A stretch of 64,000 bases of DNA, from NCBI GenBank assembly GCA_029448655.1, contig JACCLO010000010.1:558001-622000 (forward strand), read 5' to 3'. The DNA is from Wolfiporia cocos. Taxonomy: Eukaryota > Basidiomycota > Agaricomycetes > Polyporales > Phaeolaceae. Positions 1-64,000 of the stretch are shown here, piece by piece. The stretch's first letter is position 1, and each line of letters opens with the position of its first letter. The notes beneath the pieces are model-generated. The model was given only the letters and a program-made list of their open reading frames with translations, was not told where the DNA came from and searched no databases. Made by a program: the position numbers and the translations under genes.

Positions 1-1
1 C

Positions 2-187
2 GATGGCACTCGGACAGTTAAAATATGGGCAACGATTCTCTCTGATTTACAAAGTAGTCTCGCAGATCATTTTCTCACCGATCCTCACAATATCCATCGG
101 CAAAGCTCATATCGAAGTTCTGCACCATATACGCCCGACGATCTGTGCGGCCCTTCGTATTACAATGGGCTCATAAAGCTTCACTGA
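2..187 (+). CDS. WD40-repeat protein, C-terminal end (partial)
   Basis: The window opens inside a reading frame that begins with the end of a WD40 blade: DGTRTVKIW, the usual D-x-T-V-[RK]-[IVL]-W strand. About 50 further residues without a recognisable domain follow, then a TGA at 185-187. The upstream part of the gene lies outside the window, so the number of blades and any N-terminal domain (NACHT or other) cannot be seen. WD40 propellers are protein-interaction platforms; no specific role can be assigned. The single motif is short, and an intron after it could move the true end. Confidence 0.45.
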   Translation, partial: DGTRTVKIWATILSDLQSSLADHFLTDPHNIHRQSSYRSSAPYTPDDLCGPSYYNGLIKLH

Positions 188-1508
188 TGCGGAAGTAATT
201 TCATCATGGATGCGCAGGCTGAAGAGGCGGCTGGCGATTGGTAATACGAGAAGGAAAGGGCTGCTATATTTGGGATGCAGATGCGTTGCTCGCTCTACCG
301 GGAAGAAAAGCTTTCATGCCAATACGCCAAGAGAAAACTCTGCTTGAAGAGATGGAGTCTGCGGCGGAGCCCCGATCAGTCGCACCTGAAAAGAAATGCA
401 AGCATGTGACCGCTTGGGCCGACGGCGCAAGTCGTTCGATGCGTCGCATTCTACGTTTCATAGATGCGGAGCGGCCTGGAAGACGGCAACGCCACACGTT
501 CATGTCGATTGAATCTAGAGTGAAAATGTATATGTAGCACAACAATTGCTCACAATTGCATCGGTTCTGTACATTGTATCATTACTGAGGTCTAAGATCA
601 GTGCTGAAACACTACGGAGTGAACAAGGCGATAGCGCAGGAAACATCTGGTTCAAGATATTTCAGATGCATCGAGCCACTCAGCATCCTCGCATTCGTAT
701 TGCCCCAGCCACTTTCTGATATTAAATCGCGTCTTTTTAAAACGTGCCGATAGCGATTAATCATGTCAGTGCTCACGCACATGGGTATCAATAGATCATG
801 GAGCACCTGTATCATAATGGCCCGGGCCCCATATTACACATCGGATAAATGAGCGTCATTTACAGAGCATCGCGTAACTTGTATTGCGCATTCTGCACCG
901 GAGTTTTGACAGATGGTATCTAAGAGTCGAGATGGAACTATATCCGAAAGGTATTTGCATTCGCATTCTCGTCTTGTTTTGAGTCTCAGCATAGCTGAGT
1001 GACCCGCATCTGAGTGTATCATGCGTGACATTCGTACGTAAATGCACATCTTCCTCCGTATCCAGTAATAACAAACTCTCAAAGGTACAACACGTTCTCA
1101 GGAGCATTTGATTCTCGATATGATCCGAGTTCGTCTACGACAGTGCGATTGCCATATTTGTTGTAAGCGCGATGCGTGCAGTGGTATGAAGATAACAGGT
1201 ACGCTATAAACCTTCAAAAACAGCTATACGTGTGTAGTATCTCACCTGAAGATGTCATGTAGACAGATGCGTACAGCCATCTAAATGTAGATTGCCGCCT
1301 GGAGTGAACGTCTGCGATCAGGCCAATCACCCTTTCCGTGGCTATATAGCCCGAAGCATATCTTCAGGAAGCTAGCAATGTCTCCCTTCCCGCATAATGT
1401 CACTTTCCAGGCCAACAACAAGTGAGTGAATCTCATGCGATTTCTCAATAGCTTCTCATCATCATGCAGTCTACCCAACGTATACTTTCAATATGCAATT
1501 AGCGGTCG
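188..1508. other. No gene recognised
   Basis: A short frame at about 205-537 includes the phrase REGKGCYIWDADALLAL, but it has no usable start and no clear family. The first coding exon of the DUF6533 gene that follows probably lies near 1480-1508, because the recognisable part begins without an ATG. Nothing else stands out. Confidence 0.3.
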
Positions 1509-2005
1509 GTGTGCAGAGTTAAACACCTTCCTAGTGCCCTGACATTCAACTGCGAAGCACTCACCATATATGAGCACATTATCACTGTGAATCAGGAGAT
1601 ACTGTATACCTGGCGTTATAGGATGACGGCGACGACTATCATCTTACTTGTAAATCGGTATCTTCTGCTAGGTATCGCCATTGTCATGGTTTTTGATGCA
1701 CGTATACCGGTAAGATACAGATCAATCTGCCAATGTGAACGTGCTAAAAAGCATAGTGTAGAGGTCTAATGATTGCTCCTATATTTAATTGATGTCACTG
1801 ATGGTTCCAAATAGCGCAATCTGTCCCGAGGTATCTGCAATGTCCGAGGTCATGCAAGCCCTCCTTCTGACAATTGGAGCAGGTGAGCTGCATACATTCC
1901 TGTGAGAAATCTTCCAGCAAGATATGACGAGCTCACAGGATTCTCTGCTACACGGATTCTGGCAATTAGTGCATGGAAGGCATGGATAGTGGCATCTATT
2001 GCGTT

Positions 2006-2648
2006 TAGTGATGTGCCAGGCCCGGCTTTGGGCCATAGGCCGGGCCGGGCCAAGCCCTACTTGGGCCGGGCCAGGCCGGGCCCTACACCACGGCTTGAGA
2101 CGGCCCAGGGCCCGGCTTGTGTCTCAAGCCGGGCCGGGCCAAGCCGTGAGCCCCGGGCCTGAAAGCTCTCACAGATAAAACGTCTAGTAACTATGATATC
2201 AGGATATATATAGTAGCAGTATGCCATATTCCAATGTAGTATGTCTATATTTTTAAATTCAAGCAAAAGGATAGTCCCATGGATCATTGAATTCTTGGTG
2301 CTGAAGCCTGTCGCTCACTTTTGGGCGCCTATACGATGCCCCATTTGGAAGGCGCGCCACAGAGCACCGTGCCGGTGAAATGATGATTTCACACTATAAT
2401 CCACTAATTATTGAAGATACTGGAGCTTGGCTTTGTCAGAACATAGTTGGAGAAGGTACGTTATGAGTTTTTGTGGCTACAGTGATGATCATCCTCACAG
2501 TGCCAGGCCCCGGGCAAGCCCCAGGCCGGGCCGGGCCAAGCCGCGGGCCGTCAATGGGGGCCCGGCCTGAGGTTTTGAAAAGCCAAGGCCGTCCAAAGCC
2601 GGGCCAAAGCCGGGGCTTTTGAGCCGGGCCGGGCCTGGCACATCACTA
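2006..2648. mobile_element. Non-autonomous hAT-type element (MITE)
   Basis: The two ends are inverted repeats sharing 21 bp that begin TAGTGATGTGCCAGGCCCGG. They are flanked by identical 8 bp direct repeats ATTGCGTT (1998-2005 and 2649-2656). An 8 bp target duplication with TAGNGATG-like ends is characteristic of hAT DNA transposons. Both ends hold dense GGCCGGGCC-type subterminal repeats (2006-2160 and 2505-2648), and the middle (2165-2495) is AT-rich and has no transposase. The element is therefore non-mobile on its own. The perfect target duplication implies recent insertion. Confidence 0.88.
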
Positions 2649-3205
2649 ATTGCGTTGATATGTGGCATGGGGTTTCCAGCACTCATGATAGTATGGAAGT
2701 CGGTGCAAATACTCTTCCACGGCTGATTCTCTGTTCTTGGAAGCCGTTTTCATTACTTCAAGGACTAGATTCGAACACAATTATATGGAAGGATCGATTA
2801 TACATCATCCCCGATGTCTGCAAGGTTGTCAGTGCTGTGTCAGGCAGTACTTCCGGAATGTCAGTGATATATTGTGGTGACAACCATTTTCAAACTGACC
2901 TCGAACAGAAGTAAGCCTTGACCATTATGCCTGCGACTCAAGATATAATGTACCCTGCATGCAGCGTTATTTTTGCGCATCGGTGCAATCACATCAGACC
3001 TTCTTGTGATTATCACAACATGGGTTCAGGCAATCCGGGTTAACGGCATCAGTGGCATTACCTTGCGACGTTCCTTGCTTACTTTAATCCTCAGAGATGG
3101 TGAGCTCCTGAAGTCTCATTCATGGAAATATTACTCAAAAAAAAAGGGACTGCATATTTTTTGTGTGTTAGCATGCTGCTCCCTCCTTATCGTTGCTCAT
3201 ATTAA

Positions 3206-3319
3206 GCAGGGTGCTTGTTGCGGCCAACGTGGCCCAACTATTGCCGAGTTTCAATATATTGGGCAGGGTGCTTGTTGCGGCTAACGTAGTCCAACTATGG
3301 ACCGGAGGTATCAATGTAG
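3206..3319 (+). repeat. 57 bp in-frame tandem duplication
   Basis: The 18-mer GCAGGGTGCTTGTTGCGG occurs at 3206 and again at 3263, exactly 57 bp later. Similarity continues for about 35 bp and then fades. In the frame of the downstream DUF6533 exon it duplicates RVLVAANV[AV]QL. Because 57 is a multiple of three, the frame is kept. The duplicated region lies around a predicted membrane segment. Confidence 0.7.
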
Positions 3320-3699
3320 GTTCTGGTCATCTCAACACGGCGAAATCCTCACTGTTGCTCTGTAGACCGTTGAAGGGGAAATATCATACCTCTGTTGGCT
3401 GTGAGTATTTCGAGTTCCTTCTAACCGGTGCACTAACCAGCCTCCCTAGCTTCGCAACTGGTATCTTGACTTCAAGATTCATCTTCAATCTCCGTCAGTT
3501 TGCAGATGGTTCAGATGCAGGCACCGATCCCGAGTATAGCGCGACTATGAGCATCAATTTCCGCACACAGTCTAGGCTTCCATCCGACGCAGACGCTGCA
3601 GTGGGAAGTATTATAGGCAATATCGGAGCTCCACTTGACCACGGCTTTCCAGGTCTGGAAGAGAGCGGGTCTGACGATGAATATGAAGATGACGATTAA

Positions 3700-4222
3700 A
3701 GTTACCAGACTTTACGAGATGCCTCAGTGATTTGCGAGACACTGCTGTCAATACTCCAATTACGACCTGATTGTATCCAGAACACTGATTGCGTTTATAA
3801 ACGACTAAGAACGTAAATATGATTACCATTTGCTGATGAGCAGCCTTCGACGGCTGCATCGTGATCACATCCCCGTGCAAACACTTGATGAGTGATGGCC
3901 TCAAATTGCCACAACCATGTTGCGTCCGACAACCATACATACTAGGCATTTTTAGCAAAAATGCATTGAGATGAGTCGCCTGGTGGCATGTCAACCCCTC
4001 TCCCTGAAATGCGATGGGACATCGCATCACGTCGTTCAGATGCGTTAACAGGCCATGTCCAATAAATGCGAGATGCGAGCCGCAGCAGCTCAAGGACTAG
4101 TATGACAGTAGCAGCGGGATCTAATCGTACCAAATGCAATGCAAATGCGTGTGGGGGCATGAGTATTAAACATGATCGATGGACGGAGGCAGCGAGACGG
4201 GAGCAGGAGAAGCCGAGGCGCA
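3700..4222. other. Convergent intergenic region
   Basis: This stretch lies between the 3' end of the DUF6533 gene and the 3' end of the transporter gene on the opposite strand. No gene, RNA or repeat is recognised. Confidence 0.4.
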
Positions 4223-5895
4223 TCACGCCTTCCACGAGCCCTTCCTCCTCGAGTGCAGCGTGCGCGCGACCGCGAGGCACACAGTGCCTGCGAGGATGAC
4301 GACCTGCGTGCGCCACGGTGTTAGCAAATAGATAGGCAGCGGGAACGGAAGAGCGGCGCGTACCCCGCTGAACACGATTGGACGCGCCCACTGGTTGGTG
4401 GTCCCGAGCAGCGCACCGTCGATCGGCGTTCCTGTAAGCATCGCAAGCGACGAGAAGCAGTACCCGAAGCCGATGCGCAGTCTGCAATAGCTGTGTGAGC
4501 GGCGGCAGGGGAGAAAAAGAGAGAACGCGGGACGCACCCCATCTCGGCGGGGCTGCGCGACATCGACGCGAGCATCGGAGGGAGGAGGGAGATGACTGCC
4601 GGTGTGGTGAGTGACACAGGATAGATAGCGCATGAGGGGCGACTCACACGCGCCGCTGAACGCGCCGTAGAAGATGGCAAAGACGATGACCGCGCCGTTG
4701 CTGTTCGCCGCGGCGAACATGACAAAGACGAGCCCGCCGATGACCGCGGCCGTCGGCGTGAGCGTGTTGAACGCGCCGATGCGGTCTGCGATCCCGTTCG
4801 GGATCGTGCGCCCGAGGATCGACGCCGCGTTGAGGATCGCGATCTGCACTCAAAGCCGGTCGGCGCGGCGCTGGCGGACGAGAGGAGAGAGCACGTACGG
4901 TGTAGAACCCGAGCGTGCTCGAGAGCCCGTGCGCGTTGACGAACAGCTGGAGGTAAAAGTCTGGCGAGGCGCGCGTCAGCACGTGCGCACACGCATGCAG
5001 GAGGCACGTACACGGGAGGAAGACGCCCCAGAGGCCGAGGAACGCGCCGACGTTGGCGATGATGTACGGCGCGTCGGTGAGGATCGCAGCTATGCTCGGC
5101 TTCTCCGCGGGCTCGGGGATGCCGAGCGCACGCCGCTCCTTCGCGCTGGGCAGGCGCGTCGTGAGCAGGAAGTTGGCGATGATGAGCAAGCCGAGCGTCA
5201 TGAACGCGGCCGCGCGCACGCCCCACGCGAAGCCCGTGCTCCCCTGGAAGAGGCGGTTGAGCATGATCGGGTAGATGATCCCGCCCACGGACGAGCCCGT
5301 GAGCACGATGCCCATCGCAAGGCTGCGCCGGCGCCGCCAGTGGTGGGCCTGCACGGAGAGCGCGGGGACGAGGAGGAAGCCCGAGCCGAGGCCCACGCCA
5401 ACGCCCTGGGCGAGGATGAGCTGGTAGTACCGCGAGGGGTCTGCGAGCGAGAGCATCATCAGGCTAGGTGCGGTTGTCAGCGGTGCGGTGATTAGCGGGG
5501 CATAAGCGCGGGAGGCGCCACACGTACGAGAAGACATAGAGGACAGTGCCAAAGGCAATCTCGTGGTGGAAGTAGCCGGCGTCGAAGAGGCGGCCGGCGG
5601 GGAGGCCCATGAAGAAGAGGAAGAAGAGCTGGAGGGAGCCAATCCAGGCGATGTTGCTCGACGTCGAGGCATGGTGCTCGACGTAGTAGTCCTCGAAGAC
5701 ACCGAAACTGGACGCGAAGCCGAAGGTGGAGAAGGAGACGAGCCAGCCGCCGAGGACGGAGAGCCAGGCGCGCAGGCCGCCGTCAGGGATTGGGATGGCA
5801 GGCGGGGCCGCGGGCGCGGGCCTCTCCACGTCGGGGGCAGGGGAGACGGTGCGCTGGTCGCTGTTCTCCTGGGATGCTTTTTCGATGAGCGACAT
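4223..5895 (-). CDS. MFS transporter, monocarboxylate-porter-like
   Basis: The N-terminus (start codon at 5893-5895) is polar and Pro/Ala-rich. It is followed by the MCT-family entry motif PDGGLRAWLSVLGGWLVSF and helices with FGVFEDYY, IAWIGSLQLFFLFFMGLPAGRLFD, GVGLGSGFLLVPAL, WRRRRSLAMGIVLTGSSVGG, YLQLFVNAHGLSS, ILNAASILGRTIPNGIADRIG and LLGTTNQWARPIVFSGV. It ends LHSRRKGSWKA. This is the order expected for a 12-helix plasma-membrane porter (TC 2.A.1.13-like). Introns (about 50-70 bp) were placed by phase, for example 5464-5521, near 4961-5011 and 4844-4898; seven exons fit. In the family the substrates are small carboxylates or related solutes; the specific substrate cannot be read from sequence. 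No frame breaks were found. Confidence 0.85.
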
Positions 5896-6237
5896 GATGG
5901 TCGTGGCGGCAGGCAGCTGAGCAAGCGAGCGCGCGGGGTTATAAGCGCATCACCAGGCTCGGTCCGCGCCCGTTCGCAGCAGGGTGCATTCTCGGAAACC
6001 GAGCGTTCGCCCGAGTGCGCTGTCGCCCATGCGCTTCGGTCACCCGGCCAGAACGCCGATGCCCGACTTTGTGTGCTGTCAGCGCTCAGTGGCCCAAGCG
6101 TTGTCTCCATTGTCAGCGTTACGACTGTCTCAGTGTGCTGACCTTGTCACTGCATTTCCGGCGCAATCAGAGCGCCATCACGGACGCAGATGTGCTCATT
6201 GACGTGAGCTTGATCGAGGCCACCCCGCATCACGCGA
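5896..6237. other. Upstream region of the transporter gene
   Basis: This holds the presumptive promoter and leader of the minus-strand transporter. No TATA box stands out. Its right edge (6223-6237) is the left copy of the 15 bp direct repeat that flanks the retroposon-like insertion. Confidence 0.35.
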
Positions 6238-6331
6238 GTCGACCCTCCTTTCTCTCGTACCACCACCATCGCCTTAGGCGCTCACGTACCGTCCACCTAA
6301 ACAACACCCCCTACGCATCGTCCACCTCACC

Positions 6332-7462
6332 ATGAACACCCAACGCACCGTCCCGAGTACACAGAGGGTCCCTACCGACATCACCCCCGCTACCTTTGCC
6401 TTTGATCTTCTTTTCAACGCCGCCCAAAGCATTCACCGGGCGCATGAAACCACCCCATCAACATACGCTCTTCCTCTCTGGAAGACACACGTATCCTACC
6501 TTCTCACCGCTATCACCCATGGTGCCAACGAATTGGCCCACACCGAACTCCCCTCCCTGCTCACTTTGCAGCAGGATGTCAACAACCTTGCGCTACACCT
6601 CACCTCACTCCTAGCGCCTACGTTCCACAACCCTTTACCAACCCCCCCCACACCCTCCACCCCTAAGCCACGCACCACTCCATCCACGCCTCACCACAAA
6701 CACGTTTCCAACCGCTCTCTCCGGCCCACCCCGAAGAAGCTCGAACCGCGTCTACACTGGGTTCCGAATCGTCCCGAGACGCCACCTCGCACCCCATCCC
6801 CACGACCCACACCTCCTCGTACCCCATCACCCACTCCCAGTCATACCTCCGTCGCCTCAGTCGACACTGTCAACTTCCTGCTCGAACCACCCCTATACGA
6901 CCATCCTATTGGCCCCCTTGAGAAACCCCTATATGACCAACCTGCCGGTCCTATGGAGGGACCTATCTACGACCGCCCTGCTGGTCCTATGGAAGGACCA
7001 ATCTATTCTCACCCCGCCGGCCCCGAACCGTGGGGCAACGTACTATACGCACCTCCTCATATCTTCGTCCCCTCCCATTCTCTCACACTCCAAATCAACA
7101 ACGTCCTTAGACGTCCATCCCAGAACTCCGAGCCTTACGACTCTCACCTTCTCAGCATGGAATGGTACGAGGTAATCCGGAACACCATGTTCTGGTACCG
7201 TCTTCACCGTGCCAACGTCCAACATGCCGAACCGATTCAATTTTCCAACTTCAACTGGATCAACAACAACTCCACGAAGCTTCGATCCTCCATTTACGTA
7301 TCCTTCCCCGACGACGACACGCACGTCATCCTCGAACAAATCGAAGAATCTCTTGCTGGCGTTCAACGCATCGCCCGCAAACGCGACATATTCAACCCTC
7401 AGATCTCTTGGGAGATCGTCAACTCCACACCCATTTCTGCAGCGAGTTCTTCTGCATCGTAG
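6332..7462 (+). CDS. Intronless Pro/Thr-rich protein of the retroposon-like insertion (376 aa)
   Basis: This is one uninterrupted ORF, unlike the multi-exon genes around it. Residues 15-95 are likely helical. Residues 100-175 are disordered and rich in Pro, Thr and Ser (PPRTPSPRPTPPRTPSPTPS). Residues about 187-232 are four copies of a 12-residue unit, P-[LI]-Y-[DS]-x-P-x-G-P-[LM]-E-[KG]. The C-terminal 130 residues look folded (ending IARKRDIFNPQISWEIV before a Ser/Ala tail). No zinc knuckle, reverse transcriptase or endonuclease motif is visible. By position inside a tailed, target-duplicated insertion it could be an ORF1/nucleic-acid-binding protein; this is inference. The ATG at 6332 sits in a C-rich context. 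Confidence 0.6.
   Translation: MNTQRTVPSTQRVPTDITPATFAFDLLFNAAQSIHRAHETTPSTYALPLWKTHVSYLLTAITHGANELAHTELPSLLTLQQDVNNLALHLTSLLAPTFHNPLPTPPTPSTPKPRTTPSTPHHKHVSNRSLRPTPKKLEPRLHWVPNRPETPPRTPSPRPTPPRTPSPTPSHTSVASVDTVNFLLEPPLYDHPIGPLEKPLYDQPAGPMEGPIYDRPAGPMEGPIYSHPAGPEPWGNVLYAPPHIFVPSHSLTLQINNVLRRPSQNSEPYDSHLLSMEWYEVIRNTMFWYRLHRANVQHAEPIQFSNFNWINNNSTKLRSSIYVSFPDDDTHVILEQIEESLAGVQRIARKRDIFNPQISWEIVNSTPISAASSSAS
6890..7027 (+). repeat. Four 36 bp coding repeats
   Basis: Successive units read PLYDHPIGPLEK, PLYDQPAGPMEG, PIYDRPAGPMEG and PIYSHPAGPEPW. The middle copies are the most alike at the DNA level, indicating stepwise tandem expansion. Confidence 0.8.
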
Positions 7463-7750
7463 TTATACTTTTTCTACTCATTCTCCACCCATTTTCCCAA
7501 ATATTTATTGAACAGCGTCGGCCTAACTCGGGGCCCGTATGACGTCAGTTCCACTCCTTCGGAGTACCTACGACCCATTCCCCTCTCACCACGACTAACA
7601 AACATCCCACCGCTAACACCACCCTACTCGTATTTACGATACTCTTTACTTCCACTGTGGCTCTCGTTAGCTGCCGCACATGTACATAGGATACTGACTG
7701 CGGGGTATAAATGGTTGTCTCTCTCTCTCTCTCTCCCCCGCATCACGCGA

Positions 7751-9096
7751 TCACTGCTCCCCCGTATCTCCGATCGATCCTATACACCAAGCGTTTATGT
7801 TGGGTCCTCTGTTAGCAGGATCTGTATTTGTCGTTGAGCCACGTTCGAGACATCACGCGTTATGGCCCAGTGCTCATGGTATCATACATTTATGAGGTAA
7901 AGTATACCACTTGCGTAGACCAACAAAACGCTCCTTATCATGGCGATAATCGCAGATCGTGAGTCTCGATATGTTTATCTATTGTCGTTCAGTAGGCGGT
8001 GACGATGGCTTGTGTGTCCAATATAGGAACCGAATGGTGCTTGGTGGCCGCATGCAGATGCGCGTACCAGCAAGATGCACGCGTCTCTCCGCTCAGGATA
8101 TCCACTTTTGTCCCTCTCATAACGTTGAAATAACGATGCCGATGCACTCTTTGGCGTATCGCACCACACAAGTTCTGAGGTTTAGCGCCAAATATTGGCC
8201 GTCTACTCAATAACCACTGACACAACAGCCCATTGTAGGTAACCCATCCCATAGTCACGTAGGATTGACAAGGGCCACGAGAGAAGACGGCTGAAGGCAG
8301 AACAGTTTAATTCCAAAGCTACGTGACTGCTGGCTACTGTACCGTTTCAGTTATATACGCTTTCTGAAAGAGAAACAATGGAGAGACAGGCTAATCTAAC
8401 AATCAGTGACTTGTAATTAACAGAATCATCGTATATAGGCTAGTTGTGTGCCAAAGCACTAAACAGCCCCCATCGGGCGCCTTGGAGAACGACAGCAAAT
8501 GCGCACATGAGGCAAGCTACTGATGTCCTATGGTACCGCAACATCAAGTATTCTGACGCATACATGGACAGCGTAGAGACCGCCAGCTTGACGTGGCCCG
8601 AATGTCGCCACATCAATACCATGGAAGCAGGCAAATCAAAATCGATGATATACATATAGGCTGCAACCGCCTGGCGCGCGGGCATGTGCGACTCGTATTG
8701 GGCAATGTGACCATTAGATATTCCTCAAAGGCCAAAATGACCCCGACCGCTTTGTGTGGCCACACGACCTGCTCAGTACGCAGCATTGACACGTGCTCGG
8801 AGTGGCTCAGGAGCGCACTTCAGCGACACGGGTGCGCATTCCGCCAGTTGTCATGCTTCATAGACTCGTCGTTACGACGACCTCCGTGCGGCCCAAGCAA
8901 TATCCGCCGCGGAGTCGCCTTTTGATGCACAACACGTGGCGAGGCCAGGGCTCTCAGACCAGAGCAGGCGACCTGAGTGGCATCGTGGCCGCAGTGCCAC
9001 TCACAGCCAAGGCTCAGTTGTTTCACCCTGACACAATTTCGGAAGTCACAGAAGACCATCGTGGCGGGCCACAGGAGAACACCGACGCCCGTTGCC
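7751..9096. other. Region upstream of the first five-exon orphan gene
   Basis: No gene is recognised. From about 8195 onward the sequence is the left arm of a tandem segmental duplication and matches 11665-12620 in patches, for example GGCTGAAGG and the block beginning ATCCGCCGCGGAGT. It ends in a TATA box. Confidence 0.4.
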
Positions 9097-9102
9097 TATA
9101 AA
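9097..9102 (+). promoter_or_regulatory. TATA box of first five-exon orphan gene
   Basis: TATAAA lies 85 bp upstream of the ATG at 9187. A matching TATAAAA lies 89 bp upstream of the paralogue's ATG at 12622, within otherwise conserved upstream sequence. Confidence 0.55.
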
Positions 9103-9186
9103 TGTTAGACATCCCCCAGCCCGCATTCCGCATCCAGCGTATCCTCTCCTCTTCCTCCTTTATATAGGTCTATAACTGGCTCAATC

Positions 9187-10798
9187 ATGACGAGTCTGTG
9201 CTTCAATGCGTATTCGGCCTTGCGTGCTTGGTATGTGCGGACCATGGAAGCCGATCTGCAACAGGAGAACCCCTCTGCATCGTGCACTAATCCCGGACAA
9301 TTCTACGACTACATTTTGCTCTCGGTATACGAACATGCCACTACCACCGACACGCAAGCAGCGTGTGATACGGTCGAAGATATCGACGAACTAATGGTCT
9401 CTATTGGTGCAAAGTATCCGAGGGCTCCATGGACTGTCTTGCAGACTATACCGTTTCGATGCCGCATCTCGCCTTATCTCAACCTCACCGCTATTGGTTC
9501 CATGTTACAACACCGCCCAATGAACTGTCCCAAATTCCTCCTCAATTATAACGATCAGATGACGAAGTACATCAGAGATCTACCATGGGAGGACATCCTG
9601 GTCATGTTTAAGGTAATCTAACGGCACGCATAGGCTTATTTTTACTAACGATGTGTAGTTTATGCACTGCTCGGCACGCTGCATGCGGATTGAGAGGGTC
9701 AAAGAGAAGACGCTAGGGAAGGTGGCGGAAGAAATCTCGGTAGCATTTGAGGAATACTGGAGGGTGCGTGGAAGCTCATAATGTAGACGGCTGGGAAGGA
9801 AGATCGTTGTCACTTACGGGTTCGCCTTCAGATTCTTGGAGGAGATACTCTCGATCGACTTGGCAACGTAGTGGAAGATGATCGAGGTGAATGCTGGGTC
9901 CTCCTTCCCGACGGCGAAAGCGACGATTTAGTCAAGATAGAAGAAAAGCGTCTCATACATCGACTCAACTCACGGTCGGTCTTCCTTGAGGGATTGATGC
10001 ACACTGTCAACAATATCTTTCGAGTCAACATGGTCATTGGCCCTGATTCACTCACACTTGAGCACGAGCCCAACAATGCGCCGCCCTGGTACATGACAAC
10101 CACAAGAACGAATGCATTGGAACCAGTAATCGCGCTTCCAGATGATAAATTCGACTTCCTAGGTACATCTCTTTACGACACCAGAGAGATGGGGTTTCCC
10201 CCAGTGGAACCCATCTTCTTCCAGTACATTACAGAATGTCACGATCGAAATGCCGGAGTTCACACGTATCCAACATTCAGTGATCTCAACCAGTGGAGTG
10301 ACGAATACGCAAAACTAGAGAATGCGTCTTGGATGCCGTTATCTGCCGGCTGGCCGAGCAGTCGGATTCGTATCTGGTATTATGTAAGTCTGGCCATCCC
10401 TTGATCTCTCATTATGCTGAACTGCTACATTAAACTTCAGTGGCCTGATGTCGACAAGAAAAAAGCATACCAGAATGTCGTGACGATAGGTAATATCGGT
10501 TCATTCACAAAGCTGGAAGAATTAGCGCGCCATATGGCGACCACGTGCCAGCAGTTCTTAGATGTATGTCGACGATCAATCTCTTCGTTTCCATGCTTAC
10601 GAATCAAACATTCGAAAGGATGTACGCTTCACAGAATCGAACATATATCCCACCTACCGCCAGACGCCATCGTATCCTCGTTCCTACAGAAAGAGAGATG
10701 GGACTGTAGTAGAAATCAAAAATGACGACTCCATCTACCTAGCAGGGTTAAGTCATATTCCTAGGACGAACGTCTTTCGGGCGCTGTTGATGGTATAG
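9187..10798 (+). CDS. Orphan protein, five exons, copy 1 (461 aa)
   Basis: I do not recognise the family. Exons read as 9187-9612, 9659-9763, 9832-10383, 10441-10563 and 10619-10798. All junctions have GT...AG and all are phase 0, giving 461 residues. Landmarks are the N-terminal SLCFNAYSALRAW, a region ending LPWEDILVMFK, exon 2 with RIERVKEKTLG, exon 3 with FPPVEPIFFQYITECHD, HTYPTFSDLNQWSDEYAKLENASW and RIRIWYY, and the C-terminal SYRKRDGT and NVFRALLMV. No signal peptide, membrane helix, zinc ligand set or catalytic motif is evident, so it is probably cytosolic or nuclear. The paralogue at 12622 conserves every exon boundary, which strongly supports the model and purifying selection. Confidence 0.8.
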
Positions 10799-12532
10799 GC
10801 AAGTGATGAGAAAGTTGACAAGTTGATTTTCTTACATCATGTAATCCTGCATCAACGATTATTGTTGTCATCACATTAACGGCTATGTGTAACCCGATAT
10901 ACGATGTATAGAAATAATATAATTATGGGTTGGATTGTCCTCGACCTTGCTATATGTCGACTCTGATTTCCATACTTCTTATGCCTCAATATCATGTATA
11001 TTATATTTCCGTCGAAAGGTACGAACGCATCGGGATGTCCTGTTGTGTTTGCGAGCCAACAACACTGCATAACACATGATCAAATCAATGTTTCTATGCT
11101 GGATACGTCATATCTGGGAAGCACACTTAACCTCGAGAGGCCATTCTCTGTCTATTCGAAGGGCAAATTTCGAGGATCTAGGCCAGAAGCTCCGACGACC
11201 TGCCGCCGCATTGGCACGGAAGAGCAAACACGCGCCTACTACATCTGAACGCAGACCAGCTGCTCATGCTGCGCAATCACAAGAGAGTATTACCGCATCG
11301 ATTGCGCCGATCCCGCATCACCAAAGTTGTTCGTATCTCACTAGATTGATCGTGGCAATCGATCGTGGCGGCGAGACCTTGGCTAGAGGCTATACAAGCT
11401 TCGCCGACCTGCTCTCGATCATAAGAGAGTCTCTGAATTTTTTGTGAAAAATGTGGGTTGACTTTGGCTGACGCAGCCCTGTGCGTACGCAACTGGTAGG
11501 TGTAAATGATGTACACTATGTCAATAACGAGACGTAATGGGTTACGAAGTGTCCAAGGTATCGTACAAAGACATAACCTCACTCGTGGACCAACAGGAGA
11601 ATAGAGCGCGTTCACCTGCGTCCTTTTTTAAAAACCCCTACCGAATTTGTAAATTCAGCACCAAGGACTGGTCGTCTATTCATTAACAGTGTTAATCTAC
11701 TAAAACGACAGCCCTTGGTACGTAAATCTATTGCATGAGGAAAACGGCTGAAGGCTGGGTAATTTGATTCCAAAGCCACGTGACTAATGGCCACTGTAAC
11801 GTTGCAGCGAAGCGCGCCTTGTATGAGGAGATCCAATGACTAATCTTAGTAATCCAAATATCAGTGATTCGCAGATCCAGAATAATAACCATTGTCTATA
11901 GGCTGTTTGTGTGCCTAGCACTAACTAGCTACTGCCTGGTAATATAAGGGAAGAGAGGGAGCATGCAAATGAGGCAAGCTACTTATCTTCCGTGGCACTG
12001 TAAGCTATTCTGACGCATATATGGAGAGCGCAGAGGCCGGCAGCTTGATGTGGCCTGAGTGTCGCCGCATCGATACCGTGAAGCGGGCAAATCACAATCG
12101 AAGATATACATATTAACTGCAACCGCATAGCGCTCAGACATGTGCCACTGATGCTGGGTAGTATGGCCACGAAGTATATACAAGCGCATATGCCGGTACA
12201 TGCGGTCGGTGCTACACAATTAGCTCATGACGGCATGTGCTCAGAGCTGCTCGGACTTCAACGGCATGGGCGTGCATTCTGCTTACCGTCACGCTTCACA
12301 GACGTGTCTCCACGACGACGTTTACAAGAACCAAGCCATATCCGCCGCGGAGTTGCCTTGATGCACAACACGCGGCGAGGCCAGAGTTCTCAGGCCAGAG
12401 CAGGCTACCCGAGTGGCATCTTGGCCACAATGCCACTCGCAGCCGAGACGCGGTTGCCTTACCCTGACACAACATATGGTATTACCGACGATCATCGTGG
12501 CGGGCCACAGTGGAATACCAACGCCTGCTGTC
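10799..12532. other. Spacer between the duplicated orphan genes
   Basis: 10799-11280 matches 14231-14700 downstream of copy 2. 11665-12532 matches the region upstream of copy 1. The 11280-11665 junction between the units has no recognisable gene or element. Confidence 0.4.
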
Positions 12533-12539
12533 TATAAAA
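12533..12539 (+). promoter_or_regulatory. TATA box of second five-exon orphan gene
   Basis: TATAAAA lies 89 bp upstream of the ATG at 12622, in the same relative place as the TATA box of copy 1. Confidence 0.55.
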
Positions 12540-12621
12540 CCTGGGCATCCTCCGACCACACCCCACATCCTGTACATCCTCTCGTGCTTCTCCTTTTCAT
12601 AGGATTCTGATTGCATCAATC

Positions 12622-14230
12622 ATGCCCAATCTGTGCTTCAATGCGTATTCGGCCTTGCGTGCTTGGCAGGTGTTGACCTCGGAAGCCGAAATGCAACAAC
12701 AGGACATCTCTGGACCATGCACTAATGCAGGACAATTAATAGATGTTGACACGCTCGCGCTGTATGAATGTGTAACCAGCCCCGACCAGGACTCAGTGGA
12801 AGATCTGGCAAAAGACCTCGACGCACTGATGCTCTCTATTGGTGCACAATATCCGAGCACATTGACTGTCTTGCAGCCCATACCGCTCCTATGCCGTGTT
12901 TCGCCTTATCTCGACCTCGCCTCTGTTGGTTCCATGTTTCAATACGGCAAAAGGAACTGTGGCCAGTTCCTCCTCGATTATAGCGATCCGATGACAAAGT
13001 ACATCGCAGATCTTCCGTACTCGGATATCCTGGTCATGTTCAAGGTAATACAATGTCCTGCTTAGGCTCAAATTCTACTAACGATGCGTAGTTTATGCAT
13101 AGCTTGGGATGCTGCATACGGATTGAGAGGGTCAAAGATAAGACGCTAGGAGAGGTGGTCGAAGAAATCTCAACAGCATTTGAGAAGTACTGGAAGGTGC
13201 GTATGAGCACATATTATAGATGGCTGGGAAGATTGCTGACGTTTGCGAGTTCGCCTTTAGATTATTGGAGGAGTTTCTCTCGACCAATCTGGCAACATAG
13301 TGGAGAACGAGGATGAATGCGAGGTCCACATTTGTCGCATTCCGGACGGCGCAGACGACAGCGCAGTAACCAAGGAAGAAGAACATCTCATAAATCATCT
13401 CAACTCGCAGTTGATCTTCCCTGAAGGACTGGTGTACATTGTCCGCAACATCTTTCGGGTCAGCATGGTCGTCGGTCCTAATCCACTGATGCTCGGGAGC
13501 GACCCCAACATTACGCCGCCCTGGCACATGACAACCACAAGAACGAATGCATTGGAACCAGTAGTCTTGCTTCCCACGGAGAAGTTTGTCTTCTTCAGTA
13601 TGTCTTTATTCGACATCAATAAGACAGAATTTCCCCCAGTGGAACCCATCTTCTTCCAGTACATGACAGAATGTCACGATCACAAGGCCGGGGTCCATAC
13701 GTATCCAACATTCAGTGATCTCGACCAATGGAGTGATGAATACGCAAAACTAGAAAATGCGTCTTGGACGCCGTTTTCTGCCGGCTGGCCGGGAACTGAG
13801 ATTCGTATCTGGTACTATGTAAGTCTGATTATCCCTTGATCTTTTATCGAACAGAGCTGCTACATTTAGCTCCAGTGGCCCGATTCCAACGAGAATGAAG
13901 CATACCAGAATGTCGTGACGATACCTAATATCAGTCCAAACACAAAACTGAAAGATTTGGCACGAGCAATGGGGACCGCGTGCAAGCAGTTTACATATGT
14001 ATGTCGACAATTCTCTTCGCTCTCATTCCCACCAAACAAATATTCCGCAGGATCAGTGCTATATAACATCCGACAATCTCCCCGTCATTATCCGGATGAC
14101 ACCGTATCCTCGTTCCTACAGAAAGAGAGATGGAACTATACTAGAAATCAAAAGCGACAGCTCTATTTACCTAGCAGGGTTAAGTCATGTTTCTGGGACG
14201 AACGTGTTTCAGGCGTTGTTGATGGTATAG
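12622..14230 (+). CDS. Orphan protein, five exons, copy 2 (462 aa)
   Basis: This is the paralogue of the gene at 9187. Exons are 12622-13044, 13092-13196, 13261-13818, 13876-13998 and 14051-14230, again all phase 0, totalling 462 residues. Exons 2, 4 and 5 have exactly the same lengths as in copy 1; exon 1 is one codon shorter and exon 3 two codons longer. Shared blocks include LCFNAYSALRAW, DILVMFK, RIERVK, TTTRTNALEPV, FPPVEPIFFQY, HTYPTFSDL and SYRKRDGT. Indels are in multiples of three and no stop interrupts any exon, so both copies look functional. The function is unknown; no fold is recognised. Confidence 0.8.
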
Positions 14231-15699
14231 GCCGGTAATAAAGAGTTGACAAGCTGGTTTTCTTTCATCACTGCATCAATGGTCATTGTCATCGTCGCAT
14301 TGACCGCTATGTGTATAATCTCATACACGATATATGAAATTCTGTAACGGATCGTCCTCTACCTAGCTGAACGCTAATTCTAATCCCCATTCTCTCTGCA
14401 CCGTGTTATCATGAGAATTGTCTTTTTGTAGCGTGTCGAAAGGCACAAATGTATCGGGATGCCTGCCCTGTTATGTTTGCGGGCCAACGATACTGCATAA
14501 CAAACACCCAAATCAGTATTTGTTGCTGAATATGTCATGGCTAGGAGGGCACCCTTGACCTCGGGAGGGCATTCTCTGTGCATCTGCAAAGCGGACTTCG
14601 ATGATCTCGACAAGTGCCGACGACCTGCATAATGGATGAGCAAAAACGCACCTACTAAGCCCGAACACACGTTAGCTGCTCATGAGCGTCTGCAAGGTGG
14701 TCGACTTGGAGCGTGTGATTGCCGAACTTGCAAAGAACTAAGCCGGATTTACTGATCAGCGTGAGCATAAGTCACTGCATTTGATACATCACTCGCTACA
14801 TGGGACACCGGCGCCACAGGCATCAGTAATGCAGCCATGAACCGCTTCATGCTCGCGACACCAGGTCATCGTGGCGAGAAGGCATTAGCGAGACGTGCAT
14901 TACTATTAGTTATCGTTATCAAGACGACCAATGATGCACTACATTCACGACTAGTGTTAGGAGTCTAACATCTGCCGCAGCGCCTACCTTAGGCCTAGGC
15001 ATAGGACCCATGCGTCGTAATTCATTATTTAGAGTCGGCGTTGTGTTCCTGTACATGAGGAGATCTGTGTGTCCCTCACAGTTGATTTGGGTCTCCGGAT
15101 GGCTGCAGAGCATCAAGCTGTGGCAGATGTGACGTGTCGCGTCGCGACTTCACGTGATACTGTGACCTCATACCTCATACCCAATCAGTCCGCTCTCATA
15201 CACCTATGCACTTATGTCTGGGTCGCGTTCAGCAACATTGGAGCTTGCACGACAACCTAAATGGTCTTTGCCCTTAATGAAAGGGTCTTTGGCGCTGGAT
15301 TTGACCAATCGATGCTGCGTTAGAGGCGGTATCGGGATGCGAGACTGCAGGAACAATTCAAACAATCAAGATAGACTGTATTATCAGCGTGGCGTCATTG
15401 AGTGCACGGCTCAATTGTTCATCGTTTAAAGCGTGGGGAAACCGCACGCAGACGCATTGTCCTGGACGCACCAAAGCGTAGGCGAAGTGATGGATTAGTA
15501 AGCGCGTTGAAGCTATTTAGCGCGCGGGGCCACCGCTCCCTTTCAGCTCACCACCCACTATTCGTTTGGCCAAATCCATCACCAGCGAACCGCGGACGAA
15601 ATTGGCATTTGAGTCTTGCTCTCTGACATATTGACAACTCGATCGGCAACGCAAAGGCTAATTTGTCACGTACAACGGTAGGGACGCCCTATCCCATCG
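14231..15699. other. No gene recognised
   Basis: 14231-14700 is the downstream arm of the tandem duplication. 14700-15699 holds no frame with family resemblance. The undetermined 5' exon and promoter of the next gene probably lie in its last few hundred bases. Confidence 0.35.
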
Positions 15700-16803
15700 A
15701 TGTTGAGCTCATCGTCATCAACATCATGTCCAGATCTCGTCAACGAGATGAAGAATATCAGGAGAGATAGAAGCTATGCCAGTTCCCAGACCAGGGGACA
15801 GGACGGCAGGTGGACCAGGAGCCAAGGTAGCCGGGATAGCGCCTCTGCCACTAAAGCGGTATGCAACGCCAACCTCGTCATAGACCTACCAGCTAATAAT
15901 ATGGCGACTAGGGCAAGGTGGAGAGTATGGCGATGCTCCGTGGCAAGATCGTCGAGAACCAGATCAAGATCTTGGAAAAGAACCTGCTCGACCTCACACC
16001 CATGCTCGACGGGGCCGAACAGATCGCCGAGCAGCGTGCTCGTGCGTACGCCTTATTCCGGAAGTTCAAGGCTGTCGAGCGGGCGTACGTAGAGACATTC
16101 TGCGGTAAACACAAGAACGAGCTCCACCTCCTAGACCCCACGGTGGACGACCTTGTCGAACCAGCGGTCCCCAGCATCTCTAATGACGAGTCGGACTCAG
16201 AGGTAGAGGAGGGTAGCATTAGGCGCGATCTTGACATTCCGGAGGAGTTGAAGGAGACGAACGGCTGCTGGTCTGCGATGGCTGACAAGGCTAGGACCAT
16301 TGCTCCGTTGCCGCGTCGTGCTTTCCAGCGCGGCCAGCTGGCAACGCTGACCGGATTCGGCACCAACAGAGCCGCGCTGGCGTTGGGAGGAAGTAACAAG
16401 GTGTCGTTTGCCCCCGAGCCTATCGATCGTGCGTGCTCACCATCGTATTTCGAGTGCATGAGCTGACTCGCCTCTCACAGGCCCGAGCAAGCGCGTCAGG
16501 GATGATATCTTCGTCAGCCTCGACGAAGCTCTTGGAGACTTCGGCCTGAGGGAGAAGAAGCGTGCTAGGTTTGAGCAGGAGGCAAACGATCGTAAGGGGA
16601 AAGGCAAAGTGGTCGGCCCTCGCTACATTTCGCCGCCGCCCTCAACGCGTCGTCGCCTTTCTACACCGCGTCGCCCTACCCGTCCGACTGTCGGGACGTA
16701 TTACTCTGCAGCTGGGCCATCAACTTCATCTGGACCCTCCTACGAGTATGCAGTCGCCACTGTCCCCGAGGACGCTGATACCGAGGTGGAGACGGATGAG
16801 TAG
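15700..16803 (+). CDS. Hairpin-tailed orphan family, member A (5' end unresolved)
   Basis: The family is not recognised. Supported exons are about 15700-15858 (Ser/Arg-rich, ends phase 0), 15912-16428 and 16481-16803. The first shared block is a helical segment ending RKFKAVERAYVETFCG, aligned with RRFKATQSVYMLKFCS (members B, B') and RQFRVAEDEYRARFCG (member C). An acidic stretch (NDESDSEVEEGS) and a basic, disordered C-terminal part (SPPPSTRRRLSTPRRPTRP) follow. The frame stops at TAG 16801-16803. The same frame stays open for 16 more codons to CTG-TGA (16849-16854) inside the conserved stem-loop, where the other members stop, so the TAG looks like a later, premature stop. The first exon and ATG were not fixed. 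No membrane segment is present; a nuclear or scaffold role is possible but unproven. Confidence 0.6.
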
Positions 16804-16845
16804 ACTGGGCAAAAGACAGCCGCACACATAGACAGCATGCACTCC

Positions 16846-16920
16846 GATCTGTGACGATCGTGTCGCAGATCAGGAGGAAGGCGTGTCGAAATGCGGGCTG
16901 CCCCTTGTTCGGCACTGCCT
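16846..16920 (+). other. Tandem stem-loops downstream of member A
   Basis: Stem-loop 1 (16846-16871) pairs GATCTGTGAC with GTCGCAGATC, ten pairs including one G-T wobble, around a 6-base loop. Stem-loop 2 (16879-16920) pairs AGGC-GTGTCGAA and GGG with CCC, TTCGGCAC and GCCT around a short loop. The order, spacing and core words (CTGTGAC; TCGAA...TTCG) match those behind the other three members of the family. Confidence 0.7.
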
Positions 16921-18984
16921 AAAGCACTCAGATCGTCCGACGCGCATACACGAACGCGGTGAATTGGATTCAACAATAATTCGCTCACTTTATAACTTGG
17001 ATTATCGCTTCTCCCCGGCCGCAGCACAGGTTTTACTCAGATATCACGCGCCCCTCCATAGAATGGCGGATGGCCACCGTCGGATGCCGTCGTAAGCTAA
17101 CTGAATAGTGAGTTTGGCTTTGAACATATTGTCTGAGTTAGTGACAGTCAGAATAATACAGTCATTGCCGTTGTCTTAAACAACCAGTCTGAGGCGGCTA
17201 CTTCCGGGGTTGATAGCAGGGCAGGGGTTTTTTGGGAGTATAGTGCAGTCTGTTCGAGAACCTAGCAAATAGAAGAAGCGTGCTTTGTTGATTGCTGATT
17301 AAGTTCGTTACATTATGTAATCTGCGGCTCAAATGGAGATAATGGAGATGTCAATTGACATGTGGAGTATTCATGCCCGCTCTTCAGCAGTAACAATTCT
17401 CGTAGAGATACGTCAATAGGATGCATCGCGTCGCTACGCATGTGCACCGTGACACGTTACTTCGAGAGATTGAGCGGCATGCTGTGCGATCATTTTTGAG
17501 ACCTTAGTCCCAGATTTATGTACAAAGAATCTAACACTCTAGTACTGTATATTGAGCAGACTTTCATAGCGGAAGTCACGGGGAAGATGAGATGCCCTTA
17601 CATCCGTAGAGGAGTTCGCGCCACATAACACCGCATTTCACTCATGCACAACATATGACAGCTTGTGGAAAGCGACTTGTACCATGTCAACATCAACATC
17701 ACGGGCACAACATATATTTCATCTCATATATTTCATCTCGTGAAAGACATCTCCTTCCCCATGCGGTGGCGTAGTTTCAAATTCCAGGCCCCGCTTTGCC
17801 TCAAGCAAAGTTTAAACTTTGTGACTCGGCTTCGTGGAATCCTGCGACTGTTCTCCGTATGTTCAATGCCACAACACCTTCAATAACAAGGTATTCGAGC
17901 GAGGGCAGTGACGTGCCATTGGACAATCGCAAAACCCGTTCTTTTGCTATGTACTAACCTATCCTCCATCCTATCCCCATCGTCTTCTATGCTACCCTTT
18001 ATATTCACAAGATGAGTGCAGACTGTTAACAGTCATGTACTCCGACAATGTGATGGTCCAGGTGCGTCGTCATTGATCTCATCTCAGCAAGCCTTTGGAA
18101 GTGAGCGCCTAGTCCGGAACGTTGAGACGCCCATTTCTCGCGTAGATCGAAGCTGTGCTACCGGCACGCATAACGGCTCCGTACAGTGGCCTATATTGTG
18201 GTCGCAACAAGTCCTCACATGTCTTCTCCGTGAGTGCAAATCCCGTGAGTATCTCCTACGGCGCATCACATGCACGTCAATGTTGACACCTGAACCACAG
18301 CCAGATCATTCATCGAGAGCGCATCGGGGACAGGCTGCCGCAGTGTAGCATTACGGACTCTACAAGAAGGTGCACATCAGCTACGCAAATTCAGGAGCAC
18401 ATCATTTGAGTGAATTGCTGATATCCTGGCGAAGACGGTACACCCCACCGCTCGCTCGACCGAATTCTAACAATGTGAGCAGTACGCTATGTTGTTCGCT
18501 GGACTCACAAGTCGAACGAGATGAACTCAAAGCGAAGGAGACATTCTCCCACACTCGATGTTGAGACTCTAGTGTAGCGTGCGACGTGTTGCCAATATGC
18601 CGCATTCTATCCTCAAGCCACAGCAGAGAAGGACTTCTCTCTTATGTGCCCCGCAGAGATCCTCAAGTTTCAAGGTTTGAGGTACGGCCGACTGCAATGG
18701 CGGCGACGATATACGCAACTTATCGCAGGTGCTCAGGACGAGATAGTGCGCTAGGGCTGTTGTATATTGACAAACAGGACATACAGCAGTTGTACATGCA
18801 AAAAATAAAAACGCACTCTAAGCGTGCAAGATAACGCGAATGAAAACCGTAACGGGAGCATCAATAGCAGAGAAGTTGTCGAGAAGAAGAGGAAACAAGA
18901 TGGTGCGTGGCCACCATTGTCAGATCGTACGCTAATAGACGTATTTTGTGCACGTCATGGAGTTAATTTCGACTAATGGAAACG
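16921..18984. other. No gene recognised
   Basis: About 2 kb lies between two hairpin-tailed genes that face each other (member A on +, member B on -). Several short frames exist (for example 18016-18348), but none has a family signature or convincing splice partners. No tRNA or repeat was seen. Confidence 0.35.
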
Positions 18985-18988
18985 AGGA

Positions 18989-19059
18989 CATGTCGAAATG
19001 AGGGGCGAGCCTCGCTTCGACATGCCCCTTTGCTACTCTGTAACATATTTGTCACAGAG
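18989..19059 (-). other. Tandem stem-loops at the stop codon of member B
   Basis: Read on the minus strand, stem-loop 1 (19059-19036) pairs CTCTGTGAC with GTTACAGAG, and the gene's TGA stop (19052-19054) lies inside its 5' arm. Stem-loop 2 (19024-18989) has a perfect 9 bp outer stem, CATGTCGAA with TTCGACATG, and an inner GAGG/CCTC stem. Confidence 0.8.
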
Positions 19060-21056
19060 TGGGTTGGGTGCTGTTGTGGTGTTGGTTAGCCCCTCGTCCC
19101 ATTCCCGTGCGGCGGGACGACGAGGAGGCATTGTGGCCGCGAAGTCGCTTCGGGCGAGTCGTGACCCAGGACGAAGGCGGCAGTTCGACACTCGGACGCG
19201 ACAGACGAGTGTACGGTGCCGCATATTGCTCGTGGTAGCGCAGGAGCTGCGTCCGCTGGACGCCTAGCGCGCTTATGATCTGCGACGAGACGGGGAGCGG
19301 CAGCATGTCGTCGCCAGAGGATGGGCCAGCAGAGGGAAAGAGCTGCATGCCCTGCGTGCGCAGAACCTCAGACGATCCGGATGGTGCAGGCACAGGGCCA
19401 TCTAAAAGGAAGGCAGGAGCAGCAAGCAGAGGCGGAGGAGCAAGGGGCGCTACGTCACAATGCTCGGGTTGGGTTTCAGGAACAGCCTGAGGCGCTGCAG
19501 GAACTGATGAGGCCTTGTTGTCGGCGGGAGCGAGAAGTGGGGACGACAATGGGGAAGCCAGGATTGCGGGGTCACGGGGCCTGCGGCGGTTCGCTTGGCT
19601 CGGGGGAATGATACGGAGCAGGCACATATCCGCAGGCTCGGTGAACGACGGCGACGAGGGCGGGAGCGGAGGCGAGACAGATGTATTATACCAATTGGAC
19701 ATCGCGCCCGAACGATCAGAGTCGCTACCTGATCCATCATGCTCGATGCTCATGGACCGCTCGCCGTCAGTCATCTTGCCCGGGCTGATGCTGTATGCGA
19801 CGCCGTCGTCGTCGTCGATGGCGACTCCTCGGCCCATGAGTACCTCCTTAATCTTGTCGTTCCGTGCATCTTCGAAATTCTCGTGGTCCTTAGAGCCCTC
19901 CGAAATGAGAACGCCTTCACTTGTGGTCAGATTATCGTCGTCCATGGCCTGATCGTCGGTGCCGTTGACACATCCCGTGTCATGCTCGTCCCCAATGCTG
20001 TGGTCTGATGTTTTGTCCTCGTCTCCTTCATCTTTCCCATCGTTGTACCTGGCGTCCACATAGCAGCTATACATCTCGCTCGAAGATGCCGGCGGGTAGT
20101 TGCTGAGTTGTTCGTCGTCGCCATGCACCATAGATTCTCTGGCGGCGTCATCGCTTTTGCCCTTGGTAGCGGGCGATCCTACGCCAGGAATCGCTCAGTG
20201 AGTCAATCATATAGAACGACATAATTTCGGGCATACCTGTCGCCTCGGAATCGCACGTGTTGGCACCAGCAGCCTTGCTGTCCTGATCCTCCGCTGTCTC
20301 CTGCCACGACTCCATGCATATCATCTCCCCTGAAGCTGGCTGCGTCAGCCACGACATGTCATCGAAATCGCCCTCGAATCCCTTCGCAGCCACCTGTTCC
20401 TGCTCAGCCTTCGTCATCGGTCCATCTTCCTCATCCTCCTCGTCGCTATCAAACTCATTGTACGCCCCCGTCTGCTCAGCCTCAGGATCGAACGCAGATC
20501 CCAGAGAGCACGTCGACGAGCTCATTGTGCCGACCCGTCGCGAGAGCCCCACCATGTCACGATACCCGGGCTCCAGATCAACGATGTCGTCCATGCTGCA
20601 GAACTTAAGCATGTACACCGACTGTGTCGCCTTGAATCGTCGGATCATTTCCAACACTTGCACGTGGTGCTCCCGTGCCAGCTCACTCGTTTTGATCAGC
20701 GTGTCGTAGAAGATGTGGATGTCTCTCGACATCTGTTTCGCTTGGCGGAATATATCCTCGGCGAGGGCCTCTGCACGCACTCCCTGATACGATCATCTTA
20801 TCAGTCGGCAGAACAACAAAGGACAAAGGAGAGAGCGTCGCGTACTTCCAACGTGCCGATCAAGGTCATGGAGGCTCTCCCTTTGATCACATTCGGATTC
20901 ATGCTGCACAGGTCGCTGGCACATCTGCCACAGTATGCGAGGCCATTCATGGGCTCTGGTAGCAGAATCAATGACCCGTTCGTTGGCAGCACTGATGGCT
21001 GATGAGGCCGCAGGCGCTTGCTCACCGTGATCTGTCTTCTGGGAAAACAAAGGCAT
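19052..21056 (-). CDS. Hairpin-tailed orphan family, member B (about 604 aa)
   Basis: The proposed exons on the minus strand are 21056-21026, 20955-20846, 20783-20237 and 20178-19052. Their phases fit exactly and give 604 residues. The last two exons are firm; the first two were chosen because the exon-2 donor (GAA-GTACGC) matches that of member C. The protein has a helical N-terminal third (EALAEDIFRQAKQ ... EMIRRFKATQSVYMLKFCS), a very acidic middle (DSDEEDEEDGP and many D/E runs), a Pro/Ala-rich low-complexity region and a basic end containing RYHEQYAAPYTR and VTTRPKRLRGHN. It ends PTL at CTG-TGA within the first stem-loop. It is nearly identical to the inverted copy at 40579-42583. No catalytic motif is seen; the function is unknown. 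Confidence 0.7.
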
Positions 21057-21510
21057 GGCGTGTAGCAGGCAACAGTCAATGGAAAATGCCACAAGTAAGT
21101 CTGACAGTTGCTGTAGCCAATTGAATGATGATGGTAGTGAGGAAAGGTGGCGACATCGCACGCGGAGGCTTATAAGATAGCTTACATAATTAAATCTCAG
21201 CGAAGATCGCGACGCGTTGAACGCGATCACATGACAGACGCGCGTTGAATCATGACCGCGTCGCAGACTTGAAGTCTTCTTGTATTGCAGCCTATTTCTA
21301 TACTGCCCCTTGACCTTACATTTCTGAGTTACTTACGATAATACAAGTGCCGGAACTTGATCCTGGCACTCAACGGCTAACCAACCTCATTGTCTGAGAT
21401 ACTGGACATTGCATGGGGGCGTGTTTAGCAATACACAATGTATACAAAGTTACCTTGCCGCTATCAAAGAAATTTACATGTAATCGTATCACATCATTTA
21501 CTTGTGATAT

Positions 21511-23586
21511 CTAGCCATCGTAAGATCCTGCATTCTGCACCAGCTCAACGTGCTCCAGGCCCACACAGTCTCCACCCTTCACACATTCCGCGAGCATCGA
21601 CCCAATACTTTCGCCCTCAGTATAGGCGCCCTGCAAAAAGCCTATGATTTATGGGATGTGACAAAGTAAAGTGTCTCTTAGTGCATACTGCCGGCAAGCA
21701 CAAAAGGAACTATTGAAACATAGTTGACATACCAAAATACCTGCGACTCGTCGCTTCGCTCGCAAACCATAGCCGCTTGCCAATAGTCGCGCGCAAATTA
21801 GTATGATGCTCGCTGCGGAACGCAGGCGGCCATATGGAGTATGCACCCCGGAAGCGCGGATCGCGCCCCCAACGGGGCACATAGAATGCCACGGGCTTAG
21901 GTACCTTAACGCCGGGATGCATAGCCTGCAGCACAGCGAGCACCTCGGCTTGTACTTGTGCATCTGAGAGGGCTTCTATGCGCTTGGAGAAAGCGCCCTG
22001 GAGTGGCGGGCCTGTGAGGAGGTGAGTTCGGCATATGCATCGTTGAGTGCTCACCGTGACGGTGACAACGAGGATCCCCGATCCGGGCAGCAGGTTTGGA
22101 TGGTCTAGGTTCTGCCATACAGGGTATCGTCCTCTCTCAATATCAGCATACAGTGCCATCTTATGCGTGGACATGTGAGATTGTTGACTCATCGTATAAT
22201 CCACGCACGATAGTATTTGCCATGAATGCACATACCTCAGAGTCAAACCAGAACTTCTCCTCAAATTGCAAGAATATCTTCGTATATGCTCCCTGAAATA
22301 TACGGAAATATCATATTAACGTTGTACTGTGGGTGTCTAGTTGCACTTACCATCGTCATGCTGTGTATTGCTTCTTGCTTCCATGCAGGCAACGGCGGCT
22401 CGAAGCGGACATCTCCATGCTGAAGCGCACCCAGGCTGAACGTGCACACCACATATTCTGCACTTAAGACTGTCCCATCGTCCAGAACGACCTTCACACC
22501 TGTCTGAGACGACGAGACAGTCCTAACCATCGTGTTCAGCCTGAGCTGCTCCGGTTCCAGAAACGCCTCCGCCTCAGCTTGTATCAATCGCTTGAACCCG
22601 CGCTGATCGATGGACAAGCGATTATCTTTCGAAAAGCCGCCCGCAGCAGGGCTAAATGTGTAGTTGTGCGCCTGTACATCAAATCGAAGAGGAAAAGGTC
22701 AGCGCTCGTCATTCAGCAGGAAACCGACTCCTGCCTGTCTGCCAGAGGTATCCGGGCGCGAAGCCAGAAGTCAGTCGTGGAGGCAGAATGAGATGCACCC
22801 ATGATGCAGCAAGCCACGACGTTTCCTCGGGACTAACGCCGTATTCCCAATCAAATTGGTAGTACTCGGCAGCTTGTTCATGCGGTGTCTCCGGCCGAGA
22901 ACCTATGAGCGAGTACCCGCCACGCGCAGTCATATCAACGAGCCTGTTCATGGCTCGATGACCTGTGATAATATTGTCACATTGCCATTGAGTTGCGAAC
23001 TCGAGAAAACATACCTGCGCTGAGGACTAATCGTTTGAAGTCCATGATCGAGTCATTGAATGCATCCTTGAAATCGACGGGCCCTGTGGCATCGAAAGTT
23101 GCTGCAAGTCATGTCAGCAAATGTTTCAATTGCGAACGCTCGCAGAGACGCACAAATGCTCTCATGGTAGCGGTTAGCACGAGTGGTAATGTTATGCTTC
23201 TGCGCAAGGTCCCAGATAGGATTGCCAGCTCCAGCCCCGACCTGCGTGCCCTGAACCCAATTTGCGCCGAGCTCGACAGTGTATTGATGGCCTTCTACGC
23301 CAAATGTGTGGCTCATCATTCGTCCGCCGAGCTCCTCGCGCGCCTCTATGATGATGAAATCGGAGACACCCTGTTCGTACAGCGTACGTGCAGCTATTAC
23401 TCCCGCGACCCCGCCCCCTAAGATCAGTATCTTCGTATCATGCTTCGCAGGAAGAGGGCTTGATAAAATAGACTGAGAAGATATGAGGGGAGGTCGTGCG
23501 ACGATTGAGGTTATTATCGCTAACACGACGAGCGGTAAGGTCAAGCCTGGTCGCCACATCCTGAACACTGAAGCGGACGGGGGCAT
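21511..23586 (-). CDS. Secreted flavin amine oxidase, polyamine-oxidase-like
   Basis: The N-terminus has a hydrophobic signal segment (LTLPLVVLAIITSIVA), so the product is probably secreted. The FAD-binding motif ILGGGVAGVIAARTL, the EAREELGGRM motif and ELGANWVQG follow. Later exons carry AASWVH/AHNYTFSPAAGGFSKDNRLS, FKRLIQAEAEAFL, YVVCTFSLGALQHGDVRFEPPLPAWKQEAI, a KIFLQFEEKFWFDSE exon, ERGRYPVWQNLDHPNLLPGSGIL, YVPRWGRDPRFRGAYS and GKRLWFASEATSRRYFG. The last exon is FLQGAYTEGESIGSMLAECV, corresponding to the C-terminal FAD-contacting G-x-x-x-G-A-x-x-S/E-G region. About nine exons with short introns are needed. The family oxidises secondary amines of spermine/spermidine or related substrates and yields hydrogen peroxide; this substrate is inferred. 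The start could also be the methionine at 23628 or 23559. Confidence 0.85.
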
Positions 23587-23628
23587 CAAGTTCTGGCTTG
23601 GCCAAGCACACTTCTTATATCCATGCAC

Positions 23629-24910
23629 GACGCATCATCAAGAAGGGAATTTGCAGATTCTATAAAGCTCTCGTGATCCAGTTCCGTGTCTGAGAACTAT
23701 GATGCTCATCACCACGCACTACGCCGGAGACGAACAGAAACGGAGCCGTGAGCCTCGTTAGGCGTCTAATTCCGGCGCCGCTGTATGTCAATAGTCCGCA
23801 TATCGGAAGCGTTTTGGAGATTGAGAGCGCGCGCTCCGTCTGCATAATTAGTGGGTGCAGGCTGTCAGAACGATGCGCACCACCCCTTTCCAGTAGACAC
23901 GAGGCTAATATGATGGCTGCAATGAGCTTATAATGTGGTATGCACCCTGAAATAGCCACGATCCCGTGTAGCCTTGTGGCTCGGCGAAGCTGAACGCCAC
24001 ACTTGTTGCTAAGCCACCACCCCCGCAGCGGGACGGGATCCAAGGTGTGCGGTTGGTCGCCGACGCTAGCCATGCCGTAAACCGACCCCTGAACGGCCTC
24101 GTGACGTATGCTCGCCGCAGTGGTGCGCCAATTTGCGCTGGAGATGGGTCACCAGCAGGATGCAGACGAGATAAGAGTATACCTCCGGGCGGATCTAAGC
24201 AGCGACGAGCCGCCGATATACCGGCAAGTGCAGTCGTCCGGTCTTGGAATCAGCTAGAAGGTATGGATCAGCTATCGTGATGAGGGAGATACGACCATTC
24301 GTGTGGACGGAAGTCTCACATACAACGTGTGGCTGAGAATGTGAGCAATGAACGCAGATAGGATTGGAAACTCGCGTGCTGCTATTTCTTGGTTCTGTAG
24401 ATTTGTCGTGTATTCATTCTGTAGTCAAGACATCCCTCATTGTGCACCAAAGGCGATAAGTCGTCCAGTGTACGAAAGGACGAAAGGAGGCCACTCGGGA
24501 AAGTCCGAACACCGTTTGGGCCGGCGTTGAGTGCCTAATCGGGAAGCAGTTTCCGTTAGCATCTCGCAAGTTCCACCACACGCGCTTCAGGTTGCTTCCC
24601 GACTGCCACGCGTATGCTCGTTAGCAGTCTCGATAAATGGTATATTCTACCACGAGTTCCACGATTGGGCGTCTCATAACATGGACTAACCCACGCTGGC
24701 ATGAGCGTGCACTGTGTGCATTTGATCGCACGTCAGCAAATTATCACGAATCCACTGGAACAAATAGGATGTGAGGTATAGTCTGGCGTAGAACAAGCCT
24801 GAGTCTCTGTACGGTAGGCACATATCGTCGACTGATGGGAGTGGATCCGTGGAAGCAACGCGAATTGATGTATGCAAATCATGACAACGGTGACGTCTAC
24901 AAATCGATTC
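23629..24910. other. Divergent intergenic region
   Basis: This 1.3 kb lies between the amine oxidase (minus) and Hsp20 (plus). No coding signal, tRNA or repeat is recognised, apart from presumptive promoters at both ends. Confidence 0.4.
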
Positions 24911-24917
24911 GGCGAGT

Positions 24918-24930
24918 TTCCTGAACATTC
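24918..24930 (+). promoter_or_regulatory. Heat-shock element upstream of Hsp20
   Basis: The sequence TTCCTGAACATTC fits the inverted pentamer rule TTCnnGAAnnTTC exactly. A weaker GTTCAGAACAGAAC array lies about 35 bp further on (24962-24975). Both are within 190 bp of the start codon at 25103, as expected for Hsf1-driven induction. Confidence 0.65.
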
Positions 24931-25102
24931 CGACTACAACATACCGAAACTCGGCAGAGCATGTTCAGAACAGAACATGGATCGTGTGGTACTCTGGACC
25001 AAAACCTCTCCTCAGCAGAACACATTCGTTGACAAGACACTCGCTTAATTTTGCTGTACTTCACTCTTCCCTTCTTCGCTCTTCACGACTTAACGACTCT
25101 AT

Positions 25103-25696
25103 ATGTCCCTCACGAGCTTCTTCTACCAGCCTTTCTACTCCCTCGCTGACTTCGACCGCCTCTTCAATGAGGCGTTCTCCGCGCGCACCAACCCCGCAAA
25201 CACGAACGGGGACCGCCAGGTGCAGCGGCAGGAGTCCAGTTCGAGGCTTCTCCGACCAAGGCGAGTATTCCCAATCAACATGTTCCCTGTATCCTCAGCA
25301 TGCTGACGCTTGCTTGGCCTTACAGGATGGATCTCCATGAGGAGAACGTTGTAACTGCGACGCTCGAGCTGCCCGGGATAAGCAAGGAGAACGTGCAGAT
25401 CGACGTGTACAACGGTGTCCTGAACGTCTCCGGCGAATCGAGGTTATTCAGTGATCGCGATGAGAACGGATACGCGGTGCGCGAGCGGCGGTATGGCAAG
25501 TTCTCGCGCGCGATTCCGCTCCCTCAGGGCATCAAGGTAAGTTGTGCCCCGCAGCGCAAAGTTAAGAACTGTATTCCCTGATGTTGTTTGATTGCAGAGT
25601 GAGGACATCAAGGCCTCGATGGAGAACGGCATATTAACCGTAACGTTCCCGAAGACGACGCCGGAGACGGCGTCGAAGAGGATCACCATCTCGTAA
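25103..25696 (+). CDS. HSP20: Small heat-shock protein, Hsp20/alpha-crystallin family (155 aa)
   Basis: Exons are 25103-25260, 25326-25536 and 25598-25696, giving 155 residues, a usual length for fungal Hsp20. The N-terminal arm (SFFYQPFYSLADFDRLFNEAF) is followed by RPRMDLHEENVVTATLELPGI, which opens the alpha-crystallin domain. The domain continues with VQIDVYNGVLNVSGE, YGKFSRAIPLPQGI and the closing beta-9 motif NGILTVTFPK, with a short I-x-I-like tail (ITIS). Intron 1 has a GC donor (AAG/GCGAGT): only this choice yields the conserved RPRMDLHE. The protein is an ATP-independent holdase that protects unfolding proteins in the cytosol. Heat-shock elements upstream support induction by stress. 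Confidence 0.92.
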
Positions 25697-26623
25697 ACAC
25701 GCCGCAGTCTGTGGAAAGGGGACTTGATTTGAACTTTTGAAGTGCTTCGAGTTAGCAGTGCAATGTGTATACTGTAGTATTACGGGTTCGGGCGTAACAC
25801 AGTTCCTTCGGGACTCGCGAGTGATTTCATAACAGTGAACGCAGGTGTGGTAGCCGGTTTGAGCGGATGGATTATTCCCACTACGATTACGGTGGGCTAT
25901 TGTCATTTTGAGCTTCTCGAAGAAACATACACTTCGTATGACATTATTTATCATAAAGCAACCACCATGCGGCCAGAACACAATGACCGGGTGCAATTGA
26001 ACACTGCATACCTATCAATTATCATGCATGTGCATGTGCCAAAGAGCTTCGCAATACTACTCAACCGGAAGGTGCGTCTGCAACATCTCGGCCCCCTTGT
26101 TGTCATTTCTTGTAACAAAGGGGGCATGTACATTGCTGCGGGGCTAGACGGTGCCATACTTGACCAACCGGTTGCAGCGTTTTGTGTAGTTCCATAAGTT
26201 GTTGCCCGAAAATGCACCCCCCTACCGGAGGGTCTATTGGACATCTCCAAAAGCCGACTTTGCAAACTAGAAGAAGTTACAACAATGGGAGACAATGAAG
26301 AACAGACGATTTGATGCTGTCGGAGGATTTACCGGAGGAGTAGGAGTTTGAGAACGTGGTTTGGCTGTGATGACTTACTGAGCCAATACCGCAAAGACAC
26401 AATACCTGTCCCGGTCCGATGGCGCATCCTGCAGGCTTGCCAGCCATATCAAGTCTATAGGAAAGACACCGTACGACAAAATACCCGCGAACATCTTTTG
26501 TGTCGCACCAAGTTCAAGGCCCCATTTCTATTTCAGGATTCAAGAGAGCACAGATTCTGCTATATGCAACTAAACGTACAAGGGTTATGCGGCATAAGCA
26601 ATATTTGACAGCCTTTTTCATAC
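25697..26623. other. Convergent intergenic region with one stem-loop
   Basis: Frames exist on both strands (for example 25835-26197 +), but no family resemblance or splice support was found. The only notable structure is the stem-loop at 26091-26125. Confidence 0.35.
26091..26125. repeat. Isolated G/C-capped inverted repeat
   Basis: GCCCCCTTGTT pairs with AACAAAGGGGGC across a loop of about 12 bases, with a single bulged base. It is not obviously related to the hairpins of the orphan family. Confidence 0.5.
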
Positions 26624-28314
26624 TCACGCACGGCGAGTCGATCGTGCCCGCGCCAGGTTTAGGATGTCCATTTCGCGCGCCCTTGCTTTCTCCGACGCCG
26701 CGCGCAGCTCTGCAATCCGATTTGCAAGAACGCCCTGCTCCTGGCGTAGGCCGGAGGTCGCGCCCGCCTTCTCCGCCGCTATGAATACGCCGCTGAGGTT
26801 ATATGGAGCATCGGCATGAGCAGGTGCCGACGGCAGAGTCGCCACGTCAAGGATCTCTATTTCGCGCGCCCTTGCGTTCTCTGACGCCACGCGCAGCACT
26901 GCAATCCGATTTTCCAGCGCGCCCTGCTCCATGCGTAGGCCGGAGATCGTGCCCACCTCCCCCGCCGACAGGAATACGCCGTCGAGGTTATATGCAAACT
27001 CTGGGTGCACGGACAGCGGCGGCTCCGGAGCCTCGGCGTGAACAGGTGCCGACGGCACAGCAGGTGGCGCTGGCGCCGCAGGCGCAGAGGCGACCGGAGC
27101 GCCAGATACGACAACTGGAGGGGCGGCGTGCGTAGGAGCCTCGACGGCGACCGGAGCTTCTCTGGGCACTGGCGCTGGCGGGCCTTCAGCGTGCGCCGCG
27201 GTGTCTTGAACAAGCGGCACGCTAGCCTCCCCTCCTACTGGCGCAAGTCGCCGCACGAGGTACGAGGAGCCCGGCGTTGTTGGGTCGTTGATTGTGTTGA
27301 TATATGGAGCAGACGGCAGTCGAGTTGAGAGCTTAGTCGGTACCGAGCGGCGGATGCGCACGGTGAGGTCGCGGGTGCTGGCGTTGCTCCCGGTGCTAAC
27401 GCGAGGCGGAGAAGGTCTGCGGGGCACCTCGGGCTCCAGTGGCGTCTTCAACGTCCGGGGGCCATCACCGCCGATTTCGTCCTCGTCGTCCGCAAGCCTC
27501 GTGGAGCGGCGAGGTGTTTCAGAGGTTACCGTCGCAGGCGAGGCGGGCAGCGGGAGCCCTAGTCGCTGGAGCTCCTGGGCCTTGCGCATAATCACCCCAT
27601 CTGTCAAGGAGAAGGTGAGCGGGAGCGACATCGACCTAGAGAAAACCTACAGGATCGCCGACCCACCTCCGGAGCTGCCTGATCCAGTATATCCTTTTCC
27701 CATGTGTGCCAGCGGCACACATGTTTTGATTCACGGCAATTTTCGCATGAGGGGTACCCCTTTAGGACGCACCTCTGGCCAATCATCAGGCACCATAAGC
27801 ATCCTGACTTAAAAGGTGTCAGCGAGAAAATCTGTCAAAGGGGAAGGGCACGTACCGTGCCCTTCGGGTAACGCGTCGGGTACTTGGAGCGCTTCGGGGC
27901 GGGGTCCGTTTCCAATGCATTCTGCGCCGTAGTTTTTCTCTTTCCCTTCGACTTCCGGGGCTCCGACTCGTCTTCTTGCGATTCGCCGACCTCCGATGCA
28001 GGAGGCCGCAGTCGCTTAACCCCACGCGGAGGGCCGATCTTCGGCGGGAGAAGGCTCAACCTGAGTGGTGGAAGGCGCGGCGGCGCATCCTCTTCTCCAT
28101 CAGCACCATCGTCTTCCCGGCCGATTTCGTCCTCGACGGCGACCTCGTCCTCACCATCGTCGTCGTCCCCGTTGCCTTCAAGGTCATCCGCGCCTCCATC
28201 CGGACTTACCGCGGCGCGGCGAGTGACCGCCTTGTATGCCACATGCGGCAAGCCTGGCGGAGGAGGTGGGCGCGAGGGAGCGTTGAATGCTTCGTAGAGC
28301 TGCGCCAGAGACAT
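26624..28314 (-). CDS. Acidic/basic orphan protein with Cys motif and duplicated coiled segment
   Basis: Not recognised as a named family. The first exon (28314 to about 27850) starts MSLAQLYEAFNAPSRPPPPPGLP and carries a long acidic run (EGNGDDDDGEDEVAVEDEIGRE) and a basic patch. A middle exon (about 27780-27655) has C-V-L-K-G-Y-P-S-C-E-N-C-R-E-S-K-H-V-C, a C-x7-C-x2-C-x6-C set that could bind zinc. The last exon (from about 27631 to 26624) has a Ser/Arg-rich part, a long Pro/Ala-rich linker and two copies of a segment of about 55 residues: [FP]AYNLDGVFLSAGEVGTISGLR... and PYNLSGVFIAAEKAGATSGLR..., each ending in a likely coiled coil (RAREIEIL / RAREMDIL). Exon edges are approximate. A nuclear DNA- or chromatin-related role is possible but is inference. 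Confidence 0.5.
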
Positions 28315-28692
28315 CAGATTAGCTCCAGCAGCAGTAAAGGAAAGACCGGCGCTTGAGGAGGAGGACCTGGCTAAGGCAAGTCGACTGTAAGAGGTTCAGC
28401 GAGGATGCGGGGACCGGGGAATCGTCGAGGGGACCGGAGGCTCTTAATTGTCCCGACAACCCCACGGCAGCGAAGCGAAGCCTCGCGTCCAGAGCCGACG
28501 AAGTACATCGCATATATTTCAGATAATAAAGAAGTCAGCTGACCTATAGGTAATTAACCTCAAGTCCCCTTTCGGTCCAGACATATGTCAGTATCAAGGG
28601 TGTGCCATAAATCTGTCATTGATTCTTATGTGGTCTTCCGGGCCAAGATGGAAGAAACGTTTAGAATACAATACGAACGACGCCCGACAGCC
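28315..28692. other. Intergenic gap
   Basis: This holds the presumptive promoter of the minus-strand orphan gene (28314) and the 3' flank of the phosphatase gene. Nothing else is seen. Confidence 0.4.
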
Positions 28693-30001
28693 TCAAACGA
28701 AATACGACGTCATCGCTCCCTGCAACGCCCGATCAGCTCAATGCACACGACTACACACCGCTCACTCACCATCTTCCGCTTATTCTGCAGGCCCTTATCG
28801 CGCTCGTTCTCTTCCGCGGCGTCGTACACGGTGAAGTCGCGCGTCCCGTCCGCGCGGATCGTCAGGATGGACGCCATGTTCCCGCAGCGGTAGCAGTAGT
28901 TCGGCGCGGACCACACCGTGACAAGCTGCTCGTCGAACATGTACTTGTACCCCTCTTGCACGAGCTGGTGCGCGCGCGCGATCAGACCCAGCGCGTTGAC
29001 ATGGTTGAACTGCGCATGAGGGTTAGCTGTGCGCGCAGCGCGGGGAATAAGCAGGCGATACCTCTTGCGTGACGCTCCCGCCGAAGAGCCAGCCGGCTCC
29101 GCGAGGGCTGATCGCCCAGTTCTCGATATCGTCTGGGTCTGACCACATGAGGTCTGCCCATGGAGGAATATCGTCAATGTCTGCGCTACAGTGCATAGGA
29201 TACACTCACCGCAGAATGCGCCTTCGTGGGGTATCTCTTGAGCACGGGATAGCACGCGGATCTGATCTAACGTTCGAATATCTGGCGACAGTCCGCCGTG
29301 TACGCATAGTGTCTCTCCGTCGATAATCTTCGCATCTGAGGATAAGTAGACAAAAGGTACAGAAGTGTAGAAGCTACGCACAGCGGCAAGATTTAGGTAG
29401 TCGAAGACACTACAGCACGCCTTCCACACGAGCGCACTGCCGTATTTCTGCTGACATTCGTCTGTTGCGCGCTATGTAAACACAGATTCGCCATGATAGA
29501 TAGCTGTACTGACCGTAAAAGCCATAAACCTGAGTTATCTGCCTGCTCTCATGGTTCCCGCGCAATAGTGTCACCTTGTCAGGGTACCTGCCGACCGCGC
29601 CGTCAACAGACCACACAACGGCATGTACCAGAGCATTGACTTGGCCTTGAGCACAAGCAGCAGGGACACGGTCTCCAGACTGTAGTGCCCGCGGTCAACA
29701 AAGTCGCCCTGCGGCAGGTCCATCTGAGCAGTCCGCCCCGCGCGGCGAGGAGACACGTACGTGCCATGAAGATGTAGCTCGTCGCGGGGACGTCGCCGCC
29801 CTTGCGCAGGAGCTCGAGCAGGTCCCAGAACTGCCCGTGTATGTCGCCGCAGATCGTGACGGGGCTCGAGACGGGCTGGATGTTCGACTCCTCCATGAGA
29901 ATCGCGCGTACGCGGTCGCAGAGTGCTTTCATGTCGGGCTCGGAGAGGTGCTCGCATTCGCGCAGCTGCGCTATCCATCGGTCTGGGTCGAAGGGCGCCA
30001 T
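28693..30001 (-). CDS. SIT4: Ser/Thr protein phosphatase catalytic subunit, Sit4/PP6 type
   Basis: All metal and catalytic signatures of the PPP family are present in order: [120 protein letters not shown] and [26 protein letters not shown] and AIID/FNHVN point to Sit4/Ppe1/PP6 rather than PP2A or PP4. Start ATG is at 29999-30001. At least eight exons are needed, with short introns such as those around 29703-29765 and 29460-29515. The last exon (TSYFV, stop 28693-28695) ends in YFV instead of the usual YFL. In the family this subunit acts in G1 progression and TOR signalling with SAPS-type regulatory partners. Confidence 0.88.
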
Positions 30002-30426
30002 CTCTGAAACGGTGTAGACTTTGTAGTTTACTGCCCAAGTACTGGTAATGTGTGGTCGGCCTCAGACGGGGAACGGCGTAGAGCCGTGTGAGTTTGTGGG
30101 AAGAGCCTCTTCAAAATCGAAGACTAAGATCCTGCAGCCAGTATAAGGTTGGTATCAGGAGGAGCAGGCAGAATTGCGTCAACAGACACGGGTCAGGGAT
30201 CTGGTACGCTGTCCCGCCAACCGGCAGTCTAAGATAGATCTCGTGTGGATCTCGATCACAAGCGAGAAGTGGCTGCTGCAGCCCCGCATAGCACTCGCGT
30301 GAGCTCATGACGCACGTCTCGAGCACTGAAAAAGTGGATATGATCAACGTGTATTACTAGTGTTCGTGCCGGTTAATTATGTCAGATGTAAGTATATGAC
30401 AGATGAAGGTTGCCAGTAGACGACGT
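30002..30426. other. Intergenic gap
   Basis: This holds the phosphatase promoter and the 3' flank of ERG27. No further gene is seen. Confidence 0.4.
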
Positions 30427-32474
30427 TCAAGGAGACGCAGCGTGCCCGCTCCCGTTCGCCGTCCCTTCCCCACTCCCCTTCTCCCTCTCCACAAACGCCT
30501 GATACAACCGCTCACATCGCTCAAGTATCCGTGCCCCCTCGTCCGGATGCTTATCCCACGCCGCCACAGGGTCGATCCCCACCCTCTCGCGCCCCAAACG
30601 ATCGCAGAGCACCGTGAGCTTCGGGAACCGCGTATCCTCCTCCTCGCTCATCCCCTCGCCCGCAGCAGAGGTAGGGATGCACCGCGCAGGCGCGAGAGTG
30701 ACGTGCGACGCGGCCACCGCCGACTTGTACGTCGCGAAGTTGACGTGCGGCGAGCCGAGCATGCGCACGAAGTAGAAGAACGCGAGCATGCAGAGCTCGA
30801 GGATGTACGGCCGGAGTAGCTCCGCGGCCATCTTCGTCGACGTGATCCCCGGCGAGACGAGGTAGTGGCCGATCGCTGGTGAAGTAGGGGAGGTGAATGA
30901 GGGGGAAGAGGGAGTTGGAACGTGGTCGCGCCGCGCGAGCTCCATGACGAGGAAGTCTATTTGCGCTTTGGAGGACTGGTAGGACGTGTCGGTCCTTGTG
31001 AGCTGCCAGTCGGTGTCCGGGTCGTACGTCGCGAGCGCGTCGACAGAGGACATCCATAGCACGCGTGCTTGAGGCAGGGGTTCGGAGGTGGTGTCGAACT
31101 GTGATGAGTACCGGGAGAGGAGCGGCTGGAGGGTGCGGTACTGTTGCGGTGAAAATGGAATAAGTATATGTTCCGTGCAACAGCAGAAGGGAGGCAGCCC
31201 CGTATGAATGCGCCAACGATGGTGGCGCGAATGGGAATATGATGCTCCTCCTTGCGACGTGAACCTGAGCTTCCCACAAACACACATGCTCACGCAACTC
31301 GACGCCAGCAGGGGATCGCAATACACAAGCTGCCGCTCGTCTTCAACGCTACATTCACTGCCCATCCATCTCACCCACAGAAGCAGGCCGTGCCTGGAGG
31401 GGGACAGAAGGAGGCCGACTGCCCTCGCACCCCATTTGCCGCGCAGCGGGGGACGACGCATACGGGAAGCGGCGCGCGAGCTTGGAGCTGTGCAAGGTAG
31501 CTCATAGAGGAGGCATCGGGCGCACCTTCGCTGAAATCGAATCCCGCGCGGCGAGCATGCGCGGTGTACTTCCGCGAAGCTGCGCAAGACGACATCGAGG
31601 AAGACCCCGCGCGGCGTAGCAGCTGCTGCGGTACTTGTGACATGCGTGTTCGCGGTCTGCCAGCCTACCATCCCCCCTTGTACTTGCCCCGGCAATTTTG
31701 CCAAGTCAAGCATACTTGCGTCGCCGGAATGGCGGAAACTATATCGCACATATAATGGTATATTGCACAACTCACCATGACATAGTGTCCGAACACATTA
31801 CATTGCCAGACGTGACCGAGATTGTCCTGAGACATCGCTCCTGACTTCTGCACATTGAACATTGGATGCCGGACGGCATCAAGCGGGCCCTCGAAGACCT
31901 GGCGGAAGAATATCCAGTAGTCTAGGTGACTGTATGTTGCAAGTCCAGCGTTGCATATTAGATGCGAGATGTATGGGTACCTATTGCAGCGTAAGTGCGA
32001 CGTCGGGAAAGCGCTAGAGACGAAGTGGATACGCACTTTTGCGACACCTCCTTCCCGAAGTCAAACACGCTGCGCACAGAGCTGAGGTCCACCCGGTGGA
32101 TCTCCAGCGCCACGTTCCGCTGGAACTCGAGCGCATACTCGTGCTCCTTCGTGCCTCTGGGTATCTTTGCGATGTGGGTATCCAGTAGTCCGTACAGCTG
32201 CGCTCGCGCCGCGCCTGCGCGCCGGAGGTCGCGACACGCCATGATGATCGTTACACCATCTGATGCAGAGGCCAGCACGGGCCCGCTTGTCCCTGCATGT
32301 CTGGCGAAGACAGGCTGCGCATCTGGTGGCTGTGGCTGGGAGAGCTGCACGAGGAGGCGGTGGCATACGCCGAAGCCGACACCTCTGCACTCCATAGATT
32401 CAGCAGCGGAGGAAAGTATGCTTCACGTATACGCACCCGTTCGCGCCGGTGACAATGATTATGGGTCGCACCAT
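30427..32474 (-). CDS. ERG27: 3-keto-steroid reductase (sterol C-4 demethylation)
   Basis: The first exon encodes MVRPIIIVTGANG and splices to GVGFGVCHRLLVQL, giving the SDR cofactor motif TGANGGVG. Then follow VTIIMACRDLRRA, EIHRVDLSSVRSV, HLICNAGLATYSHLDY, NLGHVWQCNVFGHYVM, YRTLQPLLSRY, VLWMSSVDA and the catalytic SYQSSKAQIDFL (Y-x-x-x-K). GHYLVSPGITSTKMA and a C-terminal membrane-associated stretch (LELCMLAFFYFVRMLG) match fungal ERG27. The enzyme reduces the 3-keto sterol intermediate at the ER in the ergosterol pathway. Splice phases join VM to YRTLQPLL across an intron of 635 bp (31141-31775), about ten times the local norm. Stop codon at 30427-30429. Confidence 0.88.
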
Positions 32475-33609
32475 GTCTGTGCTTTAGTGGTGTGCGGAGC
32501 AGCCTGGTGCGTGGGTAGGAGCAAGAGACGATGTAGTGTAGGTCGCGCGCAATGACCGGCAGTGGGTAGGTTGTACGATGGAGATGAAGACAGCACGATG
32601 ACCTACGTGTGAGATCCTGAGACACGGCCGCGGCGCTCACGCGTCGACGCGAGAAATAATGAATGGCAGGTCGCGTTGCATGGGCGCTTCTAGGCTCATA
32701 AATCAGCTTGAGTATTCGTTCCTACGAGAGCGCCAGAGAGAAGTCCCCCGTGGGAATGGCGGCATCTCGACGCTCGGTGCTCTAGCGCTCGACTGACGCG
32801 CACACGTGATCTCTTGGGACGCGCGTCGCGTCCTGCACTGCCCCGTCCCTACTATTCACGCCATACATCGTCTTGCCTTGGCCAGGTGCAATAAGTCTTT
32901 CCCGTTGATGCCGTGGCGAACTTGGAACTCGCGAGGTCGTGAGATCTGACATTTCCGTTGTAGGAGAGCTGACAGCCATCCATTAGAGCCAACGGGAGGA
33001 TCCGACAGTGCAGAAGTAGACGGTAATACAGTTGACATTATAACATTGTACATGCAACGATTTATAGGCGGGTACGAGGCCGAGACGACGCGATCGCCGT
33101 GGCGAGGACGCGCCAGTCACGCGAGCGCGCCGAGGGGATGCCGCCGGCAGGTTCAAACTCAGCGTTCCCACGGGGGACTTCCTCGCCCCAGCCTAGGGCG
33201 CTTCCTGACGCGTCGCGCTAGATCAGCGCACGAGGCGCCCACGAGCATATTGTCGATCCCAGCCTGCATCAGACCGTCCATGAATCTCCTCAGGCGTATA
33301 CGGCTGGCAAGTCATAACCAGCCTGGCGCAAGCAACGTATTGCATATATACTGGGTCTGCGGAACTGGACACTAGTCGTCGAGCACTATGCACTCGCGGG
33401 CAGTCTCTATACAGTGCGGCTTTACGCGCAGCTCATAACGCTGGTTCTGTCCCCACGAACCCACATCGATCCGATGCCGCCCTGCTTACCACTCACAATC
33501 GGCCATACCGGGAAGTCGACGGAGCGGGGCATATAAAACATTATGGGCGGCCGCTCGATGAAGCGAGGCTTACTTTCAATCCAGTGGCATTGAGAGAGCA
33601 GATAAGAAC
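32475..33609. other. Divergent intergenic region
   Basis: This lies between ERG27 (minus) and the SDR gene (plus). No supported gene, RNA or repeat was found. Confidence 0.4.
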
Positions 33610-34640
33610 ATGCCTTCGTACGTGGTCGAGGTGCCTCGCGAGGCATCGGCCTTGAGCTCGTTCGCCAGCTCGTACGACCTTCATCTTATATCCCATGTGC
33701 ACATATATTAACCTATAGGATACATAGTCAGAAAAGGCAGACAACACCGTATACGCCGTGGTGCGCGACAAGGCGAACTCCACGCACCTCTCCGCACTCG
33801 TCACGGACGCGAACTGCGCGAACGTGCACGTCGTGCAAAGCGACGTAGTCGACCACCGTGCGATGAAAGCTGCCGCCGAAGAAGTAGCTGCGCTGAGCGG
33901 GGGCGCGGTCGACGTTCTGATCCACAACGCCGCGCGCATGTACGGGCCTAACTTCTACCGCGGTCTGACCAACTAGTATGTGCAGGCATCATCTTACATC
34001 GCGAGCTCCCGGCAGACTGAACGATCCATCAGCGCGGACGATGACACGCTCGACGCGGAATTCATGCAATCGGTAGGACGCCTCACATTCAAACACGTAC
34101 TGACAATATTAATCACCGCGCGATCCAGTTTCAAGTGAACGTTCTTGGTATCATTCACACTGTCAACGCTTTTCTGCCACTCCTGCGCCGCGGCGCCGCA
34201 AAGAAGATCATTCTCGTCAGCACGGGCGCGGGTGACCGCGACGTCGTGTGGCGGGCGCGCTTCGACAGCGCTGCGGCGTACGGCGTGACCAAGGCCGCCG
34301 CGAACATGGTCGCGATCAAGTACGCCGTGCAGCTCGAGCCCGAGGGCTTCGTCGTCGTCGCGCTCAGCCCCGGCACAGTCGACGTCTCCGCCACTGCTGC
34401 GGAGGAACGTGAGTGCTCATCCCCTTCGTAATCGTGAGGGATGGCTCGCTAATGGGCTCTACTGTGGGCGCAGCGGATGAGTTCTCAAGGGTGGAGCTGG
34501 CGCGGATCGTTGAGAACGTGAAGAAGGTCGTGCCGGGGCATAGGTCGCTGACCCCCGCGGAATCAGTACAGCGCCTATTGAAGACGATTGATGAGGTGGG
34601 GCCTGCGGATACGGGCAGCTTCCGGCTGCAGACGAGCTGA
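33610..34640 (+). pseudogene. Short-chain dehydrogenase/reductase with an N-terminal frameshift
   Basis: The ATG at 33610 begins MPSYVV, which should continue into the cofactor motif GASRGIGLELVRQL (from 33630). That motif lies in a different frame: two bases separate the GTC codon from GGT where three are expected. No ATG precedes the motif in its own frame. Downstream all is intact: TVYAVVRDKANSTHL, VHVVQSDVVD, DVLIHNAARMYGPNFY, FQVNVLGIIHTVNAFLPLLR, the catalytic YGVTKAAANM after STGAGD, ALSPGTVDVS and a C-terminal ADEFSRVELARIVENV, with four normal introns. The gene is therefore either a recent pseudogene or carries a one-base sequence error. SDRs of this kind are NAD(P)-dependent oxidoreductases; the substrate is unknown. 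Confidence 0.7.
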
Positions 34641-36179
34641 GTGGTGTGGGATATTGTGCGCTCTGCCGAGAGAATTTGTTCAGGTGTGCTCTGGAACAAT
34701 TATTGTCTATACTTTATTCTGACGGTGATGACATGTTCCGAGAGTAGACTTAGCGATCAATCATCTAATGGCTTACGTCGCTAGCGTTCTTGTATTCAGA
34801 TGAACAGATAAATTTGCTCAGATGAGTATAATTACGCGAGAGTATCTTTGACAGCAGCCGAAATGCCCAATGTTGACGAGGTGATGCTGTCCTTGTGGGC
34901 TCAGCCGCATGTTCGACATCCCAGTCTATCATCAGGGAATGTGTTCAGTGAGGTGATGATACTAAAGGTGAGCTTGCGTCCGTCTGTGCGATGTGTCGGA
35001 TCGTTCACATGTACGATCCGCATAAGTTCACATCGGGCACGAGCATCGACCCTGTCATGGTACCAGCGCATGGGAAAGCGGACGCGTGCGCCATTATAAC
35101 TGCCAACGCTCCGTCTCGAATACACGCGTGCCACAGAAAGCACATACGCCACACTCGAGCGCCGGGTGCCAGCGAGCTCGACGCTCCTGCACAGACAGGC
35201 TGGCCGCACTGTACTTGTGCATAGGTCCGCAGCCCGGACAGGTGCCACTCACGACAGTTTGTTCGCCGCATCAACTAACTCCCACTACGAGGCGCCCCTT
35301 GATCGCAAGCAGGTGGTGTCTGACGAAAGGACGCCATGTCGACTTACACTACCCGGTTCGCTGAGTGGAGAATTCTACGAGCAGTACGTAAGCCGAGGGA
35401 TCGTCGAGCTTCTTGCCCAGTTTCCCATCGGTCGTGGATTGCCTGACAACGAGACTGCTTAATAATGTACAAGTCGAGCGTAACACTGCAAGGATCACCG
35501 AACGTCTAACGAGACCGGCTTTTAGGCTTTGATAACTCAGGTTGATGTCTCTTTTCGAGCGCGATCTGGGTATGTACCTATCGGAATGCGCCCACGAAGC
35601 ACAAATATGCTGCCACAACACCTTTGATAGGTGCGAGACGAAAGCATATGGTTAACTCTAATTGCAGTCTTGGCAGCATGGACTCTGTGGATTCTTCGCT
35701 GGCTGTTCAAGCATGCTGCAATGATTCGGCACGCAGAGCGCGTCCGGACAAGCAGCAGCAGAAAGTCCTTCATTCATATCGGGTGCGTTGGACAATTAAC
35801 TTCGCGTAGTGGCCGACGCATATGCACAAGACAAAGTGTAATCCGGCGGTAGGACAATCACATGATTGCGTTCCATGCGGACCCGTTGTTGACAACTCGA
35901 TGCACACATGGACAGGATTTGACGCAGTCAATTGCGAACGGGAAAGTTAGATGGACGACGATCGCGTGAGGACGCTGTTGTTCTTACTTCGTTCTGGAAC
36001 CTCGTAGGGCACCAATGCCAAGGACACTCACACCGCAACGCTCATCCCATGCAGCGGAGACAGAGAAGTGATCGTGCACGCATGGCAGCAATCAGCAGTT
36101 ACTGCGCACATGACACTTAGCGTCACCATACGGATTTTGTCTACCGACCTTCTCTAACCACTCGAACGTTCATGGCGGG
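34641..36179. other. No gene recognised
   Basis: Short frames only (for example 35166-35462), without family features. The right end is the promoter of the soluble alpha-amylase. Confidence 0.4.
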
Positions 36180-36186
36180 TATATAA
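36180..36186 (+). promoter_or_regulatory. TATA box of soluble alpha-amylase gene
   Basis: TATATAA lies 63-69 bp before the ATG at 36249. A C-rich pyrimidine run (36226-36242) falls in the presumptive leader, just before the start codon. Confidence 0.5.
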
Positions 36187-36248
36187 TGCAGTGCAATGGC
36201 CGGACAACCTACAGGGCTCCCGTGTCCCCCCCCCTCCCCCCCATCATA

Positions 36249-38168
36249 ATGTTGTATGGCCTACTCGTCAGTAGTCTTGTGGCCGTCCCGGCGCTCTGCG
36301 CCACTGCCGCAGAATGGCAACATCGCTCCATTTATCAGGTGAACACTCTACTTGTCCGATGCAACTGCCATCGCTGATGACCTCACCTGCACGTTTCCAG
36401 CTCGTTACGGACAGGTTTGCGACCACTGACGGCTCTTGGCCTGCGTGCGATACCGAGGATCGTGTCTATTGCAATGGTACCTGGCAAGGCATCATCAACA
36501 AACTAGACTACATACAAAATATGGGTTTCGATGCAATATGGATTTCGCCCATTGTAGCGAACCTCGAGGGCACCACTGGCGATGGCCAAGCATATCACGG
36601 GTGCGTCATAATAGATTGCTGCCAGCGTTCAGGCTCATCAGAAAGTAGATACTGGACGCAGAACCAGAACGCCCTGAACAGCCATTTCGGAGACGAGACG
36701 ATCCTCAAGAATCTTAGCACGCAGCTGCACAACCGCGGGATGTACCTCATGATCGATGTCGTCGTGAACCACATGGCGGCAGACACGCTTCCGCCAGACT
36801 ACTCGCTCTTCACGCCGTTCAATGAGGAGTCCGACTTCCACCCGTTCTGCTGGATTACGAACTACAACAACCAGACAAACGTCGAGCAGTGCTGGCTCGG
36901 CGACGACGAGGTGCCCCTCGCGGATATGGACACTGAGGACGACGCCATCGTTGAATTCTTCTACAACTGGATCACCGATCTCGTTGGCAACTATAGCGCC
37001 GACGGCGTACGCATTGACACCGTCAAGCACATCCGCAAGGATTTCTGGCCTGGCTTTGCCGAGGCTGCTGGGGTGTTCACTATAGGTGAAGTCTACGATG
37101 GCTCTGTTGATTACGTTGCTCCATATACTGGTGAAGTGAATAGTTCCTGCGCGCGAACTCCTCCGTTGATCCGGTGACACAGAGGTCCTAGACGCTGTGT
37201 TGGACTACCCGACATACTACCAGCTTCTTTATGCTTTCGAGTCCACAAGCGGCTCCATTGCCAACCTCGTCTCATGGGTCACGTCCTCCCAATCATCGTT
37301 CAAGAACGGGGAGTTTATGGTTGGGTCGTTCCTGGAGAATCAGGATCAGCCACGCTTCCAATCAATACAGACCGATCAGGCGGTGGGCATGTTTTGCAGC
37401 GCAAGGCATCTCATTACTCACGCATGATGCTCTACTAGCTTGTATCAAATGCGATGACATGGCCGTTCATTCAGGATGGCATCCCTATCTTGTATTATGG
37501 TAAACCATCTCATCGTGGTGACATCACATAGTCTTCACGGATTTGCAGGCCAGGAACAAGGGTATACAGGGGGTGACGACCCGTACAACCGCGAAGCGTA
37601 CGTATTGTGCGGTTCCAATAGTCCAGAGTCACTGAACCTGTACCTAACCACAGATTATGGCTATCTGGCTACGTAGAGGACAAGCCGCTTGTTAAACTTG
37701 TCAGGAAGCTCAATGCTGCACGCAAAGTTGCGATCAACTCAGACAGCGACTTCCTCAGTACAGCCGTGAGTGCAATTTTCGCAGTCAAACTGCAGATCAG
37801 ATTCGGCTCACAATCACTACGCAGTTAACATTCACGTCCGTCGAAAGTTCGACGTTTGCAGTCTCAAAGTATCCCATGCTTACGCTTCTCACGAATGGTG
37901 GAAGCAGCTACACGCCTTCATGGGACGTTTCTGACGCAGGATTCGCATCTGGTGATGAGCTCATTGATGTCTTGACGTGCGATACATACACTGCGTCAAG
38001 CGACGGTGGCGTCAGTATTACTGGGTCTGAGGGAATGCCGATTGTGAGTATATCATTACCGCTAGTTGTCCGCGCGGTTTACGTGGTGCTGATCATGTCG
38101 TGTAGGTTCTCATGCCAATCTCCATGTTCAATGCGACGTACTGTGACTATCTGCTCAATTCGTATTGA
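36249..38168 (+). CDS. Alpha-amylase GH13, secreted, without GPI signal
   Basis: Nine exons fit in phase: 36249-36338, 36401-36600, 36649-37130, 37183-37382, 37439-37499, 37549-37597, 37654-37765, 37825-38043 and 38106-38168. A signal peptide (MLYGLLVSSLVAVPALC) leads to the start of the barrel, SIYQLVTDRF. Conserved GH13 regions are DVVVNHMA (region I), GVRIDTVKH with the nucleophile Asp (II), TIGEVYDG with the acid/base Glu (III) and FLENQDQPRF with the transition-state Asp (IV). Region IV has Gln where TAKA-type amylases have His (NHD). The C-terminal beta domain (TLLTNGGSSYTPSWDV) follows. It ends ATYCDYLLNSY with no anchor signal. Role: extracellular hydrolysis of internal alpha-1,4 bonds of starch or glycogen. 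A paralogue lies at 49487-51546. Confidence 0.92.
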
Positions 38169-38697
38169 ATGAGCTTGATTGGCGCTTGCCTACGTATATG
38201 GCCTCTGGGAATGTGTACACAACGTGTCGCGTACCGCGCGCCTTCTTATTACTTAACGCCACGGATATGATATCATCGATCGCTGCTTCGGCCGCCAATA
38301 TCTAGCACCCCAAAAGCGTAGTGGCGTAAAGTCTCGCCCGGTTGGCGGCGTCACGCCCGTGTTTCATAATCGCGAGCTGTTGGCATCATGCGCTGGCAGA
38401 CGCGCAGCATATATGTATCCTCTCGGCCGCTTGCATCTCAGATCCCCCAAGGCTACTTTCAACATACGCCCCTGGTACGACTGGTACGCAGACGACATTG
38501 GCGTCTCGTGAGGATCATTATATTAGTCAGAGTGTCGCACCAAGTGCGAAATCCAATAGCAGCAGGAACAGCTCTCCGCCGTTGTAGCAATAGAACATCC
38601 GCTCATACACTACCTGTGAGTTGTCTCAGTGATCCACCAGTAACTGAGTAAACAATTACTAATCCTTGTTCTCTCAGTTAGTCTTTTATCTTGCACC
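38169..38697. other. Intergenic gap
   Basis: This holds the 3' flank of the amylase and the promoter of the F-box gene. No further feature is seen. Confidence 0.4.
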
Positions 38698-39758
38698 ATG
38701 GGAATATTGCCGGTGGAGCTGTACCGCGAGATCGTGGAACACGTCTCCTCGAAGCGCGACTTGAGTGTGCTCAGCATTACATCTCGGGTATTGCAGGCTG
38801 AGGCCGAATTATTCCTTTACCGCTCCATTCACTGCACGAAATACGCCGACACTCGAGTTATCTGCGACGTCATCGCCCAGTACCCTCGCATTCGTCCTCT
38901 AGTTCGCTCGCTCACGATGTCCAGCCAGATAGGAGTACGATCTGCGCCTCATGGCTTCTGGAGCGCTGTCTCACAGGCACTACGCTCGCTGCCAAATCTT
39001 ACGATGCTCAGGATCAGTGATATGGTGGACACCAACGACGCCTGGATCTTCCGCGGGTGCACCTTTGCACTCACAGAGCTCCATTGCCATTTTGCTCTCG
39101 ATGACGCGTACATATCTTTTCTACAGACCCAGAAAGAGCTCCGTATTTGGTCCTGGATGTACTCGCATCCTGATCCATGGATTAACGCCATCGAAGGGAT
39201 TCCGTCGGAACCACACTTCCTCCCTCATTTGCGCATACTCTCGACGAATTCACGCGACGTTGCGTTGAGACTATGTGCAACTCGCGAACTCTCTAGCGTC
39301 TCAGTCGGCGGGTTCTACATTCCCTACGTTTGCGACGAAGAGCGCGTAGAATTTGTTCAAGAGCTCACACGCAATGCGAACTCGTTGGCCTCATTGCAAT
39401 TGACCTTTCCTTGCCACAAGTCGTATCTGCTTGCCACACTGGATGCCCTCGCGGAATATCTCCCCGGGTTGCAATCATTAGGTCATCTTCCAGTATTTAC
39501 GACGCAGGCAAGTTCCTGTTTATCCTTTTGGTTTTGCCTCAGTCCAAACATGCTGAAGCGATGATACTCCAGGACGTTGATATCATCACGGCTATCTCCC
39601 GATTGACACGTCTGACTACCCTCTCGACCGTATCTACCCTTGACAGCGATACGCTATGTGTCATGACTCATAGGTTTCCTAGACTTAGCCTCAGAACAGG
39701 CTTTGGCTGCCACAATGAATTATCGTTTCTTCAGTCGGCGCTCTGCTTGTCAGATTAA
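38698..39758 (+). CDS. F-box protein 1 (331 aa)
   Basis: The N-terminus is an F-box: LPVELYREIVEHVSSKRDLSVLSITSRVLQAEAELFLYRSI. Degenerate leucine-rich segments such as YPRIRPLVRSLTMSS, LRSLPNLTMLRISDM and NSLASLQLTF follow. This is the usual agaricomycete F-box/LRR layout, acting as a substrate adaptor in SCF ubiquitin ligases. Exon 1 is 38698-39507 and exon 2 is 39573-39758. The intron has a GC donor (CAG/GCAAGT) at the same residue (after FTTQ) where the paralogue at 61467-62564 has a GT donor. The target protein is unknown. Confidence 0.8.
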
Positions 39759-40371
39759 CTCTGTATGTGATAAGATCTCGATAATTCTACCTAGAGGATA
39801 TAGACAGGCACTAGATGACTTCGTTATACCAGCAATATAATCCGCTAAACATATATATGGCTCTGGCAACTTGAGATGATATAGATGGCGTCGCCAGTCT
39901 AGCAGTCTTGGATCTCTTCAAATCCATTATCCAAACGAGATTGGGAGAGCTGGAGGAGTATTGCACATATTTGCCGGGGTCTACTCTGCCAGGAACAATC
40001 AGAGGAATGAACGATGATAGCTGAAACAGTAATTGCCGTGCGGCAGTGTCATGAGACCTCTTTGGAGTATCACAATCACCAACGCTGAATAGCAAAATTA
40101 CGCCAAACATCAGCACGGAGAAACTCATGGATACACACATATATCTCTCATAATATTTTTGTTCAATATAGACCATGAAAGCTATCAAGTAGAACCACGA
40201 TTCGGATGCAAGGCTTGCCTCCGGTTGGTGCCGGCGAGCAATAGCGTCTAAGACAGGAGTGAGGAAGTCTTTTATATGCAGCACAGCGCTATTCCACGCG
40301 ACTTTTATGAAATATGAATCCAGATTGCGGCCGTTGCGTGGGCAAAATCAACAATACAGGTGAGCCGTAAA
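39759..40371. other. Intergenic gap up to the inverted repeat
   Basis: A 157-codon frame on the minus strand (39811-40284) has no family resemblance or splice support. Nothing is called. Confidence 0.35.
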
Positions 40372-40578
40372 TGCGCGGCGCGGTCACGACTCAACGGGCG
40401 TATGTCATGTGATCGCGTTCAACGCGTCGCGATCTTCGCTGAGATTTAATTATGTAAGCTATTTATAAGCCTCCGCGTGCGATGTCGCCACCTTTCCTCA
40501 CTACCATCATCATCCAATTGGCTACAGCAACTGTCAGACTTACTTGTGGCATTTTCTGACTGTTGCCTGCTACACGCC

Positions 40579-42583
40579 ATGCCTTTGTTTTCCCAGAAGA
40601 CAGATCACGGTGAGCAGGCGCCTGCGGCCTCATCAGCCATCAGTGCTGCCAACGAACGGGTTATTGATTCTGCTACCAGAGCCCATGAATGGCCTCGCAT
40701 ACTGTGGCAGATGTGCCAGCGACCTGTGCAGCATGAATCCGAATGTGATCAAAGGGAGAGCCTCCATGACCTTGATCGGCACGTTGGAAGTACGCGACGC
40801 CCTCTCCTTTGTCCTTTGTTGTTCTGCCGACTGATAAGATGATCGTATCAGGGAGTGCGCGCAGAGGCCCTCGCCGAGGATATATTCCGCCAAGCGAAAC
40901 AGATGTCGAGAGACATCCACATCTTCTACGACACGCTGATCAAGACGAGTGAGCTGGCACGGGAGCACCACGTGCAAGTGTTGGAAATGATCCGACGATT
41001 CAAGGCGACACAGTCGGTGTACATGCTCAAGTTCTGCAGCATGGACGACATCGTTGATCTGGAGCCCGGGTATCGTGACATGGTGGGGCTCTCGCGACGG
41101 GTCGGCACAATGAGCTCGTCGACGTGCTCTCTGGGATCTGCGTTCGATCCTGAGGCTGAGCAGACGGGGGCGTACAATGAGTTTGATAGCGACGAGGAGG
41201 ATGAGGAAGATGGACCGATGACGAAGGCTGAGCAGGAACAGGTGGCTGCGAAGGGATTCGAGGGCGATTTCGATGACATGTCGTGGCTGACGCAGCCAGC
41301 TTCAGGGGAGATGATATGCATGGAGTCGTGGCAGGAGACAGCGGAGGATCAGGACAGCAAGGCTGCTGGTGCCAACACGTGCGATTCCGAGGCGACAGGT
41401 ATGCCCGAAATTATGTCGTTCTATATGATTGACTCACTGAGCGATTCCTGGCGTAGGATCGCCCGCTACCAAGGGCAAAAGCGATGACGCCGCCAGAGAA
41501 TCTATGGTGCATGGCGACGACGAACAGCTCAGCAGCTACCCGCCGGCATCTTCGAGCGAGATGTATAGCTGCTATGTGGACGCCAGGTACGACGATGGGA
41601 AAGATGAAGGAGACGAGGACAAAACATCAGACCACGGGATTGGGGACGAGCATGACACGGGATGTGTCAACGGCACCGACGATCAGGCCATGGACGACGA
41701 TAATATGACCACAGGTGAAGGCGTTCTCATTTCGGAGGGCTCTAAGGACCACGAGAGTTTGGAAGATGCACGGAACGACAAGATTAAGGAGGTACTCATG
41801 GGCCGAGGAGTCGCCATCGACGACGACGACGGCGTCGCATACAGCATCAGCCCGGGCAAGATGACTGACGGCGAGCGGTCCATGAGCATCGAGCATGATG
41901 GATCAGGTAGCGACTCTGATCGTTCGGGCGCGATGTCCAATTCGTATAATACATCTGTCTCGCCTCCGCTCCCGCCCTCGTCGCCGTCGTTCACCGAGCC
42001 TGCGGATATGTGCCTGCTCCGTATCATTCCCCCGAGCCAAGCGAACCGCCGCAGGCCCCGTGACCCCGCAATCCTGGCTTCCCCATTGTCGTCCCCACTT
42101 CTCGCTCCCGCCGACAACAAGGCCTCATCAGTTCCTGCAGCGCCTCAGGCTGTTCCTGAAACCCAACCCGAGCATTGTGACGTAGCGCCCCTTGCTCCTC
42201 CGCCTCTGCTTGCTGCTCCTGCCTTCCTTTTAGATGGCCCTGTGCCTGCACCATCCGGATCATCTGAGGTTCTGCGCACGCAGGGCATGCAGCTCTTTCC
42301 CTCTGCTGGCCCATCCTCCAGCGACGACATGCTGCCGCTCCCCGTCTCGCCGGAGATCATAAGCGCGCTAGGCGTCCAGCGGACGCAGCTCCTGCGCTAC
42401 CACGAGCAATATGCGGCACCGTACACTCGTCCGTCGCGTCTGAGTGTCGAACTGCCGCCTTCGTCTTGGGTCACGACTCGCCCGAAGCGTCTTCGCGGCC
42501 ACAATGCCTCCTCGTCGTCCCGCCGTGCGGGAATGGGACGAGGGGCTAACCAACACCCAAACAGCACCCAACCCACTCTGTGA
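40579..42583 (+). CDS. Hairpin-tailed orphan family, member B' (604 aa)
   Basis: Exons are 40579-40609, 40680-40789, 40852-41398 and 41457-42583, totalling exactly 605 codons including the stop. The product differs from member B by a handful of substitutions and no frame break (for example NSYNTS for NWYNTS, RAGMG for RTGMG). This suggests a recent duplication with both copies still coding. A TATA-like TATTTATAA lies at about 40461-40469. The domains are as in member B: a helical N-terminal third ending KATQSVYMLKFCS, a strongly acidic middle, a Pro/Ala-rich linker and a basic end. The stop TGA at 42581-42583 lies in the 5' arm of stem-loop 1. The function is unknown. Confidence 0.75.
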
Positions 42584-42646
42584 CAAATATGTTACAGAGA
42601 AGCCAGGGGGCATGTCGAAGCGAGGCTCGCCCCTCGTTTTGACATG
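42576..42646 (+). other. Tandem stem-loops at the stop codon of member B'
   Basis: Stem-loop 1 (42576-42599) pairs CTCTGTGAC with GTTACAGAG and is identical to that of member B. Stem-loop 2 (42611-42646) pairs CATGTCGAA with TTTTGACATG. Relative to member B, a C to T change turns a G-C pair into a G-T wobble, so pairing is kept. Confidence 0.8.
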
Positions 42647-42650
42647 ACCT

Positions 42651-45600
42651 AACCTCACTCAGGCCGTTCGTGGCTCGTCTCATCGACCACAGAAGATATC
42701 TGTTAGTGCGCAGCCCGACCGATATTGACCACGCACCCTTTGATCTCCTCCAATCTTCTTTCTGGACAAATATTCAGGCATCGAACACCAGATGTCGCCG
42801 TCATCCATATTACCTGGTGATGTTACACTGACTTTGTTCAGTCTTGGTATGTCGAGACTACAGCTGTTATCTGTCTGTCCATGTATAGCAGTCCTAGTGT
42901 ACTATCTTGTCTGGAGCCCTTGCAGTAAATTGGATACACATTGTCTCTGTCGCTGCCGTCGAAGTCCATTCTAGTCCCTGAACCTTGATAGATCCCTGTG
43001 GCATACATCAGACAGAAGGCTCGTCACTCCACACGATCACCAATTTATGCGTTACCGCTAGCGACGCACGGCACACTCGGTCCTTGGTGACGAAATGTTT
43101 CTCTATGTGGCCGCCTCGTTTCGGCAAGTCCTAGTCAGTCCCCGCCTCCGCTCGACAAAGCGTGCTGCTCGCATCTGCCATCGTTCAGTAAAGCGGGGGG
43201 TGACACGCACCTTGGTATACTGCCAATTTACCGCTCGAATACTGATCACCAGATGTATGGTAGTGCGTGGATTGGCGTGGTTGAGTTGCACACTGGATGC
43301 TTCCTTAGGGTTTATGTCATGACCGTTGTTCGAATGTTCATGTCAGCATCGAGGTGCATGCTGTCCGCATTTAGTGGAACCACGCAGAGATCAACAAAGA
43401 TATTTGGCCACACCGCAGTGTAGACCACACCGCAGTGTAGACCACTACATGGAGCTATTTTGCCAGCCGATGGCAAGTGAGAGCACGGGCGCTTTAACGC
43501 TTCAGCCCGAGCAAGCGCTTGGCGCTGGAAGGCCGGCTAAGGTTTGGTACGACGCACCCAGTTCGTTGCATAAAGTCCGAGTATGCAGCCACGATCTGTA
43601 CCATCTGGTGCTCGGGAAGTCCAGGAGTACCACTTAGAACCAAGGTTCACAAAGCGGGGAAACTAAGATATTCGTTCACCCAATGATGTCGCTGTTTGTG
43701 CCCGAGCGTTCGGTCATTGGGGGGATGAGAGGTCGAAGACAGATATTACGGGGAGGACAAAGGCTCAGTTACAAAACTTAAGGCAATGCGGGGTTCGAAG
43801 TCTCGGCAAACTGCGCTGCTTGGGCGCATGCTTGAGCGCATCGTTGATGACGTCCTAGCAGGCCTTCCATCCTTTCTATGATATTGGCTTGTGAACTTAG
43901 TCTATCAGCATTTCAACGTTAACGCTGGATGGCGAATTCCACACAATTGGGTTTAAAAATTACATCCCCAACCGGGCTGTGGCGCTGTGTGGCGCGATCT
44001 CAAGATCTTTGAGGAGATGAACCATGCCTTCGCTCATGATCAAGCCTTGGCTTAGTATTGAGCATCTACACGGCTTTCCCGTAATCTCAATGCACGAGAA
44101 TGATGGTGCTCATTATTATCTACATGCTCCGCCACTCAAGCTGGGGCGCAGGGATGTCGTGGGATGCACGAGGTGAGGTCATCTTGTTGTTCCCGTGTCT
44201 TCGCTTTCATTAATTGGGACTTAAGCGGTGGGGGTTGTTTTTCGCGATTGATGAGCAGACGACTCCGCACTATCTATTGTCTACATGTTATGCCACCCGG
44301 ACATCACAGGCTCAAGTCTGGATGTCTATATCGTGGTGCATCCTGCATTGGCGTTTCGACCCGTGCGCGTAGAGGAATGACTGGATTATATGCCAGAGCA
44401 AACTCAACGTATATTCAAGATGTATTTTCTGTCTCTTCATATACTTCCACTTCGTCGGACTGGCCCCAAGGTACCTCACTAATCATGTAATTCTGACCAA
44501 TGCGTGTCCCAACAGACTGAGACCACCGCTCCAAACCGAAGATTATCTATCGTCATCGTCACGGACGGACCGAGAGCCTTCAAATTGGCCGGATGGGAGG
44601 TTCTGGGGCCTTTCAATAGCATCTTCCCGGAGGTCCTGCGCATCAGCGAATCGCGTTCGATTGACATGCCTCAGTAAGCTCGCATATCCAGTCGCGAGCG
44701 CCGAAAACTCTCCAGTCTGCGCGTGTACGGGAAGTGGATGCAGAAGTGAAGCAGGCGATTCTTTGTGCATGGCCACTCCTGTGCGATCACTCTGAACAGC
44801 CATGACAACTTGAAAAATGTCGCCCACGATCTGATGCAGGCAAGCGAGATACACCGACGTCTCGTTGACCTGCCAGTGAGGGAAGCTTATCGCATCTCCT
44901 ACCTTTGTAGGGTCAGCGAGGGGCTTGATCATGTTACTATTTTTCCATCGACAAAGCTGAGGTGATGGTCATGGGTGTCAGCGAAGGTCCGGGTGTATAG
45001 GAGTCAATGAGACGCACGGTCAAGAATTCGTTGAATCCCTTGTATATCTCGTGAGCCAGAGGTTCGTGCCCTGACCTAAGTGAGGCTCTTCCCATATAGT
45101 GCGGGCAGTTGGGTAGCTATTCACGATTAGCAATCATGAGCTGGGAATGATGTTGTCCTCGACATACCACATATAGTAGCCGGATATTCTGGGTCGGCCA
45201 GGCGCTGTAAGGGAATGTCGAGCTCATGCATACGTGGTCTTGGTTTGTTGCAGACTCATACTTAGCCATGCATCCAAGGTCAAGATTCCGGCTGTCTGCA
45301 GAGGTCCTGCAGTAAAACATAGTGTCTTTCACATTTGGCCATGGGATCTTCTTGTCGAGGGTTTTGATGAGATGGCTATGCAGATCCTCCATGGCGAGCT
45401 GCCGAGTAAACGTATACCGATCCGCTAGGCTCTTTTGCACGATTTCTATATCTGCGTCCACTATGTTCTGTGTGGCGGATTCGCTGGGATGGGAAAATTG
45501 CATATGCATAATGAGAAGCTAGAGACGGATGTTTGCACGAGGTAGGTGACAACCAGAACGCTGAGTGGGGAACTGCAAGACGCGTGTGGCGTGGTGATGT

Positions 45601-46390
45601 CGGGGATGTGTTTGCGATAGACATTAGTCGATATAAATATAGGGTGCCTGCCCTCCGCCACTGTGCCACTGCCGCTGTCACATTGGCCCGCGGCCACACC
45701 GCACACCGCCACATGTGATATCGCCGAATTGGTGAGCGGCACGCGCCACCGCTGCTAAGCAACCCCGCACCGCAATTCAGAGGTCCATGCCAGCGAGTGG
45801 CCCAATTCTCATACCATAGAGGATTTCTTCTTCTCACTTTCCGTATGACCACCGCCGCTGTTGAACGTTGAAGGCGAGGTATAACGTTAAAGCAGGCTTA
45901 GTGGCGGTTGCTATCGATCCTCTGAGACTCAAGATGCGGTCGAGATTGGTATACACCTGCCAGTAACATCAGCCATGGCCAATGCGGCCCGCAACTTCGC
46001 TAATCACTAACCGTGAGAAACGCAACATGCGCAACTCCCATTGTCCTCTCGGCAGCACGCCGGCATGACAGCTCTCATGCCCTCCTGCGCATCGTCAAGA
46101 ATCTGTGAACACAACGACGAGGTCAGGACAGCGGAGAGCACGTCCATTGAAAAATAGCGAAAAAAACACGAATAAACGCGGTCACGATGCGCACGCGTTC
46201 CCGTCATGTGGCCGCGCTGCGCGCGTGTTGCCGCTCGGTTAGCGGGGATTCAATCGCACAATGGGCCAGATAAAGGGCCGCATGCGTGCATAGTTGGTGC
46301 CTCACAATCCACATTCGACCACCACATTGACCGCGATATCCCCCCGCTTTCTGTATCCTAGTTTCTGTGAATCCAGATTTGACCGTCAGC
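42651..46390. other. Gene-poor 3.7 kb
   Basis: No convincing gene. A + frame near 44033-44170 (MPSLMIKPWLSIEHLHGFPV...) and fragments near 44230-44760 could be remnants of a multi-exon gene, but no family is recognised. On the minus strand, 45117-45509 has faint resemblance to the five-exon orphan genes. No tRNA and no repeat structure is evident. Confidence 0.3.
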
Positions 46391-48387
46391 ATGTCAGGCC
46401 AAAACGTCAACCAAGAGTTGAATGGTGCGTGCTGCCACACAGCAACTCGCCGAATGCGGTCACTGATCTTTGATGATCGTCCATAGACTATGTCAGGGAG
46501 ATCCTACGCCCCCGCCGCGAGACGTCCACCGCCACCAACGAAGCCTTCGTTGCCGAGGCCGTCGCTCAAGGCGCGACACCCGCCGCCGCCATCGAGCTAC
46601 TTAGCGATCTCGTACGCTCCGTCCCTCCTCACCCCATCCTCCGCCACTCACACTCGCCATCCTGACTCCACAGGAGAGCGCGCGGCGCGGCGAGGCGCTC
46701 GCCGCGGAGGCGCGCGCGCTGTTCCGGCACCTTCTGTCCTTCCGCGCGCTGATGCCGGGCGCGGTGCAGGACGGCGAGCAGCGCGCGCTCGTGCTCGCGC
46801 TCGTGCGGCAGTTCCGCGTCGCGGAGGACGAGTACCGCGCGCGTTTTTGCGGGCCGGACGACGCGCCACTCATGCGCCCCGGCGCGCTCGACCGCTTCCC
46901 GCCACAGGTCGGGCTCGGCGTGGACTTCGCCCGCCCGTGGGGAGATGCGCACGGCGATGCCGAGGGTGCAGAGGATGCGGACGGCGTCGGCCCTGGCAGT
47001 CCGCAGGTGAAGATCGAGGTGGAGGATGATGATTTGAGTGAGTCGGATCTGCGTTATGACATTCGATGCGGTTGCTGACTGAGGTGTAGGGTCGCCGTCG
47101 CACGAGCCGAGCAGCAGGCGAGTGTCACCTGCGCCCGAGGCTTACTACGACCCCGGCGCCCCGGCTCCGTGGGAGAGTGACGACGAGGACGTTAACGAGC
47201 AGGAAGCGGTCGGCACCGATGCGGTGAAGCAGGAGGACATCGACTCGGACATCGGCACGGTATCTCAGGCGCACGACGAGCAGGCGGACTTCGTAAATAG
47301 CGCGGACCTGTTCGTAGACGAGGAACCGGTAGTCAAGCAGGAGGACGAGTCGCGTCAGAGCGGCTACGACAGCGACGAGTGGCTCTACGGCAACTCGTCA
47401 GCCCCCTACCTGGACACCGACGACCGCAACGCCGAGGTGAAGCACGAGGACACATACCCGGACCCGGCCAACATGAACTCTGACGACTGGCTATACGGTC
47501 CGGGATACACCACCTCCGGCATCAACGACGAGGAGCCGGCCAGCGACATCGACGAATCCGGCGACGAGCGCGGCCATATTGGCGATGACGAGGCTTCCAC
47601 CGACGACGACGACGACGCGGCGAGCATCAGCACCGTCCGCAGCTACCACTGTACGCGCGCCCGCTCCGCTCCGCTGCCAGACGTCGAGATGAGCGTCGAG
47701 CGCGAGATGTCCCCGGGGCTGGACTATGGCACGGACCTCACGAGCTCGGACGTCAGCGAGGTCGAGACGCCCCCCTCGTACCCTTACCTGGAGCTGGAGG
47801 ATCCTGTGGATGTAGTCGACAACGAAGTTCCTGATAGCCCTCACCGTCTCGTACTCCATCCCCGCCCCCTCTACTGGCCAACCATATCGCGCACGCCATC
47901 TCCCTCGTCCCCGCCGCCACTGTTCGCCTCTCCGCTGCGTACGCCCTCGCCCCCGCTCGTGCTGCACCCCTCGGTGCTCGCTCCACACAACCCCTCGCCG
48001 CCACCTGGACTGCACCCGGCCCGCTACGTCGCCCGTACGCCCTCGCCGCCTCCCGCCGCTGCAGGGACCGAGGGCGACACCATCCCCTCGCCGTCGACGT
48101 TCGCGGAGTCGTACGAGAGGGGACAGGCCCCAGCAGTGGCGGTGGCCCCAGCCGCGTCGACTTCCGGCGTGCAGCGGAGGCAGGGGCCGCGCGAATACCG
48201 TGCGCATGCGGCGCCGTACGTCCGTCCCGCTCCCGGCGAGCGTCGAGCGTGGGCGCGCTCGCGCATTCGCAGCCCGGCGCCGATGGACGCCCCCGTCGCG
48301 CCCTACAGCATCCACATCCCGTTTTTTGCCCGCGAGCAGGAGCAAGAAACAACCCAACAATTTGCGAACATCCACGACGACCTGTGA
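46391..48387 (+). CDS. Hairpin-tailed orphan family, member C (606 aa)
   Basis: Exons are 46391-46424, 46487-46611, 46674-47037 and 47090-48387, all in phase. Intron positions match those of members B/B'. The N-terminal block (MSGQNVNQELNDYVREILRP ... EALAAEARALFRHLLSF ... LVRQFRVAEDEYRARFCGPDD) is helical. A long acidic region carries several V-K-Q-E-D / V-K-H-E-D motifs (SUMO-acceptor-like psi-K-x-E) and repeated DEWLYG / DDWLYG units. A Pro-rich part with TPSPP repeats follows, then a basic end with YRAHAAPYVRPAPGERRAWARSRIR. It ends HDDL at CTG-TGA, inside stem-loop 1. The acidic, SUMO-motif-rich composition suggests a nuclear protein; this is inference. Confidence 0.75.
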
Positions 48388-48455
48388 CGCGTTCGTCACA
48401 GATCATGGAGGAGGTCTGTCAAATTGAGGGTCGTCCCTCGGTTTGATACGGCCTC
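48382..48455 (+). other. Tandem stem-loops at the stop codon of member C
   Basis: Stem-loop 1 (48382-48401) is a perfect 8 bp stem, CTGTGACG with CGTCACAG, and a CGTT loop; the stop TGA (48385-48387) is inside it. Stem-loop 2 (48411-48455) stacks GAGG/CCTC, TCAAA/TTTGA and GAGGG/CCCTC around a TCGT loop. The middle stem TCAAA/TTTGA replaces TCGAA/TTCGA of members A and B: both arms changed together. Confidence 0.8.
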
Positions 48456-49306
48456 CTTCCAGCACCCTTTACGAGTCAGCGCGAAGCAGCATACGGTGAT
48501 AGCGTACCTCTTTCGGCCTGAGCTCGTTGTCGTATTCCTTCACATATCTCCCTTAGAGCAGAGAGCAGAGAGCAGAGGCGGCTGGCATGGCCTCGCGCCA
48601 GTGCAACGTTCAACATTCGTGTCAGAGTTCTGTTCGTACAGATAGAGATAGCTCTAGCACCCGTTTCAGATTTATATGATCAGTGTCGCCCGAGAGTCAA
48701 GAAGCCCGTGTTCGAGGGAAAGCAGAGATGCAAAGCGAGGCAGGGATGCTCGCTTTATATGCGTACGCGGGAGGCCACATTCTAACGCGAGGGTAAAACT
48801 TGCGCGATCACTGCGCTGTCAGTCCATCGATCAGCGCCGTAATGTCCTGATCGGGCGATGTGGCTGGCACCAACTCTGTCGCGCACTCTCGTGCAAGTAT
48901 ACGCAGCTAGCTTCCGAGATGAATTTCGTGCACTGTTTATCACTAGCACCTGCTTGCATGCAGTGCGTGTTATCCGTTTGCAGTTATAACGTCGCGGTGA
49001 GAGTCAGCATATCGCACCTGAAAGTAGTCCATCAAGCGAATGTACGCGGTCCCTCTTCCCGCGCATACACGCGATGCATCACAGAGCAGTCTCGCCGCAG
49101 GTTCCCAGGTACATATCACAGGCCGTTGAGTGCATGTAATTGCCTGAAGGAGGGTAACGTCTGATCTCGCGGCAAGCATGCCTACACGTTATGTGAGTGA
49201 AAGCTGCTTCCTCGATACTTCATCCCAATTATGCACTGTCTGGCTACGCGGATCCCATTGACACATCGATTGCGTAATAGGTGCGCGAATATATTACTAC
49301 CCAAGG
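48456..49306. other. Convergent intergenic region
   Basis: This lies between member C (plus) and the GPI-anchored amylase (minus). No gene is recognised. A short AGAGCAG direct repeat occurs near 48557-48575. Confidence 0.4.
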
Positions 49307-49444
49307 CAACCGCAATCTATCCCGTCCATAACCAATTCGCGCATAGCTAGTCCGATTGTCCGTCCCGCGGCAACACAACCGCAATCTATCCCGTCCATAA
49401 CCAATTCGCGCATAGCTAGTCCGATTGTCCGTCCCGCGGCAACA
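49307..49444. repeat. Two perfect 69 bp tandem repeats
   Basis: Copies 49307-49375 and 49376-49444 are identical and begin CAACCGCAATCTATCCCGTC. They lie 43 bp beyond the stop codon of the amylase on the minus strand, so they probably sit in its 3' UTR or terminator region. Confidence 0.9.
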
Positions 49445-49486
49445 TTTTCCCTGATCCAATCCTAGCCTCAAACCTCGGAGAGCACC

Positions 49487-51546
49487 CTACATCATCATCC
49501 AAACCGACCCAAAGACGACCGCCAACACCACTCCCAGGCGTTCAACAGCACCCGGGAAACTCTGCCCACCCGCCCCAGACTCCTGCGTCTCCACCCCCGC
49601 GTTCCCACTAATATCGGTCTTCAGCGCATTGCAGTAACTCTCGTTGAACGCCGACACCGGCAGGATGACCTGCGCACCCGTGCGGGCCACGATCCCGGCA
49701 CCGTCAGCGTACGTCTCGTGAGTCGCAGAGCGCATCGGGACGCACCTGCGGCATCCCGCCGGAGCCCTGCACGCTGACCCCGCCGTCCTTGTCCGCCTTC
49801 ATCGTGTCGCACGAGAGCGCGTCGATCAGGTCCTCATCGCCCGCGTACCCCGCGTCTGGGACGCTCCACGAGGGCGTGGACGCGCTCCCGCCGTTCGTCA
49901 GGAGCGTGAGCATCGGCGGCTTGGAGACGACGAGGGTGTTTTGCGATACGGAGAGGAACTTGAGCTGCGGTGCGTGGTGGTGAGGGCTGGCTGCGGTGGT
50001 GACGAGGTTGATGGGACTCACGCTCGTGTTCAGGTACTGGTCGCTGGCCGCGATCGCGGCTTTGCGCGCGGCGTTGAGCGTGCGGACGTGCATGACGAGC
50101 GGCTTGTCCTCCTCGTACCCGGATAGCCAGAGGCTGGTGACCTGTGAGTAAGAGCGTTCATGTTGCGACAGCTTGATCGCTTACGCCTCGCGGTTGTACG
50201 GATCGTTGCCCCCTGTGTACCCCTGCTCTTGACCTGTTCAATCTTGAGATCAGCAGAGCACGCAGACACTCCTCTCACGACTGACCATAGTACAATATCG
50301 GGATGCCATCCTGGATGAAGGGCCAAGCCATCGCGTTCTTCACGAGCTGCGCGCAACGTCCGAGGCGCCGTCAGGACCTCGGAATCGAAAGAGGACATGT
50401 CACGTACCGCTTGGTCGGTCTGGGTGGACTGGAACCGCGGATTGTCCTGGTTCTCGAGGAACGACCCGGTCATGAACTCGCCGAGCCGGTATGAAGACTG
50501 CGCGGCCTTCACCGTGTCCGCCAGCTCGGAGAGGTTGCCGCTCGTCGTGTTGAACGCGCGGTATAGCGGGTAGTAAGTCGGGTAGTCCAGTACGCTATCC
50601 ACGACCCCTGGTCACCTCATCCTCAGCAACCATTTCGGCGCAGAAGAGCGTGGGACCCACCCGTGTATGGACTGACATAGTTCACGTCGCCATCCAACAC
50701 TTCGCCAATGGAGAAGACATTAGCGGCCGCCACGAACGCTGGCCAAAAGCTCTTCCGAATATGCTTCACGGTGTCGATCCGGACGCCGTCCGCGCCATAC
50801 TCGATGACGAGGTTATGTATCCAATTGTTGAAGAAATCGACGATCGCGTCGTCCTCCGTGTCCATGTCCGCGAGGGGCACGTTCGTGTCTCCGAGCCAGC
50901 ACTGCTCGACGTCCGTCTGGTTGTTGTAGTCCGTGATCCAGCAGAAGCGATGGAAGTCCGCCTGCTCGTCGAACGGCGTGAACGCGGTGTAGTTGGGCGG
51001 GAGAGACGTCGCGGCCATGTGGTTCACGACGACGTCGATCATGAGGTACATTCCCATCTCGTGCAGCGTCGTGCTGAGCAGCTTCAGGTCCGCGTCCGTG
51101 CCAAAATGGTCGTTCAGCGCGTTCTGGTCCTGCGTCCAGTACCTGCGCGCGCCACACACGCGTCAATGCCAAGACGTGCCGCTACGGGTCGCGCACGCAC
51201 CCGTGGTACGCCTGCCCCTCGGGCGTCGTCCCTTCGATGTTCGCGACGATCGGGGAGATCCAGATCGCGTCGAAGCCCATGTTTTGGATGTAGCCGAGCC
51301 TGCTGATGACCCCCTGCCAAGTGCCGTTGCAGTAGATGCGCTCGCCAGTATCGCACGGCGGCGCGGAGCCGTCGGACGTGGCGAACCGGTCGGTCACCAG
51401 CTACTCGCTTCGCCGTTAGGACGGCGCGTCGATCTGGCGTCCGCTTGTGCGCTCACCTGGTATATGGACCTCTCCTGCCAGTCCTGCGCCGACGCGCAGA
51501 GGGCGGGGGCAGCCAGCAGGCTTGCGGCGAAGAGGCGACGCAGCAT
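49487..51546 (-). CDS. Alpha-amylase GH13 with GPI-anchor signal
   Basis: This is the paralogue of the gene at 36249, with the same exon order. The signal peptide (MLRRLFAASLLAAPALC) starts at 51546. GH13 motifs are DVVVNHMAATS (I), GVRIDTVKH (II), SIGEVLDG (III) and FLENQDNPRF (IV, with Gln for the usual His). Other landmarks are YNNQTDVEQCWLGDTNVPLADMDTEDDAI, PFIQDGIPILYY, GQEQGYTGGNDPYNREA and the C-terminal domain TLLTNGGSASTPSWSV. After VILPVSAFNESYCNALKTD it carries an extension absent from the first paralogue: a Ser/Gly-rich omega-site region (ESGAGGQSFPG) and a hydrophobic end (LGVVLAVVFGSVWMMM). This is a classic GPI-attachment signal, so the enzyme is likely held at the plasma membrane or cell wall, where it may remodel alpha-glucan or cleave starch locally. 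Confidence 0.9.
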
Positions 51547-53052
51547 CGCAGCAGCGGGGGAGCAGGGAGACCGTCAAGGGCCTTGAAGATTGTGGTCGCT
51601 GATATAGTCTGTCGACTGGGATAGTTGCGTTCCTATCTCGGATCAGTCAGGCGCATTGGACAAGGGAAGAAGACCGCCTCGGCGCCGTGCATGGGGGCGT
51701 CACTCATCTCTCAGAAGCAGCCTTCAACATGATCGGACGGCGGATTTCGGCACCCGATCCTTGGCCGCATATAGCTGTCGTATTGCCCGATATAGCGAGT
51801 AGCAGGCTGTGCATGACACTGGAGAGATCACGAGGAGGCAAGGATGCTGACCCACGCTTTGCCAACGCCCTCCAGCATTCCTGCCGAGATCCAGCATACT
51901 ATATCAAGGGTCAAGTCGAGGTCTAGATGGCGGCTATATGCTTCCAAGCCCCGCTGTCTCCGCGCCCTGGCGCCCTGAACTGATTGCGCGCTATAATATA
52001 TGTTGTGGCGTGTTCGCTACTACTGTGCCAACGATGCCATATTCGCAATAGTTGGGCCGGCGGCATGAAACGGCCCACGCAAAGGCTTCAGCAAAGTACA
52101 TTCCCCTTTCACATTACACCGATTGTGCATCTATGCTGTTCTCCTTAAAATACTGCCTTTGACAGCTCCACAATGTTCGTGACATGTTACAAGCTGCACA
52201 ACGTAATGTGATAGTCCTCTTGTTCGGCACGGCTATCTACGCGTTACCTGACCTCCCCAACGTCTGGGGGAAGATTTGGCCAATCGGCCCGAGTGCAGAA
52301 AATTTATTAATATACCTGCGAAACTCTGCACCAGCGTGATATATGTGATAGCAATGATGTGAGCATCCGAGCAGTCATGTCCCCGCGATGAGTGACATAT
52401 TGAGCAGATCCTGCATTGCACACATTTGAGCCAACGAGCTGCACCCCGACGATCGCTCTGCGCTGTGTGCTATGCACTGAGAGGTGCTAGTTCAACGATT
52501 ACAATGATTAGCATACCGTCTCGTTTTATCTCTCGGACCCGGATCAATAACTCGAAGTCCGATCATCGAACGCACTGCCCGTTGCTTACCGACATGGCTG
52601 TGCATCCGTCTATTACAGACGAACGTCGGAATATGCCATTAAGAACATTTGCAATACCTGTCGTGATCACAAGGTATAGTCAGTACCGCAGAAGGCCTGT
52701 GTACATGGGTAGAAAGAAATACCACCGCCCACCTTGATGAGACTCACTGTCGTCGAGTGAAGCAATCAGATTGATCAACTGTTTGATGTAGGAAACCGGT
52801 GCGATACAATACACGAACTCCGAAGTCAAGGCTGTTTACTGATTTTGCAGCGGGAGGCTGTTGCACGTGAATTCATTTATTGCAGAGCATACAGATGGTG
52901 CTCGACGGATTCCCTCGGTCAATATTCCAGCGCCATCTCCTCAGTTCATCCTAATTCCAGACTGCACGCCTAATGTCAAATCTTCTTGACCCGTCCGGCA
53001 CTCCTGCGCTTCTTCATCAAACGTGTGTCACTAACATGGTCCTGTTGCCTCT
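51547..53052. other. No gene recognised
   Basis: This holds the promoter of the GPI-anchored amylase on the left, with a CTGATATAGTCTG-like TATA candidate near 51600-51612 on the minus strand. The rest has only short frames. Confidence 0.35.
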
Positions 53053-54700
53053 GAGCTGCGCACCAACGCTATCCCCTGTGCTAGATTCACCACCAACTGT
53101 CTCGTGGTAGCCATATCGAGTCCGCACTGTCTCTCGTTACGCTGGCTGTCTGCTCACATGATTCATCATAGCCCTCTATATCTACGACCAGATTCTCAAT
53201 ATAGGCCTGGCGGCTGAGCTGCTGTATCTGCATCGAATATCGGCCGCGACACTGCTCTACTTTGTAATGCATATCTTAACAGCGAGCTACATAATTATCA
53301 GTATAGGCACTTGCTTCAATCTGGACTGCGAAGTAGGCTTCATGATACTATGTAGTGCAGTGGCTTACTCAATCGTTCCCTCGGTAGCGGTCAGCTCGCG
53401 CACCTTATTATTCAGTGCTGTGCTAAGAGCTGCCATTAGTATCTTTATTTTGGATAGCACGTATAGAGGTATTATCTGCATTCTATATCTTCTTTGGGGC
53501 TGTGTGTATCATCTCCTGCGCCTGCTGGAACGCTGATCTGAGTGATTGTAGTCATTTCAGCGTGTCGTGTCTATGCGATCAATGGCCGCCAGAGGCGACT
53601 ACCGCTAATCATTTGGTCCATCTCAGTAATACCTTCAGTGGTGAACTCGGTGAGTCGTCTCCACCTGGGAACATCGTCCTGGTGCTAACATAAGACTTTG
53701 GCATTACTGCCGCTATGATAGATGTTTGTTGTGCAAGGAAAGTGGAGACGGGCTCCGGCCCCCGTGAAATGCATCCTATATGATGAGCTATCCGTTGAGA
53801 CACAGAGAAGGTATGTAGTCTGATGCTCACGATCTAGGCGCGACGAGGCCGTTCTCAGAGACCCACAGATGTGAGTGCCCCCGAGCGATCATCAGATGTT
53901 GAAATACTAATAAGCTACCAGTGCTTCTGTTTGCGAGGCCTGCAATGTTCATACTCGATGCCTTCGTTTTGTACGCGACTTTATGCGCGACATTCGACGT
54001 CAAAAAATGGACCGACTCCCTCGATGTGAAGGGCATGTCACTTGCATCCTTGCTGCAACGAGAAAGTGAGTAATCACTGCATTTGATAGTATGTGTTCTT
54101 CGCTGAGGATCAACGCAGGCACTATGTACTTCTGGTATATCCCACTCTCTCAGAACGATCAAAACGGTACTTATGTCATGATGATTGTATACTAGCACGA
54201 CGCTCACACTGAACTGTGTTGATATGGCCAAGAACTACACAACTGTGCGTGTATCAGTGCTACAATTAGCACAGTCTGTGCTGATAGCTATCGTGAACTA
54301 CCAGAATCGTCCGAATACCAACAACTTCACTGATATGTGGGGGAATATATTTGATCAAAGTGCCCAGGTACTGAAACCATCACATCTGCAGCTTCACTAC
54401 GATTCTTCTGTCTCATTTCTTGGTTCACTTGAGGCGGAACCTGGAGTCCCCAGCATTCATCATAACGGACTCCGCCCGACATTCAAGCCTGCACTTTGCA
54501 TCCAGAATTATCGGCGACCTCGCCGCATCGCTTCAAACTGACAGCGCAGGATCACGGGAGGATGGTGAGTGCGCTGCCGCGGGCAGGATGTCTGCGCACG
54601 ACTTGACAGCCGCCTCGTAGATTTTGACTCATATGATGAGCGGGCTGCTGGGCAGCTGGAAAGTCAGGACACAGCTGACAGTGAACTCGATGTAGGATAA
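53053..54700 (+). CDS. DUF6533 seven-helix membrane protein 2 (start unresolved)
   Basis: The pieces follow the DUF6533 order: TTNCLVVAIS joined to LYIYDQILNIGLAAELLYLHR (about 53090-53225), SYIIISIGTCFNLDCEVG, SSRTLLFSAVLRAAISIFILDSTYRG and LLWGCVYHLLRLLE (to about 53540). Then come ARPAMFILDAFVLYATLCATFD with MSLASLLQRES (about 53930-54070), GTMYF after an intron, and ILLSHFLVHLRRNLES with LHFASRIIGDLAASLQ (about 54400-54540). The acidic tail FDSYDERAAGQLESQD ends at TAA 54698-54700. Several introns between the blocks were not fixed and the first exon was not found, so the gene could be partly decayed. It is related to the interrupted gene at 1509. Function unknown. Confidence 0.5.
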
Positions 54701-55168
54701 GGCGACCCGATGCGCCACCGATCACGGTATGCAAAAGTTTTTATGAGCTATGCTGCATGTTAGTCGAGTGTTATACGGTAAAGGTCATTTGAGCGCAGCA
54801 GCGGATGTGACACAGTAATAATTCCTGGATCTCGAGTGAATAGGTATAATGGATGTAGTAGGTCAATTAGATCTACCACATGAACATTGGATCCACTCTT
54901 TACAACCGTGGCGGGCGCAGGGATGGATTGAGAACGGAATTTGAGAGGGAGGTAAGAAGGACTCTGCAGAGAGCCTCGTCGATGAGCGCGCGTGGCTGTG
55001 GCTGGCGCCTCGCCTTGATCAATGTAATCTCTCATAGCCAACTGACAACTGTTTTGATGAATGTGTTGCAACGATGCGATGCACAGACAAGTATTGTAGT
55101 GATACAAGCGATGAAGTGTACCAAGTCTATGACAGCCCATACTGGAACCAACTCCCGGGCCTATGCAC

Positions 55169-57785
55169 CTACTGCCTCCTCCTAGTCTGTCTCCCGACAT
55201 GTACCCGTTGTGGCCGTGGGGCAGGGGGCGGGAGATGCCTCACAGGGGCCCCATGCACAGGCTGAGGCGCAGCGAGCATGGGACCCGGCAAGGGCGCTCC
55301 CCGCACAACAGGGGGCATAAGCGGGTTGGCGGCCATAGCGAAGTGCTGCTGGAGCACGTGGTCGAGCCCCGGTAGCTGCAGCCGTGGCGGGGGAAATGCG
55401 GGCGGGGGCACGGGCGCACGGAGGATTGGCGGCATCGGGACGGGAACGCGCATCGGGACGTGTGGAAGGCGCTGCCAGTACGGGTTAAGATGAGGGTGGG
55501 GGACGTGCGACGGGCCGGCGACGGGCGGGGGAGCCCGCGGGAGGTCGACGGCGAGGTCCCTGTCTTCGACCTCGGGGTGCGCACGCTTGTATTGTTCCTG
55601 TGCTTTCTTCGCTGCTACTGCGACCTGCGTATGATTGAGCAATGTGAGTAGGAAGAATATGAGACGATGGCGCATACCTCGTTGCTGTGGCGCTGTTCGA
55701 CGGACTTGTCCCATAGCTGACATTTGCTCGAATCGGGGGCTTCCTTGTACGGGGGCATCTGTGGCGCTAGATCAGTTCTACGCAAAAAACAAGCGTCAGG
55801 GGACGTGCCTGGTTGAAATGGTCGTACCCGGTGATAATTTGCCGACACACGTAACAAGATATTGCCTTGCAATATGGGCAAGTCATCTTGTTGCACTGTC
55901 AGGCAATTTCGTCAGTCGCTTACGTTCTATAGCATTCGGTCGCCAGACTTACGCCCGACTCCTTGACGAAAACTGCGGTTGCATGAGCGGATTTCCAATG
56001 CACTCGATATGCGACTCACCTTTCTGGCACTTGGGGCAGTTACGAGTGAGTGCACGAGCTGCAAGCCGTTGTCAGTAATAGTGCCACATGCGAGTCCATC
56101 TGGAATCATACTCATTGCCTCCTCGATAGCATGGCGGGCATCCAATTTCTTGTCCTCTGCAGCCTCTGGAGAAAGGCAGTCGGCACTCCATCTCTATTCC
56201 AAACAATCGTCATACCTGTACAGCTCTTCGGCAGATGGTCCTAGCTTCAGCATTAGCAAAACGGCCCTGACCACGAAACAAACAGCCCACCACTCACTGC
56301 TCTCTTGCATGCCCTGCACGTCACCGCCATGCACTCCTCGTTCTCGCATCTAAACAGCTTCTCCTCCGCGTTCTCGATCACGCACTTATAATCGCAGAAC
56401 GGGCACTCCTCGAGGCCCTCGAGGCCCGCTGCCTCGATCTCGGCGCGCTGGCGTACGCGCTCGTACAGCGCAAGCAGCCTGGGGGGCAAGAAGCGCCGCA
56501 GCTCGCTCTCGGGGAACGCGAGCTTGCACCCGGACTGGTCCATGCACACGATGCGCGCGTCGTGCGCGCCGAGCAGCGTTTCCGCATACGTTGTCATGCA
56601 GTCCGTGCAGAACAGGTGCGCGTCGGGGCACTGGATCATCTTGTCCTGTGCGGTGCGGCTCGGTGAGGATCATGTCGCACATCGAGCGGGCAGGGCGGGC
56701 GAGACGACGTACGAATGCGTATGTAGAGAAGCAGCACCCGCACTCGATGCCATCGTCTGGGTTTGCGGCCTCCGCGTCCTGCAGCTTGGTCTGCACCCAC
56801 GCGATCTCAAGATCTAGGTCGGGGTCAAGCAGGCCCTTGCCCTTCTCCGCGCCCGCCTTCTTAGCCCGCTTGGGCTTGTACGGCGGATTTGGCAGGCGCG
56901 ACTCCTCGCGCAGAACGAAGAACGTGGGGGCGTAGAGATTCCCATTCTCCTCAAGCCGTTTCCTCACGTGCGGCACGGGGATGCAGGGGAAGTCTGCATA
57001 AAGCCGGTCCTGCACAGACTGTGAGCAGACGAGAAAAGGACAGAATATATGCGCACTTGGGCTTGATGTGTGTAGCTCATCCGGCCTGGGTGGGGTCGGT
57101 CCTTGCTCCCGTAGTCGATCTTGGCTCTAGCATTCTTGCCTGACCGGCCTTCCCCGTCGTCCTCGTCGTCGCGCTTCCGTTTCCCCTTGCCCTTGCGGTC
57201 CACCTTGGGATATGTCGGGTTCTCGAAGAGTATATGCAACACAATCTCGACCACCTGCGTGCCATGTCGTGCCGCGTGCTGCGTCACCAGCAGGCGCGCA
57301 TGGCCTGGGTCCACATCAGGGATCACCTCCAGTACCTGCGCGACGTACCCGGCCAACGGGTCCGGACCTTCTGGAGCAGGAGAACCAGGGTTCGACGGCG
57401 GTAGTGGCACCTGGTGCGGTTCGACCCGAGGCGAAGGCGCCGGGAGTGCCGGGAGTAGGCCGCGCGCCGGCGGAGGCAGCGACGGGCTTGTAGACCTCCC
57501 TGAGGGCTCCGCAGAGAGCTCGCCGGCAGATTCAAGGTCAGAATCCACCAGCAGCGGGGGCTCCCGCGGCGGGTCTACCCTGGACGGACCTGCCACAGGA
57601 CCCGCCTTGTGCTTCGCGCGGCCGCGGCGCACCGGTGGCTCGTCCTCGTCGGAGGACGTCAGCTCAATGATGTCGGCCTCATTGATGGGCAGCTGTCTGC
57701 GGGCAGGAGCAGGACGACGGGGGGCGCGGCGCGCGGGAGAGACGTCAGGAGAGGAGAAAATCTCGATGACCGTAGCGTTGTTCAT
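55169..57785 (-). CDS. RBR-type E3 ubiquitin ligase, RNF216/TRIAD3-like
   Basis: The N-terminal half is disordered and starts MNNATVIEIFSSPDVSPARR. It includes IIELTSSDEDEPP, which resembles a SUMO-interacting motif. RING1 follows as ECGCCFSTYAF ... MIQCPDAHLFCTDCMTTYAE. Then come a segment CMDQSGCKLAFPESELRRFLPP, the IBR set CPFCDYKCV ... LFRCENEECMAVTCRACKR, and an acidic/helical EDKKLDARHAIEEAMS. RING2 is NCPKCQK + FVKESGCNKMTCPYCKAISCYVCRQIITGYDHFNQ, where the Cys of GCNKMTC is the expected ubiquitin-thioester site. KCQLWDKSVEQRHSNEV and QVAVAAKKAQEQYKRAHPEV match the region after RING2 in RNF216. A Pro-rich tail ends at 55169. About ten exons. The class transfers ubiquitin through a RING-HECT hybrid mechanism; the substrates are unknown. 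Confidence 0.85.
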
Positions 57786-58056
57786 GGCAGTGGGTAGCAA
57801 TCCCTGGACATCAGGTCCGCGTCCTCCTTTGTCTGGGATGGCTTGCGTGTGGCACCGTCCACCGCGCTGTGGCCACGAGAGCACAATTGATCAACAACTG
57901 ATCCTGCTATGCGTTTTTGTTTTTGCAGCAGGTCAGTGTGCCGCGATCAACGATCAATAATGCGTCCATATTCGGCAGGTGTTCAAGTTCGAACATCCCA
58001 CACGTGGGATATCCTCAAGCATCAAGCCCACAAGTGGATAGAAGTGAATAATACAG

Positions 58057-60486
58057 CTAAGAAGACTCCTTGATCCCGAGGAAAAGCAGCCCCCGCTTTG
58101 CCTTCTCGACCTCCTCCTCCAGCGCCCGCCCGTCCGCGCTCGTCCACCGCACCGCCTTCCCCAGATCCTCCGCAGTTTTCCCGCTCTTCAGCGCGTCTTC
58201 AAACACCGCCTTGCGCGCGTTCAGCTCCGCCATCTTGCGCGGATCCGAGTGGCCGGTGAAGATCACGAGCGCGGTACGCCGCGGGAGCGCCGCATACAGC
58301 TGCTTGAGCTGCGTATCCAGCGTGGCCAGAAGGGCAGACATGTCCGCTGGCGCGGGCTCCACTGCGGGTGTGTCAGGCACCGAATCACCACTCGCTTTGT
58401 TCGTGATCCCTGTAATTGAGCGCGATGTGAGGATATCCGCCAGGTGCGTGTGGACTCGGCACTCACAACCAAGCGCGTCCGCGAGCGCGGTGAACCGCCC
58501 GAACACGAAATCATGCGACGGGATGGCACCGAGCATGCCATCAAGCACCTCCGCGTCGGTCTTGCACGCCACCGTCGTCGTCGCCTTCGACCCGTGCCAC
58601 GCAGCAGGGTTCCCATGGTCAGCGATCGCAGTCGTCACGCCCGCCTTCGCGCGCCCCATCCGCTCAAAGATCGACTCCATGTCGACCTTGAACTCGCCGA
58701 ACCCGGGGCCTTCCACGCGGGTGAGCGCACGCAGCACAGACGCAACGAGCACACGCACCGTTCTCGACCTTCTTCGCGAGCAGCTCCATGCACGCCCGCG
58801 CGTCTTCCTCGGGGTCGTGCCCGCCCTCGCCGCGGTTCTGGATCTCGCGCCCGCACCACCTCCTCGTCAGCCACGCGAGCCCCGGCTTGAGCGGCCGCCC
58901 GCGCGGGTGGTGGTACAGCAGCGCGGTGTCGATGCACCGCGGGTGGCAGATCCTGAGCGCCTTGAGATCCGACTCGAGCGAGTGCCCGAGCAGGATCGGT
59001 GTCGGACGCGCGGAGAGCACGGAGAGCACGTGCGCCTGCACCTCCTCGAAGCGCGTCGTGACCGGGTCGAGCTTCTCGGCGGTGATGCCGGACCATCTGC
59101 GCACATGCCGCATGAGTAGAGTGCACGCCCCAGGCGGCAGCAACAGGGGACGCACCGGGTCAAGTAGTCCAGGATGGGTTTCCGGGGCTTGACGAGCTGG
59201 TCGTACACGGCTATCCCCGACGCATAGTCTATGATGCATACCCGCGTGAGCTCCTTCCCGTCCTCCGTCATGCACTACAACGCAAGTCCGTAAGGTGCAG
59301 AGCCGCATGCGCGCGCACTCACCATCTCGCAGTCGATCGCGTATATCCGGGGCGACTCCGCCGACGCGTCTGCCGCAGGCGCGGGCGTCTCCACCCACCC
59401 CGGCGGCTTCTCGAACACCTCCGCGACGTACGACGGCACGGGATAGTCGTTCTCGATCATCTGCTCCGTCGTCAGGAGGTAATCCACCGGCGTCTTCTCC
59501 TCCGCGCGCTCTGCTAATGCGCCTCAGTGAGCACTCGCCACCAAGGGACGCGGGACGTGTCGCGCTCACAGGCGGCCCACTCGGCCATCCGCCGCTTCTT
59601 CTCCTCACGCGTGATCGGGCCCTGGAAGAACGCGCTCAGCACCGAGTGCATGCGCGTCTGTTCGCCCGGCGCGCGCGTCGGGCAAGCGTGGCTGAACGTG
59701 CCCGCGATGAACGGCAGCCCGCTCGCCCCGCCCGCCCCGCCGCCCGAAGCCGCGTGCGGAAGCGGGATGGGGATGGGGAGGTTCGGATTCGCCGTTGCGG
59801 CAGTCGGGAGCGGCGGGAGCGCGAGCGTGTCGCGCGTGATCCCCGGGATGAGGAGTGCCACGACCTTTTGTACGGAGCCAGGGTTCTAGTGTGTGCGAGG
59901 CGCGGTGAGAGGGCGCATACATGTGGCGGAGAGTACGCACCTCGACGCGGACCCAGCTCGGCGGGGGTGCATCGGCGGTGAGGTGCAGCACCAGCTCGCG
60001 TATGTCCTGGGCAACGCTATGTGAGCGGTCAGCTGAGTACAGCGTGCATGCGACGCACATGAATGCCGACCGCCTCGTTCCTCCTCAAAATCTCGCCCTT
60101 TGCATACATGAACTTCGGCCGGCTTTCCTGCACGTCCCCAACCCCACCGCACCCGCGCGCACAGACCAACACCACATCCACCAAGCACAACGACCGATCA
60201 GCCCGTGCGCACACAGCCAGCGAAGAGGGACACACACATCCGCGCGTGCCTCGATCTTCTTCTTGAGCTTTTTCGCCTTGCGCTTCCCGACCTTCGTCCA
60301 GTCGTCGCCTTCGTCGGCCGCACTGGCGGCCTTTTCGGGCGAGGCGGCATTCGACGGCGAGGCGACGGGGGCGGGTGCGCTCGCCTCGACCGACGCGCGC
60401 GCGGCCGTCTTGAGCTTCTTCTTCGCGGGCATCGCTGCTGTGGAGGCGTCCGTCGCGAGCGCGGATTGCGCTTGGGTCCGTTTCAT
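58057..60486 (-). CDS. REX1: RNA exonuclease, REX1/RNH70-like (DEDDh)
   Basis: The start at 60486 gives a basic, nuclear-type N-terminus (MKRTQAQSAL ... KVGKRKAKKLKKKIEAR). The next exon reads ESRPKFMYAKGEILRRNEAVGIH and continues IRELVLHLTADAPPPSWVRVE. KVVALLIPGITRDTL and TPVDYLLTTEQMIENDYPVPSY follow. The nuclease core has exo I IYAIDCEM (D, E), exo II LLGHSLESDLKAL (D) and exo III GHDPEEDARACMEL (H, D), the full DEDDh set. The C-terminal part includes RTALVIFTGHSDPRKMAELN and ends LGIKESS at 58057. About nine exons with GT-AG introns. In yeast, Rex1-type enzymes trim 3' ends of 5S rRNA, tRNA and other nuclear RNAs. Confidence 0.85.
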
Positions 60487-61466
60487 GGCCGTGGTCTCTG
60501 TTCTTCCTTCGCAGGCCAGTCGCTTGTGGACCTACGATGAGCGAGAGGGGTAAAGAGAGGGAATATAGAGAGCGACGCCAGCACCCCGACGGAGGAACGA
60601 ACGCTCAAGCGCGCATTATTCCTGAGGAATTTAGACGGTGCTGACTAAGCTTTGACGGATGTTTACTCCGCGGCGCTACCGCGTGCTTCCTTCAGCGCCC
60701 ATGGGATTCCGTCTCAGATTGTTCGCAATGAACAGGTAGCGGCATATGAGGATGGATTGATGCGTTCAGTGTCAACTACGACCGTGTCAGAAATTTCCTG
60801 AAACGATTGCAGTCCAAGGGGCATTGCGATTGGATGGCAATCTGAATGCGATTAGTCACAATGTGACTGGCGCAGCGTCAGCGATTACAATAGCGCATAC
60901 GAGCATTACGTAAACATTACAATCCCTTGCAATGCAGCTGCAATGCGATTGCGATGGGATTGCGATGGGATTGTGATGGGCATTGTGATGGCATTGCAAC
61001 CAAATCGTTCCCATTGCAATGATCGAAATCGTATCACAAGACCTGATCATTGCGATCGCTTGCAAGCTAGATTTGAAATTTGCGACACGAAATTCTTGAC
61101 TTTATTAAACGACCTCATGTATCGACTATATTGTGAGCAACGTCCTACAGCTGTTATTGCCATACAAACAGCCAAACTCCTCTCGTAACAATCCATCAAG
61201 CTTCCGCATAGCCTGTACAGAGACCAGCATGATACACTAGCAATATATAATCAATACGCACGATTGACTGACAACGGGACCAAAACCCGCTGGGAGATAC
61301 GTGCGATACATAGGAGTTACGCGAGTTATGTCAGCAATTGAGTTAGACCATGAATATTCGTCATCATCGCAGTCGTAGAAAATGTCAAGTATCCACCTAG
61401 CTTGTAATATATAATCCACATAGTAATGAGCCAAAGATGCGCATCTGCATCGAGATCAGGGCCCGA
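60487..61466. other. Intergenic region with a degenerate repeat patch
   Basis: This holds the REX1 promoter on the left and the 3' flank of F-box gene 2 on the right. Between about 60820 and 61060 the sequence is dominated by variants of CAATGCGATTGC on both strands. No gene is seen. Confidence 0.45.
60947..60998. repeat. Degenerate 11 bp tandem repeat
   Basis: Units GATTGCGATGG, GATTGCGATGG, GATTGTGATGG and CATTGTGATGG run head to tail, with looser CATTGCAA words on both sides. A perfect inverted repeat AGTCACA-A-TGTGACT lies about 85 bp to the left. No terminal inverted repeat or target duplication was found. Confidence 0.65.
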
Positions 61467-62564
61467 TCAGACATCCCGCCACAGTCGATAGTCCGGATCG
61501 TGTACGGGGTGTGGCACGCCCGTCGGATTGACCGGAAGGAACACATACTCATGCGAGTATGAATAGTGCAAGCAGGCAACCAAGCGCAAGGACGGACAAG
61601 CCTCCGCGAGCGCACGCGATGTCTCCGCCGTGATGACGTTCCACAGTGCCAGCGTCTCGAGGTGCTTGAACTGCGCAAGGGTGGCTATTAGCTCTGCCTC
61701 CTTGTCGTGCAATGAGAGTTGGTCAGAGGATACATGCACATGAGTGAGCTAAAGTACCTGGGTCGTAAAGTACGGCAGGAAGCCGAGCGAGCGGATCCGC
61801 GGCGAGGTCTGCGCAATCACAGACAGCGTGCTGATCAGCATCTGCTTGTTGTACGGGAAGTTGAGCCTGAGCGAGCGCAGCTCTTGCGTGAACAGCCCCG
61901 AGTCAGGCGCAAACGCCGCGCGCTCGTCCGCAGCGGCGAGGGTGCCGCTGATCCACAGATGGGTGAGCGCGTGGCTGGGCACGACGCGCAGCGCGATGCT
62001 CGGGAGGTTGGTCGAGAACTCGCGCAGCGCGGGCAGGAAGCCCTGCTGCGCGCACGGCAGGTCGTCCACGCCTGAAGCGACCATGGGGAACGTGCACATC
62101 CACTGGAACGCGGCCATGCGCGGCTGGCGCGCGAGGAAGGCGACGAGCGCGCTGTCGAGCGCAAAGTCGCACTCGAACTCGCGCAGCGCCGCGCGGCAGT
62201 CCGCGAGCACCCACGCGGTGTCCTTGCGGTGGATGTCGGAGATGCGCAGCACGTCGAGCGCCGGGAGGTGGCTCAGCGCGGCGGCGATGGTGGTCCAGTA
62301 CGCCTCCGGCGGGGTGAGGTCCCTGTCCCGGCCCGAGCTGGCGATGGTGAGCGATCGGACGAGGGGTCTGATGCGCGGAGATTCGATGATGCGTCGGCAG
62401 AGGACCTCGGACTCGAGCCGGCTGGTGGCCTCGAGAGTGTGGTAGAGAAGCGACTCGGCCTCGGCTTGGAGGCGGCGGGATGCGAGGCATAGCGCAGCCA
62501 GGTCGCGCTTCCGGGTGATCTGCTGCAGTATCTCTATAAGCAGCTCCGTGGGCAGACCGGACAT
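61467..62564 (-). CDS. F-box protein 2 (346 aa)
   Basis: The N-terminal F-box is LPTELLIEILQQITRKRDLAALCLASRRLQAEAESLLYHTL, closely resembling F-box protein 1. ESPRIRPLVRSLTIASS, LSHLPALDVLRISDI, FECDFALDSALVAFLARQPRM and LTHLWISGTLAA follow. Exon 1 is 62564-61758 and exon 2 is 61700-61467, joined after FTTQ at the same residue as in the paralogue but with a normal GT donor. It is a probable SCF substrate adaptor with a leucine-rich tail; the target is unknown. The coding sequence is markedly more GC-rich than that of F-box gene 1. Confidence 0.8.
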
Positions 62565-62889
62565 TGTTGCACCGTTCTGAGGCGAATCACCTGCAGCTCG
62601 TAGATCAACTATAGCGGGTATTGCTCACGACCACAACCATATAGGAGAGACAGGAGCAGAGTGGGAGCAGCAATGCGGCAGAAGTTGGGTCACGACCGTT
62701 CTACGCGTGTACGGGCTCGATCGGCGATCGGGTTGCGCCAGGCAAATATATATACAAACTATATCCATCGAGGATGCGCTCCGGGAGGGAGAGCGAGCAG
62801 CATGCCGATCCAGGACGGAGATGATACTCCTCGAGATCATCACAGAGATACAGGATTCGAGATCCGCGCAGCACCGCTACAGATGACAT
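62565..62889. other. Intergenic gap
   Basis: This holds the promoter of F-box gene 2 and the 3' flank of the JmjC gene. Nothing else is seen. Confidence 0.4.
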
Positions 62890-64000
62890 CTACCGCTTCA
62901 CCTTCTTGGATCCCGCATCGTGGCCGTCTTCCAGCCTCCGCTTACCCTTCCTCTCCCCATTGGCAGACGCCTCTTCGCCGGCGGCCTTGTTCTTCTCCCT
63001 CAGATACTCCCACACCACCCTGTCCTCGTACGGCTCCTCGAAGCTCCCCCCGTCCGGCGGGTAGAACCAATAGTTGAATGCCATATGCACCTCCGGCCCC
63101 TCTTCCGCCCCCGGCTCCGACGTCGACGTGACCTCGTGCCACCACGACGCGGGCAGATACAGCATCTCCCCCGCGCGCAGCTCCACGACGTACGCCGTCG
63201 CCTCCGCCAGGCCCGCAAACGCGTCCGCCGGCGTGTCCTCCGGCAGCCGCGCCGTCGTCGGCAGGCCGAGGTGCCTGTGCAGGAGCGCCGCAGGGATCCG
63301 CGAGAACGACGGCGGCTCCTCGCCCCCCACGTCCTCCCCTGACGGCCCTGCGCCGCCCTCGTCCCCGTCGAGCTCGTCGTCCGCGCCGCCCATCAGCGCG
63401 TCGTAGTCGTCCACGCCGTCCTCGAGGTCCCCCGCGAGCGACCCAAAGTCGTCCAGCACCTCCCCTTCCTCTTCCTCCTCGTCCTCGTCATCGCTCTCGC
63501 CCTCCCCCGCCAGCGCAGCCAGCTCCCGCCGCGCGTCCTCCAGCGCGCCCAGCAGCGCCCGCCGCTCCTCCGTGTCCGCGCGGCCCTTCCCCTTCCCCTT
63601 GCCCCGGCTCCCCAGCGCGCCCAGCCGCCCCTCCAGCGCACGCACGCGCGCCTTCGCAGCGGTGCGCGCGTCAAGCCCGTCCGCGCGCGCGGCTGGGTCG
63701 TACGCGATCACGCCGTTCGCGTGTACCGCGTGCACCGCGCCGTGCGGCGCGAGGTGCGCGTGCGCCGCGGGCGGGAAGAGCACGAAGCGCTTGCGCCCGC
63801 GCAGGAGGCAGTACAGGTTGTCGTGGTAGTCGTGGTGCTGCGCCGGGCTGCGTCAGGCGCGCCCGGGTGCACGACGAGAGAGACGCACCAGGCCGGAGGA
63901 CGTGCCCGCGCCCGAGCGCCCGAGCCAGAGGTTCACCTGTTGCGCGCACAGGCGGCCCATCACGCGCGGCACGGCGGGAAAGTCGTCGCGGAGCGCGTCC
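62890..64000 (-). CDS. JmjC/cupin-8 dioxygenase-like protein (5' end outside window)
   Basis: Two exons are visible, 64000-63889 and 63837-62890, joined across a 51 bp intron. They read DALRDDFPAVPRVMGRLCAQQVNLWLGRSG, SSGL + HHDYHDNLYCLLRGRKRFVLFPP, with the H-x-D iron ligands in HHD. A long acidic insert (ESDDEDEEEEEGEVLDDFGS) then separates this from the second half of the fold: AYVVELRAGEMLYLPASWWHEVTS, with the distal His ligand in WWHEV, and FNYWFYPPD. A Lys/Arg-rich end (RKGKRRLEDGHDAGSKKVKR) resembles a nuclear localisation signal. The domain matches Fe(II)/2-oxoglutarate-dependent JmjC-type hydroxylases; the substrate is unknown. The N-terminus is cut by the window edge. Confidence 0.82.

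Follow-up and report, generated by a model that had tools for sequence, protein, structure and literature searches.

Trypanosome VSG genes form a large family that diverges fast, and they share a conserved 16-mer in their 3' UTRs; this is a short linear motif, unlike the covarying double hairpin that we describe here. The secondary structures bound by Roquin are arranged in tandem and consist of small stems with defined loops. The ASH1 E3 element overlaps a stop codon; it belongs to a single gene and, unlike the double hairpin, is not known as a two-hairpin array common to paralogues. As described in PMC4117797, ASH1 E3 is a fungal mRNA localisation element that assembles She2, Puf6 and Loc1 for localisation and repression; the likeness to the double hairpin is one of description. 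In the account given in PMC5775257, one protein, Roquin, reads secondary structures in 3' UTRs, which leads to mRNA decay. These structures are animal ones, whereas the double hairpin has long stems, variable loops and an unpaired motif upstream.

Conserved 3' UTR structures of fungi are known for GLY1, MET13, thioredoxin and others (PMC8216456). As that source presents them, they are, like the double hairpin, supported by covariation and tied to the 3' UTR of one gene kind. They are predominantly single copy per genome and, in its table rows, come from ascomycete groups, whereas here we find 27 copies in one basidiomycete genome, at an orphan family; unlike the structures as they are described there, the double hairpin overlaps the coding end in part of the family. 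The word "basidiomycetes" is absent from the available text of this main fungal structure screen, and among the matches listed for conserved fungal RNA structures no title was on basidiomycetes. No such element was met with in the titles and abstract starts among the matches listed for Wolfiporia genomes and small RNAs, fungal RNA structures, the VSG 16-mer, ASH1 E3 and stop codons in stems.

Double hairpins at four orphan genes of the window

The window is the whole 64-kb stretch of DNA analysed here (C2:558001-622000), and the genome that we scanned, very probably that of a Wolfiporia and thus of a fungus that decays wood, has 64.43 Mb in 76 contigs. Four orphan genes in the window, named A, B, B' and C, each carry a double hairpin at the 3' end:

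46391-48387, plus strand: orphan gene C, four exons by inspection, with a helical block at 46674-46919 and the last exon within 47083-48387
48365-48375, plus strand: unpaired motif of C, CGAACATCCAC, a few bases 5' of hairpin 1, from the 27-copy alignment of the upstream flank
48378-48461, plus strand: double hairpin C
48379-48404, plus strand: hairpin 1 of C, 10 positions with one C-A mismatch; the stop TGA (48385-48387) lies inside
48406-48461, plus strand: hairpin 2 of C, with the conserved core at 48413-48453 and a lower stem that is longer in this copy
15700-16803, plus strand: orphan gene A, start approximate by inspection, with open frames at 15912-16466 and 16462-16803
16832-16842, plus strand: unpaired motif of A, ACAGCATGCAC, from the flank alignment
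16845-16927, plus strand: double hairpin A
16846-16871, plus strand: hairpin 1 of A, entirely 3' of the stop TAG (16801-16803)
16880-16919, plus strand: hairpin 2 of A
19052-21056, minus strand: orphan gene B, start approximate by inspection
18978-19061, minus strand: double hairpin B
19035-19060, minus strand: hairpin 1 of B, with the stop TGA (19052-19054) inside
18986-19026, minus strand: hairpin 2 of B
40579-42583, plus strand: orphan gene B', a 98% inverted duplicate of B, start approximate by inspection
42574-42657, plus strand: double hairpin B'
42575-42600, plus strand: hairpin 1 of B', with the stop TGA (42581-42583) inside
42609-42649, plus strand: hairpin 2 of B', where the homology of B and B' stops

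The original prediction had placed a double hairpin at all four genes, and all four are indeed present. They do not count as four independent copies, because B and B' are inverted duplicates (18985-21264 and 40375-42650, 98% identical and 19 kb apart), which leaves three. The border of this duplication coincides with the end of hairpin 2, and the linker and the 3' flank differ between B and B'. An in-frame CTG-TGA stop in stem 1, claimed for all four genes, is found in B, B' and C, but in A the in-frame TAG comes first and the CTG of CTG-TGA begins 48 nt past it. In the second stem, B has TCGAA/TTCGA and C has TCAAA/TTTGA as described, while A, which had been grouped with B, reads TCGAA/TTCGG. 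The one change between B and B', G-C to G-T with the pairing kept, is as claimed.

Folded as RNA, the copies reach z values of -4.1 (A), -8.6 (B), -7.3 (B') and -7.3 (C), none of the 200 shuffles of each folding as well, and the 12 of the 27 genomic copies that were folded give values from -4.1 to -9.1, with hairpin 2 very stable. A pattern for the first stem has five matches in the window, one of them the C palindrome read on the opposite strand, and none in 100 shuffles. No Rfam family reaches its gathering score anywhere in the window. The weak matches around C, to mir-81 (E 0.22), Guanidine-II (1.9) and mir-460 (4.7), all lie on the other strand and were discarded. We also rejected an H/ACA snoRNA, a class defined by the hinge box ANANNA between its hairpins: linkers such as AGGAGGAAGG, ATGGAGGAGG and GGAAGGGAGG are without this box by eye, and the window gave no Rfam match.

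Two alpha-amylase genes (Pfam PF00128) share the window, at 36275-38172 on the plus strand and 49704-51452 on the minus strand; they are about 68% alike at the DNA level, and the second runs towards gene C. DNA similar to this second amylase region recurs beside C-type paralogues at the loci L026, L027 and L037, which suggests a joint duplication of orphan gene and amylase region. Elsewhere, 8283-11268 and 11740-14684 form a tandem pair of about 3 kb units, 73% identical, for which two reading frames (one per copy) gave no Pfam family, and at 49302-49439 a 69-nt unit is repeated head to tail, its two copies being 97% identical.

Copies across the genome and their compensatory changes

The genome contains 27 copies in all, one of them partial. 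We built a covariance model, R1, from nine sequences (the four window copies and five from pattern scans of the genome), and it recognises 18 further copies, 17 full-length and 1 partial, with 35-76 bits. The copies at C2:844.8k and C2:999.0k and the partial one at C2:2170k had been found by pattern scans and were held out of R1, which confirmed them. A search with R1 of paralogue loci absent from the model revealed the element at C2:989.0k, 1009.7k, 936.9k, 1056.5k and 1081.4k. Finally, a pattern scan for the second stem gave four places on other contigs, and a DNA search from one of these brought the number to ten. These dispersed copies, on C75 (6), C23 (2), C34 and C1, all score 41-57 bits over the full model, and with them the 27 copies are spread over five contigs (C1, C2, C23, C34 and C75). 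The best non-element place in the R1 search of the loci reaches 18.7 bits, not counting elements matched in antisense (up to 25 bits). The partial copy at C2:2170k (L028) has hairpin 1, lacks most of hairpin 2 and is without a recognised family gene; it is counted in the 27 and left out of the tree tests. The copy at C23:2175k has only its 3' part in common with its neighbours.

Several candidates were not counted, namely L019, L023, L024, L025 and L029, which had been picked by the first-stem pattern and reach at most 18.7 bits, and L074 with only 14.3 bits. Genome-wide, the first-stem pattern gave 41 and 45 matches compared to 9 and 8 in the control, and a single unrelated repeat, CTGTGACGAAGAGAGGGTCGCAG with its close variants, accounts for most of the matches (some 30 rows). 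This repeat, dispersed over many contigs, mimics the first-stem pattern; the copies that we read have no such second hairpin. Another pattern scan of the genome produced 26 and 27 matches against 24 and 20 in the control; the rest of its matches and of those of two further scans, which did not resemble the element, are likewise not counted.

In the alignment of the 27 copies, 92.6% of the 734 pair cells are standard; the share drops to 35-45% when partners are slid and to 84.0% in shuffles. Thirteen pairs, with 78 cells, are changed on both sides, and the covariation score of 0.378 (0.217 shuffled) is reached in 0 of 500 shuffles. Because shuffles ignore kinship, we used a tree null in which the inferred substitutions are rearranged on a 26-copy tree while branch counts and column rates are kept. 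Measured against this null, and with alignments that are fitted to the structure, we observe 10 double compensatory events where 0.81 are expected (0 of 1000 simulations), and pairing is kept in 64 of 97 changes (66%, compared to 45%; 0 of 1000). The same test with 16 copies gives 8 double events against 0.67. Hairpin 1 alone accounts for 7 double events against 0.38 (0 of 1000). Hairpin 2 alone is weaker, with 3 double events against 0.44 (14 of 1000) and 6 pairs changed on both sides against 3.4 (56 of 1000). At the level of single pairs, an R-scape-type pairwise test written for this analysis lets 1 of 28 pass E<0.05 with 26 copies, and with 16 copies 0 of 28 are significant. The structure as a whole is secure; the single pairs are not. 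A larger alignment thus covaries above the tree null as a whole, and together with the pairing in the 27 copies this supports one part of the original prediction, namely that divergent orphan genes end in a single-strand structure under selection whose changes compensate each other.

We do not use the excess of wobble pairs as proof of RNA. It amounts to 76 G-U against 12 A-C cells in 17 copies and to 101 against 28 in 26 copies, but when the observed substitution types are simulated, G-U again exceeds A-C (119 against 48), and counted by events the difference (28 against 17) is not significant (p=0.14).

A few bases before hairpin 1, most of the 27 copies carry the unpaired motif ACAgCATcCAca at nearly fixed spacing, with the family consensus ACAgCATcCAc in the 27-copy alignment. 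The motif encodes (N/S)(I/M)H in those C-type and C23 copies in which the frame continues through it, and it persists in copies whose stop comes before it. When ten subfamily representatives are compared, 32 of the 45 pairs align at the DNA level, and by our own filter 30 of these alignments overlap the element in register. Many of them span only about -40 to +75 around hairpin 1, and some reach 100-200 nt further. Since many of the alignments are confined to this stretch, the element forms a conserved island in DNA that has otherwise largely turned over.

The gene family and the place of the stop codon

The family genes have a short helical block in common (14 pieces aligned), and the C-type last exon is acidic and proline-rich. 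In gene C this exon (47083-48387) contains repeated VKQE-like and acidic WLYG motifs; we take the former to be SUMO-type, and both together presumably suggest a nuclear protein with activation-type segments. Five family protein pieces scanned against Pfam gave nothing above the cut-off. The proteins match only hypothetical proteins of Wolfiporia cocos MD-104 (2, 3 and 4 matches for different queries). In a database of 5.8 billion proteins no relative outside Wolfiporia was found by a search that requires 5-residue words in common and that, for part of the queries, scored the best 8,000 or so candidates. Judged by these comparisons, the gene family is multi-copy, fast-changing and seen only in Wolfiporia. 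Among the MD-104 relatives, P0001 and P0002 have the same C-terminal NIHDDL as C, and P0003-P0005 end in RAA at the upstream stop.

Within the genome, protein searches lead to 15 loci on C2 and C23 (matches listed at E up to 10, with the best E per locus up to about 0.1), to one more on C23 and to 10 dispersed loci. An eleventh match of the dispersed search, on C6 with E 0.15, lies outside these 10, and the 10 places are identical to those from the dispersed DNA search. At 25 of the 26 family gene loci (10 of 10 dispersed, 15 of 16 others) the element follows the gene, on the sense strand. At C2:838.9k the two are about 6 kb apart, with inserted DNA between them, and we assigned the element to this gene because matches to the last exon lead up to it. 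The sole exception is C2:890.0k (L063), where the 5 kb fetched contain no element and a repeat like window 2006-2648 sits where the end of the family gene is expected. The window repeat itself is GC-rich and has a 95% identical counterpart in L027 (C2:759 kb); in L063 the family gene is without its end, at a diverged form of this repeat.

The position of the stop codon varies from copy to copy. With reading frames set by comparison with relatives, the stop lies at +7 in 9 copies, at +21 in 1, at -15 in 1 and at -35 to -44 in 13, the remaining 3 (C23:2175k, C2:2170k and C75:1409k) being left unassigned. The +7 stop inside hairpin 1 is that of B, B', C, C2:711k, 761k, 844k, 999k, 1009k and C23:2165k; it is TGA in eight of them and TAA in C2:1009k, with the pairing kept. 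At C2:989k the opposite arm of stem 1 holds the stop. In 13 copies the reading frame ends 35-44 nt before the element, all of which is then 3' UTR: A, C2:936k, 1056k and 1081k (these three with weak protein support, 27-37 bits) and 9 dispersed copies. At C23:2182k the stop is at -15 after a frame change; the C-terminal SIHTNL of its MD-104 relative, P0006, would correspond to a stop at the +7 place.

Where the stem does not hold the stop, its letters have changed and still pair. The TGA position reads CGA, CAA, CCA or, once, TAA in the ten dispersed copies and CAA in C2:936k, 1056k and 1081k. Of the 13 upstream-stop copies, 12 have CGA, CAA or CCA instead of TGA, and the new letters keep their pairing; A still has TGA in the stem, where it does not act as the stop. 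Both of the changed columns form standard pairs in all 27 copies, and the third column does so in 26 of 27. The idea that the element belongs to the stop codon, the central point of the original prediction, is not supported, and the stop in the stem is a side feature: the stop occupies the claimed place in the stem in only 9 of the 27 copies, and in 13 it is 35-44 nt upstream. Over the 27 copies we see no fixed geometry between stop and structure of the kind known from a stop-codon readthrough element. Because the stop position varies while the structure stays, control of termination or readthrough is unlikely as a function common to all copies.

Possible functions of the double hairpin

With a probability of about 0.6, we believe that the double hairpin is a family-wide cis-acting element of mRNA 3' ends; its probable role is that of a tag by which the mRNA is controlled. 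Two properties of such elements are found here, namely compensatory pairing and, at 25 of 26 loci, a constant place and orientation. The element, which would be RNA at the 3' end of the mRNAs, is about 100 nt long and belongs to a multi-copy family known only from Wolfiporia. It consists, in this order, of an unpaired ACAGCAUCCAC-like motif, hairpin 1 of up to 10-11 bp, a purine-rich linker and hairpin 2 of about 15-25 bp with a small loop, where the linker is short (8 nt before the core) and in some copies drawn into the lower stem. Its likely ancestral place would be the 3' UTR, some 35-45 nt past the stop, and in some subfamilies the reading frame would have been extended into hairpin 1. 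Most likely, one RNA-binding factor would read the motif and the hairpins on the paralogous mRNAs and may set stability, translation or localisation of the family mRNAs together. One may also speculate, with little confidence, about a self-recognising family, in which its own helical-domain proteins, or a coevolving factor, bind the double hairpin on every paralogous mRNA. Dozens of fast-diverging genes would then be held under one trans control via an RNA tag whose letters change mainly pairwise, with reading frames wandering in and out of it.

The sense-strand downstream place at all 25 loci with an element and the very stable hairpin 2 would also fit hairpins that direct cleavage and polyadenylation or transcript release for the family. 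A general signal for 3'-end formation or transcription termination, however, should not be restricted to one family, and we recognised no copy at other kinds of genes in pattern scans of limited sensitivity, of whose chance-like matches a minority was fetched; we consider this reading improbable.

Another possibility, which we hold to be quite unlikely, is an element at the DNA level, be it a cruciform that favours duplication and gene conversion of the family genes or the terminus of a mobile unit. Copies on five contigs and a B/B' duplication that stops at hairpin 2 are consistent with it. In the other duplicate pairs (L026/L027, L060/L061 and L020/L021), however, homology continues through the element, flanks included. 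Because it crosses the element in three of four pairs, the end of a gene-carrying mobile unit, which the original prediction had offered as an alternative, is not supported. The 101 G-U against 28 A-C cells point away from DNA as well, though not significantly by events.

Quite unlikely, too, is a source or target of small RNAs, in which Dicer cuts or Argonaute binds the hairpins and the family silences itself in trans. Hairpin 2 is indeed a long, nearly unbroken duplex common to dispersed paralogues, but the hairpins are short for a Dicer substrate, compensatory change preserves pairing and not sequence, and the microRNA families that Rfam matches around C score far below threshold, on the opposite strand. 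Very improbable, finally, is a stem around the stop codon that controls termination or readthrough: nine copies have TGA (8) or TAA (1) at the same stem-1 place, but in 13 of 27 the stop is 35-44 nt upstream, in C2:989k it lies in the other arm, and the dispersed copies have CGA, CAA, CCA or TAA in place of TGA with the letters still paired.

Returning to the cis-acting 3'-end element, the RNA structure seems to outlive the reading frame that it borders. The stop lies inside the stem in some copies and well upstream in others, which makes the family a natural many-copy experiment on constraint at the RNA level versus the protein level. The double hairpin is also a marker for members of an otherwise unannotated gene family, and as a candidate for post-transcriptional control of a whole family in a basidiomycete it can be tested directly.
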